From Rhodococcus pseudokoreensis (GTDB lineage: Bacteria; Actinomycetota; Actinomycetes; Mycobacteriales; Mycobacteriaceae), in the NCBI RefSeq assembly GCF_017068395.1, contig NZ_CP070619.1, positions 5,518,001 to 5,582,000 on the forward strand: 64,000 nucleotides of DNA. Direction: 5' to 3'. Numbering within the stretch: position 1 is the stretch's first letter; each line of letters opens with the position of its first letter. A model generated the notes under the pieces. It saw nothing but the letters and a program-made list of their open reading frames with translations. It was not told the origin of the DNA and searched no databases. Both the position numbers and the translations under genes were made by a program. Positions 1 to 64,000 of the stretch are shown here, piece after piece.

Positions 1-2
1 CC

Positions 3-203
3 GTCACCATGGACGAGGTGGACGCGGACCCCCGATTCGTCACCGACCCCCGAGTCGACGCGCCGATCCTGCAATGGCCCTTCCGCGACGTCGACGTCCA
101 CGCCCCGACGGCGGCCATCCTCTACCAATTCCGCGAAGTGGTGCTGCGCCGGCGACCCACCCGCGTCGCCCATGTCGGTCAGCCGGTATTCGCCTGGCAG
201 TGA
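3..203 (+). CDS. 3' end of an unidentified gene (cut by window start)
   Basis: A reading frame is open from the first bases and stops at 201-203, giving about 66 visible residues; the true start is probably upstream of the window. I do not recognise the family. The visible part is rich in Asp, Arg and Val, has no membrane segment, and ends VGQPVFAWQ. It converges on the TetR gene that follows on the other strand. A Met codon at 9 could be a start but has no clear ribosome binding site. Confidence 0.4.
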   Translation, partial: VTMDEVDADPRFVTDPRVDAPILQWPFRDVDVHAPTAAILYQFREVVLRRRPTRVAHVGQPVFAWQ

Positions 204-238
204 TCAGCCGTCGCGGCCGGTCCCAGCCCTATGAAGCG

Positions 239-871
239 TCACTTGTCGCCCTCGGCTTCGAACCTGGTTCCCAGCAGCAGCCCGGCGATGTGCCGGAGCA
301 TCCGGGCGTTGCGCTCGGGGGTGTAGTCGGGAAGGGCGACAGCAACGGCGGTCATCAAACCGTCTATGGCACAGATGATCCCGTCCGCTACCTCGTCGGC
401 GGACGCGGTCGGGTGGAAAACCGCATCATGTCGTCCGGCGTCGATCACCTCGACAAGCTTCGCGCGCCACGCCGCGTAGATCCGCGCCACGTCCGGAATG
501 AACTGTTCGTTGCGGCTGGCCACCGACGTCGTCGCCAACCACACCGTGCACCGCTCGCGGTCGGTGATGGCGTGCTCGAGCAGTGAGACCATCTTCGTGG
601 CGGGATCGTCGATGTCGTTGGCGAACGTGGCCCATTCCTCGACACGCCGCATGCTCGCCGCGCCGAGCATCGCCTCGATGACCTGGTCACGGTTGTCGAA
701 GTAGTGCTGAATCTTCCCGATCGAGACTCCCGCCTCCTGCGCGATGTCGCGCAAACGCACCTTCTCGATACCGTGCACGCCGATCAGTCGCTCGGCGGCC
801 CCGAGGATGCGCCGCCGGCTCGCGGTGACGAGCGGATCCTCGCCCAGCTGTGTTACGTCCGCCGCAGTCAT
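239..871 (-). CDS. TetR family transcriptional regulator
   Basis: A 210-residue protein of normal TetR size. The N-terminal helix-turn-helix lies at about residues 20-65 (RRRILGAAERLIGVHGIEKV, then VSIGKIQHYFDNRDQVIEAM), and the rest is a helical ligand-binding domain of TetR C-terminal type. It is transcribed away from the acyl-CoA synthetase operon starting at 1085, with about 210 bases between them. An AT-rich inverted repeat at 981-997 in that gap is a candidate operator, so it probably controls the downstream operon and itself. The effector is unknown; a CoA thioester or short branched acid would fit the neighbours. Confidence 0.9.
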   Translation of the reverse strand: MTAADVTQLGEDPLVTASRRRILGAAERLIGVHGIEKVRLRDIAQEAGVSIGKIQHYFDNRDQVIEAMLGAASMRRVEEWATFANDIDDPATKMVSLLEHAITDRERCTVWLATTSVASRNEQFIPDVARIYAAWRAKLVEVIDAGRHDAVFHPTASADEVADGIICAIDGLMTAVAVALPDYTPERNARMLRHIAGLLLGTRFEAEGDK

Positions 872-970
872 CAGTTCACAACCCCTCTACCTGCATCTCT
901 TCTGCATTCTTCGAATGCGCAGGTCGCCTCCCGATCGTAGCGTCCGGCACGTGGTCGGGAACCTTCCCTC

Positions 971-999
971 TTGACCTCACAATAATTCCATATTATTTT
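971..999 (+). promoter_or_regulatory. Putative promoter with TetR-type operator for the valine-type operon
   Basis: TTGACC at 971-976 and TATTTT at 994-999, 17 bases apart, form a plausible sigma-70 promoter reading toward the gene at 1085. Overlapping them, AATAAT and ATTATT (981-986 and 992-997) are a perfect 6-base inverted repeat with a 5-base spacer. This is where a divergent TetR repressor would bind. Inferred from sequence only. Confidence 0.45.
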
Positions 1000-1084
1000 G
1001 GGATCCACATCACATACTTCCGCAGCATTTCCACTCGTTCCGCTGCCACCACCCCCACCCGCTTCCGAAGACGGAGATCTCTCG

Positions 1085-3166
1085 ATGACCTCACTCGCCC
1101 TCGCGCCGCCTCTCACCCGGCGGGACCTGACCGCCCTGTTCGACCCGTCCTCCATCGCGATCGTCGGGGCCAGCAACGATCCGGCCAAGTACGGCAACTG
1201 GCTCGCGGTGCGCGCGTTGCGGGATCAGATCCGGCGACCGGCATACCTGATCAACAAGACTCGGCCGACGATCCTCGACCACCCCGCGGTGCCGAGCCTG
1301 ACCGCCCTGGATGCTCCCGTCGATCTCGCGGTCATCGCCGTACCGGCAGCCGGGTTCGACGAGGCGGTCGACGACGCCATCGCCGCCAATGTCAGGGCGA
1401 TCGTCGCGATCACCGCAGGACTGGGGGAGTCCGGCGCCGACGGCCTCGCCCGGCAGAACGCCCTCGTCGCACGTCTGCGGGACGCCGAAATCCCGATGCT
1501 CGGACCGAACTGCCTCGGCGTGCTCGACAACACCACCGGCCTCGACGCCACGGTCAACGAATTCCGGCCCGGGTCCGTCTCGATCATCTCCCAGAGCGGC
1601 AACGTCGCCATCGACCTGGCCGAGCACTTCACCGAGCAGGGCCTCGGCGTCGCCCGGTTCGCCAGCCTGGGCAACTGCGCCGACCTCGATGTCGCCGACC
1701 TGATCGACAGTTGCGTCGACCACGAGGGCACCGCGGCGATCGCGGTGTACTGCGAGGGCTTCAAGGACGGCCGCAAGTTCGCCCGCGCCGCCGCCCGCGC
1801 CGCCGATGCCGGCAAGCCCGTCGTGCTGCTGTCGGTGGGCCGCGGCGCCGCCTCCACCCGCGGCGCCGCCTCGCACACCGGTTCGCTGGTGACCTCCAGC
1901 GTCGTCCTCGAGGCCGTGTGTGAAGCGACCGGAACCGAACTGGTCTCGAGCCCGTTCGAGATGGCCAACCTGCTCCAAGCCCTCGTCCGCACCCGCCCGC
2001 CGGCCGGGTCGCGGGTCGCCGTGCTCGCCGACGGCGGAGGCCACGCCTCCCTGGCCAGCGACAGCCTCGAGGACGCCGGGCTGCACGTCGAGGAGTTCTC
2101 GGCCGAACTCTCCGCTCGGGTGGCCGGTGAACTGCCCCCGACCGCGGCAACATCGAACCCGATCGACCTGGCCGGCGGCGGAGAGCAGGACATCACCTGC
2201 TTTGCCCGCGTCGCCCAGCGGCTGATCGACGCTCCCGAGGCCGACGCGGTCCTGATGACCGGCTTCTTCGGCGGCTACGGCGACTACGACCCCGCGGTCG
2301 CGCCCGGCGAGATTCAGGCCGGTCACGACATCGGTGCCCTCGTCGCCGAGTCCGAGGCCAGCTTCATCGCCCAGACCATGTTCGCCGACTCCAAGCCCGC
2401 GCAGGCGATGCGAGAGAGCGGAATCGCCGTGTACCGCAACGTCGAACACGCCGCCTGGGCGCTGAGCCGGCTGAGCCGACGTGCCCAGGCCGGTGCGCAC
2501 CCGCTGCCGGTGCTGCCCGAGCCCGCCGCCCCGCTGACCGAGACCGGGTACTGGCCGGCCCGCCGCGCCCTGACCGCCGCCGGGATCCCCTTCGTTCCCG
2601 CCGCCGAGGTGTCGACCATCGCCGAACTCGAGGCCGCGGTCGCCGGACTGCAGTTCCCGCTCGTCCTCAAGGCCCTCGGCGACGAGCACAAGTCCGACAA
2701 CGGCGGCGTCATCCTCAACATCGCCGACCACACCGCCCTGGTCGAAGCCTGGGACGACGTCCAGGCGCGGCTGGCACCCCCCGTCTGCTCGATCGAGGAG
2801 ATGGCCGACCTCTCCGGCGCGGTCGAGCTGATCATCGGCGTGCGCCGCGACCCGACGTTCGGACCGATCGTCCTCGTCGGCATCGGCGGCGTGTACACCG
2901 AACTGCTCGAGGACACCCGCTGCGCCCTCGGCCCGGTCACCGCAGTCCAGGCGCGTGAGCTGTTGCTGTCGCTGCGAGGGTCCGCGCTGCTCACCGGTTT
3001 CCGCCGCAAGCCCGCCGTCGACGTCGACGCTGCCGCCAACCTCGTCGCGACCCTCTCGGCCTACGCCGCCGAGCACCCGGAGATCGGCGAAATCGAATGC
3101 AACCCGATCGCAGTCACCCCCACCGCCGCCGTGGCCCTCGACGCCCGCATCATTCTCGACCACTGA
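1085..3166 (+). CDS. Acyl-CoA synthetase, NDP-forming (acetate--CoA ligase family)
   Basis: A 693-residue fused alpha/beta NDP-forming acyl-CoA synthetase, which makes an acyl-CoA from acid, ATP and CoA through a phosphohistidine. The N-terminal CoA-binding Rossmann domain carries [11 protein letters not shown] (about residues 22-32). The succinyl-CoA-ligase-like part has the phosphorylated His at about residue 264 in GAASHTGSL. The C-terminal ATP-grasp domain runs from about 480 and includes [19 protein letters not shown]. The start at 1085 was preferred to an upstream ATG at 998 because GGAG lies 8 bases before it and the extra 29 residues are a Pro-rich non-domain stretch. First gene of a six-gene operon; isobutyrate, propionate or a related short acid is a reasonable guess for the substrate. 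Confidence 0.88.
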
Positions 3167-3209
3167 CAACCCCAGTCCACCAATGATTCCCACAAGGAGT
3201 GATAGATCA

Positions 3210-4031
3210 ATGACCGATATCGCCGAACTCAGCGCGCCGTCCACCGACACCGTGAGCACCTACAATTTCCTGATCGTCGAACGCCGGGGTCCGGTCGCGG
3301 TGATCACCCTCAACCGGCCGAAGGCCCTCAACGCCCTGTGCAACGAGCTCACCGAGGAACTCACCGCGGCCCTGGACGTCACCGAGGCCGACGACAGTAT
3401 CGGTGCGGTCGTGCTCACCGGTAGCGCGAAGGCGTTCGCCGCGGGCGCGGACATCAAGGAGATGCAGCCGAAGTCGTTCACCGACGTCTATCTCGAGGAT
3501 TTCATCACCGCCAGTTGGGAACGCGCCTCCACGACCCGTAAGCCGATCATCGCCGCGGTCGCCGGCTACGCCCTCGGGGGCGGAGCGGAACTGGCCATGA
3601 GCTGCGACATGATCATCGCCGCCGACACCGCGAAGTTCGGTCAGCCCGAGATCACCATCGGCATCCTGCCCGGCGCCGGCGGCACCCAGCGCCTGACCCG
3701 GGCGGTCGGCAAGTCCAAGGCCATGGACATGGTGCTGACCGGGCGCACCATCGACGCAGAGGAGGCCGAGAAGATCGGTCTCGTCGCCCGCATCGTCTCG
3801 GCCGACGACCTGATCGAGGAGGCCGTCGCGATCGCGCAGAAGATCGCCGGGTTCTCCCGCCCGTCGGTGCTGATGGCGAAGGAGGCGGTGAATTCCGCGT
3901 TCGAGACCACCCTCGCGGAGGGAATGCGGTTCGAGCGGCGCCTGTTCCACGCGGCCTTCGCCACCGACGGCCAGACCGAGGGTATGGCCGCGTTCCTCGA
4001 CAAGCGCAAGCCCACCTTCAACCACCGCTGA
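3210..4031 (+). CDS. Enoyl-CoA hydratase
   Basis: A 273-residue crotonase-fold enzyme that hydrates 2-enoyl-CoA in the cytoplasm. Both catalytic glutamates are present: Glu127 in [12 protein letters not shown] and Glu147 in FGQPEITIG, followed by the PGAGGTQRL signature. The oxyanion-hole region [11 protein letters not shown] is also intact. AAGGAG sits 10 bases before the ATG at 3210. It follows the acyl-CoA synthetase by 43 bases and precedes the iron alcohol dehydrogenase by 14. In the proposed valine-type pathway it would hydrate methacrylyl-CoA to 3-hydroxyisobutyryl-CoA, but a general short-chain role cannot be excluded. Confidence 0.92.
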
Positions 4032-4045
4032 CAGGAGACCCGATT

Positions 4046-5206
4046 ATGGCTGCACCCATTGCACTTCCGCGGATCATGCGGATCGGCGGCGGCGCCGTCG
4101 CCGAGATCGGCGAGGTCGTCTCGGGCCTCGGGCTCACCCGCCCGCTGGTGGTCACCGACTCCTTCCTCGTCTCTATCGGCGCCGCCGAGCAGATGATCAA
4201 GACCCTCGAAGCGGCCGGTCTGTCGCCGCGGTTGTTCGACGGCACCGTCCCCGACCCGACCACCGACTCCCTCGACGCCGGAGTCGCCGCCATCGCCGAG
4301 CACGACGCCGATTCGGTCATCGGATTCGGTGGCGGCAGCCCGATGGACACCGCCAAGGCCCTCGGGATCCTCGGCAGCCAGGGCGGGCAGATGCGCGACT
4401 ACAAGGCACCCCGCAACAACACCGGACCCGCCCTGCCGGTGATCGCGGTCCCGACCACCGCCGGCAGCGGGTCGGAGGCCACCCAGTTCACGGTCATCAC
4501 CGACAGTGCCTCCGAGGAGAAGATGCTGTGCCCGGGCCTGGCGTTCCTGCCGGTCGCCGCGGTGATCGACTACGAGCTGACCGTGTCGATGCCGCCGCGG
4601 CTGACCGCGGACACCGGCGTCGACGCCCTCACCCATGCGATCGAGGCATACGTCAGTAAGAAGGCGAACCCGTTCGCGGACAGCCTCGCCTTGACCGCGA
4701 TCGCGACGATCGGCCGGGTGCTGCGCCGCGCCTACACCGACGGCACCGACGCCGAGGCCCGTGAGCAGATGATGCTCGCGGCCACCCAGGCCGGCATCGC
4801 GTTCTCCAACTCCTCCGTCGCCCTGGTGCACGGGATGAGCCGGCCGATCGGTGCGCACTTCCACGTCGCACACGGCCTGTCCAATGCCATGCTCTTCCCC
4901 GCGGTCACCGCGTTCTCGGTGAGCGCCGTCGAATCCCGGTACGCCGACTGCGCCCGCGCCCTCGGTGTCGCGACCGCCGGCGACACCGACACCGTCGCCG
5001 CGAACAATCTCGTCGCCGCGCTGGCCGAGCTGTGCCGGGACGTGGCCGTGCCCACCCCGAAGGCGTACGGCATCGACAAGGGCCGGTGGGACGAGCTGAT
5101 CCCACTGATGGCCGCCCAGGCCCTGGCCTCCGGGTCACCGAACAACAACCCGCTGGTCCCGACCGACGCGGAGATCCGCGACCTCTACGCCCAGATCTAC
5201 GGCTGA
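4046..5206 (+). CDS. Iron-containing (group III) alcohol dehydrogenase
   Basis: A 386-residue member of the Fe-dependent alcohol dehydrogenase family. The NAD-binding [11 protein letters not shown] is at about residues 94-104. The metal ligand region [14 protein letters not shown] supplies Asp and His, and [16 protein letters not shown] supplies two more His. Length and motifs are complete. It lies between enoyl-CoA hydratase and methylmalonate-semialdehyde dehydrogenase, exactly where 3-hydroxyisobutyrate dehydrogenase (MmsB) would act. I infer that it oxidises 3-hydroxyisobutyrate, or 3-hydroxypropionate, to the semialdehyde; the exact substrate cannot be read from the sequence. Confidence 0.9.
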
Positions 5207-5231
5207 AAACGACTCCAGGAGAACACTGCAC

Positions 5232-6779
5232 ATGACTGCCACCATTCCCGCCCAGGCGTCGGGTGCCACCGCGTCCGGTGCGCCGGTCGACATCGACCAC
5301 TACATCACCGGCCGCGTCGACGCCCGCGGGGCCGAGTCCCGCGCCGACGTCTACAACCCGGCCACCGGGCAGGTCACCGGCCGGGTGGCGATGGCCACCA
5401 CCGCCGACGTCGATGCCGCGGTCGCCTCGGCCGCCGCCGCGTTCCCGGCCTGGTCGGCGACCCCCGCCCACATCCGGGCGCGGGTGCTGTTCCGGTTCCG
5501 CGACCTGGTCGATCAGCACGCCGACCGGCTCGCCGCGATCATCACCGCCGAGCACGGCAAGGTCCTCTCCGACGCCAAGGGTGAGGTGATCCGCGGCCTC
5601 GAGGTCGTCGAATTCGCCTGCGGCATCCCGCAACAGCTCAAGGGTGAGTTCTCCGAGAATGTCGGCCGCGCCGTCGACGGGGTCACCTTCCGCCAGCCGC
5701 TCGGCGTCGTCGCCGGGATCTCCCCGTTCAACTTCCCCGCCATGGTCCCGATGTGGATGTTCCCCGTCGCCCTCGCGTGCGGGAACACGTTCGTGATGAA
5801 GCCGTCCGAGAAGGACCCCACCCTCAGCGTCGAACTCGCCAAGCTGCTCACCGAGGCCGGCCTGCCGGACGGGGTGTTCACCGTCGTGCACGGCGACAAG
5901 ATCGCCGTCGACGCCCTCCTCACCCACCAGCAGGTCGAGGCGATCAGCTTCGTCGGGTCCACCCCGATCGCCGAGTACATCCACACCACCGCCGCCGCGC
6001 AGGGCAAACGCGTTCAGGCCCTCGGCGGGGCGAAGAACCACATGGTGATCATGCCCGACGCCGACCTCGATCAGGCCGTGTCCGCCCTGATGGGCGCCGC
6101 CTACGGTTCCGCCGGGGAGCGGTGCATGGCGATCTCCGTCGCCGTCCCGGTCGGCGAGGACACCGCGAACGCCCTGCGTGAGCGGTTGATCGCCGCACTG
6201 GCCGATCTGAAGGTCGGGCCCGGCACCGAACCCGACGTGGAGATGGGCCCGCTGGTGACCGGGGTGCACCGCGACAAGGTCGCCTCCTACATCGACATCG
6301 GGGTCGACGAGGGCGCGGAGCTGGTCGTCGACGGCCGGCAGAGTATTCCGGCGGCCGGTGGGGACGGGTTCTTCCTCGGCGGCACCCTGTTCGACCACGT
6401 CACCCCGACCATGCGGATCTACCTCGAGGAAATCTTCGGACCGGTCCTGTCCATCGTCCGGGCCGCGTCTTTCGAGGAGGCACTGCAACTGGTCAACGAC
6501 CACGAATTCGGTAACGGCACCGCCATCTTCACCGCCGACGGCAACACCGCCCGCACCTACCTCGCGCAGGTCAAGGCCGGCATGGTCGGCATCAACGTCC
6601 CGATCCCGGTACCGATGGCGTTCCACTCCTTCGGTGGCTGGAAGCGGTCGCTGTTCGGTGACCACCACATCCACGGACCCGAGGGCGTCCGGTTCTACAC
6701 CCGCAACAAGACCGCCACCACCCGCTGGCCTAACGACTCCCAGGTCCGTGCCGACTTCTCCATGCCCACCCATGAGTGA
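5232..6779 (+). CDS. mmsA: CoA-acylating methylmalonate-semialdehyde dehydrogenase
   Basis: A 515-residue aldehyde dehydrogenase of the CoA-acylating MMSDH/IolA subfamily, which converts methylmalonate semialdehyde, NAD and CoA to propionyl-CoA and CO2 (malonate semialdehyde gives acetyl-CoA). The subfamily-typical nucleophile context [14 protein letters not shown] places Cys at about residue 298. [18 protein letters not shown] and the C-terminal [21 protein letters not shown] are also typical. Unlike ordinary ALDHs it lacks the general-base Glu before the ALGGAKNH segment, as expected for acylating enzymes. An AGGAG lies upstream of 5232. The last 8 bases overlap the next gene, so translation is probably coupled. 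Confidence 0.95.
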
Positions 6780-7824
6780 CGCAGCGACCGTGACCACCGC
6801 CGCCGGCGCCGACACCGTCCGCGCCGAACGGCGCGGCGACATCGGCGTCGTCACCCTCGACCGGGTCACGGCCCTCAACGCCCTGACCACCGAGATGGTC
6901 GACACCCTCGACACGGTGCTGACCGAGTGGGAGAACGCCGGCCTTCGGGCCGTGGTGCTCGACAGCGCCAGCCCGAAGGCGTTCTGCGCGGGCGGTGACA
7001 TCCGCGCCGTCCAGGAGAACAGCCTGGCCGGCGACCCGGAGGCGAGCGAGCGGTTCTTCGCCACCGAGTACCGCCTCAACGCCCGCATCGCCGAGTACCC
7101 GGTCCCGTTCATCTCGCTCATAGACGGCATCTGCATGGGCGGCGGGTTGGGCCTGTCGATTCACGGGACCTTCCGGGTGGTCAGCGACAACGCCACCCTC
7201 TCGATGCCCGAGACCGGGATCGGGTTCTTCCCCGACGTCGGCGCCAGCTACTTCCTCTCCCGGCTTCCGGGGGCACTCGGGGTCTACCTCGGGCTGACCG
7301 GGGCCCGGGTCTCGGCGGCCGACGCCCTCTACACCGGGTTGGCCACCCACTACGTCGATCCTGCCGCGATCGCACTGGTCCCGGCAGCGCTCGCCGATCA
7401 CCCCCATCAGCCGATCGACGAGATCCTCCGCACCCTCTCGAGCGGCCCGGCGCCGGTCGCCGAGAGCACGCTGGCCGAGCACCGCGGTCTGATCGACTGG
7501 TGCTTCAGCGCGGACACCCTCGCCGAGATCGACGAGCGCCTGGCCGCCGCGGGCGGGGACTGGGCGGCCGGCACCCGCGCCGTGCTGGCCCGGCTGTCGC
7601 CGCAAAGCCTGCAGTTGACCCTCGAACTGCTGGCCTGGGGCAAGCAACGCACCCTCCGCGAATGCCTCGATGCCGAACTCGCCCTGACCCGAGACGTCAT
7701 CCGCACCCCGGATTTCATCGAGGGCATCCGCGCCGCCCTGGTCGACAAGGACCGCAACCCCCAGTGGGCGGCCTCGCGTTTCCTCGGCCTCGACGGCGAC
7801 GGCCGACCCCGATGGCTGCACTAA
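6772..7824 (+). CDS. 3-hydroxyisobutyryl-CoA hydrolase (crotonase superfamily)
   Basis: A 350-residue crotonase-superfamily protein of HIBCH type. It is longer than hydratases and has the hydrolase hallmarks: [10 protein letters not shown] in the oxyanion region, [11 protein letters not shown], and [25 protein letters not shown] with the conserved Glu and Asp of hydrolases. A C-terminal helical extension contains [13 protein letters not shown]. It releases 3-hydroxyisobutyrate (or 3-hydroxypropionate) from CoA. The ATG at 6772 overlaps the mmsA stop codon by 8 bases. An upstream extension of the open frame into mmsA is antisense-like sequence and was discarded. Confidence 0.9.
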
Positions 7825-7850
7825 CCCATTTCGACGAAGGAACGAGTGAC

Positions 7851-8666
7851 ATGTCCGATGTAGTGCTCTACGAAACCGACGGCCCGATCGCCACGATCAC
7901 CCTCAACCGCCCCGACAAACTCAACGCCATCAGCAGCGAGGTCGTCCTCGAACTCGACAAGCGCGTCGCCCAGGCCGGCGCCGACGACTCGATCAAGGTC
8001 GTCCTCATCGCCGCGAACGGCCGCGCCTTCTCCGCCGGCTTCGACATCAACGACGAGATCGAAGACAAGACCGAAACTCCGCTCGAATGGCTGCCGGTGC
8101 TGCGCCGCGATTCCGACGTCACCATGCGCGTGTGGTCCTGCCCGAAGCCGACCATCGCGGTCGTGCAGGGCTACTGCCTGGCCGGTGCCTGCGAGATCGC
8201 GATGGCCTGTGACATCGTCGTCGCCGCCGAGGACGCGAAGTTCGGGGAACCGGAAATCCAGTACGGCTCCGGACCGGTCACCTTGCTGATGCCGTTCATC
8301 CTCGGACAGAAGAAGACCAACGAACTGCTCTTCACCGGCGACAAGATCGGCGCCGAGGAAGCACTCTCGCTCGGGCTGATCAACAAGGTCGTCCCACACG
8401 ACGAACTCGACTCCGCCGCCCGGGAACTGGCCCTGCGCATCGCGCCGACCCCGCTGCCGATCCTGCGGCTGACCAAGCAGGCCCTCAACCGCGCCTACGA
8501 GGCCAAGGGACTGCGCACCGCCGTCAACGCCAACATCGACATCTCGGCGATCCTCAACGGCGCCAACACACCCGAGCAGCAGGCATTCGACAAGGTCGCC
8601 TCGGAGAAGGGCCTCAAGGCCGCACTCGCCTGGCGCGACGAGCGCTACGGCGCCGTCAAGGCCTGA
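7851..8666 (+). CDS. Enoyl-CoA hydratase/isomerase family protein
   Basis: A 271-residue crotonase. The oxyanion segment AFSAGFDINDE, Glu115 in AGACEIAMACD and Glu135 in FGEPEIQYGSGP are visible, so both acid/base residues exist. The usual GAGGTQRL is replaced by GSGPVTLLMPF, which sets it apart from classical hydratases. This may mean another reaction (isomerase, hydrolase or dehydratase) within the same operon. The start at 7851 lies 26 bases after the previous stop, with GAAGGAACG upstream. It is the last gene before a strong terminator at 8678-8712. Function within the valine-type pathway is inferred only. Confidence 0.85.
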   Translation: MSDVVLYETDGPIATITLNRPDKLNAISSEVVLELDKRVAQAGADDSIKVVLIAANGRAFSAGFDINDEIEDKTETPLEWLPVLRRDSDVTMRVWSCPKPTIAVVQGYCLAGACEIAMACDIVVAAEDAKFGEPEIQYGSGPVTLLMPFILGQKKTNELLFTGDKIGAEEALSLGLINKVVPHDELDSAARELALRIAPTPLPILRLTKQALNRAYEAKGLRTAVNANIDISAILNGANTPEQQAFDKVASEKGLKAALAWRDERYGAVKA

Positions 8667-8677
8667 CCAGCGAAGCA

Positions 8678-8712
8678 TTCGTCGGGGCCGCCACCGCGGC
8701 GGCCCCGACGAA
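8678..8712 (+). terminator. Intrinsic terminator of the 1085-8666 operon
   Basis: A perfect 15-base inverted repeat (TTCGTCGGGGCCGCC and its complement) with a 5-base loop starts 11 bases after the stop codon. It has no long T run, as is common in high-GC actinobacteria. Confidence 0.75.
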
Positions 8713-8767
8713 CGCCAGCACTCAGCGGTGGCGGGTCAGCACAGCACCTTCGACGAAGGAGTCGAGC

Positions 8768-9211
8768 ATGTTCGAACGAGCAGGGGCGGTGACCGTCAAC
8801 CATGCACTGCACGAGGGCAGCCCACTCACCCGCATTCAATGGCACTTCATGAAGAATTCCTCGCTTCCGGTGGCAGTGCACACCTGGGATCTGCCCGCCG
8901 GCGCCTCCGAAGGTCTCCACGTCCATCCTGCGACCGGCGACGACGCCCTCGAGGAGTTCTACATCCTCGTCAGCGGCAGCGCCTCCATGAGCATGGACGG
9001 TGTCGACCACCAGTTGAGGCCGGGCGATTCGATGCTCGCCAAACCCGGCATCGCGCACGACTTCCGCAACACCGGCGCCGACGCCGCCCGGGTGATCGTG
9101 GTGTGGGGCAGACCCGGAACTGCGATGGACTGGACGCAGTGGGTCACCGGACGTAAGACCGATCAAGCCGACAGGGAAGCGGGTGAGGATGTTCGACCAG
9201 ACCACAGCTGA
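8768..9211 (+). CDS. Cupin-domain protein
   Basis: A 147-residue single-domain cupin. The metal-binding signature is recognisable as LHVHPATGDDALEEFYILVSG (two His and a Glu; about residues 43-65), followed by the second cupin motif PGDSMLAKPGIAHDFRNTG with a further His. GAAGGAG lies 6 bases before the ATG. It could be a small dioxygenase, isomerase or sensor; nothing decides between these. It follows the terminator, so it probably starts a new unit with the next two genes. Confidence 0.8.
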   Translation: MFERAGAVTVNHALHEGSPLTRIQWHFMKNSSLPVAVHTWDLPAGASEGLHVHPATGDDALEEFYILVSGSASMSMDGVDHQLRPGDSMLAKPGIAHDFRNTGADAARVIVVWGRPGTAMDWTQWVTGRKTDQADREAGEDVRPDHS

Positions 9212-9470
9212 CCTCGCGATGACCGGTGCACATCTGACGACGGCCGGCACCATGCTCACTGTCCTCGCGATCGTGTGGCTCGACCACCCCGGACACGGAC
9301 TGACCGGCGCCGGCCTCACCGTTCTGGGTGGAGCGTTGATTGCCATCGGCAGCCTCACCGTCGCTCTCGCCGGCCCCCTGACCTACTACGGCACCCGACC
9401 GGGGTCACCACGGTCAGCGCCGGAGCCCCGTATCCGGCCGTCCCGACATGTTCCGGGTGGGTGGCAATGA
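9183..9470 (+). CDS. Small membrane protein of unknown function
   Basis: A 95-residue protein with two hydrophobic segments (about residues 13-34 and 40-65, the latter GLTVLGGALIAIGSLTVALAGPL) and a basic Pro/Arg-rich tail. I do not recognise the family. I chose the GTG at 9183 because AGGGA lies 5 bases before it; an ATG at 9189 is an alternative. It overlaps the end of the cupin gene by 29 bases and the start of the thioesterase gene by 4 (ATGA), which supports it being a real, translationally coupled gene. Confidence 0.6.
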   Translation: MRMFDQTTADLAMTGAHLTTAGTMLTVLAIVWLDHPGHGLTGAGLTVLGGALIAIGSLTVALAGPLTYYGTRPGSPRSAPEPRIRPSRHVPGGWQ

Positions 9471-9880
9471 GCGAACATTTCAGCTGGACTTCCACGATCC
9501 CGTTGCGGTGGAGAGATCTCGATGCCCAGCAGCACGTGTTCCACGGTGTCCACGTCACACTCTTCGACCAGGCTCGCGGCAACATGCTCGCTGCCGCGCT
9601 CACCCAGCCGGATCCCCTTTACGTCATTGCTCGCCTCGATCTGGAATACCTCCATGAGCTCACCCTCGACGACTCCCCGGTGGAGGTGACCTCGACCGTG
9701 GTAAACGCCGGAACCACCAGCATCACCACCCAAGAACGCATCAGCAGCCGACACGGACACGAAATTGCCTACGCAACAGCAGTCCTGGTGTGGTGGGAGA
9801 AGGACACCGGCGCGAAGCGGGCCCTCACCGACACCGAGCGAACCGCACTACTCGCTCACGCTGCCGACCAGCCCGCATAG
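9467..9880 (+). CDS. Acyl-CoA thioesterase (4HBT hotdog family)
   Basis: A 137-residue hotdog-fold protein of the 4-hydroxybenzoyl-CoA thioesterase type, which hydrolyses acyl-CoA esters. The N-terminal motif RWRDLDAQQHVFHGVHVTLFDQARGNML matches the family active-site helix, with the aspartate in RWRDLDAQQHV. The central strand RLDLEYLHELTLDDSPVEVTSTV is also typical. The ATG overlaps the preceding stop. Substrate unknown; it may recycle CoA for the upstream operon. Confidence 0.82.
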   Translation: MSEHFSWTSTIPLRWRDLDAQQHVFHGVHVTLFDQARGNMLAAALTQPDPLYVIARLDLEYLHELTLDDSPVEVTSTVVNAGTTSITTQERISSRHGHEIAYATAVLVWWEKDTGAKRALTDTERTALLAHAADQPA

Positions 9881-10274
9881 CGCCGAACGTCGAAGATAAT
9901 CGCGACGATGCTGTCCTGTCTCACTGGAGGGAGTGGACCTTCGCGAGATAGCTGTCGCACCGGCACGGGAGCGCTGTCCGGTAGGGAAGTAGCCACGTCC
10001 CCGCGAATGTTGCTACGCAAGCACCCAACATGTGCAAGTGCCTTGGCGCGACTGCCCGCCGGGTCCCGAACCGATGACACCGGTCCTGTGGCGGTCGTCG
10101 ACTGTTTGACCTGCTGCATGGGTTCTCCCGGTCAAGAGGATGAGAAGAATCGTGAACACCGCGGCGGCGGCCGGGGACGGTGGCCGTGGAGACGTGGACG
10201 GTGGCCGTGGAGAGAGGGCGTGTGCGAGTCACCTTTGTGAACATAGGGCCGATTGCTTAGTACTACAGTCGCGT
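9881..10274. other. Non-coding or degenerate stretch upstream of the IS remnant
   Basis: About 390 bases without a convincing gene. Short open frames on both strands (to about 110 codons) show no recognisable domain. A 17-base direct repeat, GACGGTGGCCGTGGAGA, occurs at 10176-10192 and 10197-10213 (period 21). The stretch probably contains debris from the insertion event next to it. Confidence 0.5.
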
Positions 10275-10650
10275 TTATGGCAGGTGTCCTCGGGCTCGGT
10301 AGTGGGATTGTCGGGCTCGGTGTTGATGGCGGCGCCGCCAGTGGGAGCGTGCGAGGACGTGACGCGGGTCGGGTAGATACGTCCAGATCAAGTGGCAGAG
10401 CGGCCGTCGGATCTCGGGCACACTCAGTGCGATCAACTCGCTGTCGTCGCAGGGTTCTCGGGCCCCCTTTAGAGCGGGTGACGGTGAGGAAGGTGTGCGC
10501 GAGCATCGAGAGGGTGATGTGCGGGTACCAGCCCGCGTACTGCCGGACCTGGTAGTGATCGAGGCCCGTCTGGCCCTTTGCGGTCTGGAAGGTTTCCTCT
10601 ATCGCCCAACGTGTTCCGGCGACGGTGACCAATTCGGTCAAGGTGGTGCG
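10275..10650 (-). pseudogene. IS701-like transposase remnant, truncated and frameshifted
   Basis: Minus-strand sequence encodes the C-terminal part of an IS701-family DDE transposase: [46 protein letters not shown], containing the YREK-like region and catalytic Glu. After this the frame breaks at a C5 run on the plus strand (10463-10467; G5 on the coding strand). Removing one G restores [20 protein letters not shown] and continues to a normal end at 10275 ([14 protein letters not shown]). The N-terminal two-thirds is missing. The fragment abuts the aldehyde dehydrogenase fragment at about 10650, so the truncation of both genes looks like one IS-associated deletion. Confidence 0.8.
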
Positions 10651-11206
10651 CGCCGGGCGGGCAAAGGGTGCGACCAAGATCGTCGTCGCCCCCGAGACCG
10701 AACTGGGCAACCTGCCGGACCGGGCATCACGACGCATTCCACCGTCGATCCTGCTCGACGTCCCGGAGACGGCAACGATCTCCCGCGAGGAGATCTTCGG
10801 ACCGATTCTCCCCATCTACATCTACGAAACCATCCAAGAAGTCGTCGACTACCTGCAGGAACGGCCCACCCCGCTGGGGTCCTACTGGTACGGAGAGGAC
10901 ACGGAGGAGTTTCGCACCTTCCTCGACCACACGAACAGCGGCGGAGTCACCCGCAACGACGGCATCTCCCACGCCTTCCTGCCGGGAGCGCCGTTCGGCG
11001 GGCTCGGCAACTCAGGCTCCGGGGCCTACCACGGCAGAAACGGCTTCGACACTTTCACCCACCGACGCACCGTGGCAAACGTGACCCAGGAACGCGGGAT
11101 TTCCGACGGGCTCAACGGACGAGCCCTGCTCGACGAGGAATTCCAATTCGCGATCGACCAGGCAGTCGCCGGAGCTGCCAAAGCCTTTCGCGACTACTTG
11201 AAGTAG
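10651..11206 (+). pseudogene. 5'-truncated aldehyde dehydrogenase (coniferyl-aldehyde type)
   Basis: Only the C-terminal third of an aldehyde dehydrogenase remains. Recognisable parts start at about [12 protein letters not shown] and include [48 protein letters not shown] and a coniferyl-aldehyde-dehydrogenase-like tail ending at 11206. The catalytic Cys and the NAD-binding domain are absent, so it cannot be an active enzyme. The frame happens to run a little upstream into IS sequence (Met at 10625), but that part is antisense transposase. The tail reads cleanly without frameshift, which suggests a recent truncation. Confidence 0.85.
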
Positions 11207-11258
11207 CAGCGTCCGGAAGGTGCCCATGCGCCGCAACGGCGGGTCGGACGGTCGATGC

Positions 11259-12008
11259 TTATCGGACCATGCCGAGTCCACCGTTGACGGCGAGGGCTTG
11301 GCCGGTGATGAAACGTGCTCCGTCACCGGCCAGGAAAACCATGACGGGGGCGAAGTCCAGTTCAGGGTCGCCGAGTTTCCCGCCGAGGGGAACGCTGGAA
11401 TAGATGTCGTCTCGCTCGGAAGCGCCTGAGGTGGTCATGGGCGTTTGGATCGCCGGGATCACTGAATTTGCGCGGATTCCGAGTGGTCCCCACTCTGCTG
11501 CGATGGTGCGTGTCCAGGCCATGACCGCGCCCTTTGTTGCGGAGTATGCTGCCAGTCCCGGCATCGCCGTGAGGCCGGCGTCGGATCCGAAATTCAGTAT
11601 CGTTCCGGATCGGTTGTCGCGCATCGAGGAGAATGCTGCCTGGTTGGTGAGGACGGTTCCGCGAAGGTTGATACCGAGGAGGAAGTCGAGGTCTTCGTCG
11701 GTGAATGTTTCTGCGGGCCGAGCTCGTTGCACACCCGCCACGTTGACCAGGACGTCGAGTCCGCCGAGGCGGTGGACTGCTTCGTCGAACGCGGCGTTCA
11801 CCTGCGCGCGGTCGGAAACGTCAGCGTGGAGGTATGAGGCGGTCCCCGGACCCGTCGAGGTCGCATCGGATGCGGTTTGCTGTCCGAGTTCGTCTTTGAC
11901 GTCGATCGCGGCCACGGCTGCGCCTTCTCGGACGTAGGCGCGCACGCACGTGGCACCCATGCCCTGTGCTGCTCCGGTCACGATGATGCGTTTTCCTTCG
12001 AGTTGCAT
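11259..12008 (-). CDS. SDR family oxidoreductase
   Basis: A 249-residue classical short-chain dehydrogenase/reductase. TGAAQGMG (residues 11-18) binds the dinucleotide, NVAG replaces the usual NNAG, and the active-site Ser (FGSDAG) and YSATK are intact. C-terminal ITGQALAVNGGLGM is typical. The ATG at 12008 begins 2 bases after the stop of the FUSC gene; a longer reading would overlap that gene by 90 bases and adds no domain. It shares the operon with the FUSC exporter. The substrate is unknown; an aromatic alcohol or ketone would fit an efflux partner. Confidence 0.88.
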   Translation of the reverse strand: MQLEGKRIIVTGAAQGMGATCVRAYVREGAAVAAIDVKDELGQQTASDATSTGPGTASYLHADVSDRAQVNAAFDEAVHRLGGLDVLVNVAGVQRARPAETFTDEDLDFLLGINLRGTVLTNQAAFSSMRDNRSGTILNFGSDAGLTAMPGLAAYSATKGAVMAWTRTIAAEWGPLGIRANSVIPAIQTPMTTSGASERDDIYSSVPLGGKLGDPELDFAPVMVFLAGDGARFITGQALAVNGGLGMVR

Positions 12009-12010
12009 GA

Positions 12011-14008
12011 CTAGCTCGCTTTCTTCGGCTTCATTTCGATACTCAATTTCTCGGACAGTGCTTCCAGTGACTCGTGTAGTCGACAGCGCAGGTCGGCACA
12101 TTCTCCAAGCGCTCCCACCCCGTGCTCAGGAAGCGAGCTCACCACTCGACGGGTGTGTATGCAGTATTCGTCGTATTTACGGAGTGCTACACGAATGTCG
12201 GTCGCCGACCGCCCCCTGCGAAACACTCTCAGAGGCGCGGCGACAACGGTGAGCTGACGCGTGTGTTCTTCGACCAACTTGCCCATTCTCAGCAATTCGT
12301 GGTGGTCGACTGGTCGTTGCTCATGGATATGGCCTGCGGCGGTGTTCAGAAGTTCACGGATCGATCGGAAGAGCTGTTGTCGTGCATGGGTAATCGCGTC
12401 GGTGGTGCTGATTGGAATGACGAGGGTGGCCACGAGTACCGCGACGATCGACCCGACCAGGACCTCGGCGATACGAATCGCAGCGAATGCCGAATTGAAC
12501 TGTCCCATAACGTTGTACATCTCGGAGACCGCCAGGCTGGTGCAGAGCATCAAGTAGACGTAGGACACCGACGTCAGGTAGTAGCCGACTGCACAGCACA
12601 GCAGCGCGATGCCGATCACCACGATGGGGTGGGCGCCAGTCGCAAGTACAATCGGAATGGCAAGCACCATGCCTGTCAATGTCCCGATGGCTCGATAGAT
12701 GGCCTTCGCGGCGATGTCGCCGCGGGTCGAGGTGCCGAGGAAGATGATGAACGCAGTGAGTGCGGCCCAGGTGTAATGGTCGACGGACAGAAGGAGTCCC
12801 GCGGCCGCCGCGATGGCGACGGCGAGGGAGGCCTGTACTGCCTGACGTGTTGCGAGATGCCAACTCGCAGTGCGTGGACCCCCTCGTGGTCTTACCATCG
12901 GCGCGATGCTCGCGGAACCGCCGAGTGATCCGTCGGGGGTCATGGATGCTGCCGGAACGAATTCCTCGAGGAGGTGCTCGTCCGATGCTGGGTCGTCTCT
13001 GCGAAGTGTGGCCAACGCGATGGCGTCGGTGGCAAAGAGAGCCAGCTCTACGGACTCGCAGCCGTCGAAGAGTTGGTCCGAGCGGGTGATGGCAAGGTCG
13101 GAATCGTGGCGAGCCAGTGCGGACACGACTCTGCGGACGGCGCGGCCGCGTGAGTCGTCGAGGCGGTCGGCTGCGTCGCACGCAGTGCGAACGACGGTAT
13201 CGACAGCTGTGTGCATCCGGAACAGATGGCTCCGAATGCCGTGCGGGGTGGTCTCGGGGAATGGGTCGGCCTGTCCGAGCCAGCCGTCGGCGAGCAGGGA
13301 GATCTCGGTGAGGCGCCGACTCCGGTTGAGCATCCGCTGGGAGGTGCGGCGTCTTCGGGTCACGCTCGTCTGGAGCAGAATTGAGTCTGCGTCGGCGAGA
13401 ATTGCGTCAGTCTGCGCTGTCCACGCTCGGAGCACGTGGGCCAGCGTGTTCTGTGGACGGTGCGGCCGGAGCAGAATCGAGACTGCAAACGTGACGCATG
13501 CTGCGATGGGCAATCCTCCGAGGAGTATGACAGTCTCGGCGAGCGACGGGGCCGCGAAGGCGCTGATGAAGAAGCCCGTCCATCCGGTGAGTCCGAGGAC
13601 GCTGAAGTCGGGACCGAAGCGGCGCACACCCACTGCGATGAAGGTCGTCAAAGCGAAGGCTGCGATCTCCACCGCGGTCCCGCCCAAAGCTGTTGCAACG
13701 CTGTGGATCAGTAGTCCGCTACCGAAGAACAGCGGTGCCCACAGTGCGACGCGTAGACGCGCCGCCCACACTGGATGAGCCATCGCAGACGAAGTCTGCA
13801 TGGCCATGACGCCGCCGGTGATCATCGGCAACGCTGCGCCGTGCGCGGGCGCGATGAGGGTTGAGTATCCGTACCCGGCGAGCAGGGCAGCGCCGAGACT
13901 TGCGGTCGCGGTCACGGCACTCCGCCAGGCGGCTCTGCCCGGGTCCAGTCGCGCGACCCGATCGAGCACCCTCGACGTGACTGTGGATGTGGGCACTGGC
14001 GACTCCAT
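12011..14008 (-). CDS. FUSC family (aromatic acid / fusaric acid resistance-like) membrane protein
   Basis: A 665-residue integral membrane protein of the FUSC/AaeB-like superfamily. There are two blocks of transmembrane helices (about residues 25-190 and 390-530) separated and followed by long cytoplasmic segments rich in Arg and His. The second block contains the family-like ATRQAVQASLAVAIAAAAGLLLSVDHYTWAALTAFIIFLG. Such proteins export aromatic or toxic weak acids. It is divergent from a MarR regulator, and the roughly 105-base gap contains a perfect operator-like inverted repeat, so expression is probably induced when MarR releases a phenolic ligand. Confidence 0.85.
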   Translation of the reverse strand: MESPVPTSTVTSRVLDRVARLDPGRAAWRSAVTATASLGAALLAGYGYSTLIAPAHGAALPMITGGVMAMQTSSAMAHPVWAARLRVALWAPLFFGSGLLIHSVATALGGTAVEIAAFALTTFIAVGVRRFGPDFSVLGLTGWTGFFISAFAAPSLAETVILLGGLPIAACVTFAVSILLRPHRPQNTLAHVLRAWTAQTDAILADADSILLQTSVTRRRRTSQRMLNRSRRLTEISLLADGWLGQADPFPETTPHGIRSHLFRMHTAVDTVVRTACDAADRLDDSRGRAVRRVVSALARHDSDLAITRSDQLFDGCESVELALFATDAIALATLRRDDPASDEHLLEEFVPAASMTPDGSLGGSASIAPMVRPRGGPRTASWHLATRQAVQASLAVAIAAAAGLLLSVDHYTWAALTAFIIFLGTSTRGDIAAKAIYRAIGTLTGMVLAIPIVLATGAHPIVVIGIALLCCAVGYYLTSVSYVYLMLCTSLAVSEMYNVMGQFNSAFAAIRIAEVLVGSIVAVLVATLVIPISTTDAITHARQQLFRSIRELLNTAAGHIHEQRPVDHHELLRMGKLVEEHTRQLTVVAAPLRVFRRGRSATDIRVALRKYDEYCIHTRRVVSSLPEHGVGALGECADLRCRLHESLEALSEKLSIEMKPKKAS

Positions 14009-14033
14009 TTGGGGCGATGAGCAAAGCGAGAAT

Positions 14034-14077
14034 ATACCGGTATCGTACCGGTATTTTTGGATAGCGGTATGATACCG
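14034..14077. promoter_or_regulatory. Candidate MarR operators
   Basis: Two palindromes lie between the FUSC and MarR genes. At 14034-14054, arms ATACCGGTA and TACCGGTAT flank TCG, a perfect 9-base inverted repeat. At 14065-14077, CGGTAT and ATACCG flank a single G. Both share the core GGTAT/ATACC. The position fits autorepression and control of the FUSC-SDR operon. Confidence 0.65.
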
Positions 14078-14114
14078 ATAAATGGGCTCAAAGCTAAATT
14101 GAGAGTGGTGAGTG

Positions 14115-14648
14115 ATGTCCGAACCGATCGATGAGGCACTCGAGAAGGCTCGCGTACTGGGGGCAATCGAATTTCAATCCGCGGTGCTCGTGCGGAACCT
14201 CGAGATGATCCGCCGGCGCGGCGACCTCTACGTCGAGGTCGATCGCGCGGGCTATCTTCTCCTGCGGATGCTCGATGCCCGAGGTCCGATGGATATCAGC
14301 GCGCTTGCCGGCGCGCTCGGGTTGGACCCGTCGACTACTGGACGTCAGGTCAATGCGGTCCAGAAGGCCGGTTTCGTCGAGCGGACGACGGCAACAACTG
14401 ATCGTCGACGCAGTGTCATCGCTCTGACTGATCGTGGAATCGACGCGATGGACGCGGTGCGACGTCGCCGCCTCGATGGGACTGCGGAGATGCTCGACGA
14501 GTGGAGCGAGGCGGATCTCCAGCAATTGGCGACACTGTTCTCTCGGTACAACGCGGCGATCGTTCAGCTCTACCTGTCGTCGGAGCGGGAGCCCTCCGCG
14601 GATAGGGGAGCCCACGGCGACAGGGGAGGCGCGGCTTCCGACAGCTGA
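14115..14648 (+). CDS. MarR family transcriptional regulator
   Basis: A 177-residue winged-helix MarR protein. Recognition region LDPSTTGRQVNAVQKAGFVER is at about residues 75-95, and the wing TTDRRRSVIALTDRG follows. The dimerisation helices surround it. The ATG at 14115 was chosen, with a GTG at 14112 directly before it. It is transcribed away from the FUSC/SDR operon with two palindromic operators between them, so it most likely represses both directions and responds to an aromatic acid or drug exported by FUSC. Confidence 0.9.
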   Translation: MSEPIDEALEKARVLGAIEFQSAVLVRNLEMIRRRGDLYVEVDRAGYLLLRMLDARGPMDISALAGALGLDPSTTGRQVNAVQKAGFVERTTATTDRRRSVIALTDRGIDAMDAVRRRRLDGTAEMLDEWSEADLQQLATLFSRYNAAIVQLYLSSEREPSADRGAHGDRGGAASDS

Positions 14649-14875
14649 GCGCGGAACGGTCCGCTGCCGAACGGGGTGCCTCGACTTCTTGTGCGGCAGG
14701 TACGGTGAGGCAAGATAAAATATAGTTATGATGTTTAAGCGTGGGGTGAAGCCTCGTCTGGCACACCCTCCGACTTCGTCAGACTCTCATCCGTCCCGAA
14801 GTGCGTTGGCGGGGATATGAATTCTGTGGAGAAAGACGTCTTCTCTGTCGATCTCGGTCGAGTGCGGGACGACTC
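14649..14875. other. Gap without recognisable gene
   Basis: About 225 bases after the MarR gene. It includes an AT-rich stretch near 14715-14730 that could hold a promoter (ATAAAATATAGTTATGAT). No coding signal was found. The missing N-terminal half of the MFS fragment that follows is not present in any frame here. Confidence 0.4.
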
Positions 14876-15484
14876 CGGATGGCCTTCATCACGCTGTTCT
14901 GGACCTGCTCGATCGTGCCGCTGTTCGCCGTCTACGCGTTCGCACCCGCCATCCTCGGGGCACTGAAGCTCGAAGGCGATGCCGCACACTTCGGATCGGC
15001 AGTCATCACGATCCTGTTCCTCGTGGGATGCGTCGTCGCGCTGCTTCTGGTCAACCGGATGGGCCGGCGACCCCTGCTGATCCACAGCTTCCTCTGGTCC
15101 GGACTCGCTCTCCTGATCCTCGGACTGTTCCCCGAAGCGCCGAGCGGGATCATCATGGCGTTGTTCGCGATCTACGCGGTGGTCATCGGCGGCAGTCAGA
15201 TCCTGCAGTGGGTCTACCCGAACGAGCTGTTTCCCACCGATATTCGCGGTTCCGCCGTGGGCATGGCCTCCTCGCTCAGCCGCATCGGCGCCGCAGTCGG
15301 CACGTTCCTGGTGCCGCTGTCGCTCAGCGGTATCGGCATCGGCCCCACGATGCTCATCGCGGCCGCCATCACCCTCCTCGGCGCTGTTCTGTCGCAGATC
15401 ATGGCACCCGAGACCCGCGGAATGGCACTGACGGAAAGCGCCGCACTGAGCACCACCACGCGCACGACGCTGCCCACCGCCTGA
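14876..15484 (+). pseudogene. 3' fragment of an MFS transporter gene
   Basis: From MAFITLFWTCSIVPLFAVYA onward the roughly 200 residues match the C-terminal half of the complete MFS transporter at 22711-24075 nearly residue for residue (NRMGRRPLLIHSF, QILQWVYPNELFPT, SLSRIGAA.GTFLVPLSL, MAPETRG). DNA differs at many third positions, so it is a diverged paralogue and not a fresh copy. The N-terminal six helices are missing and the upstream 26 codons are unrelated. A truncated six-helix protein is unlikely to transport. It converges on the PucR regulator with a hairpin between them. Confidence 0.85.
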
Positions 15485-15516
15485 CTCCCAGCCGGCAGCA
15501 CGAACGCAGTTCGCAA

Positions 15517-15547
15517 GTACCCGGGCGCTCACCGACCGTCCGGGTAC
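15517..15547. terminator. Bidirectional terminator-like hairpin
   Basis: GTACCCGG at 15517-15524 pairs with CCGGGTAC at 15540-15547, with flanking AAG/CTT able to extend the stem. It lies between two convergent genes. Confidence 0.5.
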
Positions 15548-15554
15548 CTTGCGG

Positions 15555-16694
15555 CTATGAGGGATTCACCGTTCCCGGAGCCCCGACCAGCCTTCCCAGC
15601 GAGAGGCCGACGTGCAACTCCAAGCGGTCCTGGCCGATCGACAGATCCAGCGTTGTGAGTTCCTGAATTCGACGTAGCCGGTAGTAGAGGGTCTGCCGAT
15701 GAATGCTCAGAGCATCGGTCGTCGCGGCAATGTCGCCACCCTTGTCGAAGAAGGTCTCGGCGGTGGCGAGAAGGTCTCGGTTCCGGTGCTCGAACAGCGC
15801 CCTGACCGCCGGGGTGATGACCGCTTCTGCGATGAGTTCCGCGGATGCTACTGCGGCCAGCCGATACACGCCGAGTTGATCCCAGTACGCCACCGGACCC
15901 TTGGAGGGCTCGAGTGCGATGACGTCGAGGCACAGTCGCGCCTGCCGCCAGCTCTTCCCGGCATCGCGAAGATCCGAGTAGGTTCCCCCGACTCCGACGA
16001 CGCTTCCCCCCGCGGAGTAGCTTTCGACAGCTGAGCGAAGTGTGACAGAGGGTGAATCCCGGTGCGCTACAAAGACGGCCGTGTTCGGTCCCATCGGCAC
16101 CGCCGTGACGCCCGACCGTCGATCGATCGAGGTGTTGTCCGTTGCGAGCATCGTGAATTCGGAGTCGTACACGCTCTCCGACGCCCGGAGGTGCTCGGCG
16201 GCAGCCGAAGACCTGTCCGGATCGCCTTCCAGCAGGTCCGCAAAAGCCCCTGCCACGTGCCCGTTTCCCGATGCGTCGGCGGCGAGCAGCGCACCCGCCT
16301 GAGCCGCGAGCGGCATCACTTCTTCGAGTTCACGGTCGGCGATCGATCCGTCGTCGTCCGGCAGGACGAACAAGAACCCGTACGTCTTTCCTCCGTGCCG
16401 GACGGGGAGGCAGATTCGTGCCTTCGAGCCGGTATTCCTGTTCGCCGGTGTGCGAACCGGCCTCGTGGCGTACGCGATTCCGCAATCGACGATCCACGTG
16501 CGGGTGTCCGCATCGGTCGCTTGCCTGACGACGGACTGTGCGTGATCTTCGGACACTTCGATCGACCGGGCACTGTAGGCGATCATCTCGAAATCGCTGC
16601 CCAGCAGCACTACGGACGCTCCCAGGTGCCGGCGCGTGCGTGCCATGAAATCGTCGACGCTAGCAACGGCAACAGCCCGGCCGATCTGATTCAT
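15555..16694 (-). CDS. PucR/CdaR-type transcriptional regulator
   Basis: A 379-residue regulator. The C-terminal PucR helix-turn-helix reads FFDKGGDIAATTDALSIHRQTLYYRLRRIQELTTLDL (about residues 320-358). A GGDEF-like/central domain precedes it (VVGVGGTYSDLRDAGKSWRQARLCLDV), and the N-terminal part resembles a GAF-type sensor. Length and order fit this family, which controls amino-acid, purine, GABA or proline catabolism. It is divergent from the amino-acid permease at 16962 with 267 bases between them, so this permease is the likely target. Confidence 0.88.
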   Translation of the reverse strand: MNQIGRAVAVASVDDFMARTRRHLGASVVLLGSDFEMIAYSARSIEVSEDHAQSVVRQATDADTRTWIVDCGIAYATRPVRTPANRNTGSKARICLPVRHGGKTYGFLFVLPDDDGSIADRELEEVMPLAAQAGALLAADASGNGHVAGAFADLLEGDPDRSSAAAEHLRASESVYDSEFTMLATDNTSIDRRSGVTAVPMGPNTAVFVAHRDSPSVTLRSAVESYSAGGSVVGVGGTYSDLRDAGKSWRQARLCLDVIALEPSKGPVAYWDQLGVYRLAAVASAELIAEAVITPAVRALFEHRNRDLLATAETFFDKGGDIAATTDALSIHRQTLYYRLRRIQELTTLDLSIGQDRLELHVGLSLGRLVGAPGTVNPS

Positions 16695-16961
16695 GACTAA
16701 TATATTAACATGCGGTCAGTCTGATGATCATCCATATGTCTGACGTGCACCTGTTTACTTCTGGCATCTGTCGATAGTCGCGGAGCGCCTCTGGGGTGTT
16801 GTATGGATCACATCCAGATACGGGACTTGATCATCACCTGGGCGGGTGCCTCGTTACCGCCGAGCTTGATCGAAGTCGCTGGGCGAGTTGAAGTCTCGCT
16901 CGGCGGATGCGGACAGACCTCCCCGCGTCCACGTGTGTCGAATCGATCGTGAGAGCTGCCG

Positions 16962-18431
16962 ATGTCTGATTTGGATATGAACCCGTCACCCGCACTCCAG
17001 AAGAGTCTCAAGCAACGTCACCTGACAATGATTGCGATCGGCGGCGTCATCGGGGCCGGACTGTTCGTCGGTTCCAGTGCACTGCTGAACTCCTCGGGCC
17101 CCGCCGCAATCTTCTCCTACGCGATCACCGGTCTCGTCGTCATTCTCGTCATGCGCATGCTCGGCGAAATGGCCGTGGCAGACCCGTCGACGGGTTCCTT
17201 CGCCGGATACGCGCGTAAGGCGTTCGGAAACCGCGCGGGATTCACCACCGGGTGGCTGTACTGGTTCTTCTGGGTGGTCGTCGCCGGGGCCGAGGCCGTG
17301 ATCGGCGGCAAACTCCTACAGCGGTGGATAGATCTTCCCTCGTGGCCCATGGCGGCGGCGTTGCTGCTCGCCATGGTCGCCACCAACCTTCGGTCGGTGC
17401 GCAATTTCGGTGAGTTCGAGTATTGGTTCGCCGGCATCAAGGTCGCGGCGATCATCGCGTTCCTCGCAATCGGGGCGTGCTTCGTGGTGGGCCTGTGGCC
17501 CGGGCGCAGCGCCGACGTCTCCAACCTGACCGATCACGGGGGCTTCGCACCGAACGGATGGACCGTCGTTCTCTCCGGTGTCGTCGTCGCGGTCTTCTCC
17601 ATGGTCGGCCCCGAGATCGCCACGATCGCGGCGGCGGAGTCCGAAGAACCCGAGAAGTCGGTTGCGAAGGCCGCGAACTCGGTGATCGGACGTGTCGGAG
17701 TGTTCTATCTCGGCTCCGTCCTACTCCTGGCGATCATCGTCCCCTGGACTTCCATCAAGGTCGGCCAGTCGCCCTTCGTCGATGCCCTGAACGTCATGGG
17801 AATCCCGGGCGGCCCGGACATCATGAACGCGGTGGTCCTGGTTGCGGTGCTGTCCTGCCTGAATTCGAGTCTGTACACCGCGTCGCGCATGATGTTCGTG
17901 CTGGCCAATCAGGGCGACGCACCCCGTTCGGTCGCTCGGGTGGACAAGAACGGAGTCCCCCGCGGGGCGCTGCTGGCCGCGCTGTGCGTCGGGCTGGGCT
18001 GTGTTGCGCTCGACTACTTCTCGCCGACGACGGCGTTCGCGTTCATCGTCAACGCGTCGGGCGCCACGATCCTGATGGTCTACTTGATGATCGCGCTCTC
18101 CCAGATCAAGCTCCGGTCGATGCTCGGCCGGGAGAAGGCCCGCGAACTCCGCTTCAAGATGTGGCTCTTCCCGTACCTCTCGATCCTCGGGGTCGTCGGT
18201 ATCCTCGCGGTCTTGATCTCGATGTTCTTCGTCGAATCGACGCGATCGCAGATCTCCCTCAGCCTGGGTGCCCTCGCCGTCACCCTGATCGCATACCAGG
18301 CTCGGCGCAAGTTCGGCCCCGGGCGCACGTCGACCGGTTCCGTCGAAGGCCGAAACATCGACGAGGCACGAGACTTCGACACCGAGGCGTCGTACGCGGT
18401 GCCGGCAGACGCGGCACCGAGCGACCGGTAG
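16962..18431 (+). CDS. Amino acid permease (APC superfamily, GABA permease-like)
   Basis: A 489-residue permease with twelve predicted helices. The N-terminal signature HLTMIAIGGVIGAGLFVGSS (about residues 21-40) and the conserved FSMVGPEIATIAAAESEEPEKSVAKA loop are typical of the amino-acid transporter (AAT) subfamily that includes GABA, proline and aromatic amino-acid permeases. A hydrophilic C-terminal tail follows residue 460. The ATG at 16962 has GAGAG upstream. It lies beside a PucR regulator and upstream of amine-catabolism genes, so GABA or a polyamine-derived amino acid is a likely substrate; this is inference. Confidence 0.9.
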   Translation: MSDLDMNPSPALQKSLKQRHLTMIAIGGVIGAGLFVGSSALLNSSGPAAIFSYAITGLVVILVMRMLGEMAVADPSTGSFAGYARKAFGNRAGFTTGWLYWFFWVVVAGAEAVIGGKLLQRWIDLPSWPMAAALLLAMVATNLRSVRNFGEFEYWFAGIKVAAIIAFLAIGACFVVGLWPGRSADVSNLTDHGGFAPNGWTVVLSGVVVAVFSMVGPEIATIAAAESEEPEKSVAKAANSVIGRVGVFYLGSVLLLAIIVPWTSIKVGQSPFVDALNVMGIPGGPDIMNAVVLVAVLSCLNSSLYTASRMMFVLANQGDAPRSVARVDKNGVPRGALLAALCVGLGCVALDYFSPTTAFAFIVNASGATILMVYLMIALSQIKLRSMLGREKARELRFKMWLFPYLSILGVVGILAVLISMFFVESTRSQISLSLGALAVTLIAYQARRKFGPGRTSTGSVEGRNIDEARDFDTEASYAVPADAAPSDR

Positions 18432-18442
18432 TCGCGCGAGTT

Positions 18443-18475
18443 CTCTGGGCCGGAGCACGCTGCTCCGGCCCAGAG
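18443..18475. terminator. Terminator between permease and whiB
   Basis: A perfect 15-base stem (CTCTGGGCCGGAGCA and complement) with a 3-base loop starts 12 bases after the permease stop. The whiB gene converges on it, so it can act in both directions. Confidence 0.75.
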
Positions 18476-18496
18476 GCGTGCGCTACGTGGCTTCGC

Positions 18497-18892
18497 CTAG
18501 TCTGCTGAGTCCCCGGGACGCTCTTGCCGTCCGGGCTTGGGATGGCGGGAAGAAACGGTCAGAGGTCGTGCGGCGCTTCCGCTTGCGGTGCTCGTTCCGG
18601 GCTGCCGGTGCGGCTTGCGGCCGGTCGAGAATCGACGATCGGACTCGGTGGCGCCGCCCCAGATCCCGTACGGCTCACGAACTGTCTGGGCGTACGTGTG
18701 GCACTCGGTCACGACCGGGCAGGAGTGACAGATCTGGGTGACGAACTCTTCGCGATAGCGCCGCGCCTGCCGTGTCTCGCCTTCGGGGGAGAAGAACAGG
18801 TCGGTGTCCATGTTGCGGCAGCGGGCATGCAACTGCCAGTCCCACATCTCGGTCGAGGGTGCGTACGGGTGCGCTGTCAGAGACGCGCTCAT
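18497..18892 (-). CDS. WhiB family iron-sulfur transcriptional regulator
   Basis: A 131-residue WhiB-like protein, an actinobacterial [4Fe-4S] transcription factor that usually binds sigma factor region 4. The four cluster cysteines are Cys25, Cys55, Cys58 and Cys64 (C...CxxC.....C). The turn motif GIWGG is followed by a basic, disordered C-terminal tail that is likely the DNA-contacting part. GGAG precedes the ATG. It stands alone between a permease terminator and a GntR gene. The target genes are unknown. Confidence 0.93.
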   Translation of the reverse strand: MSASLTAHPYAPSTEMWDWQLHARCRNMDTDLFFSPEGETRQARRYREEFVTQICHSCPVVTECHTYAQTVREPYGIWGGATESDRRFSTGRKPHRQPGTSTASGSAARPLTVSSRHPKPGRQERPGDSAD

Positions 18893-18964
18893 GACTTCTC
18901 CGCTTCTATCCGGTCTTTCACGCTATCGATGACCGTAGTCGGGATCACACCCACCGTCAATAGA

Positions 18965-18981
18965 TTCGATCTGTGATCACA
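18965..18981. promoter_or_regulatory. GntR operator copy 1 (upstream of GntR gene at 19052)
   Basis: TTCGATC-TGT-GATCACA matches the 17-base motif TGTRATC-TGT-GATYACA seen four more times between here and 25462. It contains the 10-base palindrome TGTGATCACA at 18972-18981. It lies in the whiB/GntR intergenic region and could affect both. Confidence 0.6.
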
Positions 18982-19051
18982 ACCGATGCTACAGTGGGTG
19001 TAACCGTCGGTGACCTCTCTCCGGCGATCTCGCCGCAACTCGGAGGTCCTC

Positions 19052-19762
19052 ATGGGCAGGCCGAACACTCTCGTTCTACGGGAGATGAAAACGACGCCAC
19101 CGCAAGGTTCTTCGTCGAATCTGCTCGCGGACCAGGTATACGAGACCCTGCGCGGACACATCGCGCAGGGTCACTGGGCGCCGGGGACGCAGCTGCGGAT
19201 CCGGGAGGTCGCCGCGCTTGTGGGCACCAGCGTGATGCCCGTCCGGGAGGCGTTCCGGCGGCTCGAGCAGGCGGGTCTGATCGTCACGGAGCCCTACCGG
19301 GGAGCGTCGGTGCGGGAGTTGAGCATCGACGAACTCGAATACGTGTACGACGTACGCATCATGCTCGAGCCCGATGCCGCGCGCCGCGGCGCCGTCCTGG
19401 CCGACGACGCGGCCGTCGAGACGATGAGACAGCACTGGCGGCTGCTGGAGAAGGCGGCCGCGGACGGCGACATCGCGGGAGCCGTCGCTCAGGACGAACT
19501 ACTGCTGTCGGCGTTGTTCTCCGCCGGCAACAACCCGGTACTCACCGGACTGATCCAGGGCATGTGGGACACCTGCCGTCCCTACAAGAACCTCTGGGTG
19601 CGCGATGCCGTCGGGCACGGACTGTCCCGGTGGAGCTATCTCGCCGACCTCGTCGCTGCGGTCGAAACCCGCAACGGTGACAGCGCATTCCGCATTCTCG
19701 AACACGTGTGCCGCACTTCTCGCTCCACCGTGCGGGGAATTCTGGATCCGCTGTCCGCCTGA
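19052..19762 (+). CDS. GntR family regulator with FCD domain (first of two)
   Basis: A 236-residue FCD-type GntR regulator. The winged helix (LLADQVYETLRGHIAQGHW to RIREVAALVGTSVMPVREAFRRLEQAGLI) spans about residues 25-85, and the rest is the all-helical FCD effector domain. GGAGG lies 6 bases before the ATG at 19052; an upstream GTG at 19010 has weaker support. It resembles the second GntR at 21593 throughout (TSVMPVREA.RRLE, NPVL.....W..CR.YK). Copies of a shared operator precede both genes, so they probably bind similar sites. Confidence 0.9.
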   Translation: MGRPNTLVLREMKTTPPQGSSSNLLADQVYETLRGHIAQGHWAPGTQLRIREVAALVGTSVMPVREAFRRLEQAGLIVTEPYRGASVRELSIDELEYVYDVRIMLEPDAARRGAVLADDAAVETMRQHWRLLEKAAADGDIAGAVAQDELLLSALFSAGNNPVLTGLIQGMWDTCRPYKNLWVRDAVGHGLSRWSYLADLVAAVETRNGDSAFRILEHVCRTSRSTVRGILDPLSA

Positions 19763-19770
19763 AAGAGCGC

Positions 19771-19800
19771 GCCGCCCACACGGATGACCGTGTGGGCGGC
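19771..19800. terminator. Terminator between GntR and aldehyde dehydrogenase
   Basis: A perfect 13-base stem (GCCGCCCACACGG and complement) with ATGA loop lies 9 bases after the GntR stop, between convergent genes. Confidence 0.7.
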
Positions 19801-19856
19801 ACGCTGTCGCAGGACTCGATCGGCACCGTCGACGTCGGTTCGTGGTGCCGATCGAA

Positions 19857-21368
19857 TCAGCGGCTGTGGTTGTGCATGACGTGCTTGGTGCGGGAGTAGT
19901 CGTCGAGGGCGTAGATCGACAGGTCGCGGCCGTAACCGGAACCCTTGAATCCACCCCACGGGACCTCGTTGGCCAGCACCAGGTGCGAATTGACCCAGAC
20001 GGTACCGGAATCCAGCCGCGCAGCGATGTCGTGACTGCGGCGCGCGTTCTCGGTCCAGACCGAAGCGGACAGGCCGACGGGGACGTCGTTGGCGCGGCGC
20101 ACGGCCTCGTCCTCGTCGGTGAAGGTCTCGACGGTGACGACGGGTCCGAAGATCTCCTCACGGGAGCACTCGGCGCCGTCCGGGACGTCGGCGAGCACCG
20201 TCGGTGCCACGAAGTAGCCGCTGCCGGCCAGCGCCGTTCCGCCGATGGCGACCCGGATGCCCTGCTGGGCGGCGCGGTCGAGGTATCCGACGACGCGATC
20301 GAAATGGGCCTTGGAGACCAGCGGGCCGATCTCGATGTCGTCCCCGGAGCCGGGTTCGCCGATGGCGAGTTCGCGGACCTGCGCGACGAACAGTTCGACG
20401 AACTTGTCGGCGACCGACTCGTGGACCAGGACGCGGCACGCCGCGCCGCATTCCTGCCCGGAGTTCCAGAAGCTCGCAACCCGCAGCGATTCAGCTGCCT
20501 CTTCGAGGTTGGCGTCGGCGAAGATCACGACCGGCGCCTTGCCACCGAGTTCGAGGTGGACCCGCTTGAGGGTCTCGGCGGCGCCGCGGGCGACGGCTTT
20601 GCCGCTGCCCACCGACCCGGTGAGGGCGATCATGTCCACGTCCGGGTGCTCGGCGAGCCGGGCGCCGACGACCGAACCGCGGCCGGTGACCACGTTCAGC
20701 ACGCCGGCGGGCAGCAGGTCGGCGACGAGTTCGGCGAACTTCAGGGTCGTCAGCGGGGTCTGCTCCGACGGCTTGATCACGAGGGTGTTGCCGGCGGCGA
20801 GGATCGGGGCGATCTTCCAGGCGGCCATCAGCAGGGGGTAGTTCCACGGGGTGACCACCCCGACCACTCCGAGGGGTTCGCGCAGGATCACCGACAGGTG
20901 GTTCTCGACGTAATCCCCGGCCGCCATGGACGTGGTCGCGCGCAGAGCGCCGGCCATGAAACGGAAGGTGTCGATGGTGCCGTCGACGTCGTCACGGGAG
21001 ACCGAGAGGGGCTTTCCGGCGTTCGCGGATTCGAGTCGGGCGAGCAGGTCGGCGTTGGCTGCGAGCCGGTCGGCGATCTTGTGCAGAATCTCCGACCGCT
21101 CCTTGGGGACCACGCGTGCCCAGGCTTCCGCGGCCGCTGCGGCGGCGCTCACCGCACGGTCGACGTCCTCGGTGCTGCCCTGCGGGATCTGCGCGATGAC
21201 GCTCTCCGAGCTTGGGTCGATCACATCGAACACGTCGCCGGGAGCAGCGTCGACGAACGCACCGTCGACGAAGTGCGTGGTCGGGGGAAGGTCGGCCGCC
21301 GTGATCAGCGGCGCCGAGCCGGGTGCACGGCGTACCGTCACGTCCTCGACGGGAGTAGAGATGGACAT
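19857..21368 (-). CDS. NAD-dependent aminoaldehyde-type aldehyde dehydrogenase
   Basis: A 503-residue aldehyde dehydrogenase. Catalytic Cys lies in NSGQECGAACRV and the general-base Glu in HLELGGKAPVV. The cofactor-binding segment VTPWNYPLLMAAWKIAPILAAGNT is intact. The GQECGAAC context resembles gamma-aminobutyraldehyde dehydrogenases (PatD type). With the amine oxidase at 27737 it would convert aminoaldehydes such as 4-aminobutanal to the amino acid. The start at 21368 has GGAGG 8 bases upstream; the longer open frame has no RBS and low-complexity residues. Its promoter region holds operator copy 2. Confidence 0.88.
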   Translation of the reverse strand: MSISTPVEDVTVRRAPGSAPLITAADLPPTTHFVDGAFVDAAPGDVFDVIDPSSESVIAQIPQGSTEDVDRAVSAAAAAAEAWARVVPKERSEILHKIADRLAANADLLARLESANAGKPLSVSRDDVDGTIDTFRFMAGALRATTSMAAGDYVENHLSVILREPLGVVGVVTPWNYPLLMAAWKIAPILAAGNTLVIKPSEQTPLTTLKFAELVADLLPAGVLNVVTGRGSVVGARLAEHPDVDMIALTGSVGSGKAVARGAAETLKRVHLELGGKAPVVIFADANLEEAAESLRVASFWNSGQECGAACRVLVHESVADKFVELFVAQVRELAIGEPGSGDDIEIGPLVSKAHFDRVVGYLDRAAQQGIRVAIGGTALAGSGYFVAPTVLADVPDGAECSREEIFGPVVTVETFTDEDEAVRRANDVPVGLSASVWTENARRSHDIAARLDSGTVWVNSHLVLANEVPWGGFKGSGYGRDLSIYALDDYSRTKHVMHNHSR

Positions 21369-21532
21369 CAGAGGTACCTCCATGATCGTGGAACTCGAGC
21401 TGCAGGCCCGGTCCGTTGTGGATCCCGAGCCGATTACGGCGGGCGTGCACAGTGCGGGCGGAACGGCGTGTGTTCGGGGATTACCCGAGGTGGGCGTGCT
21501 GCTGCGGTGCCTGCGTCTCACACCAGCCTAAA

Positions 21533-21552
21533 ATGTAATCACAGATCACACA
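21533..21552. promoter_or_regulatory. GntR operator copy 2 (upstream of aldehyde dehydrogenase)
   Basis: ATGTAATCACAGATCACACA is the exact reverse complement of the 20 bases at 22463-22482. It lies in the divergent region between the aldehyde dehydrogenase and the second GntR gene. Confidence 0.75.
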
Positions 21553-21573
21553 AGGGCCGATCCGATCTCCGGT

Positions 21574-21594
21574 TAATATGTGATCTGTGGTCAT
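21574..21594 (+). promoter_or_regulatory. Promoter and operator copy 3 overlapping the second GntR start
   Basis: TAATAT at 21574-21579 is a -10-like box. Seven bases later comes GTG (21587), then ATG (21593), with no Shine-Dalgarno sequence, so a leaderless transcript is likely. The degenerate operator TGTGATC-TGT-GGTCAT (21579-21594) covers the same bases, which would give tight autorepression. Confidence 0.5.
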
Positions 21595-22282
21595 GTCCAA
21601 GCGCGCCGAGCCGACACTTCTGACCGATCAGGTCTACTCGATGATTCACGAGTCGATCATGAACGGGGATCTGCCTGCCGGTGCCCGTCTGCGGGTGCGC
21701 GATCTCGCGGAGCAGGTGGGCACCAGCGTGATGCCGGTGCGTGAGGCGATCCGTCGCCTCGAGGAAGCCGGTCTGGCCGAACGCGTGCCCCACCGCGGGG
21801 CGGTGGTGAAGGGCCTGACCCTCGCCGAGTTGGTGCACGTCTACGACGTGCGCCGGTTGCTCGAGGTGGAGGCCGCCAGGCTCGGGGCAGAGCGGATCAG
21901 CGCCGAGGACTGCGACCGGATGCAGGCCGAATTCGCGCTGATGCGCGCCGCCGTCGACGAGGGACGCGTGGTCGCCCTCCTCGACCACGATGAGGCCCTG
22001 CTGTCGATCCTGTACGAGGCCGCCGCGAATCCTGTTCTTCTGCAGACGATCCGCAACCTGTGGAACCACTGCCGGGCCTACAAGATCGTGGGCGCGCAGG
22101 GAAGCCTGGACTCCGGGGGAGACGACCCGCTGTGGCGCTTCCAGGAGCGCCTCGTTGCTGCTGCCCGGGACCGCTCGGGTGACTTCGCCGCAGCGGTCAA
22201 CGAGGAATCGCTCCTCGACGCGACCGACCGCATCAAAGCGCTCCTGGCGACCGAGCAGGCTGCGTCGGCAGACGCCGTATAA
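21593..22282 (+). CDS. GntR family regulator with FCD domain (second of two)
   Basis: A 229-residue FCD GntR regulator. The winged helix TLLTDQVYSMIHESIMNGDL to RVRDLAEQVGTSVMPVREAIRRLEEAGLA covers about residues 8-70, and the helical effector domain follows. It is similar along its length to the GntR at 19052, so the two are probably paralogues. The start may be GTG 21587 (leaderless) or ATG 21593; the difference is two residues. It is divergent from the aldehyde dehydrogenase. An operator pair lies between them, so it is the most likely local repressor of the dehydrogenase and of the MFS and EamA transporters. Confidence 0.9.
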   Translation: MSKRAEPTLLTDQVYSMIHESIMNGDLPAGARLRVRDLAEQVGTSVMPVREAIRRLEEAGLAERVPHRGAVVKGLTLAELVHVYDVRRLLEVEAARLGAERISAEDCDRMQAEFALMRAAVDEGRVVALLDHDEALLSILYEAAANPVLLQTIRNLWNHCRAYKIVGAQGSLDSGGDDPLWRFQERLVAAARDRSGDFAAAVNEESLLDATDRIKALLATEQAASADAV

Positions 22283-22710
22283 CGCGAAACGCACCTCTAC
22301 GCCGTCGGCACGAATCGCCGTCGAGCATTGCACCCTCGGGCCGGGTATGACCCCCGAGCGACAACGGCCGGACGGTCGCGCCACCGAAGACGGTGAGCCC
22401 GCGACCGGGTGAGCTGTCGTGCCTTCTGCTGTGCCCTCGGCGTGGAAGCACGCCCGAGGGGTTGTGTGATCTGTGATTACATATTATTGTTCTGTGACGA
22501 GGCGCACACCACACCAGCGGGTGCGGCAAGTAGTGAAAGAAGCCAGCTCGCATCGCCGGGTCGCCGACACGGCCTCCGGTCGAGAATCACTCGTTCTCGA
22601 ATCGCCGTGCGTCTCAACAGGAATTGAATCAAATCCGACCACCTCGATATCGCCACCGAGGAATGCCGCATCAGGTCCGGGTCGGAAAGTATGTCAACAA
22701 GGAGTCCGAG
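22283..22710. other. Long intergenic region with operator and MFS leader
   Basis: About 430 bases. The first part (to about 22460) holds nothing recognisable. Operator copy 4 is at 22463-22482 and is followed directly by AT-rich ATATTATTGT, a likely -10 region. Some 220 bases then remain before the MFS start at 22711. This leader contains no convincing small gene or riboswitch that I can recognise. Confidence 0.5.
22463..22482. promoter_or_regulatory. GntR operator copy 4 (upstream of MFS transporter)
   Basis: TGTGTGATCTGTGATTACAT, identical to copy 2 in inverted orientation. The core is TGTGATC-TGT-GATTACA. It abuts a possible -10 element (TATTAT), so binding should block transcription of the transporter. 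Confidence 0.75.
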
Positions 22711-24075
22711 ATGACGACGACCAACCCGTTGGACGACGCGCCACTGTCCACATTTCACAAGAAGCTAGCCGTGTTCTCCTCGGGAGGGCCGTTCCTCGAC
22801 GGTTACGCCCTCTCGATCATCGGTGTCGCGATGGTGCAGATCTCGGGCCAGTGGAACCTGTCGTCGGCCGAACAGGGCCTGATCGCGGCGTCCACGCTGA
22901 TCGGCATCCTGCTCGGTGCCTTCGCGGGCGGTTGGCTGACCGACCGCTTCGGCCGGGAGGTGCTGTTCACCCTCGACCTGGTCGCGATCATCGCCTGCTC
23001 CGTCGCGCAGTTCTTCGTGGAGGGCGTCGTCTGGTTGATCGTGCTGAGGCTGCTCCTGGGCATGGCCGTGGGTGCGGACTACCCGATCGCCACGTCACTG
23101 ATGACGGAGTTCGCTCCGCGTAAATACCGTGGTCCGTTGCTGGGTGCCTTCGTCACCATGTGGTTCGTCGGCGCGGCGGCAGCGTACGTCGTCGGCGAGG
23201 TCCTGGCGCGAACCGCCGGAGACGACGCGTGGCGTTGGATGCTCGCCAGTGCCGCACTGCCCGCAGTGTTGATCTGCGTGGCCCGGGTCGGCACCCCGGA
23301 GTCGCCGAGGTGGCTGGTCAGCAAGGGGAAGATCGACAAGGCCAACGAAGTGTTGCTCAAGGTCTACGGTCCCGGTGTCACCGTCGCCGACCTTCCTGCA
23401 GAAGAAGAGACCAACGTCGGCGTCAAGGAACTCCTCCGCTCCGGCTACGGCAAGCGGATGGCCTTCATCACCCTCTTCTGGACCTGCTCGGTGGTTCCGC
23501 TGTTCGCCGTCTACGCCTTTGCCCCGGCCATCCTCGGTGCCCTCAAACTCGAAGGCGACGCCGCACACATCGGATCCGCCGCCATCACCATCCTGTTCAT
23601 GGTCGGTTGTATCGTCGCGCTGTTGCTGGTCAACCGGATGGGCCGGCGCCCGCTGCTGATCCACAGCTTCGTGTGGTCGGGTCTCGCTCTGCTGCTGCTG
23701 GGACTCTTCCCCGGAGCGCCGAGCGCGATCATCATGGTTCTCTTCGCCGCCTACGCGGTCCTCATCGGCGGCTCCCAGATCCTGCAGTGGGTGTACCCGA
23801 ACGAGCTGTTCCCCACCGAAGTCCGCGGATCCGCAGTGGGACTGGCGTCCTCGCTCAGCCGCATCGGCGCTGCGATCGGCACGTTCCTGGTGCCACTGTC
23901 CCTCACCAGCCTCGGCATCGGCGTCACCATGCTGATCGCCGCCGGCGTCACCCTCTTCGGTGCCGTGATCTCCCAGATGTGGGCACCCGAGACCCGGGGG
24001 CTGTCCCTCTCCGAAAGCGCCGGGCTCGGCCAGACCACCAAGTCGCCCGCTTCCGCGGAGACGATCTCCGTGTAG
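22711..24075 (+). CDS. MFS transporter (sugar/metabolite:H+ symporter type)
   Basis: A 454-residue major facilitator with twelve helices. The loop 2-3 signature GGWLTDRFGREVLF and the loop 8-9 repeat VNRMGRRPLLIHSF are both present, and SPRWLVSKGK follows helix 6 as in sugar-porter-like members. PETRG ends the last helix. AAGGAG lies 6 bases before the ATG at 22711; the 29-codon upstream extension has no support. The C-terminal half is duplicated as the fragment at 14876-15484. Operator copy 4 upstream ties it to the GntR regulon; its substrate could be a small amine or carboxylate. Confidence 0.9.
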   Translation: MTTTNPLDDAPLSTFHKKLAVFSSGGPFLDGYALSIIGVAMVQISGQWNLSSAEQGLIAASTLIGILLGAFAGGWLTDRFGREVLFTLDLVAIIACSVAQFFVEGVVWLIVLRLLLGMAVGADYPIATSLMTEFAPRKYRGPLLGAFVTMWFVGAAAAYVVGEVLARTAGDDAWRWMLASAALPAVLICVARVGTPESPRWLVSKGKIDKANEVLLKVYGPGVTVADLPAEEETNVGVKELLRSGYGKRMAFITLFWTCSVVPLFAVYAFAPAILGALKLEGDAAHIGSAAITILFMVGCIVALLLVNRMGRRPLLIHSFVWSGLALLLLGLFPGAPSAIIMVLFAAYAVLIGGSQILQWVYPNELFPTEVRGSAVGLASSLSRIGAAIGTFLVPLSLTSLGIGVTMLIAAGVTLFGAVISQMWAPETRGLSLSESAGLGQTTKSPASAETISV

Positions 24076-24097
24076 CAGAATCTCACGCACTACACGT

Positions 24098-24130
24098 GAA
24101 CCGTGTCCTTCACTTCGAAGGGCACGGTTC
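24098..24130. terminator. Terminator between MFS and EamA genes
   Basis: GAACCGTGTCCTTC pairs with GAAGGGCACGGTTC across a 5-base loop (one T-G wobble), followed by TCTTGTG. It lies between convergent genes. Confidence 0.7.
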
Positions 24131-24192
24131 TCTTGTGTCTCATGGCCTTTCCCGGCACCGCCGCGCGGCACAGTCCGGCACTCGACCGGCAG

Positions 24193-25266
24193 TCAGTGGG
24201 TGTCGATCGCGTCGGCTTCGTGCTTGCGCCGGCGAATTCCCAGCGCGCTCGGGCCGCGCGACGAGTGACGTCGACCGCCGACGCGCACTGCCGCGCGATC
24301 CCGCGGTCGTTCGTCTGTGACGGTGCGGTCGGGAGTCGCCGCTGCCGGGGGAGTAGTTTCGCCGGCCTTCTTGGGTTCGCGCGTTGCGACCCAGCACACC
24401 GTTGCGCCGACGCACACGATGGCGGTGCCGACCCAGAACGTGACACCGAGTGCGGTAGCCAGCATCAGCGAAGAGAACGCAGCCGACAGGACCGGCGTGA
24501 AGTAGGAAGCGGCAGCGAGAAGAGTCATGTTTCCGTGAAGAATGCCCACATTCCACAGCGCGTAGCCGAAGCCGATGGCGCACGCCGCTACCAGTGTCGC
24601 TACCACCCCGGTCAGCGTGAGGTGGATGGGTTCGGTGTCGCTGAACAGGTACAGGACCCAGAACGATGCTGCGGTGAGCATGAAGAACGGAGTAATCCCG
24701 TTGTTGCCCTTGGCGAACAGCTTTGTCACGGTGCAGTACGCGGACCAGATGACGGCTCCCAGGAGTGCGAGAGCGTAACTCAGGGGATTCGTGCGAATGT
24801 TCTCGATGGTCCCGGGCAGGTCGAGTCCGGTGTCACCGCCGAGGACCAGCGCGATCCCGGCGATCGACAGTCCGATGCCGGGAATGAACAGGATCGACGA
24901 CCTCTGACCGGTGAACAGGATGGCGAACAGGACTGTCAGGCACGGCCACAGATAGTTCACGATGCCGACCTCGATCGCCTGGCGCGCGTCGGTTGCCAGT
25001 CCGATCGCGAGGGCGAAGCACACTTCGTATCCGGCGAACATCAGAGCGCCGGTCAGCAGATAGACGCGGTTGAACTCGCGAAGTTTGGGCCACCCGACGG
25101 TGAGGAACAACAAGACGGAGCAGCACGTGTAGATCATGGCCGCGCCGCCGATGGCGCCGAGACTCTCCGTGACCAGTCGGATCATGCCGACCATGGTGCT
25201 CCACAACACAATTGCTGCCAGGCCGGCCAGGGTTGCGTTCCGGCCAGTCATCGCCACTCTTGCCAA
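24193..25266 (-). CDS. EamA/DMT family transporter (YddG-like)
   Basis: A 357-residue ten-helix drug/metabolite transporter with two EamA repeats, similar in layout to YddG-type aromatic amino-acid exporters (SYALALLGAVIWSAYCTVTKLF begins the second repeat). A charged C-terminal tail of about 55 residues follows the last helix. A TTG start at 25266 was chosen because AAGGAGG lies exactly 6 bases upstream; ATG 25251 is an alternative. Operator copy 5 is about 180 bases upstream. It may export an amino acid or amine formed during catabolism. Confidence 0.85.
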   Translation of the reverse strand: MARVAMTGRNATLAGLAAIVLWSTMVGMIRLVTESLGAIGGAAMIYTCCSVLLFLTVGWPKLREFNRVYLLTGALMFAGYEVCFALAIGLATDARQAIEVGIVNYLWPCLTVLFAILFTGQRSSILFIPGIGLSIAGIALVLGGDTGLDLPGTIENIRTNPLSYALALLGAVIWSAYCTVTKLFAKGNNGITPFFMLTAASFWVLYLFSDTEPIHLTLTGVVATLVAACAIGFGYALWNVGILHGNMTLLAAASYFTPVLSAAFSSLMLATALGVTFWVGTAIVCVGATVCWVATREPKKAGETTPPAAATPDRTVTDERPRDRAAVRVGGRRHSSRGPSALGIRRRKHEADAIDTH

Positions 25267-25445
25267 GATGATCCTCCTTCGTGCTGAGCTCAGGGATGTC
25301 GAACCCGAACACCGTGACGTGCAGGCGAGGAGGGAGTTCGTCCCGCGGCACACCTGAGAGGTCTGTGGATCGAGTTGTCGTGGGCACCACGAATCGGCGT
25401 ACATCGGCGCGAGGGAACCCGGCCGTTACGCGATGCTTACCTAAA

Positions 25446-25462
25446 TGTAATCTGTGATCACA
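25446..25462. promoter_or_regulatory. GntR operator copy 5 (upstream of EamA transporter)
   Basis: TGTAATC-TGT-GATCACA fits the shared 17-base motif perfectly. It lies between the EamA gene and the small gene at 25503, both read leftward. Confidence 0.7.
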
Positions 25463-25502
25463 AAGTAAGCAAGGTGACGTGCGCCGCAGTGGACGGTAGG
25501 CG

Positions 25503-25739
25503 TCACCCGGATTCGAGGTCCGTGGAGATCGCCACGCTCCCGAATCCGAGGTAGTGCACCCGCAACCCGCCCCGCCGCAGGGCGGAGGTCGCGTCCTGCA
25601 CGCGGGTGGTCAGCCGGTGGAGCGTCGCGCGGTTCCATTCCGAGGTGTGGGGGTCGTCGTCGAGCAGGTACGCGAACAACTCGTCGAGGGCCTGCCGGAA
25701 CTCACGCACGTCCTGCCGGGCGGCGATGTGATCGACCAT
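25503..25739 (-). CDS. Small hypothetical protein
   Basis: A 78-residue soluble protein that I do not recognise. It is largely alpha-helical by eye, with an acidic centre (AYLLDDDPHTSEWNRATLHRL) and a C-terminal VHYLGFGSVAIST. AGGTGAGG lies just before the ATG at 25739. It stands between the two transporters and could be a regulatory or metal-dependent accessory protein, but there is no evidence for either. Confidence 0.5.
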   Translation of the reverse strand: MVDHIAARQDVREFRQALDELFAYLLDDDPHTSEWNRATLHRLTTRVQDATSALRRGGLRVHYLGFGSVAISTDLESG

Positions 25740-25832
25740 TGTCCTCACCTCTGGTCGGTGTATCGATCCTTGCCCTCCGCGCGTTGCAACCAGCAGAAAT
25801 GATCAGGCGTGACAATCACGGGCACGGCAACG

Positions 25833-25865
25833 CCGAGTGGCCCGCTCGGGGAGCGGGCCACTCGG
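25833..25865. terminator. Terminator of the permease at 25891-27351
   Basis: A perfect 15-base stem (CCGAGTGGCCCGCTC and complement) with a GGG loop, 26 bases past the stop codon of the leftward permease gene. Confidence 0.75.
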
Positions 25866-25890
25866 AACACCTTTCGAGGACATGAGCACG

Positions 25891-27351
25891 TCAGCGGAGC
25901 GTCCCCCGCGACGGAGGCGCCACCGCTGCGGCCGGGATGTGGGGAGAGGTGTCGCGCCACTGAACCGGGACGCGGTCCTGCACCAGGCGTCGATAGAGGA
26001 ACAGGAGCACACCGACCGAGAGCAATCCGACCCCGAGTAGCACTTCCTTCCAGCCGCCGGCGTGGGAGAGGTCGGGGTTGAGGACGCCGACGACGAGGAT
26101 GAAGGCGTTGAATACGGTGATGACGGCCGCGACCGGGATCCACTTACGCGACAACCGGATCGGGCGGGGCCAGAGCGGGCGATCCTTGCGCAGCAGGAGG
26201 AATCCACTGACGGCGAGGGTGATCGCCAGAATATAGCCGAGATTGCTGGCAATGAGGATGGCGACCGGGTTGCCGACGACGACCAGAATCAGCAGGTTGA
26301 CGGCCATCGTGATCCACAGTGCCCGGCTGGGGACACCGGCACGGTTGAGCTGATCGAGTTGGCGGATGGACATCTTCTCGGCCGCGATGCCGTATAGGGC
26401 GCGGCCGGCATCGGCGGACGAGGAGACCATGCTCAGGAACAACGCACCGCACAAGATTGCGGTGATGACCCCGGACAAACCGCCGGAAATCGCCTGCACA
26501 CTCGCCACCCCGTAGGTGATGGGATTGTCGGTGATCACAGCCTCCCCGAGTTGGCCTGTGGTCGCGATCGGCACGATCGTGTACGCACCGACCATGAACA
26601 GTGCGATCGACGTCAGCGCCTTCGAGGTGTCGCGACTGGTGTCCTTGTATTCGGGTGCGAAGACGGCGCACAACTCCGAGCCGTAGATCGCCCAGGCGGT
26701 GACATACAGCCAGACGACGAACGTCTTCCAGCCACCGTCGAGGTGGGAGGTCAGATTCGCCGAGTGCCATTGGCCCGTGACGAACGGGCCGATCGCGAGA
26801 ACGGCAAGGACGAGGATGAATGCGGCACCGATGATCTGGTTGAACCTGACGGCCACCTTGATGCCTGCGACGTTGAGGACCGTGCACGCGACGATCGTGA
26901 TCGCCGAGACCAGGTGCGGGAATCCGAACGCGACGCCGGCCAAGGTGAACAGCGTCCACGTCGCGTCAGGGAACCACTGGGCCTGCACCAGCGACCCGAT
27001 GGTCAACCCGACCAGTGAGAGCACCAACGCCCACCCGCACCAGTAGCCGAACGCGGCGAGCGGCCCGAGTGGGGCGAAGTACCGCTTCCACGCCTCGGTC
27101 GCGAACATGGCAACCCCGCCGGGTTTGTCGGGGAACATTGCCGCCACTTCGGAGAAGATCTTGTTCTGCAGAAGGGCGACGGCCGAGAGGATCACGCAGA
27201 TTGCCGCGGCGGGAATCGCGCCGAGCGCGCCGATGACGTATCCGACCGAGACGAACAATCCGGCGGCGATCGGCAGCGCGAGCATGAAACCGTGATACCA
27301 GCGCAGTGTCTTGTGCAATTGGTGTTGTGTTCCGGAAGAGTTCTCGCTCAT
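25891..27351 (-). CDS. APC family amino acid/polyamine permease
   Basis: A 486-residue permease with about twelve membrane helices. The first helix carries GFMLALPIAAGLFVSVGYVIG, similar to the G-rich helix 1 of APC transporters, and PDKPGGVAMFATEAWKR is the helix 2-3 loop. It is not closely similar to the permease at 16962. It lies leftward of the amine oxidase and the small monooxygenase-like protein on the same strand (gaps 31 and 45 bases), so it probably imports the amine oxidised by that enzyme. Confidence 0.88.
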   Translation of the reverse strand: MSENSSGTQHQLHKTLRWYHGFMLALPIAAGLFVSVGYVIGALGAIPAAAICVILSAVALLQNKIFSEVAAMFPDKPGGVAMFATEAWKRYFAPLGPLAAFGYWCGWALVLSLVGLTIGSLVQAQWFPDATWTLFTLAGVAFGFPHLVSAITIVACTVLNVAGIKVAVRFNQIIGAAFILVLAVLAIGPFVTGQWHSANLTSHLDGGWKTFVVWLYVTAWAIYGSELCAVFAPEYKDTSRDTSKALTSIALFMVGAYTIVPIATTGQLGEAVITDNPITYGVASVQAISGGLSGVITAILCGALFLSMVSSSADAGRALYGIAAEKMSIRQLDQLNRAGVPSRALWITMAVNLLILVVVGNPVAILIASNLGYILAITLAVSGFLLLRKDRPLWPRPIRLSRKWIPVAAVITVFNAFILVVGVLNPDLSHAGGWKEVLLGVGLLSVGVLLFLYRRLVQDRVPVQWRDTSPHIPAAAVAPPSRGTLR

Positions 27352-27382
27352 GACTTTTCCTCGCAGTGGGTGGGCGGTGGTG

Positions 27383-27691
27383 TCAGGCGAGCGGACTGAC
27401 GGCGGACTCGGGGTATTCGGTGACTTCGATATCGACGCCGTCGATGACGGCGAACATCTTCATGAACTCGGGGAGGTTGGCGGCGTCGGCGTTGGCGGCG
27501 TCGGCTGCTTCCTTGCTCTCGTAGATCCACAGATCGACCCAGCTGCCGTCGGCGCGCTTGGCGCAGAAGGGGACCGACAGCAATTTCGGATGGGCGACTT
27601 TGACTTCGGTGATCGCTGCCTTGCGGAGTGCGAAAAATTCTTCATCACTCGTCGACAGGGTGAAGGTGACCAGTTCGGCGCAGTACGACAT
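27383..27691 (-). CDS. Small dimeric alpha/beta-barrel-like protein
   Basis: A 102-residue protein of the size and pattern of ABM/EthD-like ferredoxin-fold proteins (beta-alpha-beta pattern AELVTFTLSTSDEEFFALRKAA, then GSWVDLWIYESKEAADAA). Such proteins can be cofactor-free monooxygenases, heme-binding or accessory proteins. It sits between amine oxidase and permease in one operon (gaps 45 and 31 bases), so an accessory role in amine oxidation is plausible. No catalytic residue can be assigned. Confidence 0.7.
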   Translation of the reverse strand: MSYCAELVTFTLSTSDEEFFALRKAAITEVKVAHPKLLSVPFCAKRADGSWVDLWIYESKEAADAANADAANLPEFMKMFAVIDGVDIEVTEYPESAVSPLA

Positions 27692-27736
27692 CAGGGGTCC
27701 TTTTCATTCGAGGAGGGAGAACGGAGGTGGTGTGGG

Positions 27737-29035
27737 TCAGACCAGTTCGGGCAGAATGCGGGCTGCAGCGGTCTTGGCGCTCTCGATCGCGCCGTCGATG
27801 AACCCCGCCCAGCCTTCGGCGTAATCGCTGCCGGCAAGGCGGATGTGGCCGTGCTCGGTGGCGGCGGACTCCTGGACGGCGGCGAGTTGGTTGGGTCGCA
27901 GCATCGGCCAGGTCTGTCCGGACAGCTCGTCGGCGACCCAGTCGTGTCCGTCGACGGCCACAACGTCCAGGTCGGGAATCCATTCGCGCAGAGCGGCTTC
28001 GACGGCGCCACGGTCGGTGACATCGATGCGCGTGGAGTCGGAGCCGAACGCCACGATGAGGCTGTCGCCGTCGATGTCGTACTCGTACTGGAAGAAGTTC
28101 AGAGGGCAGGAGCTGGGGCCGAGTCCGGCGACCTTGCCGATGTCACCCTTGACGCGGACCCATACCTTCACCCCGGTCGAGGCCTGGCCCTCGGTGGCGA
28201 CCGAGACCAGGTCACTGGGCAGCGCCGGGCTGAATTCGACGGTGTTCAGCACGTTCAGGGGGAGGGTGACGATCGCCTTGCGTGCCGTCAGGGTCCGGCC
28301 GCCGTCGACGGTGACGGTGACGCCGTCGTCATCCTGCTCGATCCGGGTGACCCGCGAGTTGAACTGTACGTCTGCGGTGGACTGGGCGGCGATCGCGTCC
28401 AGGAGCGACTTGGTTCCGTTCTTCAGCTTGTACGTCGCGCACGCTTCGAACATCAGCTGCCAGTTTCCGCCCGTCAGCGCGCACCAGCGCAGCGCCTGGG
28501 TGTAGGCACCGACGGCGGGCAGGCCGCTGAAGGACAGGCCCCAGAAGCCTTCGACCAGGTCGTGCTGTTCCTGATCGAGGTTCAGCGCGGCGATCTTCTC
28601 CGCGATGGTGAAGTGGTCGAGTGCCTCGAGCTCGTCGCCGACGGGCCGGAATTGGTACGGGTTGGGAAGTAGCTCCGCGGAGCCGGCCAGCACCCCGGTC
28701 ATGCCCGGGTCCATGAGGGCGAACAGTTGCTCGGCGGTGCCGGTGCGAACTCGACCGTCGGCCCGCCACAGCGCGCGTTCGGCAGTGGGGCTCGACACCA
28801 GGGGAAGGTCGTAGCGGCCGATCTCCGCCCACACGTGTGGCTGGGTCCAATGCACCCAGGTGCCGCCGAAGTCCAGCTTCCGGCCCAGGGCGCTGTCGCG
28901 GGTCCAGGTGCGCCCGCCGAGCCGGTCGCGACCCTCGAGGATCGTGGCGGTGATACCGCGCTGGGTGAGTTCACGGGCGGCGGTGATTCCGGCGAAGCCG
29001 CCGCCGACGATGACGACATCGGTGTCGTAGTTCAT
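27737..29035 (-). CDS. Flavin monoamine oxidase (putrescine-oxidase-like)
   Basis: A 432-residue FAD-dependent amine oxidase that converts primary amines to aldehydes, releasing ammonia and H2O2. FAD-binding VVIVGGGFAGITAARELTQRG starts at residue 7 and is followed by LGGRTWT. The C-terminal FAD motif is RLAGSDYAEGWAGFIDGAIES, where the usual G-x-E-T is replaced by GSDY. No cysteine is visible for covalent flavin at the usual place. AGGAG lies 6 bases before the ATG at 29035; a longer reading is unsupported. With the aldehyde dehydrogenase at 19857 it fits putrescine-type degradation to GABA. Confidence 0.88.
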   Translation of the reverse strand: MNYDTDVVIVGGGFAGITAARELTQRGITATILEGRDRLGGRTWTRDSALGRKLDFGGTWVHWTQPHVWAEIGRYDLPLVSSPTAERALWRADGRVRTGTAEQLFALMDPGMTGVLAGSAELLPNPYQFRPVGDELEALDHFTIAEKIAALNLDQEQHDLVEGFWGLSFSGLPAVGAYTQALRWCALTGGNWQLMFEACATYKLKNGTKSLLDAIAAQSTADVQFNSRVTRIEQDDDGVTVTVDGGRTLTARKAIVTLPLNVLNTVEFSPALPSDLVSVATEGQASTGVKVWVRVKGDIGKVAGLGPSSCPLNFFQYEYDIDGDSLIVAFGSDSTRIDVTDRGAVEAALREWIPDLDVVAVDGHDWVADELSGQTWPMLRPNQLAAVQESAATEHGHIRLAGSDYAEGWAGFIDGAIESAKTAAARILPELV

Positions 29036-29109
29036 GGTGTTCTCCTGGAAGCGAATGAGCAGGGCGAAAGGCACACGAGGAGGTGTCAGAGCAGCGGTCG
29101 AAGCAAACA

Positions 29110-29179
29110 TGTCCAAATGGACAAGTGTGAGCGATGGCACAGAATATGCCTCATCGCGACAAATTGGTCAAGTGGACAA
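29110..29179. promoter_or_regulatory. Candidate TetR operators between amine oxidase and TetR gene
   Basis: TGTCCA-AA-TGGACA at 29110-29123 is a perfect inverted repeat. A weaker relative, TTGGTCAAGTGGACAA, lies at 29164-29179, about 54 bases on. Both share the TGGACA half-site. They lie in the 283-base divergent gap. Confidence 0.6.
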
Positions 29180-29318
29180 CTTTGGTTTCTTTCCGATGGG
29201 CACCTGCCGTAATCTTCATGGCACGCAGATCGCAGCCGTCACAGCTGGGCGTCCCGGATCTGCCGGGCGGTGCGAGACACCGGCGTCACGGCTCTCGAAG
29301 CTCATGGAAAGGAGCGGC

Positions 29319-29909
29319 ATGTCTGCCGTCGAATCGGCCGCCTCGCGTCCGGCGCTTCGCTATGGCGAGAGGCGGACGGCGCTTCTCGCAGCTGCGGTGC
29401 GCGTAGGGGCCGAACAGGGCTTGCGCAATCTCACCTATCGCGCGGTCGCCCGCGAGGCCGGAGTAGCGCACGGTCTCGTCGCGCACCATTTCGGTACCCG
29501 CGATGCGCTACTCGAAGAGGCGCTGCAGTACTCGCTCGCCAAAAGCGTGCCGGCGATCAGCGCACGGCCGGGAAGCGGGGACCTAGACGCGCTCTTCGAA
29601 GGGATCGTGGAGATGGTGCAGACGCTTCCCCACGATCTCGCGTTCCAGTACGAACTGATCCTCGAATCACGGCGGCGGCCGGAGCTGCGGCCACACGTTC
29701 AGTCGCTGTACCGGACGTTCGAGCAAGCCCTCGCCGACGAACTGGCATGCGGGGAGATGGACCTCGACCAGGACTTCGTGCACCTCATCTTCGCCGCCCT
29801 GGACGGTCTGGTCTTCCAGCAGTTGTCGATCGCCGACCCGGAACGGACCGACGCTGCGCTGGCGCACCTGCGTACCCTGCTCGCGCTCGCCGGCCACCGC
29901 TCGACCTGA
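29319..29909 (+). CDS. TetR family transcriptional regulator
   Basis: A 196-residue TetR protein with helix-turn-helix at about residues 20-60 (NLTYRAVAREAGVAHGLVAHHFGTRDALLEEAL) and a helical ligand domain. GGAG is 5 bases before the ATG at 29319; the open frame upstream of it is non-coding leader. It is divergent from the amine oxidase operon, and palindromes between them are probable binding sites. The likely role is repression of the amine oxidase, small protein and permease operon until an amine or its aldehyde appears. Confidence 0.9.
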   Translation: MSAVESAASRPALRYGERRTALLAAAVRVGAEQGLRNLTYRAVAREAGVAHGLVAHHFGTRDALLEEALQYSLAKSVPAISARPGSGDLDALFEGIVEMVQTLPHDLAFQYELILESRRRPELRPHVQSLYRTFEQALADELACGEMDLDQDFVHLIFAALDGLVFQQLSIADPERTDAALAHLRTLLALAGHRST

Positions 29910-30005
29910 CGCCGTTCGTCGACCAGTACCGGGCTCACCGACGTCACGGTGGCTATCGCTCACAGCGGCTGGACGTCGATGCCGTGGTGTACGCGTGAGT
30001 CCGGG

Positions 30006-31655
30006 TCAGCTGTTGGACAGTGACTCCGGCGCCGGCTGGGTATCGAGGTGTGCGGCGGTGAGCGCACCGGACGCAATTTCCTGCTGCACACGGAATTTCT
30101 GGATCTTCCCGGACGGTGTCATGGGGAGTGCGTCGGTGAAGTACCACAGCGACGGCGTCTTGTGGGCCGCGATTCGGTCGCGGCACCAGGCTTTCAATTC
30201 GGTCGGGTCCGGTGGATTGGCGGGGTCCGCCGGTCGCACGACGGCGCCGATTTGCTCGCCCCATCGGGTGTCCGGAACCCCGACGATCGCAACCTCGGCC
30301 ACGTCGTCGTGCCGGAACAGCAGTTCTTCGATCTCGCGGGGATAGATGTTCATGCCGCCACGAATGATCATGTCTTTGAGGCGGCCGGTGATGCGGAGGA
30401 AGCCTCGTTCGTCCATCGTTGCGAGATCACCCATGTACAGCCATCCGTCGGCGTCGATGGTGGCGGCGGTCTCGTCGGGCATCTCGGAGTAGCCGAGCAT
30501 CGTCTGGTAGCCACGACAGCATATTTCGCCCTGTTCACCGATCGGGACGATCTCCTGGGAGACGGGGTCGATGATCTTCACTTCCAGTTCCGGCAGCGGC
30601 TGTCCGACGGTGGTGGCCTGATCGGCCGGATCGTCGGTGACTCGGGTCTGGCTGATGACGCCGTGCATCTCGCTCTGCCCGAACAGGATCGTGACTTGGC
30701 AGTCGAGTTCGTCGAGCACCCGTTCGACGAGTGCCTGGGGAACTGCTGACGCGCCGGACAGCACGGTGTGGAGGCTCGACAAGTCGCGTGTTCCGCGGTC
30801 CGGGTGCTCGAGAAGCGCGATGAGCATCGTCGGGACCATCAGCGAGTGTGTTCCGCGGTAGGCCTCGAGCATCTCGAGCATGAGCGCGGCGTCGAAGCCG
30901 GGTAGCACCACAAAGGTTCCGTGTGCCGCGAACGTCCCGAGTTCGGTTACGGCACCGCCCCCGATGTGGTACATCGGCATTGCGTTGACGCAGACGACGT
31001 GGTCCACCAGCCCGGCCCGCTCGAACACGAACGTGGCTTCGTTGACGATTCCTTTGTGATGCAGCAGTGCGCCTTTGGGGAAACCGGTGGTTCCGGAGGT
31101 GTATTGAATCTGCACCGGGGCGGTGGGTGCGACAGCGGGTAAGTCACTTGCCGGATCCGCGGTCGCGATGAAGGACTGCCACTCGCTGGGCGTCACGACC
31201 ATGCGGAGTTCAGGGAGTGACGGCCGTACTTCCGCCAGGACCGCCGTGAGGTCCGCGCCGCGATAGCTTTCCCGGTAGAAGAGCCCGACCGAGCGGGACT
31301 GGCGAAGGATGTACTCGAGTTCGTGGGCGCGGTAGGCGGGGTTCACGCCCACCACCACCATCCCGGCCATCGCGATCGCTTGCTGAAGGATGACCCACTC
31401 CGCACTGTTGGGCGCCCAGATCGCGATCCGGTCTCCGGGCGCGAAGTGGGCCAGCAGTGCCCTGGCTGCCTTCTCGGTGTCGGCGAGGAGTTGACGGTAC
31501 GTCCACTCTCGCCGGTCGGCCGGATCGGGAGATCCGTCGACCAGGGCGAGGCGGTCGGGTACCGCCGACGCGGCCTCTCGCAGCAGGTCGCCGACGGTGA
31601 TGTCGCGGACGCCGGAGCTCGGTGTCGCCGGCCAAAGAGACTTTTCGAGGGGCAT
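30006..31655 (-). CDS. AMP-forming acyl-CoA synthetase
   Basis: A 549-residue adenylate-forming ligase (FadD type). P-loop-like YTSGTTGFPKGALL is at about residues 185-198. The adenylate motif is GYSEMPDETA, with DGWLYMGDLATMDERGFLRITGRLKDMIIRGGMNIYPREIE as the hinge and C-terminal domain start. The catalytic Lys is in PMTPSGKIQKFR. It lies downstream of the SDR/dehydratase genes on the same strand with a 177-base gap, so it may activate the acid that feeds that system. The substrate is unknown; medium-chain or aromatic 2-hydroxy acids would fit the context. Confidence 0.9.
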   Translation of the reverse strand: MPLEKSLWPATPSSGVRDITVGDLLREAASAVPDRLALVDGSPDPADRREWTYRQLLADTEKAARALLAHFAPGDRIAIWAPNSAEWVILQQAIAMAGMVVVGVNPAYRAHELEYILRQSRSVGLFYRESYRGADLTAVLAEVRPSLPELRMVVTPSEWQSFIATADPASDLPAVAPTAPVQIQYTSGTTGFPKGALLHHKGIVNEATFVFERAGLVDHVVCVNAMPMYHIGGGAVTELGTFAAHGTFVVLPGFDAALMLEMLEAYRGTHSLMVPTMLIALLEHPDRGTRDLSSLHTVLSGASAVPQALVERVLDELDCQVTILFGQSEMHGVISQTRVTDDPADQATTVGQPLPELEVKIIDPVSQEIVPIGEQGEICCRGYQTMLGYSEMPDETAATIDADGWLYMGDLATMDERGFLRITGRLKDMIIRGGMNIYPREIEELLFRHDDVAEVAIVGVPDTRWGEQIGAVVRPADPANPPDPTELKAWCRDRIAAHKTPSLWYFTDALPMTPSGKIQKFRVQQEIASGALTAAHLDTQPAPESLSNS

Positions 31656-31832
31656 GATGCAATCCTGCCTTCGGGCTGTGCGGGGTGGGGGAGTTGGTGG
31701 AGCGTGAGGTGCTCGTGACGAGGAAGCCGGAGTCGGCTGCGAAGTGGTGTCTCAGTCACCACGCAATGTAATACATATGTGGAGCTGATCGCTATGAATC
31801 CGTCAAAATAGTGTGGGCGAGCTGAGGAGCCC

Positions 31833-32633
31833 TCACCCCGCCGAGATACCGCCATTCGGGCTGACCGCTTGACCGGTGATCCGACGGGCCTGAGGGCTGC
31901 ACAGGAACAGCACGAGGTCGGCCACGTCGACCGGCTCGGCGACCCCCAGTGACGCCAGTCCGGTGGCCTTCGCGAAGAGCTTGGCGCTGAACGGCTCGGC
32001 CATGACACGGTCGTAGGCGCCGGTGTCGCGGATGAGCGACGGCGTCACCGCGTTGACGCGGATACCGTCGCGCTTGGCCTCCATCGCAAGGGTTTTGGAG
32101 AACATCACGATGGCGGCCATGGCCGCGCCGATGACGGATTCTCCCGGGGTCGGATGCTTCGCCGCGTCGGAGGCGATGTTCACGATCGCGCCGCCGTGCT
32201 TCGCCCGCATGTGTGGAAGTACGGCCCGGCACATGTTGATCGGGCCGAGCGCCTGCTGCAGCAGGATCGACGGAACGGCTTCGGGGGGCGTGTCGTGGAA
32301 CAGTCGGGGCGTGAACGCGCTCACCGTGCTGTTGATCAGGACATCGGCAGGCCCCAGCGAGGCCGACAGTTCCTCGGTCACCCGCGCGGCCTCGGCGGGC
32401 TCGTTCACATCGCCTGCGGCGAAGAAGGCCCAGACACCCGAAGCGAGTGATCGAATCTCCGCCGCCGCCTTCTCGCCGCGTTCGGTGTTGCGGCCGACCA
32501 GACCGATGCGCTGGGTGCCCGCCCGGACCAACTGACGGGCGACCTGCAGGCCTACGCCGCTCGTCCCGCCCACGATGTAGACGGTCGCCTCGGACAGGTC
32601 TGGTACCCAGACTTCGGGTGTGTCTGTGGTCAT
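31833..32633 (-). CDS. SDR-fold protein lacking the catalytic Tyr and Lys
   Basis: A 266-residue short-chain dehydrogenase-fold protein. The nucleotide motif GGTSGVG and the C-terminal ITGQAVSPNGG are kept, as is Ser155 in NIASDAA. The usual YxxxK has become Ile168...Met172 (ESVIGAAMAA), and the NNAG motif reads INST. It therefore probably cannot carry out normal SDR chemistry. It overlaps the activase gene by 4 bases (ATGA), so it is co-translated with the dehydratase system. It may be a structural or substrate-binding partner, or use another chemistry. Confidence 0.85.
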   Translation of the reverse strand: MTTDTPEVWVPDLSEATVYIVGGTSGVGLQVARQLVRAGTQRIGLVGRNTERGEKAAAEIRSLASGVWAFFAAGDVNEPAEAARVTEELSASLGPADVLINSTVSAFTPRLFHDTPPEAVPSILLQQALGPINMCRAVLPHMRAKHGGAIVNIASDAAKHPTPGESVIGAAMAAIVMFSKTLAMEAKRDGIRVNAVTPSLIRDTGAYDRVMAEPFSAKLFAKATGLASLGVAEPVDVADLVLFLCSPQARRITGQAVSPNGGISAG

Positions 32634-33607
32634 CGGATGTTCCTCTGCAGTTCGAGGGGCACCGGTTCGCCGGTGCCCGGATGGGAATGGCCGGGCCTGC
32701 CGTCGCAGTCCTGGCAGTGCGGAGTCGCGCTCGACAGGCTCGCCTGGAACTGCTCTTCGGTCGCGGAGTCGGACGACGTCGGCGCCTCAGCGGTGCCCGC
32801 GTAGTCGTCACGGGCCAGCAGTCCGGCGCCGTACGCACCCGCGATCTGTGGTTGATCGAGTAATTCCACCGGGTGGCCCAGCGCCTGCGCGACGTGAAGA
32901 CGCGCGGCCGGGTTCTTCGCCACTCCGCCCGTCATCACCGTCGGTGTCGCCTTGCCGACTTGCGCCACCAGTCCGAGTGTGCGCGCCGCGACCGCTTTGT
33001 GCACCGACGCGGCGATGTCCGCCTTCTCGCGGCCCTGCGCCAGTAGTGAGATCACCTCGGTCTCCGCGAAGGTCGCGCACATACTGCTGACCTCGAGGCT
33101 GTCGGAACCGGCGAGCGCGAGTTCGCCGACCGCGCCGATGTCGACTTCCAGTGCCCGCGCCAGCACGTCGAAGAAGCGGCCGGTCCCGCTCGCGCACCGG
33201 TCGTTCATGGCGAACCGTTCCACGAGACCGTCGTCGTCGACGATGATGGCCTTGCTGTCCTGTCCGCCGATGTCGATAACCAGCCGCACACCCGGGTGCA
33301 GGGCGGCGGCGCCTCGGGCGTGGCAAGTGATTTCGGTGAACGTCCGGTTCGCCCCGGGCACCAGCTTGCGCCCGTAGCCGGTGCTGATGGTCCGCCGGAT
33401 GTCGGTGTGCGCGACACCGGCGGCCGCCATCGCCCCGTCCATTGCGCGCGCGACCGCTTCGCGGCTCACGGCTCCCATCTGCACGACACTCGATCCGCGC
33501 AGGGCGCCGTCCTGGTCCACGACGGCTGCCTTCGCCGTGGTGGACCCGAGATCGACGCCCATGACGAACCAACCGTGTGTGGTTTTGTCTGAGGAGGTGG
33601 CAGCCAT
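32630..33607 (-). CDS. ATP-dependent activase of 2-hydroxyacyl-CoA dehydratase / benzoyl-CoA reductase family
   Basis: A 325-residue BcrA/BadF/HgdC-type activase of the ASKHA ATPase fold. The phosphate-1 motif VMGVDLGSTTAKAA is at residues 15-28 and the adenosine-side DIGGQDSKAI at 112-121. The two cysteines that in the family hold a [4Fe-4S] cluster at the dimer interface are Cys138 (NDRCASGTGRF) and Cys177 (SSMCATFAETEVISLL). The protein injects one electron, driven by ATP, into the dehydratase. A Cys/His-rich tail (HCQDCDGRPGHSH) beyond residue 295 is unusual for the family. It abuts the alpha-subunit gene directly. Confidence 0.92.
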   Translation of the reverse strand: MAATSSDKTTHGWFVMGVDLGSTTAKAAVVDQDGALRGSSVVQMGAVSREAVARAMDGAMAAAGVAHTDIRRTISTGYGRKLVPGANRTFTEITCHARGAAALHPGVRLVIDIGGQDSKAIIVDDDGLVERFAMNDRCASGTGRFFDVLARALEVDIGAVGELALAGSDSLEVSSMCATFAETEVISLLAQGREKADIAASVHKAVAARTLGLVAQVGKATPTVMTGGVAKNPAARLHVAQALGHPVELLDQPQIAGAYGAGLLARDDYAGTAEAPTSSDSATEEQFQASLSSATPHCQDCDGRPGHSHPGTGEPVPLELQRNIR

Positions 33608-34948
33608 CTAGATCACGGACTTCATCCGTTGCACGTCGATGGCCTCGAGCATCGCCTCCAGTCGACTGTCGAACAGTTCGTCGTTGTAGAACGACGCGTC
33701 GGCGACGTCGCCTTCGAAGAAGAACGACTTGACGCCGCGCTCCGTCTCGGCAGCGCGGGCGAGCATCGTCTGCGGATTGGTCATCGCCCGGCACGTCCGC
33801 GTCGAGTGGAACGCGATCCCGTCGATCGCGTATTCGTCCAGCCGGCGGAGCAGGAGTTCCTGCAGGTTCTTCAATCCGTGGTTCAGTGGGCAGAGCAGGT
33901 AGTGCTGCGCCATGCCCAGGAGTGGATTGTCGACGTCGATGAGTTGTGGTTCCTGCCAGAAGGATTCGTGGGTGTAGCGGCCGGCGACGACGGCGACGTC
34001 GTACTCCGCGAACTTCCGGGTGAGGAAGCCGAGCTTGTTCCAGTTCATGATGCCGTCGAAATACACGCGGTAGCGTTCGTCCGCGACCGCGCTGACCCCG
34101 TCGGTGACCCGCTGCTGAATTTCGGCCTTCACGCCGGCGAAATAGTCCACCAGCGCCTGACTGCCGGGCAGGAAGTTGATCGGGGCGATGCTCGCGACCC
34201 AGTCCCAGTAGGTCGCGGGCGTGGGTGCCTGCGTGCACAGCGCCATTCCTTCGAGGCGCAGCTCGGAGGCCCGTTTGATGTAGGACATGCTCTCGCTGAG
34301 TCCATCCCAGTCGAACGGTCTGCCGGTCTGGTGTTCGAGGAAGGCGATGAGTTCGCGCAGTTGCCCTTCGACGTACTTGCTCACCTCGGTCCACTCCTCG
34401 CCCCGCATGTACCCGGCGTCGGGTTTGTTGCCCCACAGCATGGGGATCGAGACGTTGAACAGCGGGAGCTTGCGATCGAACACCCGATACGTCATCGCGT
34501 CCCATTGCTGACCGGTGCTGCATCCGGCGTAACCGTTGACGAAGAAGTCGGGGGCAGGCAGTTTGCTCGCCAATTCCTGCTGGTCGACCATGCCGACCAC
34601 GCCGGTCTCCCGGTCGGCCGCGGTTTGGTGTGTCAGCACGGCGCAGCCCAGATGTGTTCGCGCATACGAGCAGAGCTCACCGATGTAGCCGTACTCGGCG
34701 CCGGCGGCCTGGGCGGGCCCTTCGAGGTGCTGGGCGGCCAGTCGAGCGGCGAACGCCTCGCCGTGGCACCATTCCAGGCCCGCGGCCTGGAACAGCGGGT
34801 TCAGTGCGGCGCCGTTGTACCAGACGACGTGCTTCCCGCGTTCCTTGGCGGTGAAGATGTTCTCCCAATAGTCGGCCACCAACTTGCCGCCGACTCGCGT
34901 ACTCGACAAGCGGCGGGTCTTTTCCTTGCTGATCTCTTCGATCGCCAT
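33608..34948 (-). CDS. 2-hydroxyacyl-CoA dehydratase subunit (D-component family), subunit A
   Basis: A 446-residue member of the HGD-D family, which holds a [4Fe-4S] cluster in each subunit of the dehydratase or class I benzoyl-CoA reductase. Family cysteines are visible at Cys93 (IGELCSYARTH), Cys143 (YAGCSTGQQW) and Cys386 (STRTCRAMTN). It is larger than its partner, as HgdA/FldB-like or BcrC-like subunits are. Activase and partner subunit genes flank it (0 and 28 bases), giving the gene set of a dehydratase with a single activase. The electron donor is not encoded nearby. The substrate is not known. Confidence 0.9.
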   Translation of the reverse strand: MAIEEISKEKTRRLSSTRVGGKLVADYWENIFTAKERGKHVVWYNGAALNPLFQAAGLEWCHGEAFAARLAAQHLEGPAQAAGAEYGYIGELCSYARTHLGCAVLTHQTAADRETGVVGMVDQQELASKLPAPDFFVNGYAGCSTGQQWDAMTYRVFDRKLPLFNVSIPMLWGNKPDAGYMRGEEWTEVSKYVEGQLRELIAFLEHQTGRPFDWDGLSESMSYIKRASELRLEGMALCTQAPTPATYWDWVASIAPINFLPGSQALVDYFAGVKAEIQQRVTDGVSAVADERYRVYFDGIMNWNKLGFLTRKFAEYDVAVVAGRYTHESFWQEPQLIDVDNPLLGMAQHYLLCPLNHGLKNLQELLLRRLDEYAIDGIAFHSTRTCRAMTNPQTMLARAAETERGVKSFFFEGDVADASFYNDELFDSRLEAMLEAIDVQRMKSVI

Positions 34949-34976
34949 GGCGAACTCCTCTGAGTGAAAGTCGAAT

Positions 34977-36149
34977 TCAGGACGGGACGGGTGCGAGCTG
35001 ACGGCGAATGCGCTCCACGAAGGTCTCGATCTTGGTGCGGAGTGTCTCGACGGGGTTGCCTTCGTGCTCGGTCTCGAGGAGCAGCAGCGGTATCCCGTGC
35101 GCGTCGAGTGCCTTGCGCAACTCCGGGTAGTAGAGCATGTGGGGTTCGCAGAACTTCGCCATCAGGACGACGACACCGTTCGCGCGGCTCTTCTCGAGTG
35201 AGTCGATCAAATAGGTGTCCCAGTCGACTCCGACGGTGACCCGTGTCGGGCAGGGGGCGTTGTCGTTACGGTCCAGGTACCACTCCGACAGCGCGTCCAG
35301 TGGATCGCCGTGCTCGGGGACGTAGGTCGAGATGTACCGGAAACCGGTGTACAGGTCGTCGTCGACGACGATCACTCCGGATTCCTCGATCACATCGAGG
35401 ACCTCGGGGCGCGGGGCGTGGCAGAAGTGACCGGAGAGATGCAACCGCACCAGATCGTCGAGTGCGTCGGCACTCGGGTCGAGCCGGACCAGAAGCCCGT
35501 TCAGGGCGGCATTGTGTTCGTCGATGTCCATCACCATGCTCGACTTCACCAATACCTGCATGTCGCTCGCAGTGATGCGCGCACGGCCCGTGCGCCGCAG
35601 GTCGTAGAGCTCCCGGAGCAGGCGTCGATTCGTGTTGAACAGCCGAATGCTCTCGGCGAGAGACTCGTCCGTGATCGTCGCCCCGACGACACCCTCGATC
35701 TCGAGCTTGAGTTCGTGCACGCGCCCCGCGACCCGCGGCTTGGTCCACGGATCGTCCATCGCGCTGGTGAACTGCGCGAAGTGCACCGGTTTCTCGGGCC
35801 GCGCCCAGCGGATCACGTCGACGGCGCCGAGGAGTTGCACGCAGTGATCGGCGGCGACGAAGCCGTCGAAGACATCGAGTTCACCGACCGCGGCCTGATC
35901 GGCGACGCTGCGGGTGTAGCCGCAGTAGAACTCGGCAAGCAGGTTGCGTCCCTCCGTGATCGGGGTGCGGCTTTCCTGGACGATCACCGGCAACGCACCG
36001 GCGGCGTGCACGATCTCGGAGGGAAAGTTCATCGGAAAAGAACCGATCACGCGGTTCCCGTGCTTCGTTTTCCATGCCTGCGCGTATGCGACCGGGTCAT
36101 CGGCCGCCGCACGCAGCGACGACATGACGGTCGGATCCAGTTCGTTCAC
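34977..36149 (-). CDS. 2-hydroxyacyl-CoA dehydratase subunit (D-component family), subunit B
   Basis: A 390-residue HGD-D family protein, partner of the preceding subunit. Cysteines in family-typical settings are Cys76 (AEFYCGYTRS), Cys103 (VAADHCVQLLG) and Cys334 (LMAKFCEPH, near the C-terminus before a domain ending in LLLLETEHEG). It is the first gene of the leftward operon. The 161-base gap to the divergent racemase gene is AT-rich near 36219-36250 and probably contains both promoters. Whether it dehydrates 2-hydroxyacyl-CoA or reduces an aromatic thioester cannot be settled from the sequence. Confidence 0.88.
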   Translation of the reverse strand: MNELDPTVMSSLRAAADDPVAYAQAWKTKHGNRVIGSFPMNFPSEIVHAAGALPVIVQESRTPITEGRNLLAEFYCGYTRSVADQAAVGELDVFDGFVAADHCVQLLGAVDVIRWARPEKPVHFAQFTSAMDDPWTKPRVAGRVHELKLEIEGVVGATITDESLAESIRLFNTNRRLLRELYDLRRTGRARITASDMQVLVKSSMVMDIDEHNAALNGLLVRLDPSADALDDLVRLHLSGHFCHAPRPEVLDVIEESGVIVVDDDLYTGFRYISTYVPEHGDPLDALSEWYLDRNDNAPCPTRVTVGVDWDTYLIDSLEKSRANGVVVLMAKFCEPHMLYYPELRKALDAHGIPLLLLETEHEGNPVETLRTKIETFVERIRRQLAPVPS

Positions 36150-36310
36150 ATCCAGCCCTTCGACTTCGTGGACGGATACACCCCGACGACTGACGAACTG
36201 CGCCGCGGCGACCTGACTTGAGATATTACGTTATTGGATAGATAGTAGCCAGAGTTGTCAAACATTGATTGTGGGGAGAACCCACGTCGTCCGTCGTTCG
36301 GAGGCTCCTG

Positions 36311-37417
36311 ATGAAACATGTGCTCGATGGATTGCGGGTCGTCGAACTCGCCGGGATCGGCCCGTCGCCCCACGCCGCGATGCAGCTCGCGGACCTCGGC
36401 GCCGAGGTCGTGCGAATCGAGCGTCCAGGGGGCGTGACGCAGTTGCTGCCCGTGGACAAGGATGCGGGACTGCGTAATCGACGCTCGGTGAGTGCCGACC
36501 TGAAGGACCCCGCCGACCTGGCGAGGATCCTGAAGCTCGTCGACAAGGCCGACGTCCTCATCGAGGGTTACCGGCCGGGTGCGGCGGAGCGGCTGGGCAT
36601 CGGTCCCGACGTGTGCCGTCAGCGGAACCCTCGGCTCGTGTACGCCAGGATTACCGGTTGGGGCCAGGACGGCCCGCTCGCGCCCTATGCCGGGCACGAC
36701 ATCAATTACCTTGCGCTCACAGGTGCGCTGAATGCCATCGGACGGGACGGTGATAGGCCGCACGCACCGCTCAACCTGGTCGCCGACCTGGGCGGCGGTT
36801 CGATGCCGGCGGTCACCGGCATTCTCGGCGCCCTGTACGCGAGGGAGCGGACAGGTGCCGGAGACGTGGTCGATATCGCGATGGTCGACGGGGTGAGTGC
36901 GCTCATGACGATGTTCTGGACGCTCACCGAGAACGGGCTCTGGTCCGATCGGCGGGGGACCAACGTCATCGACGGCGGGGCGCCCTTCTACGACACGTAC
37001 GAGTGCGCCGACGGTCGGTACATCGCGGTCGGCGCCGTCGAGCCCGTCTTCTATGCGCAGCTTCTGGCGGGACTCGAACTCGACCCCGCGGGTCTGCCGG
37101 ACCAGTACGACGAGTCGGCATGGTCGACGCTCCGGAAGACCTTCGCCGACGTCTTCGTCACGCGCAGTCGGGAGGAGTGGGTGCAGGCGTTCGCGCACCT
37201 CGACGCGTGCGTGACGCCGGTGCTGGCCCTCGCCGAGGTGCCGGACCACCCGCACATCGCCGCGCGCAACACGGTCGTGACCGCGTTCGGACAGCGTCAG
37301 CCGGCCGCGGCGCCCCGCTTCGCCGAGGCACCGCCCGCAACCTATGCGTCGCCCCGCACACCCGGCGCCGACACCGAGGCCGTCTTCCGGGACTGGGGTG
37401 TCGATGACGATCGGTGA
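36311..37417 (+). CDS. Alpha-methylacyl-CoA racemase-like (CaiB/BaiF family)
   Basis: A 368-residue CaiB/BaiF-family protein. It is closest to alpha-methylacyl-CoA racemases: His129 in YAGHDINYLALTGAL and Asp159 in LNLVADLGGGSM match the racemase catalytic pair, and ECADGRYIAVGAVEP follows. A CoA-transferase of this family would have its Asp in a different context. GGAGG lies 6 bases before the ATG at 36311. It is divergent from the dehydratase operon, so it may set the stereochemistry of a 2-substituted acyl-CoA used there. That link is inference. Confidence 0.85.
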   Translation: MKHVLDGLRVVELAGIGPSPHAAMQLADLGAEVVRIERPGGVTQLLPVDKDAGLRNRRSVSADLKDPADLARILKLVDKADVLIEGYRPGAAERLGIGPDVCRQRNPRLVYARITGWGQDGPLAPYAGHDINYLALTGALNAIGRDGDRPHAPLNLVADLGGGSMPAVTGILGALYARERTGAGDVVDIAMVDGVSALMTMFWTLTENGLWSDRRGTNVIDGGAPFYDTYECADGRYIAVGAVEPVFYAQLLAGLELDPAGLPDQYDESAWSTLRKTFADVFVTRSREEWVQAFAHLDACVTPVLALAEVPDHPHIAARNTVVTAFGQRQPAAAPRFAEAPPATYASPRTPGADTEAVFRDWGVDDDR

Positions 37418-37466
37418 CCAGGGTCTGCAGGGGTGTTGTGGCAGCCGGTCGACCTGATGCGCGACG

Positions 37467-38336
37467 ATGACACTCATGTCTGACTCGAAGCCGTCCGACG
37501 CGAAACCGGCGTCCACCCCCGACAAGGAAGTGGCGTCGACCGGAAGCGCGCGGTCGGTCCTCGTCACGGTGCTCGGCGAACTCGTCGAACCGTACGGACA
37601 GCCGGTGCGGACGGCCGCGCTTCTCTACGTCCTCAAGGGACTCGGGTACGGGGAGCATGCCGCCCGGCAGGCGATTGCGCGCACAGGTTCCGCCGGTCTG
37701 ATCGCCGCCGACCGGAACGGACGCGAAACGCAGTGGACGTTGACCGACAAGGCGCATCGGCTCTTCACCGAAGGTGAACTTCGTGTCTTCTCCACCGACG
37801 TCGACACCACGCAGTGGGACGGCAGGTGGCTCGTCGTGAACGTGCCGATTCCGGAGTCGCACCGCTCGACCCGCAAGAAGCTCTATGCCGCGCTGCGGTG
37901 GGCAGGATTCGGGAACCCGACACCCGGCGTCTGGGTCACCCCCCACGTCGACCGTGCCGCCGAAGCTGAGAGAACCATCGAGTCTCTCGGACTGACCGCC
38001 AATACGGTCTCGTTCGTCGGGACGCTCGCCGTCCCCGGGATTCCCGAGAACGAACTCGTCCGCCGCTCATGGGATCTGGAGGCCGCCGAGAAGGAGTACG
38101 ACGAACTGCTCGACCGCTTCGACGCGCGCACGTTCGAACCGGGCGACGAGTTGCTGTTCGCCCACCTCCAACTCGCGGACGCGCTGCGGCGCATGCCGTA
38201 CATGGATCCGCGGCTCCCCGAGGTGCTGCTGCCGGACTGGCGCGGGCTGAAAGCCGCCCGGCGACTGCGGGACCTACGCGCCGAGTGGACCCCCACCGCT
38301 CACGCGCACTGGCGCCGGATCGCCGGTCTCGGCTGA
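37467..38336 (+). CDS. PaaX family transcriptional regulator
   Basis: A 289-residue PaaX-like regulator. The N-terminal winged helix is at about residues 30-95 (SVLVTVLGELVEPYGQPVRTAALLYVLKGLGYGEHAARQAIARTGSAGLI in pieces), with a central domain DGRWLVVNVPIPESHRSTRKKLYAALRWAGFG and a C-terminal PaaX domain (LPEVLLPDWRGLKA). PaaX proteins sense aryl-CoA thioesters such as phenylacetyl-CoA. The start at 37467 or 37476 cannot be decided because no Shine-Dalgarno is seen. Its position next to the racemase and dehydratase genes suggests an aromatic or related CoA ester as effector. Confidence 0.87.
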   Translation: MTLMSDSKPSDAKPASTPDKEVASTGSARSVLVTVLGELVEPYGQPVRTAALLYVLKGLGYGEHAARQAIARTGSAGLIAADRNGRETQWTLTDKAHRLFTEGELRVFSTDVDTTQWDGRWLVVNVPIPESHRSTRKKLYAALRWAGFGNPTPGVWVTPHVDRAAEAERTIESLGLTANTVSFVGTLAVPGIPENELVRRSWDLEAAEKEYDELLDRFDARTFEPGDELLFAHLQLADALRRMPYMDPRLPEVLLPDWRGLKAARRLRDLRAEWTPTAHAHWRRIAGLG

Positions 38337-38361
38337 GATCGGTCTGCCGAGGGTGATGTCG

Positions 38362-38616
38362 TCAGTGCACCGCACGCGCACGCGCATACGACTTGCGCTT
38401 GCTGGGGCGTGCGGGCGTGAGTTTCGTCGTGCACAGTTCGTCGAGCCGTAGCCGGACGCTGTCGTTGACGGTGGGGTGGTGGCGGAGGAGCCGTTGCAGG
38501 CGGCGGTAGAACACGGTCGGGAATACGCCGAACTCGGGCAGGATGTGTTCGTCGCCGCCGCCGAAGGGTGCCCATTTGACCGCGAATTCGAGCATGGCGA
38601 GTTCTTCGTTGGTCAC
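38362..38616 (-). CDS. Small DUF3263-like protein
   Basis: An 84-residue basic protein resembling the actinobacterial DUF3263 family (LAMLEFAVKWAPFGGGDEHILPEFGVFPTVFYRRLQRLL, split here by reading). These look like small helix-turn-helix proteins. The C-terminus is Arg/Lys-rich (PSKRKSYARARAVH). A GTG start at 38616 with GGAAG upstream is preferred over a longer GTG start at 38679 that would run through the hairpin at 38644-38683. It converges on paaX-like with a 25-base gap. Confidence 0.65.
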   Translation of the reverse strand: MTNEELAMLEFAVKWAPFGGGDEHILPEFGVFPTVFYRRLQRLLRHHPTVNDSVRLRLDELCTTKLTPARPSKRKSYARARAVH

Positions 38617-38643
38617 CGGCGTCTTCCGTTCTCTCGTCTGGGT

Positions 38644-38683
38644 GTGAGTGCGGCCGTGCGTGGTGTCGCACGGCCGCACTCAC
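38644..38683 (-). terminator. Terminator of the aldehyde dehydrogenase-P450 operon
   Basis: A perfect 17-base stem (GTGAGTGCGGCCGTGCG and complement) with loop TGGTGT lies 5 bases past the aldehyde dehydrogenase stop codon and upstream of the small DUF3263-like gene. It should end the four-gene leftward operon. Confidence 0.8.
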
Positions 38684-38687
38684 GGGG

Positions 38688-40124
38688 TCATCGCACGTCG
38701 AGGTAGATGCTCTTGAGCTGCTGGTAGCTCGCGAGGCCCTCGGGTCCGAGTTCGCGGCCGAGGCCGCTGTTCTTGATGCCGCCGAAGGGGGCGGTCGGGT
38801 CGTTGGAGTAGCCGTTGATCCCGACCGTTCCGCTGGCGACGCCCCGGGCGAATTGTGCGCCGCGTTCGGGGTCCGCGGTCCAGATGGAGCCGCCGAGTCC
38901 GTAGTCGGAGTGGTTGGCGATCGTGAGGGCTTCGGCCTCGTCGGTGTAGGGGATGACCGACAGGACGGGCCCGAAGATTTCTTCCTGTGCGATCGTGTGG
39001 CCGGTCTCGACGTCGGCGAAGACGGTGGGTTCGACGAACCATCCGTGTTCGGCGTCGGCGGGTCTGCGGCCGCCGGTGGTGACGCGTCCGCCGTCCGAGC
39101 GGCCCTTCTCGATGTATCCCTCCACGCGGTCGCGCTGCCGGGACGAGACGAGCGGTCCCATCTGGGTGGTGTCGGACAGCGGGTCGCCGACCGACAGGCC
39201 CTTGGCGAGGTCGGTGATGGTGTCGACGATCTCGTCGTAGCGTGAGCGGGGCGCGAGGACGCGGGTGCCGAGCCAGCAGATCTGCCCGTTGTTGAGCAGG
39301 GTGGCGGCGTAGAACGACTCGATGTTCGCGGCGAGGTCGGCGTCGTCGAGGACGACGGCGGCGGACTTTCCGCCGAGTTCGAGGGTGACGGGGCGCAGCA
39401 GTTCGCCGCAGGTGCGGCCGATGGCGCGTCCGGCGCCGGTGGAGCCGGTGAAGGAGACCTTGTCGATCCCGGGGTGGGCCACGAGATATGCGCCGAGGTC
39501 GCGTCCACCGGGGACGATGTTGACCACGCCGGCGGGGAGTCCGGCGGCGATGGCGGCTTCGGCCATCAGGAATGCGTCGAGCACCGTTTCGGGGGACGGT
39601 TTGAGGACCACGGTGCAGCCGGCGGCGAGGGCAGGGGCGAGTTTGAGGAACGTGATGGCCTGCGGCACGTTCCACGGGACGATGGCGCCGACCACGCCGA
39701 TCGGGGAGCGGGTGACGAGTGTGGAGCCGCCGAGCATGCCGGGCCGGATCTCGTCTTCCTGGTTCGCCGCCATGTCGCCGTAGTAGCGCAGCAGGACCGG
39801 TGGGAACCCGCCCTCGAACTGCCGGGCAAGGGTGATGGGCATCCCGTTCTGGCTGCTGACCCGCGTGGAGGTGTCCTCGGCGCGGGCTTGGAGTTCGTCG
39901 GCGAACCGGTTCAGCACCTCGGCGCGCTGGGCCGCGGTCCACGACGCCCACTGGGTGAGCGCGGCGCGGGCGGCGTCGACGGCATCGTCGATGTCGGTTT
40001 CGGTGCCCTCCGGCACGGAGCCGATGCGCTGCTCGGTGGTGGGGGAGATGACCGGGATCGTCGAGTCGCCGGCGGGCCGGGTCCATCCGCCGCGGATGTA
40101 GAGATCGGGGTAGTCGATCGTCAT
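38688..40124 (-). CDS. Aldehyde dehydrogenase (P450 cluster)
   Basis: A 478-residue NAD-dependent aldehyde dehydrogenase. Catalytic Cys is in LNNGQICWLGTRV and the general base in TLELGGKSAAVV. IVPWNVPQAITFLKLAPALAAG is the cofactor region. It is the last gene of a leftward operon P450-reductase-alcohol dehydrogenase-aldehyde dehydrogenase and would oxidise the aldehyde produced from the P450 alcohol to an acid. The same order of activities occurs in the Pseudomonas terpineol operon (terpB). Confidence 0.92.
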   Translation of the reverse strand: MTIDYPDLYIRGGWTRPAGDSTIPVISPTTEQRIGSVPEGTETDIDDAVDAARAALTQWASWTAAQRAEVLNRFADELQARAEDTSTRVSSQNGMPITLARQFEGGFPPVLLRYYGDMAANQEDEIRPGMLGGSTLVTRSPIGVVGAIVPWNVPQAITFLKLAPALAAGCTVVLKPSPETVLDAFLMAEAAIAAGLPAGVVNIVPGGRDLGAYLVAHPGIDKVSFTGSTGAGRAIGRTCGELLRPVTLELGGKSAAVVLDDADLAANIESFYAATLLNNGQICWLGTRVLAPRSRYDEIVDTITDLAKGLSVGDPLSDTTQMGPLVSSRQRDRVEGYIEKGRSDGGRVTTGGRRPADAEHGWFVEPTVFADVETGHTIAQEEIFGPVLSVIPYTDEAEALTIANHSDYGLGGSIWTADPERGAQFARGVASGTVGINGYSNDPTAPFGGIKNSGLGRELGPEGLASYQQLKSIYLDVR

Positions 40125-40163
40125 CGGGGTGTCCTTATCGGAAAGGTTCGGAAGGTGGGGTCG

Positions 40164-41270
40164 TCAGTCGTGCAGGAGCACGGGTTTGAGGACTTCGCCG
40201 CGGTGCTGGGCGTCGATCGCGTCGTTGATCTTCGCGAAGGGGAAGGTGGTGACGAGCTTGTCGAGCGGGAACTTCCCGGCCTTGTACAGCTCGACGAGTT
40301 CGGGGATGAACTCGTCGGGGACGCTGTCGCCCTCGATGATTCCGGTGATCGTCAGCCCCATGGCGAGGGAGTTGATGATGTTCAGCGGCACCGAGGCTGC
40401 GGGGTCGGCGGGCACCCCGATGAGGCCGATCTTGCCGTGGAAGGTCATGGCGCCGACGAGTGATTCGATGACGGCGGGGACGCCGGAGGTGTCGATCGCG
40501 TAGTCGACGCCGGCGGGGATGATCGCGCGGACCTGCTCGGCCAGCGGACCGGCAGCGGGGTCGAGGACATGGGTCGCGCCGAGTTCGAGGGCGAGGTCGC
40601 GCCGCGACTGGTGCGGTTCGACGGCGATGATGGTGGTGCAGCCCTGCACGACGGCGCCCATGACGGCGGCCAGCCCGACCGATCCGGCACCGGCGACGAG
40701 GATCGCGGATCCGGGTCGGCAGTCGAGGGAGCGCATGACGGCGCCGGCGCCGGTCTGGATTCCGCAGCCGAGCGGAGCGAGGAGTTCGGCGGGAACGTCG
40801 GCGGGAACCTTCACGACGTTGCGTTCGAACGCGAGGCTGTAGGTGGCGAACGAGGACTGTCCGAAGAACAGGCCGGTCAGGGATTCGCCGTCCGTGGTCG
40901 ACAGCGGACCCGTGCCGTCTTCGCGTACTCCGTCGTAGGCGAGGTGCATGAACTGGTGACAGTAGGACGGTGCCCCGGTGGTGCACGAGGGGCAGGTCCC
41001 GCAGCTGTTGAAGGTGATGGCGACGCGGTCGCCGGCGGCGACCTTCGTGACGTCGTCGCCGACTGCGCGGACGAAGCCGCAGCCTTCGTGGCCGAGGACC
41101 GCGGGCAGCGCGGTGGGGAGGGCGCCGTCGCGGGCAGCGAGGTCGGTGTGGCAGATGCCGACCGCTTCGATTTCGACGAGGACCTCGCCGGTCTTCGGTT
41201 CGTCGATGGTGATCGTTTCGAGCGAGAACTCCGTGTGGGGTTCTCTCGCGACTGCTGCGAGTGCTTCCAT
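40164..41270 (-). CDS. Zinc-dependent alcohol dehydrogenase (aryl/allylic alcohol type)
   Basis: A 368-residue medium-chain dehydrogenase of the benzyl-alcohol dehydrogenase group. The catalytic zinc site is formed by Cys in GICHTDLAARDG and the GHEGCGFV His/Glu. The structural zinc loop is CGTCPSCTTGAPSYC. The Rossmann motif is GAGSVGLAAVMGA. GGAG lies 9 bases before ATG 41270; ATG 41285 is an alternative. It would oxidise a primary alcohol made by the P450 to the aldehyde. Confidence 0.9.
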   Translation of the reverse strand: MEALAAVAREPHTEFSLETITIDEPKTGEVLVEIEAVGICHTDLAARDGALPTALPAVLGHEGCGFVRAVGDDVTKVAAGDRVAITFNSCGTCPSCTTGAPSYCHQFMHLAYDGVREDGTGPLSTTDGESLTGLFFGQSSFATYSLAFERNVVKVPADVPAELLAPLGCGIQTGAGAVMRSLDCRPGSAILVAGAGSVGLAAVMGAVVQGCTTIIAVEPHQSRRDLALELGATHVLDPAAGPLAEQVRAIIPAGVDYAIDTSGVPAVIESLVGAMTFHGKIGLIGVPADPAASVPLNIINSLAMGLTITGIIEGDSVPDEFIPELVELYKAGKFPLDKLVTTFPFAKINDAIDAQHRGEVLKPVLLHD

Positions 41271-41328
41271 CGTCAATGACTCCATGTCTGTGGGGGCCGG
41301 CCCCGGAAAACCGGCGTGGATCGAATGC

Positions 41329-42558
41329 TCAGAGAGCGGCTTCCCGCAACGGTGTCGCGGGATCGGCGAGGGCAGTGCGGTCGACTTTGGTGCGATTCCC
41401 GATGAACTTCTTGCCGGCCATGAATTCGCTTGCGGCATTCACGGTCTCGACGGCCACCGGTATCCCGTCGCTGTCGAGGTGGAACAGTGCGAACGAAGTG
41501 TCGGAGGCGTCGCCGCGCAGGATCGCCTGCGTGTCCGGTCCGATCATGCCCGCCATCTTCATCTTCAGGTCGAACTGATCCGACCAGAACCACGGCACCT
41601 CGTGCGGTGGGAGCGGGGCGCCCATGATGACTGCCGCCGCCTGCTTCGCCTGCTCGACCGCACTCGGAATGCTCTCCAGCCGTACCATCTTCCCGAGCGT
41701 GTCGTGCAGTCGATAGGTCACGTCCCCGATCGCGAGAACATGCGGATCGCTCGTGTGGGCAGAGCCGTCGACGACGATTCCGGCGAGGCACTCGAGGCCG
41801 GACTCGCGTGCCAGCGCGTCATTCGGGATGGCGCCGACCCCGACCAGGACGAGGTCGCAGGCGATCTCGGTTCCGTCACCGAGTTCGACCCCGGCCACGC
41901 GGCCGTCGGAGCCGCTGATTCCCCGGACCTCGGCCCCGGTGAGAATGCGGGTTCCCCGGTTCCGATGGAAGTCGGTGAGAGCCGTCGACAGTTCCCGGCT
42001 CGCCACTCGGGCCAGCACCCGGTCCTCCCGTTCGATCACCGTGACGTCGCATCCGCGGGCGCGGGCCGACGCCGCGACCTCGAGTCCCACGTAGCCACCG
42101 CCGATGATCGCCAGCGCCGATCCGGTGTGCACTGCCTCGCGGAGCATTGTGGCGTCGGCGAGGGTGCGCAGGCTGAGCACGCCCTCGAGATCGCTTCCCG
42201 GGAGCGACAGCGTCCGCGGCGCGGCGCCTGTCGCGAGCACGAGTGTCGTGTACTCCAGCACCGTTCCGGACACGGTCGTCGCGGTACGCGCGTCCCGGTC
42301 GATGCGGCTGACCGGATCACCGAGCAGCGTGTCGATCTCGTTGTCGGCGTAGAACGATTCCGGTTTGAGCCACTGCACGAACTCGTCGTCGGCGTACTTC
42401 TTCGACAGCGGCGGGCGGTGATAGGGCGGATGGGTTTCGTCCCCGCACAGGACGATGCGACCGTCGAACTTCTGCTGCCGCAGCATGCCGGCGAGAGTGC
42501 CGCCGGCATGCCCGGCCCCGACGATCACCACGGTGGGCGACGCATGTGATGTGACCAT
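41329..42558 (-). CDS. FAD-dependent NAD(P)H:ferredoxin reductase (rhodocoxin/terpredoxin reductase type)
   Basis: A 409-residue reductase with FAD motif TVVIVGAGHAGGTLAGMLR at residue 9 and NAD-binding GGGYVGLEVAASARARG in the middle. A second FAD motif, HVLAIGDVTYR, is followed by the C-terminal dimerisation domain (WSDQFDLKMKMAG). It passes electrons from NAD(P)H to the [2Fe-2S] ferredoxin that feeds the P450. Four bases separate it from the P450 gene. Confidence 0.93.
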   Translation of the reverse strand: MVTSHASPTVVIVGAGHAGGTLAGMLRQQKFDGRIVLCGDETHPPYHRPPLSKKYADDEFVQWLKPESFYADNEIDTLLGDPVSRIDRDARTATTVSGTVLEYTTLVLATGAAPRTLSLPGSDLEGVLSLRTLADATMLREAVHTGSALAIIGGGYVGLEVAASARARGCDVTVIEREDRVLARVASRELSTALTDFHRNRGTRILTGAEVRGISGSDGRVAGVELGDGTEIACDLVLVGVGAIPNDALARESGLECLAGIVVDGSAHTSDPHVLAIGDVTYRLHDTLGKMVRLESIPSAVEQAKQAAAVIMGAPLPPHEVPWFWSDQFDLKMKMAGMIGPDTQAILRGDASDTSFALFHLDSDGIPVAVETVNAASEFMAGKKFIGNRTKVDRTALADPATPLREAAL

Positions 42559-42562
42559 GGTG

Positions 42563-43885
42563 TTATCGGGTGAACTCGATCTGGACGGGCATGTTCTTGA
42601 GCCCGCCGACGAAATTGGTCTGGATCATCTTCGTGTCGTCCACAAGTTCGAGCGACTCGATGTGGGGGAGCAGTTCCTCGAGCATGATGCGGAGTTCGAT
42701 CTTGGCCAAGTGCTGCCCGATGCACATGTGCGGCCCGTAACCGAAGGCGATGTGCTTGTTGGGTCGGCGAGTGATGTCGAACGTGTCCGGGTTGGGAATG
42801 ACGTCCGCGTCCCGGTTGCCCGACTGGTAGAGCATCATGAAGCGGTCGCCCTTCTTGATGTTCCGGCCGCGGATCGTGTAGTCCTGCGTCGCCTGACGCA
42901 TGAAGTGCTTCACCGGCGACGCCCAGCGCAGAGATTCGTTGACGATGTGCGGCGCGAGCGCCAGGTCCGCCTTCGCCTTCGCGAGCAGTTCGGGGTTCCG
43001 GCCGAGTTCGAGCATGCCGCCGGCGAGGGTACTTGAGGTGGTGTCGTGACCAGCGGTAGCGATGGCGATGAAGTAGCCGTACGCCACCTCGTTCGGGTAG
43101 TACTCGCCGCTCTCGTCGCGGGCCACCGAGATGATCGTCGCGAGGTCGTCCTGCGGGTTCGCCCGCCTGTCCTGCAACAACGCCTCGAAGTAGGCGTAGA
43201 AATCCTGAATCGTGGCCACCCACTGCTTGGCGGCGGCGTCCGGGGTGAGCGGTTCGACGTCCTCCCGCGCGGCATCGGGATCGGCCGTCCCGAAGAACTC
43301 CTGCGTGAGGGCCATCATGCGGGGCTCGTCCGATTCGGGCACCCCGAAAAGGCTCATGATGACGTGCAGGGGGTAGTGCAGGGCGAAGTCCTTGACGAAG
43401 TCGATCCGGCCGTCCGTCTTCAATAGCCGGGCGACGGCAGCCTTCGCGAGGTCGCGGATGGTCGATTCCCACTGGGCGAGGTTGGTGGGCCGGAACCAGT
43501 CCAGTGCGATGTCCTTGATCGCGGTGTGCTCCGGCGGGTCGAGGTAGGTGAGAGTCTCGAGGACGCGGAGGCTGCCGTTGTTGATGCTCTTGGTGAACGC
43601 GTCGCCGGCCTGGTTCGCCAGGATCGGGTTGACGGAACCCTTGTCCTCCCCGCCTGCATTGGTGAAGATGTCGGGCTGACGCTCGATCTCCATGATGTCG
43701 GCGTGCTTGCTCACCAGCCAGATCGGGTCGTACCCCTCCACCTCGGCGCGCCCGAGCGGGTTGTTCTCCCGCAGCCAGCGGTAGGCCTCGAACAACGCGT
43801 CGTTGTCCCGGTGTCCTTCGGGCAGAACGATCTGACGGGCGACAGCGTCCGGAATAAGTTCCGTGACCTGCTCTGTAGTGCTCAT
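42563..43885 (-). CDS. Cytochrome P450 (P450terp/linalool-hydroxylase-like)
   Basis: A 440-residue soluble bacterial P450. The heme-ligand signature is [18 protein letters not shown] with Cys388. The I-helix oxygen-activation motif is [17 protein letters not shown] and the K-helix ExxR is NESLRW. First gene of the operon, with AAGGGG before the ATG. Gene content around it (alcohol and aldehyde dehydrogenases, reductase, [2Fe-2S] ferredoxin) is the same as the terpineol operon of Pseudomonas, so a terpenoid or branched alkyl chain is a likely substrate. The exact CYP family cannot be assigned by eye. Confidence 0.93.
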
Positions 43886-44221
43886 CGATTCCCCTTCGTG
43901 GTGCAGTGTGGTGCGGCGCCGAACGTCGCGGCGCCCTCGCCGACTGGAGTGACTCCAGCCTGTCAGCCACAGGAGTGAGGGGCATCACACCATTGATCGA
44001 AAGTTGTCCACCTAACGGGGGATGTGTGCCGGGTCACCCCAGCACACCTCGCGGTCAGCGAGGCAAGATTCACCCCACGGGAGGGGGGTAATCACCCGAA
44101 GTGGTGATGTGCCCGGCCAGTGACCGGCGACACAATTTTCGTACCGAGAACGCGGCCGGACCTTCCCGCTTCGGCGCGACGGCCGCGCAGATGTTCACCG
44201 GTCAACCTGAAGGAGATCACC
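43886..44221. other. Divergent control region between P450 operon and ferredoxin gene
   Basis: About 335 bases, no gene. An inverted repeat ATCACC-CGAAGT-GGTGAT lies at 44091-44108, and a small hairpin CCTCGC-GGTCA-GCGAGG near 44047-44063. They are candidate sites for the LuxR-type regulators encoded next door. No clear -35/-10 pair is obvious. Confidence 0.5.
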
Positions 44222-44542
44222 ATGCCCACCGTCGTGTACCAGCTTCCGGACGGCTCGACGTCGTCCGTCGACGTTCCCGTCGGCCAGAGCGTGATGGACG
44301 GGTCGGTCCGCAACAACCTCCCCGGCATCGTCGCCGAATGTGGCGGTAGCTGCTCCTGCGCTACCTGCCACGTATTCCTGGACGACGATTCCATCGCGGC
44401 GTTCGGCGAACCGACGCTGGAGGAGCAGGACCTCCTCGAATTCCTCGACGGTGTACAGCCGTGCTCGCGTCTCGCCTGCCAGCTCGTGCTCACGCCGGAC
44501 GTCGGCACCGTCACCGTGACGGTGCCGTCCTCGGACGCCTGA
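44222..44542 (+). CDS. [2Fe-2S] ferredoxin (rhodocoxin/terpredoxin type)
   Basis: A 106-residue adrenodoxin-class ferredoxin. The four cluster ligands are Cys40, Cys46, Cys49 and Cys86 (C-x5-C-x2-C-x36-C; SCSCATCHVF and PCSRLACQ contexts). It shuttles electrons from the reductase at 41329 to the P450 at 42563. AAGGAG lies 6 bases before the ATG; the frame upstream is leader. It is transcribed divergently from the rest of the P450 operon. Confidence 0.93.
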   Translation: MPTVVYQLPDGSTSSVDVPVGQSVMDGSVRNNLPGIVAECGGSCSCATCHVFLDDDSIAAFGEPTLEEQDLLEFLDGVQPCSRLACQLVLTPDVGTVTVTVPSSDA

Positions 44543-44561
44543 GGGGTATCCACCGGCTCTG

Positions 44562-45533
44562 TCACCGGGTGCCGGGCTGATACTTCGCGATCAGTTCGGC
44601 ACGGTTGGTGGCGCCGAGTTTCCGGAGGATGCGTTTCACATGGGACTTGACCGTGTCGACAGTGATGACCAGTTCCTCGGCGATCGTCGAGTTCGACGCC
44701 CCGGTGAGAATCAATCGGACGACGTCGACCTCGCGGTCGGTCAGAGGGTCGAGCAGGCGCTGCTCGGCGGCGTCGCGGTCGGCCTGCGCCGGGGCGAGTT
44801 CGGATGCGCCGCGGGGAGGTGCCGTGTCGACGTCGGCGTCGCCGGCCCATCGCCGGGCGCTGTCGTGCAGGAGCGCGTTCTGGCGCTCACGGCGCGATTC
44901 CAGACCGACTCGCTCGAAGCACCCGCCGAGCACTTCGGCGAACACCCCCAGTGCGCGGCGGCGAGTGTCGTCCAAGGGTGTTCCGATGTGCACGAGCGCG
45001 GCGGCGGCGCCGCCGACCACGACCGAAACAATCGTGAAACCGTTGGTGCCCAACAGTTCTTGCAGTGCAGCGGGGACGTCGGTGCCGACGCTGACCGTGT
45101 TCGTCGCGAGCGCTTGTTCTTCCGGCGAACCGTCCACGATGTCGAATTCGGCCGGTGGTGACGGCATGGTGCCGGGGTCGGCGCTGAACCAGGCCACGGG
45201 AATGATCCGGTCCCCGTCGAGGCGGGACAGCACAACCCTTTTCGCAGAGCACAATTCCGCGACGCGTTCGCACGCGCGGTGCATCAGTTCCGTACTCGAG
45301 GCGGCGTCGTCCAGTGCTTGGACGGCGCGATCGATGGCGGCCGCGATCGTGCCGATCTCGACGGTCCGGTTCGCGTCGGCGGCGTTTCTGCGGTCGAGGA
45401 GGTCGACGAGGCGTCTCCCGAGTTCGGTCGACTGTGCCGGGTCGGCCACCCGCATCTCGGTCAGGACGTCCGCGATGGCGCGATCGAGCTCGGTGTCCGT
45501 GGTGTTCTCGTCGGGGTGGGGCGCGTCAGCCAC
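44562..45533 (-). CDS. GAF/LuxR-type transcriptional regulator
   Basis: A 323-residue regulator with a central GAF-like sensor (CERVAELCSAKRVVLSRLDGD) and a C-terminal LuxR helix-turn-helix (DPLTDREVDVVRLILTGASNSTIAEELVITVDTVKSHVKRILRKL, about residues 255-300). It starts at GTG 45533, 8 bases inside the upstream regulator gene, so the two are translated together. Both may act on the P450 and ferredoxin promoters nearby. The ligand is unknown. Confidence 0.87.
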   Translation of the reverse strand: MADAPHPDENTTDTELDRAIADVLTEMRVADPAQSTELGRRLVDLLDRRNAADANRTVEIGTIAAAIDRAVQALDDAASSTELMHRACERVAELCSAKRVVLSRLDGDRIIPVAWFSADPGTMPSPPAEFDIVDGSPEEQALATNTVSVGTDVPAALQELLGTNGFTIVSVVVGGAAAALVHIGTPLDDTRRRALGVFAEVLGGCFERVGLESRRERQNALLHDSARRWAGDADVDTAPPRGASELAPAQADRDAAEQRLLDPLTDREVDVVRLILTGASNSTIAEELVITVDTVKSHVKRILRKLGATNRAELIAKYQPGTR

Positions 45534-46650
45534 CGGACACCGTCTTGGCGTTGGCGCACAGCGCCGCCACCTCGGCTCGCGTCGAGACGCCGAGTTTCTT
45601 GAAGATCCGCTGGACGTGGGATTTGACGGTGCCGTCGGAAATGCACAGGCGACGGGAGATGGCCGCGTTGGTCGCTCCCGTCGCCATCAGTGTGAGCACC
45701 TCGCGCTCGCGAGCGGTCAAGGTGTGCGCGCGAGGAATGGCCGGCGCCTGCGACGTGTCCTCCCCGCTCTGCGCGCCGGAGCGGGGGAGGTCGCACGTGG
45801 AGAGTTCCGGCATCGTCAGGGGCTGCTCGAGGTGCCGCAGTGCCTGCGTGAGCCGCTGGATCTCGGCGTCGACGTGCTCGTTGCGGGTATGGATCTGCCG
45901 ACGCAGCTTGGCGCGTTCCTTCGACGAGGCGCACGCGCCCGCCAGCACTCCGACGATGTGGACGTCGGTGTCGGACAGGCTGTCGCTCTGGCGGTCGACG
46001 TGGATCATCGCCACCGCGCGGGCGTCGACGACGATGGGAACCGCGATGTATCCCGCGGGCCGCGACAGATCGATGAGTGGGCGGTATGTATGCCGGTAGG
46101 TGTCGACACCGTCCACCGCGTAAGGCCGACGGCGCCGGACCAGTTCGGCCTCGCGGGGGGCGTCGCGCAGCGAGATCTCGCGTCCGTCGATGGCCGTGGC
46201 GAGTTCGTGGAAGTCCTCTGTCAGTGCGGGGTTGACGGCCAGCGCGACGGGCGACCAGGTGGAACCGCGGACGACGGAGAACATGGCCTTGCCGTATCCC
46301 AGGCTCGTGCACAATTCCTGCGTCACGACTTCGGCGATGCGGTCCGAGCCGGTGTCGAGCGCACGCACGACCCGCTGCAATGCCTCGAACTGGGCGGTGT
46401 GGAGGCGCAGTCGGCGGGCGATGTCGTCGCGGCTCGCGGCGTCGAGTCGCGTCACGAGTTCCCCGAGGCGCAGGGTGTGCTCGGGGGAGGCGACGCCTTC
46501 ACGTAGCTTCCGGGCCGCGAACGCACGGATCACCGTGAGGTCGGGCTCGCCGTCCGCCAGCCGGACCAGGTTCGGCTCGCTCCCGAGAAGCTCCCGCAAC
46601 TCTGCGACTGCCTGCTCGGCAAGCTCGAACGAACTCGTCGAAATGACCAC
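45526..46650 (-). CDS. GAF/LuxR-type transcriptional regulator
   Basis: A 374-residue regulator with a GAF-like domain in the middle (QELCTSLGYGKAMFSVVRGSTW, then VPIVVDARAVAMIHVDRQS) and a C-terminal LuxR helix-turn-helix (LTAREREVLTLMATGATNAAISRRLCISDGTVKSHVQRIFKKLG, about residues 300-345). GAGGAG lies 6 bases before the GTG start. It is the first of an overlapping pair and resembles its partner in layout. Such pairs occur near oxygenase genes in actinobacteria. A palindrome AGGTGTCACCT (46731-46741) lies in its promoter region. Confidence 0.87.
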   Translation of the reverse strand: MVISTSSFELAEQAVAELRELLGSEPNLVRLADGEPDLTVIRAFAARKLREGVASPEHTLRLGELVTRLDAASRDDIARRLRLHTAQFEALQRVVRALDTGSDRIAEVVTQELCTSLGYGKAMFSVVRGSTWSPVALAVNPALTEDFHELATAIDGREISLRDAPREAELVRRRRPYAVDGVDTYRHTYRPLIDLSRPAGYIAVPIVVDARAVAMIHVDRQSDSLSDTDVHIVGVLAGACASSKERAKLRRQIHTRNEHVDAEIQRLTQALRHLEQPLTMPELSTCDLPRSGAQSGEDTSQAPAIPRAHTLTAREREVLTLMATGATNAAISRRLCISDGTVKSHVQRIFKKLGVSTRAEVAALCANAKTVSGG

Positions 46651-46782
46651 TCACCACTCCTCGCGCCGCGGCCGCCGCACGGATGACGACGACACCGTCG
46701 CCCATCCTGTGACCTAACGCACAGTATAGGAGGTGTCACCTGGGGCGTTTCCGTGCCGTCCACGACCTCACAACAATGTATA

Positions 46783-46864
46783 TGGTCAGTCCAAATACGT
46801 CACGTGTTCCGCGGAAGATCTTGTCCCGGATCCCGTCGTCTACTAGGGTCGAATGGTAAGACCA
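46783..46864. promoter_or_regulatory. Two GntR/FadR-type boxes upstream of the crotonase at 46885
   Basis: TGGTCAGTCCA (46783-46793) and the perfect TGGT-AAG-ACCA (46854-46864) match the GGTNNNACC motif found before several genes of the cluster. The second lies 20 bases before the start codon. Confidence 0.65.
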
Positions 46865-46884
46865 AAATTGAAAGGATCGACCCT

Positions 46885-47664
46885 ATGGCGCACCCCGTGC
46901 GATACGACGTCGACGAGCACATCGCCGTGCTCACTCTCGATCGCCCCGAAACCCGCAACGCGCTGTCCGACGACGTGCTCGACGAGCTGCTCGCCGCACT
47001 CGAACGTGCGCGCGGGGACGACGACGTGCGGGTTGTCGTGCTCGCGTCCTCGCACGAGAAGATCTTCTCGGCGGGCGGCGACCTCAAGGCGTTCGCGAGC
47101 GAGACACCCACGATCGTCAAATACGCCGGTCTGGATCGCTTTCCGCGGCTGTATCAGCTCATCGGCGGTCTCGGGAAGCCGGTGATCTGTGCGGCGGGCG
47201 GCGACGTGCTGGCCGGCGCGTTCGGTCTCGCGCTGGCGTGCGATTTCGTGCTCGCCAAGGAGTCGGTCCGGTTCGGGTGTCCGGAGATCAACGTCGGCGT
47301 CTTCCCGTTCATGATCTCCGCCCTCATCTATCGGAACGTCGGGCGACTCAAGGCGAACGAGCTGATGATGTACGGCGAGCTCATCACGGCCACGGACGCG
47401 CTCGAACTGGGGCTGGTGAACCGCGTGATTCCGGACGACGACTTCGAGGCAGAGGTCCGGGCGTGGGCGCGGCGGCTCGCGGGCAAATCGCCGCTGCTCA
47501 TGCGTCTGGGCAAGGAGGCGATCAACAACACCCGGGACATGTCGCTGCCGAATGCGCTCACGGCGCTGCAGTCCCAGCTCGCTCTCGCGTTCACGACCGA
47601 AGACATCGTCGAGGGCGTTACCGCGTTTCGCGAAAAGCGTTCTCCCGTATGGAGCATGCGGTGA
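46885..47664 (+). CDS. Crotonase family protein, atypical active site
   Basis: A 259-residue crotonase. The oxyanion region FSAGGDLKAF is intact and Glu134 (GCPEINVG) matches the second catalytic Glu of enoyl-CoA hydratase. The first Glu is replaced by Gly114 (LAGAFGLALACD), and the PGAGGTQRL segment reads VFPFMISALIY. It is thus probably not a simple hydratase; dehydratase, isomerase or thioesterase chemistry is possible. AAAGGA lies 8 bases before ATG 46885. Two operator-like boxes precede it. It heads the alicyclic acid cluster. Confidence 0.85.
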   Translation: MAHPVRYDVDEHIAVLTLDRPETRNALSDDVLDELLAALERARGDDDVRVVVLASSHEKIFSAGGDLKAFASETPTIVKYAGLDRFPRLYQLIGGLGKPVICAAGGDVLAGAFGLALACDFVLAKESVRFGCPEINVGVFPFMISALIYRNVGRLKANELMMYGELITATDALELGLVNRVIPDDDFEAEVRAWARRLAGKSPLLMRLGKEAINNTRDMSLPNALTALQSQLALAFTTEDIVEGVTAFREKRSPVWSMR

Positions 47665-47692
47665 TCTCCGCTTGGGGAACTCGTTGCAACTT

Positions 47693-47703
47693 CGGTCTAA
47701 CCA
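47693..47703. promoter_or_regulatory. GntR/FadR-type box upstream of acyl-CoA synthetase
   Basis: CGGT-CTA-ACCA, followed directly by TTATATTGT, a likely -10 region. It lies 70 bases before the start at 47773. Confidence 0.65.
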
Positions 47704-47772
47704 TTATATTGTGAGGGCCAACACGGAGTTTCTATTTCCCTCTCCATATCTGCGCACAGAGGAAGGCTTCCC

Positions 47773-49455
47773 ATGGCGTTCGCATCGGTCACCGATCGCT
47801 ATTCGGACGAACAGATCCGAGAGTTCTATGCCACCGGGCAGTGGCACCGCGACACCTTCTTCGACATGCTCGAGGCTCAGGTCGCCGAGCGGGGCGACCG
47901 TGTCTTCCTGACCGACGACACCAGCGGGGGCCTCACCTTCCGGCAGTTGCGCGACAAGGCGCTCAGTCTTGCGGTGGGCCTTCGGCGCCACGGCATTTCT
48001 GCCGGCGACCGCGTGTCGGTGCAGGTTCCGAACTGGATCGAGTTCGCGATCATCGCCGTCGCGTTGTCGCGACTGGGCGCCGTCCTGGTGCCGATCATGC
48101 CGATCTACCGCCGCGACGACGTCGAGTACATCCTCGGTAATGCCGGTGTGCGGCTGGCGATTACGCCGCAGAGTTTCAAGAAGTTCGACTACGCAGGCAT
48201 GTACACCGACATCCTGGGTGCCGTCGAATCGCTCGAGGATGTCGTCGTCGTCCGCGGGAGCGGCGAGTTGCCTGGTCGTGCGGTGTCGTTCGAGTCGCTG
48301 TTCGCGGAGATCGGCCCCGACGAGGCGATCGCGGAACTCGGGCCCGGTGTCGGTCCGGACGAGCCGTTCGTCATCGTCTACAGCAGCGGCACTACGTCCC
48401 GTCCCAAGGGCTGCATCCACACGTTCAACACGTTCGCCTGCGGATCCCGTCTGCTGGCCAAGGGGTTCGCGTACACACCCGACGACGTGCAGTTCGGCCC
48501 CTCGCCGATCACCCACACCACCGGCCTTGTCACCAGCATCGTCCTCCCGCTGATGCACGGGGCGGCGTCGCATCTCATCGAGGTGTGGGAGCCGGTCCGG
48601 GGCATGGAGCAGATCAAGGAACGTGGCTGCACGGTCGCGGTGAGTGCCACGACGTTCCTGCAGATGGTCATGGACGTCTACGACCCCGCCGTGCACGACA
48701 TCGGCAGCATGCGGTTGTGGGTGGCGGCCGGCGCGCCGATCCCCGCCAGCTTCGTCACGAAGGCGGCCGAATTGTTCCCCGGCCTGCAGGTGCTCAGCCT
48801 GTACGGCCGCTCGGAGAATGTCACGACCACCATGTGCACGGTCGACGACGAGCCCGAGCGGTCGCTCACCTCGGACGGCCGTCCGCTGCCGTTGCAGTCG
48901 GTCAAGATCGTCGACGAACTCGGTAACGAGGTTCCGCGCGGCGAGGAGGGCGACGTCGCCTACAAGGGCGCGATGCACATGCTCGGGTATCTCCACAATC
49001 CCGAGGAGACGGCCAAGCTATTCACTCCCGACGGCTACTCCCTCTCCGGGGATCTCGGCCGGATGGACGAGGACGGCTACGTACGGGTCACCGGCCGCAC
49101 CAAGGACATCGTGATCCGCGGCGGCATGAACATCAGTGTGCGTCAGGTCGAAGACCTCCTGGCCGCTCATCCCGCGGTCCGCGCTGTGGCGGCGGTCGCG
49201 ATGCCGGACGAGCGCCTCGGGGAGGCGGTGTGCCTCTACCTCGTCGCCGCGCCCGGGTACGACGACATCACGCTCGAGAAGATCAAGACCTACCTGCTCG
49301 AGCAGGGGGTGGCGATCCAGAAGGTTCCGGAGCGGCTGGAGATCGTCGAGGCGCTGCCGACGACGGCGACGGGCAAGATCCAGAAGAACGTACTGCGTGC
49401 GCAGATTGCGGCGAAGATCGAGGCGGACCGGGAACGGGCGCAGGCCGTCAGCTGA
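47773..49455 (+). CDS. AMP-forming acyl-CoA synthetase, cyclohexanecarboxylate--CoA ligase-like
   Basis: A 560-residue adenylate-forming ligase. The P-loop-like IVYSSGTTSRPKGCIHT is at about residues 202-218. The core motif is YGRSENVTTTM, the hinge is YSLSGDLGRMDEDGYVRVTGRTKDIVIRGGMNIS, and the catalytic Lys is in TTATGKIQKNVLR. The overall look and the neighbouring BadH- and BadI-like genes suggest an AliA-type cyclohexanecarboxylate ligase. That name is inferred from context. It has its own operator box and terminator, so it is a single-gene unit. Confidence 0.88.
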   Translation: MAFASVTDRYSDEQIREFYATGQWHRDTFFDMLEAQVAERGDRVFLTDDTSGGLTFRQLRDKALSLAVGLRRHGISAGDRVSVQVPNWIEFAIIAVALSRLGAVLVPIMPIYRRDDVEYILGNAGVRLAITPQSFKKFDYAGMYTDILGAVESLEDVVVVRGSGELPGRAVSFESLFAEIGPDEAIAELGPGVGPDEPFVIVYSSGTTSRPKGCIHTFNTFACGSRLLAKGFAYTPDDVQFGPSPITHTTGLVTSIVLPLMHGAASHLIEVWEPVRGMEQIKERGCTVAVSATTFLQMVMDVYDPAVHDIGSMRLWVAAGAPIPASFVTKAAELFPGLQVLSLYGRSENVTTTMCTVDDEPERSLTSDGRPLPLQSVKIVDELGNEVPRGEEGDVAYKGAMHMLGYLHNPEETAKLFTPDGYSLSGDLGRMDEDGYVRVTGRTKDIVIRGGMNISVRQVEDLLAAHPAVRAVAAVAMPDERLGEAVCLYLVAAPGYDDITLEKIKTYLLEQGVAIQKVPERLEIVEALPTTATGKIQKNVLRAQIAAKIEADRERAQAVS

Positions 49456-49467
49456 TCGAATAGGTAA

Positions 49468-49495
49468 GGGGGCGAAGCCGATCGGCTTCGCCCCC
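49468..49495. terminator. Terminator after acyl-CoA synthetase
   Basis: A perfect 28-base palindrome (GGGGGCGAAGCCGA and complement) starts 12 bases past the stop codon. It also faces the convergent MaoC gene. Confidence 0.75.
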
Positions 49496-49519
49496 ATCCG
49501 TATTGTTCGAGAAGGGTGA

Positions 49520-49936
49520 TCAGGTCGAGGCCACCGCGACCTTCGCCGATCCGGTGACCACCGGGCCCTTGTCTCCCGAGGCGACGAGATCGAGCGTTGC
49601 GAGCGACTCACCGTCGGTCTCGTCGATCGACACCACCGTGCCGCCCAGGGTCAGCGTGTCGCCGATGAAGACCGGAGCGACGAACCGGACTCCGAAGGAG
49701 CGCACATGCTCGACACCGAACGTGTCGGACAGCCATCCGGCCAGGATCCCGGCCTGCATCTGACCCATCGCGATGACGCCTGGAAAGCCCGACGTGGCCA
49801 CGAAGCCGGGGTCGTGGTGCAGGGGATTGAAATCGCCTCCTGCCCCGGCGAACCGGACGATGTCGGTCTGGGTCACCGGGCCGACCACCCGGACGTCCGG
49901 AGTGTCGCCGACGCGTACCTCGGCCGGTGTTCTCAT
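49520..49936 (-). CDS. MaoC-type hotdog dehydratase
   Basis: A 138-residue MaoC-like protein. The (R)-specific hydratase motif is visible as DIVRFAGAGGDFNPLHHDPGFVATSGFPGVIAMGQM, with Asp and His (GGDFNPLHHD) as catalytic pair. GAGGAG lies 7 bases before the ATG at 49936. It overlaps the partner gene by 4 bases. The two single hotdog proteins probably form a heteromeric enoyl-CoA hydratase, as in steroid side-chain degradation. Confidence 0.87.
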   Translation of the reverse strand: MRTPAEVRVGDTPDVRVVGPVTQTDIVRFAGAGGDFNPLHHDPGFVATSGFPGVIAMGQMQAGILAGWLSDTFGVEHVRSFGVRFVAPVFIGDTLTLGGTVVSIDETDGESLATLDLVASGDKGPVVTGSAKVAVAST

Positions 49937-50385
49937 CGCTGCTCTCCTCGTTCGATCAGGACTTCCTCGAGCCGGACCACGGGTTCGCCCTCGGTGTCGA
50001 CGTACTCGGTCTCGAGGGTCACGATGCGCATCGTCCCGCCGCGCTTGCCTTCTCGCTGCTCGTCGGCCACGATGCGGCGGCTGCCGACCACGTGGTCGCC
50101 GGCGGTGAGCGGTCGCAGGTACGTCCACGTGACCGAACCGACCACCACCCGCGCGAGGGCCAGGCCCAGCGAGTCGACGAACGCGCGCTGGTCGCGCTGG
50201 TGTCCGGCGACGACCGTGTGAATAAGAGTGGCCGGCACGTCGGCGAACCCGGCGTCGCGTGCGACGGCCGGATCCGTGTGGACGGGATCGGTGGTGAACG
50301 TGGCGCGCGTGAATTCGCGGATCTTGCCGCGTTCGACGTCGTATTCGACGCGGTCGACGACGCCGGCGGGGAGTGGGTCGGACAT
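49933..50385 (-). CDS. MaoC N-terminal-domain-like dehydratase partner
   Basis: A 150-residue hotdog protein of the FAS1/MaoC N-terminal type (REFTRATFTTDPVHTDPAVARDAGFADVPATLIHTVV), with no catalytic GDxNPxH motif. It probably pairs with the MaoC subunit encoded right after it (overlap ATGA). AGGAGG lies 5 bases before the ATG at 50385. The operator box at 50400 lies upstream and is shared with the divergent acyl-CoA dehydrogenase. Confidence 0.82.
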   Translation of the reverse strand: MSDPLPAGVVDRVEYDVERGKIREFTRATFTTDPVHTDPAVARDAGFADVPATLIHTVVAGHQRDQRAFVDSLGLALARVVVGSVTWTYLRPLTAGDHVVGSRRIVADEQREGKRGGTMRIVTLETEYVDTEGEPVVRLEEVLIERGEQR

Positions 50386-50399
50386 CCGGGCCTCCTTTT

Positions 50400-50410
50400 T
50401 GGACTGACCT
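50400..50410. promoter_or_regulatory. GntR/FadR-type box in the MaoC / acyl-CoA dehydrogenase divergent region
   Basis: TGGACTGACCT (complement AGGTCAGTCCA) lies in the 62-base gap between the divergent units, followed by TATAGTATCAT, a likely -10. One site could control both directions. Confidence 0.6.
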
Positions 50411-50447
50411 ATAGTATCATTGAGCCTAAATTCGTGAGGAGGGTGCA

Positions 50448-51623
50448 ATGGAGCTCGCTGATTCCCCAGACGAGGCCACATTCCGTGCAGAAGTCCGGGA
50501 GTGGGCCGAAAAAGCGGTCCCGACGCTGCCGTGGCCGGAACCCGTCGATCTGGTCGACAAGGTGCCGTTCTGGCAGCAATGGCAGCGGCTGCTCTTCGAC
50601 GCCGGCTACGGCGGGATGTCGTGGCCGAAGGAGTACGGCGGCCAGGCCGCCGACCCGATCCGCAAGGCCATCTTCACCGAGGAGATGGACCGGGTGGGCG
50701 CACCCGAGCGCCTCAACACCATCGGTGAGGATTTCGCCGGCCCGACCATCATCGACTTCGGGACACCCGCGCAGAAGGAACGGTTTCTTCGCCCGATCCT
50801 GACCGGTGAAGAGATCTGGTGCCAGCTGTTCTCGGAGCCGGATGCCGGGTCCGACCTCGCCTCCCTCCGCACCAAGGCCACCAAGGTGGACGGGGGCTGG
50901 AAGGTCAACGGGCAGAAGATCTGGACCAGCCGCGCGCACATCGCCGCCCACGCCATCCTGCTCGCCCGCACCGGTGGCGGTCCGCGGCACAAGGGCATCA
51001 CCTACTTCCTCGTCCCGATGGACAGCGAGGGAATCACCGTGCGGCCGCTCGCGCACATGCTCGGCGAGGCGGAGTTCAACGAGGTGTTCCTCGACGACGT
51101 GTTCATCCCCGACGACCTCGTCGTCGGCGAGGTCGACGGCGGCTGGAAGGTCGCGATGGGCACACTCGCCTACGAGCGGGTGGCGATCGCGACGGGCCGC
51201 GTCAACACCAAACGTGCCGTCGACGACATCGTCTCCGACATCGCCGGGATGACCGACGACGCGGGCCGCCCCCTCGGCGAGGACCCGGTGATCCGGCAGA
51301 AGGTCGCCGATCTCTACGGCCGTGCCCTCGTGCACTACCTCATCGGTCAGCGCGTCATCACCCTCGCGGCCAACGACGGCCCACCGGGGCCGGTCACGTC
51401 CATCGGCAAGCTGTTCTTCTGCCCCCTCGTCGAGGAACTCGCCGACTTCCGGCTGTCCCTCGAACCGGTGGGCGGGCAATTCGCCCTCGACGACGAGCCT
51501 CAGAAGACGGCGCGGTGGCAACGGCTCGCATATCAGGCCCGCGGCACCGCCATCGCCGGCGGTTCCACCTTCATCCAGCGCAACATCGTCGCCGAGCGCA
51601 TGCTCGAAATGCCGAGGAGCTGA
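50448..51623 (+). CDS. Acyl-CoA dehydrogenase
   Basis: A 391-residue FAD-dependent acyl-CoA dehydrogenase. FSEPDAGSDLASLRT and WKVNGQKIWTSRAHIA form the usual flavin/substrate region. The helix-G residue in TLAYERVAIATG is a probable catalytic Glu in this subgroup, because the C-terminal GG.xGYxxE motif is absent and the end reads GGSTFIQRNIVAERML. It begins a two-gene operon with the large acyl-CoA synthetase (gap 2 bases). Confidence 0.9.
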   Translation: MELADSPDEATFRAEVREWAEKAVPTLPWPEPVDLVDKVPFWQQWQRLLFDAGYGGMSWPKEYGGQAADPIRKAIFTEEMDRVGAPERLNTIGEDFAGPTIIDFGTPAQKERFLRPILTGEEIWCQLFSEPDAGSDLASLRTKATKVDGGWKVNGQKIWTSRAHIAAHAILLARTGGGPRHKGITYFLVPMDSEGITVRPLAHMLGEAEFNEVFLDDVFIPDDLVVGEVDGGWKVAMGTLAYERVAIATGRVNTKRAVDDIVSDIAGMTDDAGRPLGEDPVIRQKVADLYGRALVHYLIGQRVITLAANDGPPGPVTSIGKLFFCPLVEELADFRLSLEPVGGQFALDDEPQKTARWQRLAYQARGTAIAGGSTFIQRNIVAERMLEMPRS

Positions 51624-51625
51624 CC

Positions 51626-53581
51626 GTGTCCGACTACACCTGGCATCCCACCGACGAGTACGTCGAGAACGCCAACGTCACCCGGCTCGCCCGCGCCCAC
51701 GGTCTCTCGGGCCTGGGTGAACTCCGCGCCCGCTCCGTCGCCGACGTGCGGTGGTACTGGGATGCCGTGGTCCGCGACCTCGGGCTGCCGTTCCGGTCGC
51801 CGTACCGCGAGGTGCTCGACACCTCACGCGGAATCGAGTACCCGGAGTGGTTCGTCGGAGGCACGTCCAACGTCGTCGACGCGTGTCTGGAGCGGTGGCT
51901 CGCCGATCCTGCGGTCGCCGACCGGACGGCCGTCGCGCACGAGGCCGAGGACGGCACGGTCCGCAGCCTCTCGTATCGAGAACTCGCGGCGGACGTCGAG
52001 CGGGCCGCGGCCGGACTGCGGGAACTCGGCGTCGGCAAGGGCGACGCCGTCGCCCTCTACCTGCCGATGATCCCCGAGGCGGTCGTGTCGGTGTATGCCG
52101 TCGCGCGGCTCGGTGCGGTGCTGGTCCCGCTGTTCTCCGGGTTCGCTCCGAGCGCGATCGCGTCCCGCATCCAGGACGCGGACGCCAAGGTGGTGATCGT
52201 CGCGGACGGGACGGTCCGCCGGCGCAAGTCCGTGACGATGAAACCGGCCCTCGACGAGGCGCTGGCGTCGTGCCCGACTGTGAAGTCGGTCGTCGTGGTC
52301 GAGAACGTCGGCGTCCCGGTGGATTCCACCGACCGTGACATCTCCTGGGGCAAGCTCCTCGGCAACGCCGGTGACCCGGGCCCGGTGGAGGCGATGGACG
52401 CGGGCGAGCCGTTCGCGCTGGCATACACGTCCGGTACGACCGGCAAGCCGAAGGGTGCCGTCCACACACACGCCGGGTTCCTCGTGAAGACGGCCAGCGA
52501 GGTCGCGTACTCGTTCGACCTGAAGCCCGGCGGCGTGTTCTGCTGGATCACCGACATGGGCTGGATCATGGGCCCGCTGTCGATCATCGGCACCCACGCC
52601 AACGGCGGAACCCTGGTGCTGTACGAAGGTTCGCCGGACGTGCCGGACACCGAGAGGTTGTGGCAGCTCGCACAGCGTCACCGGGTGACGATGCTCGGTG
52701 TCTCACCGACGCTGATTCGTACCCTGCGCGGACGGGACACGGACGTCGCGGCACGGTACGACCTGTCCTCGGTGCACACGATCGGGTCCACCGGCGAGCC
52801 GTGGGACCCGGACTCGTACGAATGGCTCGCGCGGGACGTGTTCGGCGGCCGGGTGCCGATCATCAACTTCTCCGGCGGCACCGAGGTCGGCGGCTCGTTC
52901 CTCGCCCCGTATCCGGTGGAGCCGATCCGCAGCTGTTCGCTGGGCGGTCCGTCCCTGGGTATGGACGTCGACGTCGTCGACGACGCGGGACGCTCCCTGC
53001 GCGGGGAACAGGGCGAACTCGTGTGCAGGCAGCCGTGGCCGTCGATGACGCGCGGGGTGTGGAAGGACGAGGAACGCTACCTGGAGGCGTATTGGTCCAC
53101 GTTCCCCGGCATGTGGCGGCACGGCGACTACGCCCTCGTCGACGACGACGGCCAGTGGTACATCCGCGGCCGGTCGGACGACGTCATGAACGTGGCAGGA
53201 AAGCGTCTCGCGCCGGCGGAGGTCGAGGCCGTATTGACCGCGCACCCGGCGGTGTCGGAGGCGGCGGCGGTCGGTGTCCCCGACCCGAAGAAGGGCGAGG
53301 CGGTCTGGGCGTTCTGGGTTCCCCGCGCGGACGCCGACGCGACCGACATCTCGGCCGAACTCGTCGCCAGCGTTGCCGCGGAACTCGGGAAACCGTTCGC
53401 GCCGAGCGCTGTTCACCGGGTGTCGCGCCTGCCCAAGACCCGGTCGGCGAAGATCCTGCGCCGAGCCGTGCGGGCCGCCGCGCTCGACATCGATCCCGGG
53501 GACCTGTCGGGTGCCGAGAACCCGGAGGCCGTCGACGAGATCCGCGCAGTGGTGGCCGGAGCGAGCGCCGAAGCGTCGTGA
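51626..53581 (+). CDS. Large AMP-forming acyl-CoA synthetase (acetoacetyl/propionyl-CoA synthetase-like)
   Basis: A 651-residue ligase with an acetyl-CoA-synthetase-type N-terminal domain (VRWYWDAVVRDLGLPF). The ATP motif is AYTSGTTGKPKGAVHTH, WITDMGWIMGP follows, and the hinge is RHGDYALVDDDGQWYIRGRSDDVMNVAGKRLAPAEVE. The catalytic Lys is in TRSAKILRR, where Gly before Lys is usual. GAGGAG lies 6 bases before the GTG start at 51626. It ends at the strongest terminator in the window. Short-chain or 3-oxo acids are plausible substrates. Confidence 0.9.
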   Translation: MSDYTWHPTDEYVENANVTRLARAHGLSGLGELRARSVADVRWYWDAVVRDLGLPFRSPYREVLDTSRGIEYPEWFVGGTSNVVDACLERWLADPAVADRTAVAHEAEDGTVRSLSYRELAADVERAAAGLRELGVGKGDAVALYLPMIPEAVVSVYAVARLGAVLVPLFSGFAPSAIASRIQDADAKVVIVADGTVRRRKSVTMKPALDEALASCPTVKSVVVVENVGVPVDSTDRDISWGKLLGNAGDPGPVEAMDAGEPFALAYTSGTTGKPKGAVHTHAGFLVKTASEVAYSFDLKPGGVFCWITDMGWIMGPLSIIGTHANGGTLVLYEGSPDVPDTERLWQLAQRHRVTMLGVSPTLIRTLRGRDTDVAARYDLSSVHTIGSTGEPWDPDSYEWLARDVFGGRVPIINFSGGTEVGGSFLAPYPVEPIRSCSLGGPSLGMDVDVVDDAGRSLRGEQGELVCRQPWPSMTRGVWKDEERYLEAYWSTFPGMWRHGDYALVDDDGQWYIRGRSDDVMNVAGKRLAPAEVEAVLTAHPAVSEAAAVGVPDPKKGEAVWAFWVPRADADATDISAELVASVAAELGKPFAPSAVHRVSRLPKTRSAKILRRAVRAAALDIDPGDLSGAENPEAVDEIRAVVAGASAEAS

Positions 53582-53583
53582 GT

Positions 53584-53625
53584 ACGACGAAGGCCCCACA
53601 CCGCACGGTGTGGGGCCTTCGTCGT
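53584..53625. terminator. Strong bidirectional terminator
   Basis: A perfect 20-base inverted repeat (53584-53603 and 53606-53625; core AAGGCCCCACACCG) with a CA spacer lies between convergent genes, 3 bases after one stop and 20 bases before the other. Confidence 0.8.
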
Positions 53626-53645
53626 CGAAGCAGGAAACGGACAAG

Positions 53646-54419
53646 CTATTCGTCGAGGGGGATGTCGGTGCGCTGCTCGAAGTCCTTGATCGACTCGGCG
53701 TACGAGTGGACGTGCCTGCTCATGCGTCGTACTGCGGCCTCGGCGTCCTTTTCGCGAATTGCCCTGGTCACCGAGCGGTGCGCCTTGACGGTGATCTCTC
53801 GGACCTTGTCGTCGATGAAGCCTTCGTTCTCGGTCGCGGCGTAGATGGCCCGCGAGAGCGAGATCATGAGACCCGACAACAGTTCGTTGTGGCTGGCGCT
53901 CGCGACGGCGACGTGCCAGTCGATGTTCGCCTGAAGGAAGTCGTCGAGTTCGTCGCCTGCTCCGGCGATGTCGTCGTTGGCGGCGTCCAGTCGCGCGAGA
54001 TCCTCGTCGGTGCGGTGGCGGGCGGCGAGTTGTGCGCAGAACGGTTCGATCGCCTCGCGGGTCTCGAGCAGGGCGGCGAGGCGGATCTGACGGCCACGGA
54101 TGAGCAGTGCCACCGTGTCGGCCATGGACTGTTCACCCGGTCGCTGAACGAAGGCGCCACCGGCCCGGCCCGCCTTGATGCGGACGAGTCCCTGTACTTC
54201 GAGGATGCGCAGGGCCTCGCGCACCGTGGTGCGGCTCATCTTCGTCTGGACGACGAGTTCGCGCTCCGGTGGCAGCGGTGTGCCCTCGACGAAATCGCCG
54301 CTGAGGATGCGCTCGCGCAGTTCGTTGGCAAGGACGTCCGACGCCTTCGGTACCTCCATCGGTGTCAACTGAATGGAGGAACGTCCGTTCCGGGTGGTGT
54401 TCGGCACGGCTGGTGGCAT
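53646..54419 (-). CDS. GntR/FadR-type regulator of the alicyclic acid cluster (proposed)
   Basis: A 257-residue GntR regulator with FCD domain. The winged helix covers about residues 25-90 (KASDVLANELRERILSGDF, LPPERELVVQTKMSRTTVREALRILEVQGLVRIKAGRAGG), and the FCD metal-binding type domain follows (IDWHVAVASASHNELL, HRSVTRAIREKDAEAAVRRMSRHV). FadR-group proteins bind TGGTNNNACCA-like sites. Two such boxes overlap its own promoter (54436-54454) and others precede five more units nearby, so it is the likely repressor of the cluster with an acyl-CoA effector. Confidence 0.9.
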   Translation of the reverse strand: MPPAVPNTTRNGRSSIQLTPMEVPKASDVLANELRERILSGDFVEGTPLPPERELVVQTKMSRTTVREALRILEVQGLVRIKAGRAGGAFVQRPGEQSMADTVALLIRGRQIRLAALLETREAIEPFCAQLAARHRTDEDLARLDAANDDIAGAGDELDDFLQANIDWHVAVASASHNELLSGLMISLSRAIYAATENEGFIDDKVREITVKAHRSVTRAIREKDAEAAVRRMSRHVHSYAESIKDFEQRTDIPLDE

Positions 54420-54435
54420 GACTCCCCGCCCTCTC

Positions 54436-54454
54436 TGGTCTAACGGTCAGACCT
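54436..54454. promoter_or_regulatory. Double GntR/FadR-type box at the regulator promoter
   Basis: TGGTCTAACGG (54436-54446) overlaps CGGTCAGACCT (54444-54454). TAATATACC follows. It lies in the 105-base divergent gap between the regulator and an acyl-CoA dehydrogenase, allowing control of both. Confidence 0.65.
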
Positions 54455-54524
54455 AATATACCATTGGGTTCTCGCTGCGCTTGTCATGCAGCCTATTCTT
54501 CGTCTCATCGAGAGGACCAGTTGA

Positions 54525-55604
54525 ATGCGCTGGGAACTGTCAGAAGAGCAGGAAATGTTCACCGAAGCCCTCGACGGCTGGCTTGGACGGTTCGCCGCTC
54601 CGGCGAATGTCCGCAAGTGGGGTGAATCGGGAGATCCTGCCGAATTCGAGCAAAAATTCGTCGAGGAGGGCTGGTTCTCCGCCGGTCTCGACGAGAAAAT
54701 TGGTGGTCAGGGTGGTGGTCTGCTCGAACTGGCATTGACTGCCGAGACGCTGGGCCGGTACACCGCGCCGTCGAGTGCCTGGACCGCGTCGGTTCTCGCG
54801 GCACCCTTGCTGCCCGTCGACGTCGCCACCGACGTGCTGGCCGGGGGCGGGTTCGCCGCGGTCGCCGTCGACGCGACCCGTCCGTTCGGTTTCACCGACT
54901 CGGTACGCGTCGGCGAGGCCGGGGCACTGACCGGTCGTGTCGCGACGGTGCTCGGCGCCGAACGGGCGAAACTGCTGGTCGTTCCGGCCGCGGACCCCGA
55001 CGGCACCGCCGCTCTGTATCTCGTGCGCGTCGACGACCCTGGCGTCGCCGTCGAACCGCGGCGCCTCCTCGACCCGTCCCGCGCGGCCGCGGACGTCCGG
55101 TTCGACAACGCTGCCGGTCAGCGCCTCGACGTCGACGCGTCCGCCGCGCTCGAGGATGCGGGGCTGCGGGCGGCCGTGCTCGTGGCCGCCGACTCGCTCG
55201 GTGCGATGGACCGCATGCTGCGACTCGCGGTGGATTACAGCAAGCAGCGCCACCAGTTCGGCGTCCCCATTGGGTCGTTCCAGGCCGTGAAGCATGCTGC
55301 GGCAGGCATTCTCGTCTCCGTCGAGGCGGGACGTTCCATCGCCTACTACGCCGCGGCGTCGGTCGATCTCGGCCTCGACGACCGTGCGATCCATGCCGCG
55401 GTCGCCAAGGCGCAGGTGCCGCGCAGTGCGGTGCAGGCGGCCGACAGTGCTCTCGTGATGCACGGTGCCATCGGCTACACGTGGGAACACGACCTGCACC
55501 TGTACTACAAGCGCGCCAAGCTCGACGAGAAGCTGTTCGGCGGACCGGGCGTGTGGAACGAGCGCCTTGCGCAGGATCTGCCGCTCCTGCCTGCCGTCGG
55601 ATGA
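54525..55604 (+). CDS. Acyl-CoA dehydrogenase (short form)
   Basis: A 359-residue acyl-CoA dehydrogenase. The middle domain lacks the usual EPxxGSD motif. The C-terminal part is well kept: YSKQRHQFGVPIGSFQAVKHAAAGILVSVEAGRS and GAIGYTWEHDLHLYYKRAK, where the Glu in TWEHD is the likely base. Such short, half-degenerate forms often pair with a second dehydrogenase as alpha2beta2 complexes in actinobacterial steroid degradation. The neighbour at 55677 could be the partner, though an operator box separates the two genes. Confidence 0.87.
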   Translation: MRWELSEEQEMFTEALDGWLGRFAAPANVRKWGESGDPAEFEQKFVEEGWFSAGLDEKIGGQGGGLLELALTAETLGRYTAPSSAWTASVLAAPLLPVDVATDVLAGGGFAAVAVDATRPFGFTDSVRVGEAGALTGRVATVLGAERAKLLVVPAADPDGTAALYLVRVDDPGVAVEPRRLLDPSRAAADVRFDNAAGQRLDVDASAALEDAGLRAAVLVAADSLGAMDRMLRLAVDYSKQRHQFGVPIGSFQAVKHAAAGILVSVEAGRSIAYYAAASVDLGLDDRAIHAAVAKAQVPRSAVQAADSALVMHGAIGYTWEHDLHLYYKRAKLDEKLFGGPGVWNERLAQDLPLLPAVG

Positions 55605-55620
55605 TCGACCGTTGACTATT

Positions 55621-55631
55621 TGGTCTGTCCT
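55621..55631. promoter_or_regulatory. GntR/FadR-type box upstream of the 55677 operon
   Basis: TGGTCTGTCCT (preceded by TT) is followed by TTTTGTAATATAAG, which may hold the -10. It lies 46 bases before the start at 55677. Confidence 0.6.
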
Positions 55632-55676
55632 TTTGTAATATAAGTCCAAACGGAACCAACGACGACGGGACGTGCT

Positions 55677-56843
55677 GTGGACTTTGATCTGACCGAGGAT
55701 CAGGCGACGATCCGAGATGCGGTGCGAGAGCTCGCGGGCAAGTTCGACGAGCAGTACTGGGTGGAAAAGGACGGCGCGCACGAATTCCCCACCGAGTTCT
55801 ACGACGCGTTCGCCAAGGGCGGCTGGCTGGGCATCACCACGCCGGAGGCCTACGGCGGGCACGGAATGGGCATCACCGAGGCCTCGATTCTGCTGGAGGA
55901 AGTCGCCGCGTCCGGTGCGGGCATGAACGGCGCGAGTTCGATGCACCTGTCGATCTTCGGGATGCACCCGGTGATCGTGCACGGCTCCGAGGAACTCAAG
56001 CAGCGCACGCTCCCGCGGATCGTGGATGGCGACCTGCACGTCTGCTTCGGTGTCACCGAGCCCGGTGCCGGCCTCGACACCACCAAGATCACCACGTTCG
56101 CGCGACGTGAGGGTGACAAGTACATCGTCAACGGCCGTAAGGTCTGGATCTCGAAGGCGATGGAGTCGGAGAAGATCCTGCTTCTCACTCGCACCACGAA
56201 GTTCGAGGACGCGAAGAAGAAGACGGACGGTCTGACACTCTTCCTCACCGACCTGGACCGCTCGAAGATCGACATCCGCCCGATCAAGAAGATGGGGCGT
56301 AACGCGGTCACGTCGAACGAACTGTTCATCGACAACCTCGAGATCCCCGTCGAGGACCGCGTCGGCGAGGAAGGCAAGGGCTTCAGGTACATCCTCGACG
56401 GCCTCAATCCGGAGCGGATGCTCGTCGCCTCGGAGGCCCTCGGCATCGGCCGGGCCGCCCTGCGCCGGGGCGTCCAGTACGCCAACGAACGTGAGGTGTT
56501 CGGCCGCCCCATCGGCATGAATCAGGGGCTGCAGTTCCCGCTCGCCGATTCGCTCGCCCGGCTCGACGCCGCGGAACTCATCCTGCGCAAGGCGACGTGG
56601 CTCTACGACAACGGGAAGCCCTGCGCCCGCGAGGCCAACATGGCCAAATATCTTTGCGCCGACGCCGGTTTCCAGGCCGCGGACCGCGCCCTGCAGACTC
56701 ACGGCGGCATGGGCTACTCGGAGGAGTACCACGTGGCTCGCTACTTCCGTGAAGCCCGCCTGACCAAGATCGCTCCGCTCAGCCAGGAGATGGTTCTCAA
56801 CTACCTCGGCGAGCACGTCCTCGGCCTTCCCAGGAGCTACTGA
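55677..56843 (+). CDS. Acyl-CoA dehydrogenase (possible cyclohexanecarboxyl-CoA dehydrogenase)
   Basis: A 388-residue full-length acyl-CoA dehydrogenase. FGVTEPGAGLDTTKITTFA is the flavin-side motif, ANEREVFGRPIGMNQGLQFPLAD the C-terminal helix, and QTHGGMGYSEEYHVARYFREAR carries the catalytic Glu at the MCAD position. It starts at GTG 55677 with a weak RBS. It is the first gene of a tightly packed operon (overlaps of 1 base with the next three genes). By position it is a candidate AliB-like dehydrogenase acting on cyclohexanecarboxyl-CoA, but a straight-chain role is possible. Confidence 0.9.
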   Translation: MDFDLTEDQATIRDAVRELAGKFDEQYWVEKDGAHEFPTEFYDAFAKGGWLGITTPEAYGGHGMGITEASILLEEVAASGAGMNGASSMHLSIFGMHPVIVHGSEELKQRTLPRIVDGDLHVCFGVTEPGAGLDTTKITTFARREGDKYIVNGRKVWISKAMESEKILLLTRTTKFEDAKKKTDGLTLFLTDLDRSKIDIRPIKKMGRNAVTSNELFIDNLEIPVEDRVGEEGKGFRYILDGLNPERMLVASEALGIGRAALRRGVQYANEREVFGRPIGMNQGLQFPLADSLARLDAAELILRKATWLYDNGKPCAREANMAKYLCADAGFQAADRALQTHGGMGYSEEYHVARYFREARLTKIAPLSQEMVLNYLGEHVLGLPRSY

Positions 56844-57592
56844 TGTTCGAACTCACCGGAAAATCCGCCCTCGTGACCGGGGCCGGCAGCGGCATCGGTG
56901 CCTCGGTCGCGCAGGCCTACGCGCGAGCAGGTGCGGCCGTGCTCGTCACCGACGTCGACGGCGACGCCGCTGCGGCCGTGGCCGCGGAGATCACCGCGGC
57001 GGGCGGTTCGGCGAAATCCGCGGCTCTCGACGTCCGCGACGGCGAGGCGGCCGCCGCGGCGGCGGAACAGGCCGCCGCCCTGAACGACGGCACGCTCAAC
57101 ATCCTGGTCAACAACGCCGGCGCCATCGCACCCGCAATGTTCCCGAACCTCGAAGAAGACGACTTCCGCCGCATCGTCGATATCCATCTCGTCGGCAGTT
57201 TCGTCTGCAGCAAGGCCGTCCTCCCGTACCTGCCCACCGACGGCAGCGGGCGGATCATCAACGTGACCTCCGCGGCCGGCCTGGTGGGCACCATCGGGCA
57301 GGCCAACTACGGTGCCGCGAAGGCGGGCATCATCGGTCTCACGAAGTCGCTGGCGCGTGAACTCGCCAAGAAGCAGGTGACGGTCAACGCGCTCGCGCCG
57401 CTCGCCGCCACCAAGATGACGGAGAACATCCGAAGCAACGAAAAGCTCGCCGCCAAGACGCTGGCGCGGATCCCGCTGGGCCGCTGGGCGGAACCGGACG
57501 AGATCTCGTCCAGCTTCGTGTTCTTCGCGTCCGACGGCGCGGCGTACATCACAGGCCAGGTGCTGCCCGTCGACGGCGGGACGGTGATCTGA
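56843..57592 (+). CDS. SDR family 3-hydroxyacyl-CoA dehydrogenase-like
   Basis: A 249-residue classical SDR with TGAGSGIG (residues 12-19), NNAG, Ser in NVTSAAG and YGAAK all intact; the end reads ITGQVLPVDGG. The start overlaps the preceding stop by one base. Between acyl-CoA dehydrogenase and thiolase genes, it probably oxidises a 3-hydroxyacyl-CoA to the 3-oxo form. Confidence 0.9.
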   Translation: MFELTGKSALVTGAGSGIGASVAQAYARAGAAVLVTDVDGDAAAAVAAEITAAGGSAKSAALDVRDGEAAAAAAEQAAALNDGTLNILVNNAGAIAPAMFPNLEEDDFRRIVDIHLVGSFVCSKAVLPYLPTDGSGRIINVTSAAGLVGTIGQANYGAAKAGIIGLTKSLARELAKKQVTVNALAPLAATKMTENIRSNEKLAAKTLARIPLGRWAEPDEISSSFVFFASDGAAYITGQVLPVDGGTVI

Positions 57593-58785
57593 TGGCTGAG
57601 AAGCGCAACCCCTTCCAGCGTTCCTCCCGCGAGGTGATCATCGCGGAAGCAGCGCGCACCCCCATGGGCAAGTCGCACCCCGACCGCGGCTGGTTCCGCG
57701 ACACCCATCCCAACGACATGCTCGGCGCCGTGTACACGGAACTGATCCGCCGCAGCGGACTGGCTCCGGCGACGGTCGAGGACCTCGTGATCGGGTGCAC
57801 CGCACCGTTCGGCGAGCAGTCCCGCAACATCGGCCGCAACGCCTGGTTGCAGGCCGGCTACCCGCCGGAGGTCCCGGCCGTCGTCCTGGACCGCCGCTGC
57901 GGATCCGCCCAGACGGCCGTCGAGATGGGCGCCGCCCTGGTCGGTTCCGGCACCCACGACGTCGTCGTGGCCGGCGGTGTCGAACACATGGGTCACGTGC
58001 CGATGAACTCACCGGCCAAGATCTCCGAACTGTACGGCGACCCGTGGCCGGAAGCGCTGCGCGACCGGTACGACTTCGTGAACCAGGGCGAGAGTGCCGA
58101 ACTCATCGCGGACCGGTGGGAGATCTCCCGGCAGGAGATGGACGAGTTCGCCGTCCGCTCCCATCGTCTGGCGACCGAGGCCATCGAGGCGGGCTGTTTC
58201 GACGCCGAGATGATCCCCCTCGACCTCGCGGGCGAGACCCGGTCCACCGACCAGACCCTCCGCCCCGGCACGAGCCTCGACAGCCTGGCCGGGCTGAAGA
58301 CGGCGTTCCGGGAGAACGGCCGGATCACGGCGGGCAGTTCGTCGCCGATCTCGGACGGGGCGGCCGGTGTGCTGCTCGCTTCCCGCGAGGCCGTCGACGC
58401 GCACGGACTGCAGGCCCGGGCCCGCATTCTCGATCAGACCACCGTCGGGGTGGACCCGATCATCATGCTGACGGGTCCGATCCCGGCCACCCGGAAGTTG
58501 CTCGACCGCAACGGAATGAGCATGAACGACATCGACCTCTTCGAGGTCAACGAAGCATTCAGCTCGGTCGTCCTGGCCTGGGAGCGGGAACTGAAGCCCG
58601 ACATGGACCGGGTCAACGTCAACGGCGGTGCGATCGCGCTCGGTCACCCCGTCGGTGCGACCGGTGCCCGGCTCATCGCCACCATCGTGGCGGAACTCGA
58701 GCGACGTGACGCCGAAATCGGTTTGGTGACCATGTGCTGCGGCGGCGGCCTGGGAACGGCGACCCTGATCCAGCGGATCGACTGA
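57592..58785 (+). CDS. Acetyl-CoA acyltransferase (thiolase)
   Basis: A 397-residue thiolase. Nucleophile Cys103 is in LDRRCGSAQTA, then NEAFSSVVLAW, GGAIALGHPVGATGARL with the His, and the second Cys in MCCGGGLGT. All catalytic residues of a degradative thiolase are present. It overlaps its neighbours by one base on each side. It would cleave the 3-oxoacyl-CoA formed by the SDR. Confidence 0.93.
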   Translation: MAEKRNPFQRSSREVIIAEAARTPMGKSHPDRGWFRDTHPNDMLGAVYTELIRRSGLAPATVEDLVIGCTAPFGEQSRNIGRNAWLQAGYPPEVPAVVLDRRCGSAQTAVEMGAALVGSGTHDVVVAGGVEHMGHVPMNSPAKISELYGDPWPEALRDRYDFVNQGESAELIADRWEISRQEMDEFAVRSHRLATEAIEAGCFDAEMIPLDLAGETRSTDQTLRPGTSLDSLAGLKTAFRENGRITAGSSSPISDGAAGVLLASREAVDAHGLQARARILDQTTVGVDPIIMLTGPIPATRKLLDRNGMSMNDIDLFEVNEAFSSVVLAWERELKPDMDRVNVNGGAIALGHPVGATGARLIATIVAELERRDAEIGLVTMCCGGGLGTATLIQRID

Positions 58786-60023
58786 TGATCGACCTGACGC
58801 CGCACATCCGGCCCGGCGACGGAATCTGGTGGAGCCAGACGAGTGCGGAACCCACTCCGCTCGTCCACGCCCTGCTCGACCAGGTGTCGTCGATCGGCCC
58901 GGTCCGGGCGTTCGTGGGACTGACCTGGAATCGCCGGTTGACGAGCGAGTTGCCCGACGAACTCTCCGTCGTCTCCTACGGTGGCCTCGGCGAACTGCGC
59001 CGCCTCGCCCGTCTCGAGATCGTGCCCTGCCACTATGGGGCGCTGCCGCGGCTGTTCGCCGAACGGCGGCTCCCATGCGACGTCGGGTTCGTGCAGGTGT
59101 CACCGCCGGACTCGGCCGGGAACTGCTCGCTCGGGGTCGGTGTCGACTACATCGCGGACGCCCTCGACCACACACCGGTTCTCATCGCCGAGATCAACCG
59201 GCGCATGCCCGTCACACTCGGCGCACCACGAATTCCGTTGTCGCGGTTCGCTGCGGTAATGGAAACCGACCGGCCGTTGCTCGACGCGCCGGACCGTGAG
59301 CCGGCCGCGGTGGAATTGGCGATCGCGCGGAACGTCGCCGAACTCGTGGCGGACGGAGACACGATCCAGATCGGCGTCGGGACGCTGCCGTCCGCCGTCC
59401 TCACCGCTCTCGAGGGTCACAAGGACCTCGGGATGCATTCCGGCATGATCTCCGACGGGGCGCTCCGATTGATCGACCGGGGCGTGCTGACCGGGGCGCG
59501 TAAGGAGATCGACCCTGGGCTGCACGTGACGGGCGCCGCGCTCGGAACGGCGGCCTTGTACGACAGGCTTCCGGGTCTTCCGGTGGCCTTCCGTCCGGCG
59601 AGCTACACCCATGCGCCGCAGGTCCTCTCGCAGCTGCGGTCGTTCGTGTCGATCAACTCGGCGATCGAGGTGGATCTGACCGGGCAGGTCGGCGCGGAAC
59701 TGCGCAACACGACCTACGCCGGTGCCGTCGGGGGCCAGGTGGACTTCTCCCGGGCCGCGGCGATGACCGGCGGCCGCTCGATCATCGCGATGCGCGCGGA
59801 TTCGCGTGGGGAGTCGACGATCAAGACTGCTTTGGAATACGGCGCGGTCACCACCGCCCGCGCCGACGTGGATTTCGTGGTCACCGAACACGGTGCCGCG
59901 GCACTGCGCGGGTGTTCCCTTGGGGAGCGTGCGCGGCGCATGATCGCCGTGGCGGCACCCGAGTACCGCGAAAGGCTGGAATTCGATCTCGAGGAGTACG
60001 ACCTTGCGTCCGCAACGGAGTGA
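58785..60023 (+). CDS. Acetyl-CoA hydrolase/CoA-transferase family protein
   Basis: A 412-residue family I CoA-transferase of the acetyl-CoA hydrolase/4-hydroxybutyrate CoA-transferase type. GVGTLPSAVL and SDGAL are the N-terminal domain signatures. The Glu in SINSAIEVDLTGQVGAE is the usual catalytic residue, GGQVDFSRAA follows, and the C-terminal VVTEHGAAALRGCSLGERA is family-typical. The ATG overlaps the thiolase stop. It may recycle CoA or activate an acid within the pathway; the acceptor is unknown. Confidence 0.87.
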   Translation: MIDLTPHIRPGDGIWWSQTSAEPTPLVHALLDQVSSIGPVRAFVGLTWNRRLTSELPDELSVVSYGGLGELRRLARLEIVPCHYGALPRLFAERRLPCDVGFVQVSPPDSAGNCSLGVGVDYIADALDHTPVLIAEINRRMPVTLGAPRIPLSRFAAVMETDRPLLDAPDREPAAVELAIARNVAELVADGDTIQIGVGTLPSAVLTALEGHKDLGMHSGMISDGALRLIDRGVLTGARKEIDPGLHVTGAALGTAALYDRLPGLPVAFRPASYTHAPQVLSQLRSFVSINSAIEVDLTGQVGAELRNTTYAGAVGGQVDFSRAAAMTGGRSIIAMRADSRGESTIKTALEYGAVTTARADVDFVVTEHGAAALRGCSLGERARRMIAVAAPEYRERLEFDLEEYDLASATE

Positions 60024-60042
60024 GGGGAAAGGAGTCAACGCC

Positions 60043-60966
60043 ATGGCACGTCCGCAGCGGGTCCAGATCCGGGAGGTCGGACCGCGTGACGGCTTCCAGA
60101 ACGAACCGGAGCACATCCCGACCGACGACAAGGTGCGGTTGATCAACGCTCTGGGACGGGCGGGGTTCACCCGGATCGAGGTCGCCAGTTTCGTGCGGCC
60201 GGACGTGATCCCCCAACTGGCGGACGGGGTGGAGGTACTCGGTCGCATCGACGTACCCGACGACACCAAACTGATGGTGCTCGTCCCCAACAGCAAGGGG
60301 CTGGACAACGCACTGAAGGTGCGCGACAAGTTCCACGAGGTCGCGATCTTCGTCAGCGCGTCGGAGACCCACAACAAGAAGAACGTCAACCGCACGGTCG
60401 ACGAGACGATGGCCGACAACGACGTCATGGCCAAGCGAATCGTCGCCGAGGGACTCGACTGCGCCGCGGTGATCGCGACGTCGTTCGGTTGCCCGTTCGA
60501 GGGCAAGGTCGACCTGGGACGCGTCCTCGACCTGGCCGAACGGTTCGCCGAGGCCGGCGTCACCGAGATCGGATTCGGCGACACCACGGGCATGTGCAAT
60601 CCGGCGTACGCGTCGGAATTCTTCGCGGCGGCGCTCGACCGGCTGCCCGGCGTCGAGGTGACCGCACACTTCCACAACACGCGTGGCCAGGGCCTCGCCA
60701 ACGCGTACGCTGCACTCGAAGCAGGTTGCGCGAGCTTCGAATCGAGCTTCGGTGAGCTGGGCGGCTGCCCCGTTCCTGCGGGCTCGACGGGCAATATCGC
60801 CACCGAGGATCTGGTGAGCATGTTCCACGAGATGGGCGTCGAGACGGGTCTCGACCTTCCCCGGGTCATCGAGGCCGCGCGCGAAGCTCAGACGGTGCTC
60901 GGCCGCAAGCTCACCAGTCACTCGATCGTCGCGGGCCCCATCGAATGGGCCGCGAGCCCGCGCTGA
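60043..60966 (+). CDS. Hydroxymethylglutaryl-CoA lyase family enzyme
   Basis: A 307-residue TIM-barrel lyase. REVGPRDGFQNE (metal Asp), SASETHNKKNVNRT, the metal His pair in TAHFHNTRGQG and the loop Cys in GGCPVPAGSTGNIATED are all present. AAAGGAG lies 8 bases before the ATG at 60043. The reaction splits a 3-hydroxy-3-methylglutaryl-type CoA ester, typical of leucine or isoprenoid breakdown. In a cyclohexanecarboxylate-like cluster this is unexpected and may point to methyl-branched or terpenoid substrates. Confidence 0.9.
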   Translation: MARPQRVQIREVGPRDGFQNEPEHIPTDDKVRLINALGRAGFTRIEVASFVRPDVIPQLADGVEVLGRIDVPDDTKLMVLVPNSKGLDNALKVRDKFHEVAIFVSASETHNKKNVNRTVDETMADNDVMAKRIVAEGLDCAAVIATSFGCPFEGKVDLGRVLDLAERFAEAGVTEIGFGDTTGMCNPAYASEFFAAALDRLPGVEVTAHFHNTRGQGLANAYAALEAGCASFESSFGELGGCPVPAGSTGNIATEDLVSMFHEMGVETGLDLPRVIEAAREAQTVLGRKLTSHSIVAGPIEWAASPR

Positions 60967-61004
60967 CCGCTTTCCACCACGAACACCACAAGACGGAGAA
61001 GAAC

Positions 61005-61763
61005 ATGAGTAATCGAGTCGCATTCGTAACCGGCGGTGCACAGGGCATCGGCAAGGGCATCTCCGACGCCCTCGGGGCAGCGGGCTTCCGCGTCGCGGTG
61101 GCCGACCTCAACCTGGAGGTCGCCGAGGAGACCGCCGCCGGTATCCGCGACGCCGGCGGCCAGGCGATCGCCGTGCCCGTCGACGTCACCGACACCGCGT
61201 CCGTGCAGGCCGCGGTGAAGCAGGTCGCCGAGCAGTTCGGCCCGGTCGAGATCGTCGTCAACAACGCCGGCTGGGACGACTTCATGCCGTTCCTGAAGAC
61301 CGACGAGGCGTTCTGGGACCGGATCCTCGACATCAACTTCAAGGGCCAGCTTCGGGTCATCCAGGCGACCGTCCCGGGCATGGTCGAGCGCGGCTTCGGC
61401 CGGGTCATCAACATCGGTTCGGACGCCGGCCGCGTCGGCTCGTCGCTCGAGGCCGTCTACTCGGGTGCCAAGGGCGGCGTCATCGCCTTCACCAAGACCC
61501 TCGCCCGTGAAATCGCGACCAAGGGTGTCACCGCGAACACCGTGTGCCCCGGCCCGACCGACACCCCCGCGCTGCGCAAGTTCGCGGACACCTCCGGCCA
61601 GGACGCCGACAAGGTGATCGGCGGCATGACCCGCGCCGTGCCGATGAAGCGGCTCGGTCAGGCGACCGACATCGGTGCCGCGGTGGCGTACTTCGCCTCC
61701 GATGCAGCAGAATTCGTCACCGGACAGACCCTGTCCGTCAGCGGTGGCCTGACGATGTCCTGA
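61005..61763 (+). CDS. badH: BadH-like 2-hydroxycyclohexanecarboxyl-CoA dehydrogenase
   Basis: A 252-residue SDR with TGGAQGIG (residues 9-16), Ser139, Tyr152 and Lys156 intact. It looks remarkably like Rhodopseudomonas BadH as I remember it: NNAGWD.F.PF.KT, VPGMVERGFGRVINIGSDAGRVGSS, VCPGPTDTPAL and SGGLTMS all correspond. BadH oxidises 2-hydroxycyclohexanecarboxyl-CoA to the 2-keto ester. The next gene is BadI-like, which supports the assignment. It follows the HMG-CoA-lyase-like gene by 38 bases and ends at a terminator. Confidence 0.82.
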   Translation: MSNRVAFVTGGAQGIGKGISDALGAAGFRVAVADLNLEVAEETAAGIRDAGGQAIAVPVDVTDTASVQAAVKQVAEQFGPVEIVVNNAGWDDFMPFLKTDEAFWDRILDINFKGQLRVIQATVPGMVERGFGRVINIGSDAGRVGSSLEAVYSGAKGGVIAFTKTLAREIATKGVTANTVCPGPTDTPALRKFADTSGQDADKVIGGMTRAVPMKRLGQATDIGAAVAYFASDAAEFVTGQTLSVSGGLTMS

Positions 61764-61776
61764 TCCACGGCAATTC

Positions 61777-61811
61777 CGAAGGTGCGGCCCGGTCTCCGGG
61801 CCGCACCTTCG
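61777..61811. terminator. Terminator after badH
   Basis: A perfect 16-base stem (CGAAGGTGCGGCCCGG and complement) with TCT loop starts 14 bases past the stop. Its outer bases CGAAGG/CCTTCG match those of the terminator at 53584. Confidence 0.75.
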
Positions 61812-61853
61812 TCGTTGCGGGCTCGGCCGATAACGATCGTTTGCACGTGTGCC

Positions 61854-61859
61854 TATGAT
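61854..61859 (+). promoter_or_regulatory. -10 box of a probably leaderless mRNA
   Basis: TATGAT lies 6 bases before the ATG at 61866, and no Shine-Dalgarno sequence is present. The transcript would start at or within a base of the start codon. Confidence 0.45.
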
Positions 61860-61865
61860 CGAATC

Positions 61866-62723
61866 ATGACGAACAACGGTGATTCAACGGATTTCGTGTC
61901 CTGGACGGCAGTGGGTGAGTTCGAGGACATCCGATACGAGCACAGCGGCGACGGGATCGCGAAGATCACGATCTGTCGGCCGGAGGTGCGCAACGCGTTC
62001 CGTCCGCAGACGCTGATGGAAATCTCCGAGGCGCTGGTCGATGCCCGCGAGGACTCCTCGGTCGGTGTCATCGTGCTGACCGGCGAGGGCCCCGACGCGT
62101 TCTGCTCGGGTGGCGATCAGCGGGTGCGCGGGGATACCGGCTACCTCACCGAACCGGGGAAGTCGGGCAGTGTCGGCCGTTTCCATGTCACCGACCTGCA
62201 GATTCAGATCCGGCGCCTGCCGAAGCCGGTCGTGGCCATGGTCGCCGGCTACGCGATCGGTGGCGGCCACATTCTGCACCTGGTCTGCGACCTGTCCATC
62301 GCCGCGGACAACGCCCGGTTCGGTCAGGTCGGCCCGAAGGTCGGCTCGTTCGACGGTGGCTACGGTGCGGGATTGCTCGCCGAACTCGTCGGGGTGAAGA
62401 AGGCCAAGGAGATCTGGTTCCTGTGCCGTCAGTACGACGCACAGCAGGCGCGTGAGATGGGGCTGGTCAACACCGTCGTCCCGCTCGCCGACCTGGAACG
62501 GGAAACCGTGCAGTGGTGCCGCGAGATGCTCCAGCTGTCGCCGTTCGCGCTGCGGCTCATGAAGGCGAGCTTCAATGCCGCGGAGGACGGGATGGCCGGC
62601 ATTCAGCAGCTCGCCCACGACGCGAATCTGCTGTTCTACTCGACGGAGGAGGCGAAGGAAGGGCGCGAGGCGTACAAGGCGAAGCGGCGCCCCGAGTTCG
62701 AGAAGTTCCCGCGTCGGCCCTGA
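61866..62723 (+). CDS. badI: MenB/BadI-like ring-opening crotonase (2-ketocyclohexanecarboxyl-CoA hydrolase, proposed)
   Basis: A 285-residue crotonase. It shares with dihydroxynaphthoyl-CoA synthase (MenB) and BadI the blocks [53 protein letters not shown] and [22 protein letters not shown]. In sequence it looks at least as close to MenB as to BadI. Next to badH and far from any menaquinone gene, hydrolytic ring opening of 2-ketocyclohexanecarboxyl-CoA to pimeloyl-CoA is the more likely role. It appears to be transcribed as a single-gene, leaderless unit. Confidence 0.8.
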
Positions 62724-62733
62724 TCTTCCATTT

Positions 62734-62744
62734 CGGTCCAACAA
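62734..62744. promoter_or_regulatory. GntR/FadR-type box upstream of the crotonase at 62840
   Basis: CGGTCCAACAA, followed by TTAGTATGGTTGG, is a weaker match to the shared motif, about 95 bases before the start codon. Confidence 0.5.
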
Positions 62745-62839
62745 TTAGTATGGTTGGTGCAATACCTCAGGTGAGTGGCACGGTGTGCCCGCGTGCACAT
62801 TGCCACTCACATGGGACTGGACCGAGAAGGATGGTGTGC

Positions 62840-63625
62840 ATGTCGGAAACCGCAACGCCCGCAGTCACGTGGAGCGACGTCGACGCCGGCGTCATGACGA
62901 TCACGCTGCAACGCAGGCCGGCGAACGCGCTCGGGTTGCCGATCATCGACGGCCTGAATGCGGCACTCGACGCAGCCGACGCCGACGGGTCGGTGAAGGT
63001 GGTCGTCGTTCGCTCGGACATTCCGGGCTTCTTCGCGGCAGGCGCGGACATCAAGCACATGTCGTCCGTGGACGCGGAGTCGTTCACCGCGTACGGGGAT
63101 CGACTCCGTGGGGCGCTCGACCGACTCGCGTCTGCGGACCGCATCTCGATCGCTGCGGTGGACGGCCTCGCGCTCGGCGGCGGCCTCGAACTGGCAATGG
63201 CCTGCACCCTCCGGGTCGGCGGGTCGGACGCGAAGTTCGGTCTGCCCGAGGTCAAGCTCGGCCTCATCCCCGGAGCAGGTGGTACGCAGCGCCTTCCGCG
63301 TCTCGTGGGCCGTGGCCGCGCCCTGGACATCATGCTGAGCGCCCGTCAGGTCCTCGCCGCCGAGGCGCATGCGATCGGCCTGATCGACCGGCTCGTCGAC
63401 GCGGGCACGGCCACGGACGCCGCGCAGGCGCTCGCGGCCGAGCTGTGCACGATGTCGCTGCCCGCGCAGCGCGCCGTCATCCGCACGGTCGACGCCTCGT
63501 TCGACACCCCGCTCGAGGAGGGCTTCCGGTTCGAGGTCACCCAGGAGCAGGACCTGTTCGAGAACGGAGAGGCGAAGGAGGGCATCACCGCCTTCCTCGA
63601 GAAGCGCGCTCCGCGATTCGCCTGA
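62840..63625 (+). CDS. Enoyl-CoA hydratase (possible cyclohex-1-ene-1-carboxyl-CoA hydratase)
   Basis: A 261-residue crotonase with both catalytic glutamates, Glu117 (LALGGGLELAMAC) and Glu137 ([20 protein letters not shown]), and the oxyanion loop [11 protein letters not shown]. It is the best fit in the cluster for a BadK-like hydratase acting before BadH, though a general hydratase is equally compatible with the sequence. The second of two in-frame ATGs was chosen (62840; AAGGA 8 bases upstream). The transporter gene follows after 8 bases. Confidence 0.88.
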   Translation: MSETATPAVTWSDVDAGVMTITLQRRPANALGLPIIDGLNAALDAADADGSVKVVVVRSDIPGFFAAGADIKHMSSVDAESFTAYGDRLRGALDRLASADRISIAAVDGLALGGGLELAMACTLRVGGSDAKFGLPEVKLGLIPGAGGTQRLPRLVGRGRALDIMLSARQVLAAEAHAIGLIDRLVDAGTATDAAQALAAELCTMSLPAQRAVIRTVDASFDTPLEEGFRFEVTQEQDLFENGEAKEGITAFLEKRAPRFA

Positions 63626-63633
63626 GCGTCGTG

Positions 63634-64000
63634 ATGCCGGCGCGTGCCGGGCGGGGTGCGATCGCGCTGGCGCTGTTCCTCGTCTATGTGATCTGGGGAT
63701 CGATCTATCTCGCGATCCGGCTGGTGATCGACGAGGTCCCTCCGCTCGGCTCGATGGGTGCACGTTTCCTCCTTGCCGCTCTGTTGATGGCCGCCTTTCT
63801 GGCCTTTCGCGGCGGCTGGCGGCGGCTGCGCCTCTCTTGGCGGGAAACGGCAGGCGCGTCTTTCCTGGGTGTGCTGCTGCTCGCCTGCGGAAACGGCCTG
63901 ACCTCGGTCGGCCAGCTGCACGGCGTGCCCTCCGGGGTGACGGCGCTCCTCGTGGCCATGGTGCCGCTGTGGATCTGCATCTACCGCACGCTGTCCGGTG
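63634..64000 (+). CDS. EamA/DMT family transporter (cut by window end)
   Basis: An open frame from ATG 63634 runs to the window edge (122 residues visible). It begins with a hydrophobic helix ALALFLVYVIWGSIYLAIR, the typical EamA N-terminal motif, then RFLLAALLMAAFLAFR and further helices (ASFLGVLLLACGNGL, VTALLVAMVPLWICIY). It starts 8 bases after the crotonase stop, so it is probably co-transcribed. The C-terminal half is outside the window. Confidence 0.85.
   Translation, partial: MPARAGRGAIALALFLVYVIWGSIYLAIRLVIDEVPPLGSMGARFLLAALLMAAFLAFRGGWRRLRLSWRETAGASFLGVLLLACGNGLTSVGQLHGVPSGVTALLVAMVPLWICIYRTLSG

Follow-up and report, generated by a model that had tools for sequence, protein, structure and literature searches.

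Because their clusters are sensitive to oxygen, radical acyl-CoA enzymes driven by ATP are regarded as belonging to life without oxygen. What, then, might such a system do in the presumably aerobic Rhodococcus pseudokoreensis, close to genes for oxygen-dependent catabolism? ORF calling and Pfam searches of 64,000 nucleotides of contig NZ_CP070619.1 (positions 5,518,001 to 5,582,000; hereafter the window) located an HGD-D/HGD-D/activase/SDR/acyl-CoA-ligase operon at 30006-36149 on the minus strand, with its cluster cysteines intact. We tentatively predict that the encoded enzyme belongs to the family of class I benzoyl-CoA reductases and 2-hydroxyacyl-CoA dehydratases (BCR/HAD), where it forms a separate lineage, and that it is an ATP-driven radical enzyme that would reduce the ring of (alkyl)benzoyl-CoA for oxygen-independent opening, a reading that we find plausible without calling it probable.

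The HGD-D/activase operon and its relatives

The operon begins with the small HGD-D subunit (HGC; 34977..36149, 390 aa, GTG start) and the large, presumably catalytic subunit (HGB; 33608..34948, 446 aa), followed by an ATP-dependent activase (32630..33607, 325 aa; Pfam BcrAD_BadFG), an SDR dehydrogenase (31833..32633, 266 aa), and an AMP-binding acyl-CoA ligase (30006..31655, 549 aa). Successive genes are separated by 28 bp, 0 bp, a 4-bp overlap between the activase stop and the SDR start, and 177 bp. Pfam scores (224.8 and 156.6 bits for HGD-D, 179.9 bits for BcrAD_BadFG) lie above cut-off and, together with three cluster cysteines per HGD-D subunit, place the system in the BCR/HAD superfamily. 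The 9.87 Mb genome contains one HGD-D pair and one activase above cut-off, making this the sole such system found. The original prediction had described the same five genes with intact cluster cysteines and ATP motifs, and this description is confirmed: no cluster-binding residue has been lost, C93/C143/C386 being invariant in all 42 aligned large subunits, C76/C103/C334 in all 79 aligned small subunits, and the activase cysteines C138 and C177 in 58/58 aligned sequences, with the DLGST, DIGGQD and GG motifs present.

Alignment also revealed a C-terminal activase extension (residues 271-325; 32633..32797, minus strand) bearing a Cys298-x2-Cys301 pair. This tail is conserved in 118 of the best 120 activase homologues and in none of 35 other activases; five activases with solved structures matched, at lengths of 243-276 aa, and none aligned to the extension. 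As a guess, the tail may serve life in air as a redox switch, a metal site or a shield.

The operon is no passing acquisition: many actinobacteria and proteobacteria also carry related systems. Conservation among relatives, which had been proposed as a check, is borne out by nine of 28 genomes of the genus (R. pseudokoreensis counted) and by 74 loci collected from many genera; their distribution is patchy, and some lie on plasmids. Carriers belong mainly to genera that we take to be aerobic (Rhodococcus, Nocardia, Gordonia, Brevibacterium and Zhongshania), and some to Paracoccus and Azoarcus, presumably denitrifying. Public annotations are split between "2-hydroxyacyl-CoA dehydratase" and "benzoyl-CoA reductase".

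Placement between dehydratases and benzoyl-CoA reductases

Dehydration remains the main rival to ring reduction. The operon may encode a predicted 2-hydroxyacyl-CoA dehydratase of the Had/Hgd type, using a ketyl radical and catalytic ATP on a ligase-made substrate that is perhaps alicyclic or branched; we regard this as possible but unlikely. The first of the public names agrees with it, as does subunit composition: (R)-2-hydroxyisocaproyl-CoA dehydratase (HadBC/HadI; 3o3m, 4eht) has two HGD-D subunits with three cluster cysteines each and a single activase, the trait found here. Two different activase subunits, a trait of class I benzoyl-CoA reductases, were not found in the genome, where one activase scored above cut-off. 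To our knowledge, every benzoyl-CoA reductase, including those compared here, has two different activase subunits, and the single, dehydratase-like activase thus counts against the reductase reading.

The large subunit also leans towards HadB, its best match among solved structures (127.8 bits; MbdO 95.9, BzdO 87.4), and scores higher for the NCBIfam HadB model (142.2, cut-off 750) than for BcrB (88.1, cut-off 486.6) and BzdO (61.1, cut-off 448.6). It has the HadB-like G-I and Y-x-H positions, and its Glu64 aligns with HadB Glu55 and the catalytic Glu65 of BzdO. BzdO His131 is not conserved, which counts against a reductase; a G-x-x-N-W motif, present as in BcrB, is a Bcr-like trait.

Against a dehydratase, the small subunit scores nearer to MbdN and BcrC: MbdN of 3-methylbenzoyl-CoA reductase (MbdONQP; 9g87, 9gai) is the best solved match (140.5 bits; HadC 135.7), and BcrC leads in NCBIfam (169.1, cut-off 421.2; HadC 154.1, cut-off 700; BzdN 132.0, cut-off 453.8). 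Neither subunit reaches the curated NCBIfam cut-offs for Bcr, Bzd or Had; the HadB/HadC models describe one specific enzyme, and missing them is thus weak evidence. The small subunit carries further conserved cysteines at 243 and 300. Cys243, kept in 78/79 family members, corresponds to MbdN Cys250 in a G-x-F-C-x2-P motif and occurs in 6/6 Bcr/Mbd small subunits, whereas HadC lacks it; its presence in a Had-like relative (L158) counts against Cys243 as Bcr-specific support. Cys300 aligns with BzdN Cys293 of BzdNO (8s02), yet only four of the six cysteines of the BzdN double-cubane [8Fe-9S] site are matched, leaving that site incomplete because Cys36 is replaced by Pro and Cys263 by Tyr, Phe or Trp.

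Each known system differs from the Rhodococcus enzyme in further respects. HadBC shares approximately 25-26% identity with its subunits, and HadI (276 aa) has no Cys-pair tail; the Mbd/Bcr enzymes, with which the operon has Bad-type neighbouring genes in common, share 20-29% identity and, like BzdNO, differ in activase composition. The double-cubane cluster protein/YjiM shares the superfamily and the activase principle at 16-23% identity. Assignment to that protein was rejected, as the subunits scored 136.1 and 30.9 bits against a cut-off of 350 for NF040772 and are two different proteins, in contrast to its single HGD-D protein.

In a two-subunit tree with the double-cubane cluster protein/YjiM as outgroup, the family is separate from both the dehydratases (Had) and the benzoyl-CoA reductases (Bcr/Mbd), and a Had plus Bcr/Mbd group excluding it has a support of 96. 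AU p-values were 0.903 for a position outside Had plus Bcr/Mbd, 0.187 for grouping with Bzd, 0.174 with Bcr/Mbd and 0.032 with Had. A single group with the dehydratases is thus weakly rejected by AU, although KH (0.096) and SH (0.133) do not reject it and just three Had or Had-like references are in the tree. The original prediction had matched the system to dehydratases more than to benzoyl-CoA reductases; the subunit count (as in Had and Fld) and the large-subunit match to HadB still speak for this affinity, but the small-subunit scores and the Bcr/Mbd-type cysteine leave it unsecured, and the tree places the family outside both groups.

Neighbouring genes and ring degradation

Divergent from the operon lies a gene for an alpha-methylacyl-CoA racemase-like protein (36269..37417, plus strand), followed by a PaaX-family regulator (37467..38336, plus; profile matches), and members of this regulator family accompany 35 of the 50 loci from actinobacteria. 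By best match the former is a racemase (442 bits) and no HadA-type CoA-transferase. The nearest CaiB-family neighbour is thus racemase-like, where Had has HadA, which counts against a dehydratase; in that reading the racemase would set the alpha-carbon, and the enoyl-CoA product would pass to beta-oxidation and ring cleavage. No obvious source of a 2-hydroxyacid was seen, and the dienoyl/enoyl-CoA reductases nearby would be left without explanation.

Further plus-strand genes encode an enoyl-CoA hydratase family protein (46753..47664), an AliA-like cyclohexanecarboxylate CoA ligase (47773..49455; 407 bits, below the cut-off of 792), an acyl-CoA dehydrogenase (55677..56843) and a thiolase (57592..58785), a butyryl-CoA:acetate-type CoA-transferase (58734..60023, below cut-off), an HMG-CoA-lyase family protein (60004..60966, above its subfamily cut-off), a BadH-like SDR (60945..61763; 303 bits, cut-off 431), a MenB/BadI-type hydrolase family member (61782..62723) and a second enoyl-CoA hydratase family protein (62513..63625). 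The hydrolase exceeds two MenB cut-offs and scores 275 bits for badI (cut-off 468); its predicted role as ring hydrolase comes from context. Two of the five close MenB/BadI-type genes in the genome lie within 40 kb of the operon. The Bad/Ali-type genes span 47773-63625, with more beyond the window. The original prediction contained neither these, nor the racemase/PaaX pair, nor the P450 set described below, and the ring-degradation context went unseen there.

These neighbours suggest that the operon helps to take apart ring-shaped compounds. Across the 74 loci, which are not independent, BadI/MenB-type genes were found in 15, AliB-type in 18, 2,4-dienoyl-CoA-reductase-type in 15 and FabK-type in 13, each family name resting on one to three members; at least one of the four occurs in 35/74 loci and at least two in 18/74. 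Such counts are lower bounds, because the survey covered flanks of at most 10 kb and used a basic gene caller, which leaves some genes undetected. Counting against the ring reading, 39/74 loci have none of the four families (29/60 among loci longer than 15 kb), the BadI/MenB and FabK families occur in 0/24 proteobacterial loci, and the AliB, BadH, BadI and dienoyl-CoA reductase names rest on scores below curated cut-offs. On R. ruber pmega_1, thiolase, CoA-transferase, HMGL, SDR, menB and ECH genes are followed by PaaX, racemase, HGC, HGB, activase, SDR and ligase genes, a 31-kb stretch in which some other genes are interspersed. In the bad-ali cyclohexanecarboxylate pathway of aerobes (the R. 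aetherivorans chcpca cluster, PMC5906575; Aromatoleum sp. CIB, PMC9795900), AliA/AliB/BadH/BadI-type steps similarly open the ring without oxygen; the available parts of these papers do not name HGD-D/activase genes as part of it, whereas in R. pseudokoreensis a BCR/HAD-type enzyme has paralogues of the ring genes as neighbours.

Likewise supported is the idea that a BCR/HAD-family system with one activase lies next to genes for oxygenase-based metabolism. A minus-strand set encodes an aldehyde dehydrogenase (38688..40124; best models of StyD type, below cut-off), a zinc alcohol dehydrogenase (40164..41438; best model NDMA-dependent ADH, below cut-off), whose true start is probably internal because the ORF overlaps the next gene, a ferredoxin reductase (41329..42558, profile match) and a cytochrome P450 of P450tol/P450terp type (42563..43885; 684 and 479 bits), presumably of the CYP108 family. 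The P450 is identical to P450tol at 287 of 436 aligned residues (66%). The adjoining 2Fe-2S ferredoxin gene (44120..44542, plus strand) is the nearest ferredoxin gene found to the operon; the motif CX2CX2CX3C was not found in ORFs of at least 40 aa at 22-52 kb of the window. A possible electron donor is encoded in the genome by a 2-oxoacid:acceptor oxidoreductase family gene (643 bits, above cut-off).

Predicted function and remaining alternatives

For the preferred reading, dearomatisation of an alkylbenzoyl-CoA is possibly the central step. The ligase would make a cyclic acyl-CoA, and a low-potential ferredoxin of general metabolism would supply electrons to the activase, which would spend ATP to drive them singly through the small subunit to the [4Fe-4S] cluster of the large subunit. 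There the ring would be reduced, most likely that of (substituted) benzoyl-CoA, for example 4-isopropylbenzoyl-CoA derived from p-cymene through the neighbouring P450, alcohol dehydrogenase and aldehyde dehydrogenase. Dienoyl/enoyl-CoA reductases would reduce the dienoyl-CoA further; after hydration, the BadH-like SDR would oxidise it, the BadI/MenB-type hydrolase would cleave the ring, and beta-oxidation would end the route.

A more specific version is doubtful: a putative oxygen-tolerant or shielded single-activase "Birch" reductase in a hybrid aerobic/anaerobic pathway, opening P450-made alkylbenzoyl-CoA (p-cymene to 4-isopropylbenzoate) without O2 and with the Cys-pair tail as adaptation. 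Aerobes normally handle acids such as p-cumate with dioxygenases, which counts against a reductive route. The P450 family occurs in 10/74 loci (in Rhodococcus, Rhodococcoides, Nocardia, Nocardioides and Pseudonocardia), and its absence from the other 64 counts against p-cymene. For CYP108N12, the available part of PMC11279926 gives p-cymene, limonene and p-xylene as substrates, each hydroxylated at the methyl group; its use of limonene counts against dearomatisation, because a limonene acid would not require it. The lineage, conserved and patchily distributed among aerobes, has a distinct activase architecture and a ring-degradation context; it makes radical chemistry in air, activator protection and reductive ring dearomatisation in some aerobes testable, and could provide a hardier enzyme for Birch-type reductions.

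Alternatively, an ordinary anaerobic-type enzyme might be expressed only under oxygen limitation in low-oxygen niches, whatever its activity. The carriers from denitrifying genera fit this proposal, but the many from aerobic genera do not, and the P450 that would catalyse the co-located first step requires oxygen; on balance, we think it unlikely.

Quite improbable is a predicted ATP-driven reductase of a non-aromatic, hard-to-reduce cyclic or conjugated acyl-CoA, such as a terpenoid or polycyclic dienoyl-CoA. The distinct lineage in the tree is consistent with it, the racemase and AliB/BadH/BadI-type neighbours suit saturated rings, and the cluster of Azoarcus sp. KH32C includes DUF1302/DUF1329/MMPL genes, which are associated with the import of large hydrophobic molecules. 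For most such steps, however, an ordinary flavin or SDR reductase would be enough, and families of this sort are nearby. Nothing was found in favour of a non-catalytic or decaying paralogue, which is scarcely credible given that cluster ligands and ATP motifs are kept across genera, the ORFs are long and intact, and the neighbours are conserved.

The HGD-D operon and its cluster ligands

The minus-strand operon runs from the gene for the small HGD-D subunit (HGC, 34977-36149) through those for the large, presumed catalytic subunit (HGB, 33608-34948), an activase (32630-33607) and an SDR (31833-32633) to an acyl-CoA ligase gene (30006-31655), with successive genes lying 28 bp apart, abutting (0 bp), overlapping by 4 bp and lying 177 bp apart. 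All five products show domain scores far above cut-off. The original prediction of an HGD-D/activase system with an SDR and a ligase is real and was even understated. Neither another HGD-D gene beyond this pair nor a second activase above cut-off was found in the whole genome (9.87 Mb, six contigs). Divergent from the operon, on the plus strand, lie an alpha-methylacyl-CoA racemase-like gene (36269-37417) and a gene for a PaaX-type regulator. We considered the divergent CaiB gene as encoding a CoA-transferase of the HadA/FldA type and abandoned this role because an alpha-methylacyl-CoA racemase gives the highest score among solved proteins (442 bits, versus 114 for the best chain named as a CoA-transferase). 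The closest solved relatives of the ligase are feruloyl-CoA, salicylate and fatty-acid enzymes, which do not fix its substrate. The stretch at 16962-29909, encoding an amino acid permease, an aldehyde dehydrogenase, MFS and EamA transporters, a flavin amine oxidase and a TetR regulator, is possibly a separate set of amine/amino-acid genes.

Comparison of the subunits rests on profile alignments, residue counts and trees. In the large subunit, Cys93, Cys143, Cys386 and Glu64 are invariant (42/42 aligned sequences); in the small subunit, Cys76, Cys103, Cys334 and Cys300 are invariant across 79 family members (81 clustered members, with two loci duplicating the window removed), 78 of which also have Cys at position 243. 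Cys300 aligns with BzdN Cys293, where HadC likewise carries Cys; according to PMC11971306, BzdN Cys293 is one of six double-cubane cluster ligands. The position of BzdN Cys36 is occupied by Pro in all 79 family small subunits, and that of Cys263 by Tyr, Phe or Trp. Judged from these alignments, the small subunit has conserved Cys in addition to the three cluster positions yet does not reproduce the Bzd set, because Cys243 and Cys300 are retained and the Cys36 and Cys263 positions are substituted. The Cys243 equivalent is also Cys in MbdN, in 5/5 BcrC and in the Had-like protein of locus L158, and is not Cys in HadC, BzdN, YjiM, the Fusobacterium protein or the Rhizobium protein. BzdO His131 was dropped as a reductase marker because MbdO and BcrB likewise lack it in the alignment.

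HGB is approximately 88-92% conserved in Nocardia, Gordonia, R. ruber and Rhodococcoides loci, versus approximately 71-80% for the small subunit and activase; among the closest Rhodococcus loci, the gap between HGB and its partners is small. In the small subunit of a Had-like pair from Fusobacterium vincentii (L162:3920-5068), all three cluster Cys are replaced in the alignment (by Tyr, Asp and Asn).

Distribution of the system

Scanning 84,980 species genomes and taking the best 80 of 81 encoded relatives gave 74 loci, classed by record title as 50 actinobacterial and 24 proteobacterial; because nine pairs of loci come, by the same criterion, from single genomes, at most 65 genomes are represented. 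Among the carrier genera are Rhodococcus, Nocardia, Gordonia, Amycolatopsis, Nocardioides, Pseudonocardia, Citricoccus, Brevibacterium, Sphingopyxis, Novosphingobium, Paracoccus, Mesorhizobium and Zhongshania. The block, whose absence from all relatives had been raised as a sign of passing acquisition, occurs across many genera, in 9 of the 28 genomes of the genus and in 16 of the 301 of the bacterial family (own genome included in both; one of the 16 is a weak match at 28% identity). The system is accessory in both genus and family. Plasmid copies occur in R. ruber (91%), Rhodobacteraceae QY30 (67%), Sphingopyxis macrogoltabida (66%) and Azoarcus sp. KH32C (49%). Given this patchy carriage and the plasmid copies, the system therefore looks like a mobile yet conserved catabolic module.

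On the Azoarcus plasmid (locus L077), the block with the 49% identical large subunit has AMP-binding, DUF1302, DUF1329, YCF48-related and MMPL genes nearby. Several genomes encode more than one HGD-D pair: R. jostii carries a further divergent pair (G429:C23:100211-102489; 127 and 99 bits) besides two family pairs, loci L047, L063 and L052 hold two pairs in tandem or close together with no called activase between them, and 3/6 proteobacterial genomes have six HGD-D genes. Where pairs are multiple, successive steps may share one activase. A Rhizobium leguminosarum plasmid (L163:3613-9041) encodes an HGD-D pair that branches deeply in the tree. Downstream of this pair come an ABC substrate-binding gene, then two activase genes, and after these genes for a bile-acid:sodium symporter and rhodanese.

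Reductase or dehydratase: placement and ring-pathway neighbours

The two-subunit tree (31 taxa, 804 columns) included as references the solved Had, Mbd and Bzd enzymes, the Fusobacterium pair, L158, the Rhizobium pair, five of the six loci whose BcrB exceeds the NCBIfam cut-off, with their BcrC, and YjiM, which served as the outgroup of the large and the small subunit alike. All 19 family members clustered together (support 100) and fell outside a group joining Had with Bcr/Mbd (support 96 for that group; 56 and 89 for the node in the large- and small-subunit trees). In AU tests, p was 0.903 for placement outside Had+Bcr/Mbd, 0.187 for grouping with Bzd, 0.174 with Bcr/Mbd and 0.032 with Had, and KH and SH tests rejected none of the four. 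The AU rejection of Had is weak because branches are long and only three Had or Had-like references were available. The original prediction held that one activase with two subunits fits the dehydratase pattern better than that of four-subunit benzoyl-CoA reductases; match scores are divided, the large subunit ranking HadB above MbdO and then BzdO, the small one MbdN above HadC and then BzdN. Assignment of the family to either the Had or the Bcr/Mbd group is not justified.

The P450 encoded at 42563-43885 matches P450tol with 684 bits (287/436 aligned residues identical) and P450terp with 479 bits. Its gene has a 2Fe-2S ferredoxin gene as one neighbour, and the reductase, ADH and ALDH genes lie on the opposite side. 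Another P450 of this type, sharing 68% identity with it, is encoded 55 kb farther on (L088:14058-15428, in own-genome DNA approximately 34 kb beyond the window), next to genes resembling those for a ligase and an aldehyde dehydrogenase. P450tol and P450terp are members of the CYP108 family, as is CYP108N12. A review describes methyl-group hydroxylation of p-cymene, limonene and p-xylene by R. globerulus CYP108N12 (PMC11279926), and the enzyme is said to start p-cymene metabolism in that organism (PMC11889516).

Among the 74 loci, neighbours include the activase (55), SDR (54), ligase (49), PaaX (35) and racemase (27), together with ring-type families: AliB-type dehydrogenase (18), BadI/MenB type (15), 2,4-dienoyl-CoA-reductase type (15) and FabK-like (13); the P450 family occurs in 10. 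These counts are lower bounds because flanks were short (at most 10 kb per side; 60/74 loci exceed 15 kb) and the simple gene caller misses some genes. Each family name derives from one to three members, with scores below curated equivalog cut-offs except for MenB. One or more of the four ring-type families are present in 35/74 loci (31/60 long loci), and at least two in 18/74. On R. ruber pmega_1, a stretch of 31 kb holds thiolase, CoA-transferase, HMGL, SDR, menB and ECH genes followed by the HGD-D block, other genes being interspersed; the window counterparts of the thiolase-to-ECH genes lie at 57592-63625. A second dienoyl-reductase/ACAD/BadI-like triad lies 5.6-8.8 kb beyond the window end (L087). 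Of five close MenB/BadI-type genes in the genome (at least 45% identity), two lie within 40 kb of HGB; a simple estimate puts the chance of this at approximately 0.0007 for 40 kb either side, a distance picked post hoc. In 8 of the 13 loci of the FabK-like flavin enoyl reductase family (such as L033:7638-8702), the gene adjoins the small HGD-D gene divergently. A molybdopterin oxidoreductase (named from L070:12431-14617) belongs to a clustered family also found near HGD-D genes in L048, L054 and L061, in proteobacteria.

By the logic of this neighbourhood, oxygenase chemistry would yield a ring acid; once activated as its CoA ester, this would undergo reduction as far as the enoyl level, followed by hydration, oxidation and cleavage. 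For an aromatic acid, a BCR-type step would be the natural missing link; if it operates, the dienoyl/enoyl-CoA reductases would be given a role, as in the Rhodopseudomonas route, where, according to PMC9795900, the bad-ali pathway is common to cyclohexanecarboxylate and aromatic compounds. Because aerobic bad-ali pathways for cyclohexanecarboxylate are described or proposed in Rhodococcus (PMC5906575 and PMC9795900), ring opening that needs no oxygen is already known from such aerobes. For the added BCR/HAD enzyme, no description of such a system in an aerobic actinobacterium was found in titles and abstract openings of the open-licence literature, where absence is weak evidence. A low-potential electron donor for the activase may be available in principle, as the genome encodes a 2-oxoacid:acceptor oxidoreductase family member (643 bits, above cut-off); no 4Fe-4S CX2CX2CX3C motif was found near the HGD-D block. 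Activity of HGB/HGC as a 2-hydroxyacyl-CoA dehydratase is one of the live options. The single activase and the HadB-like positions in the large subunit count against a BCR-type step. The loci without ring genes (none of the four families called in 39/74) also stand against it, as does a possible role of the P450 in limonene use, since the acid formed from limonene requires no dearomatization.

A Cys-pair tail on the activase

The two cluster Cys of the activase are present in 58/58 family members (60 clustered members, after removal of a duplicate and of a protein no longer than 240 aa). A C-terminal extension of approximately 55 residues carries a further Cys pair, with Cys298 in 56/58 and Cys301 in 55/58; two members have a gap at the site and one has Phe at 301. 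We know of no earlier description of such a tail. Two Cys after the aligned domain occur in 0/35 non-family activases of the scanned loci (many from Actinomycetota, plus BcrA, Fusobacterium, Rhizobium and YjiL proteins), and one Cys in 2/35; the five matching solved activases are 243-276 aa long. Among the best 120 of 7999 database homologues, ranked by similarity to the activase encoded in the window and, where named, actinobacterial, 118 carry C-x2-C after residue 262, and the remaining two are shorter proteins. Most of the proteobacterial family activases displayed in the alignment carry C-x3-C.
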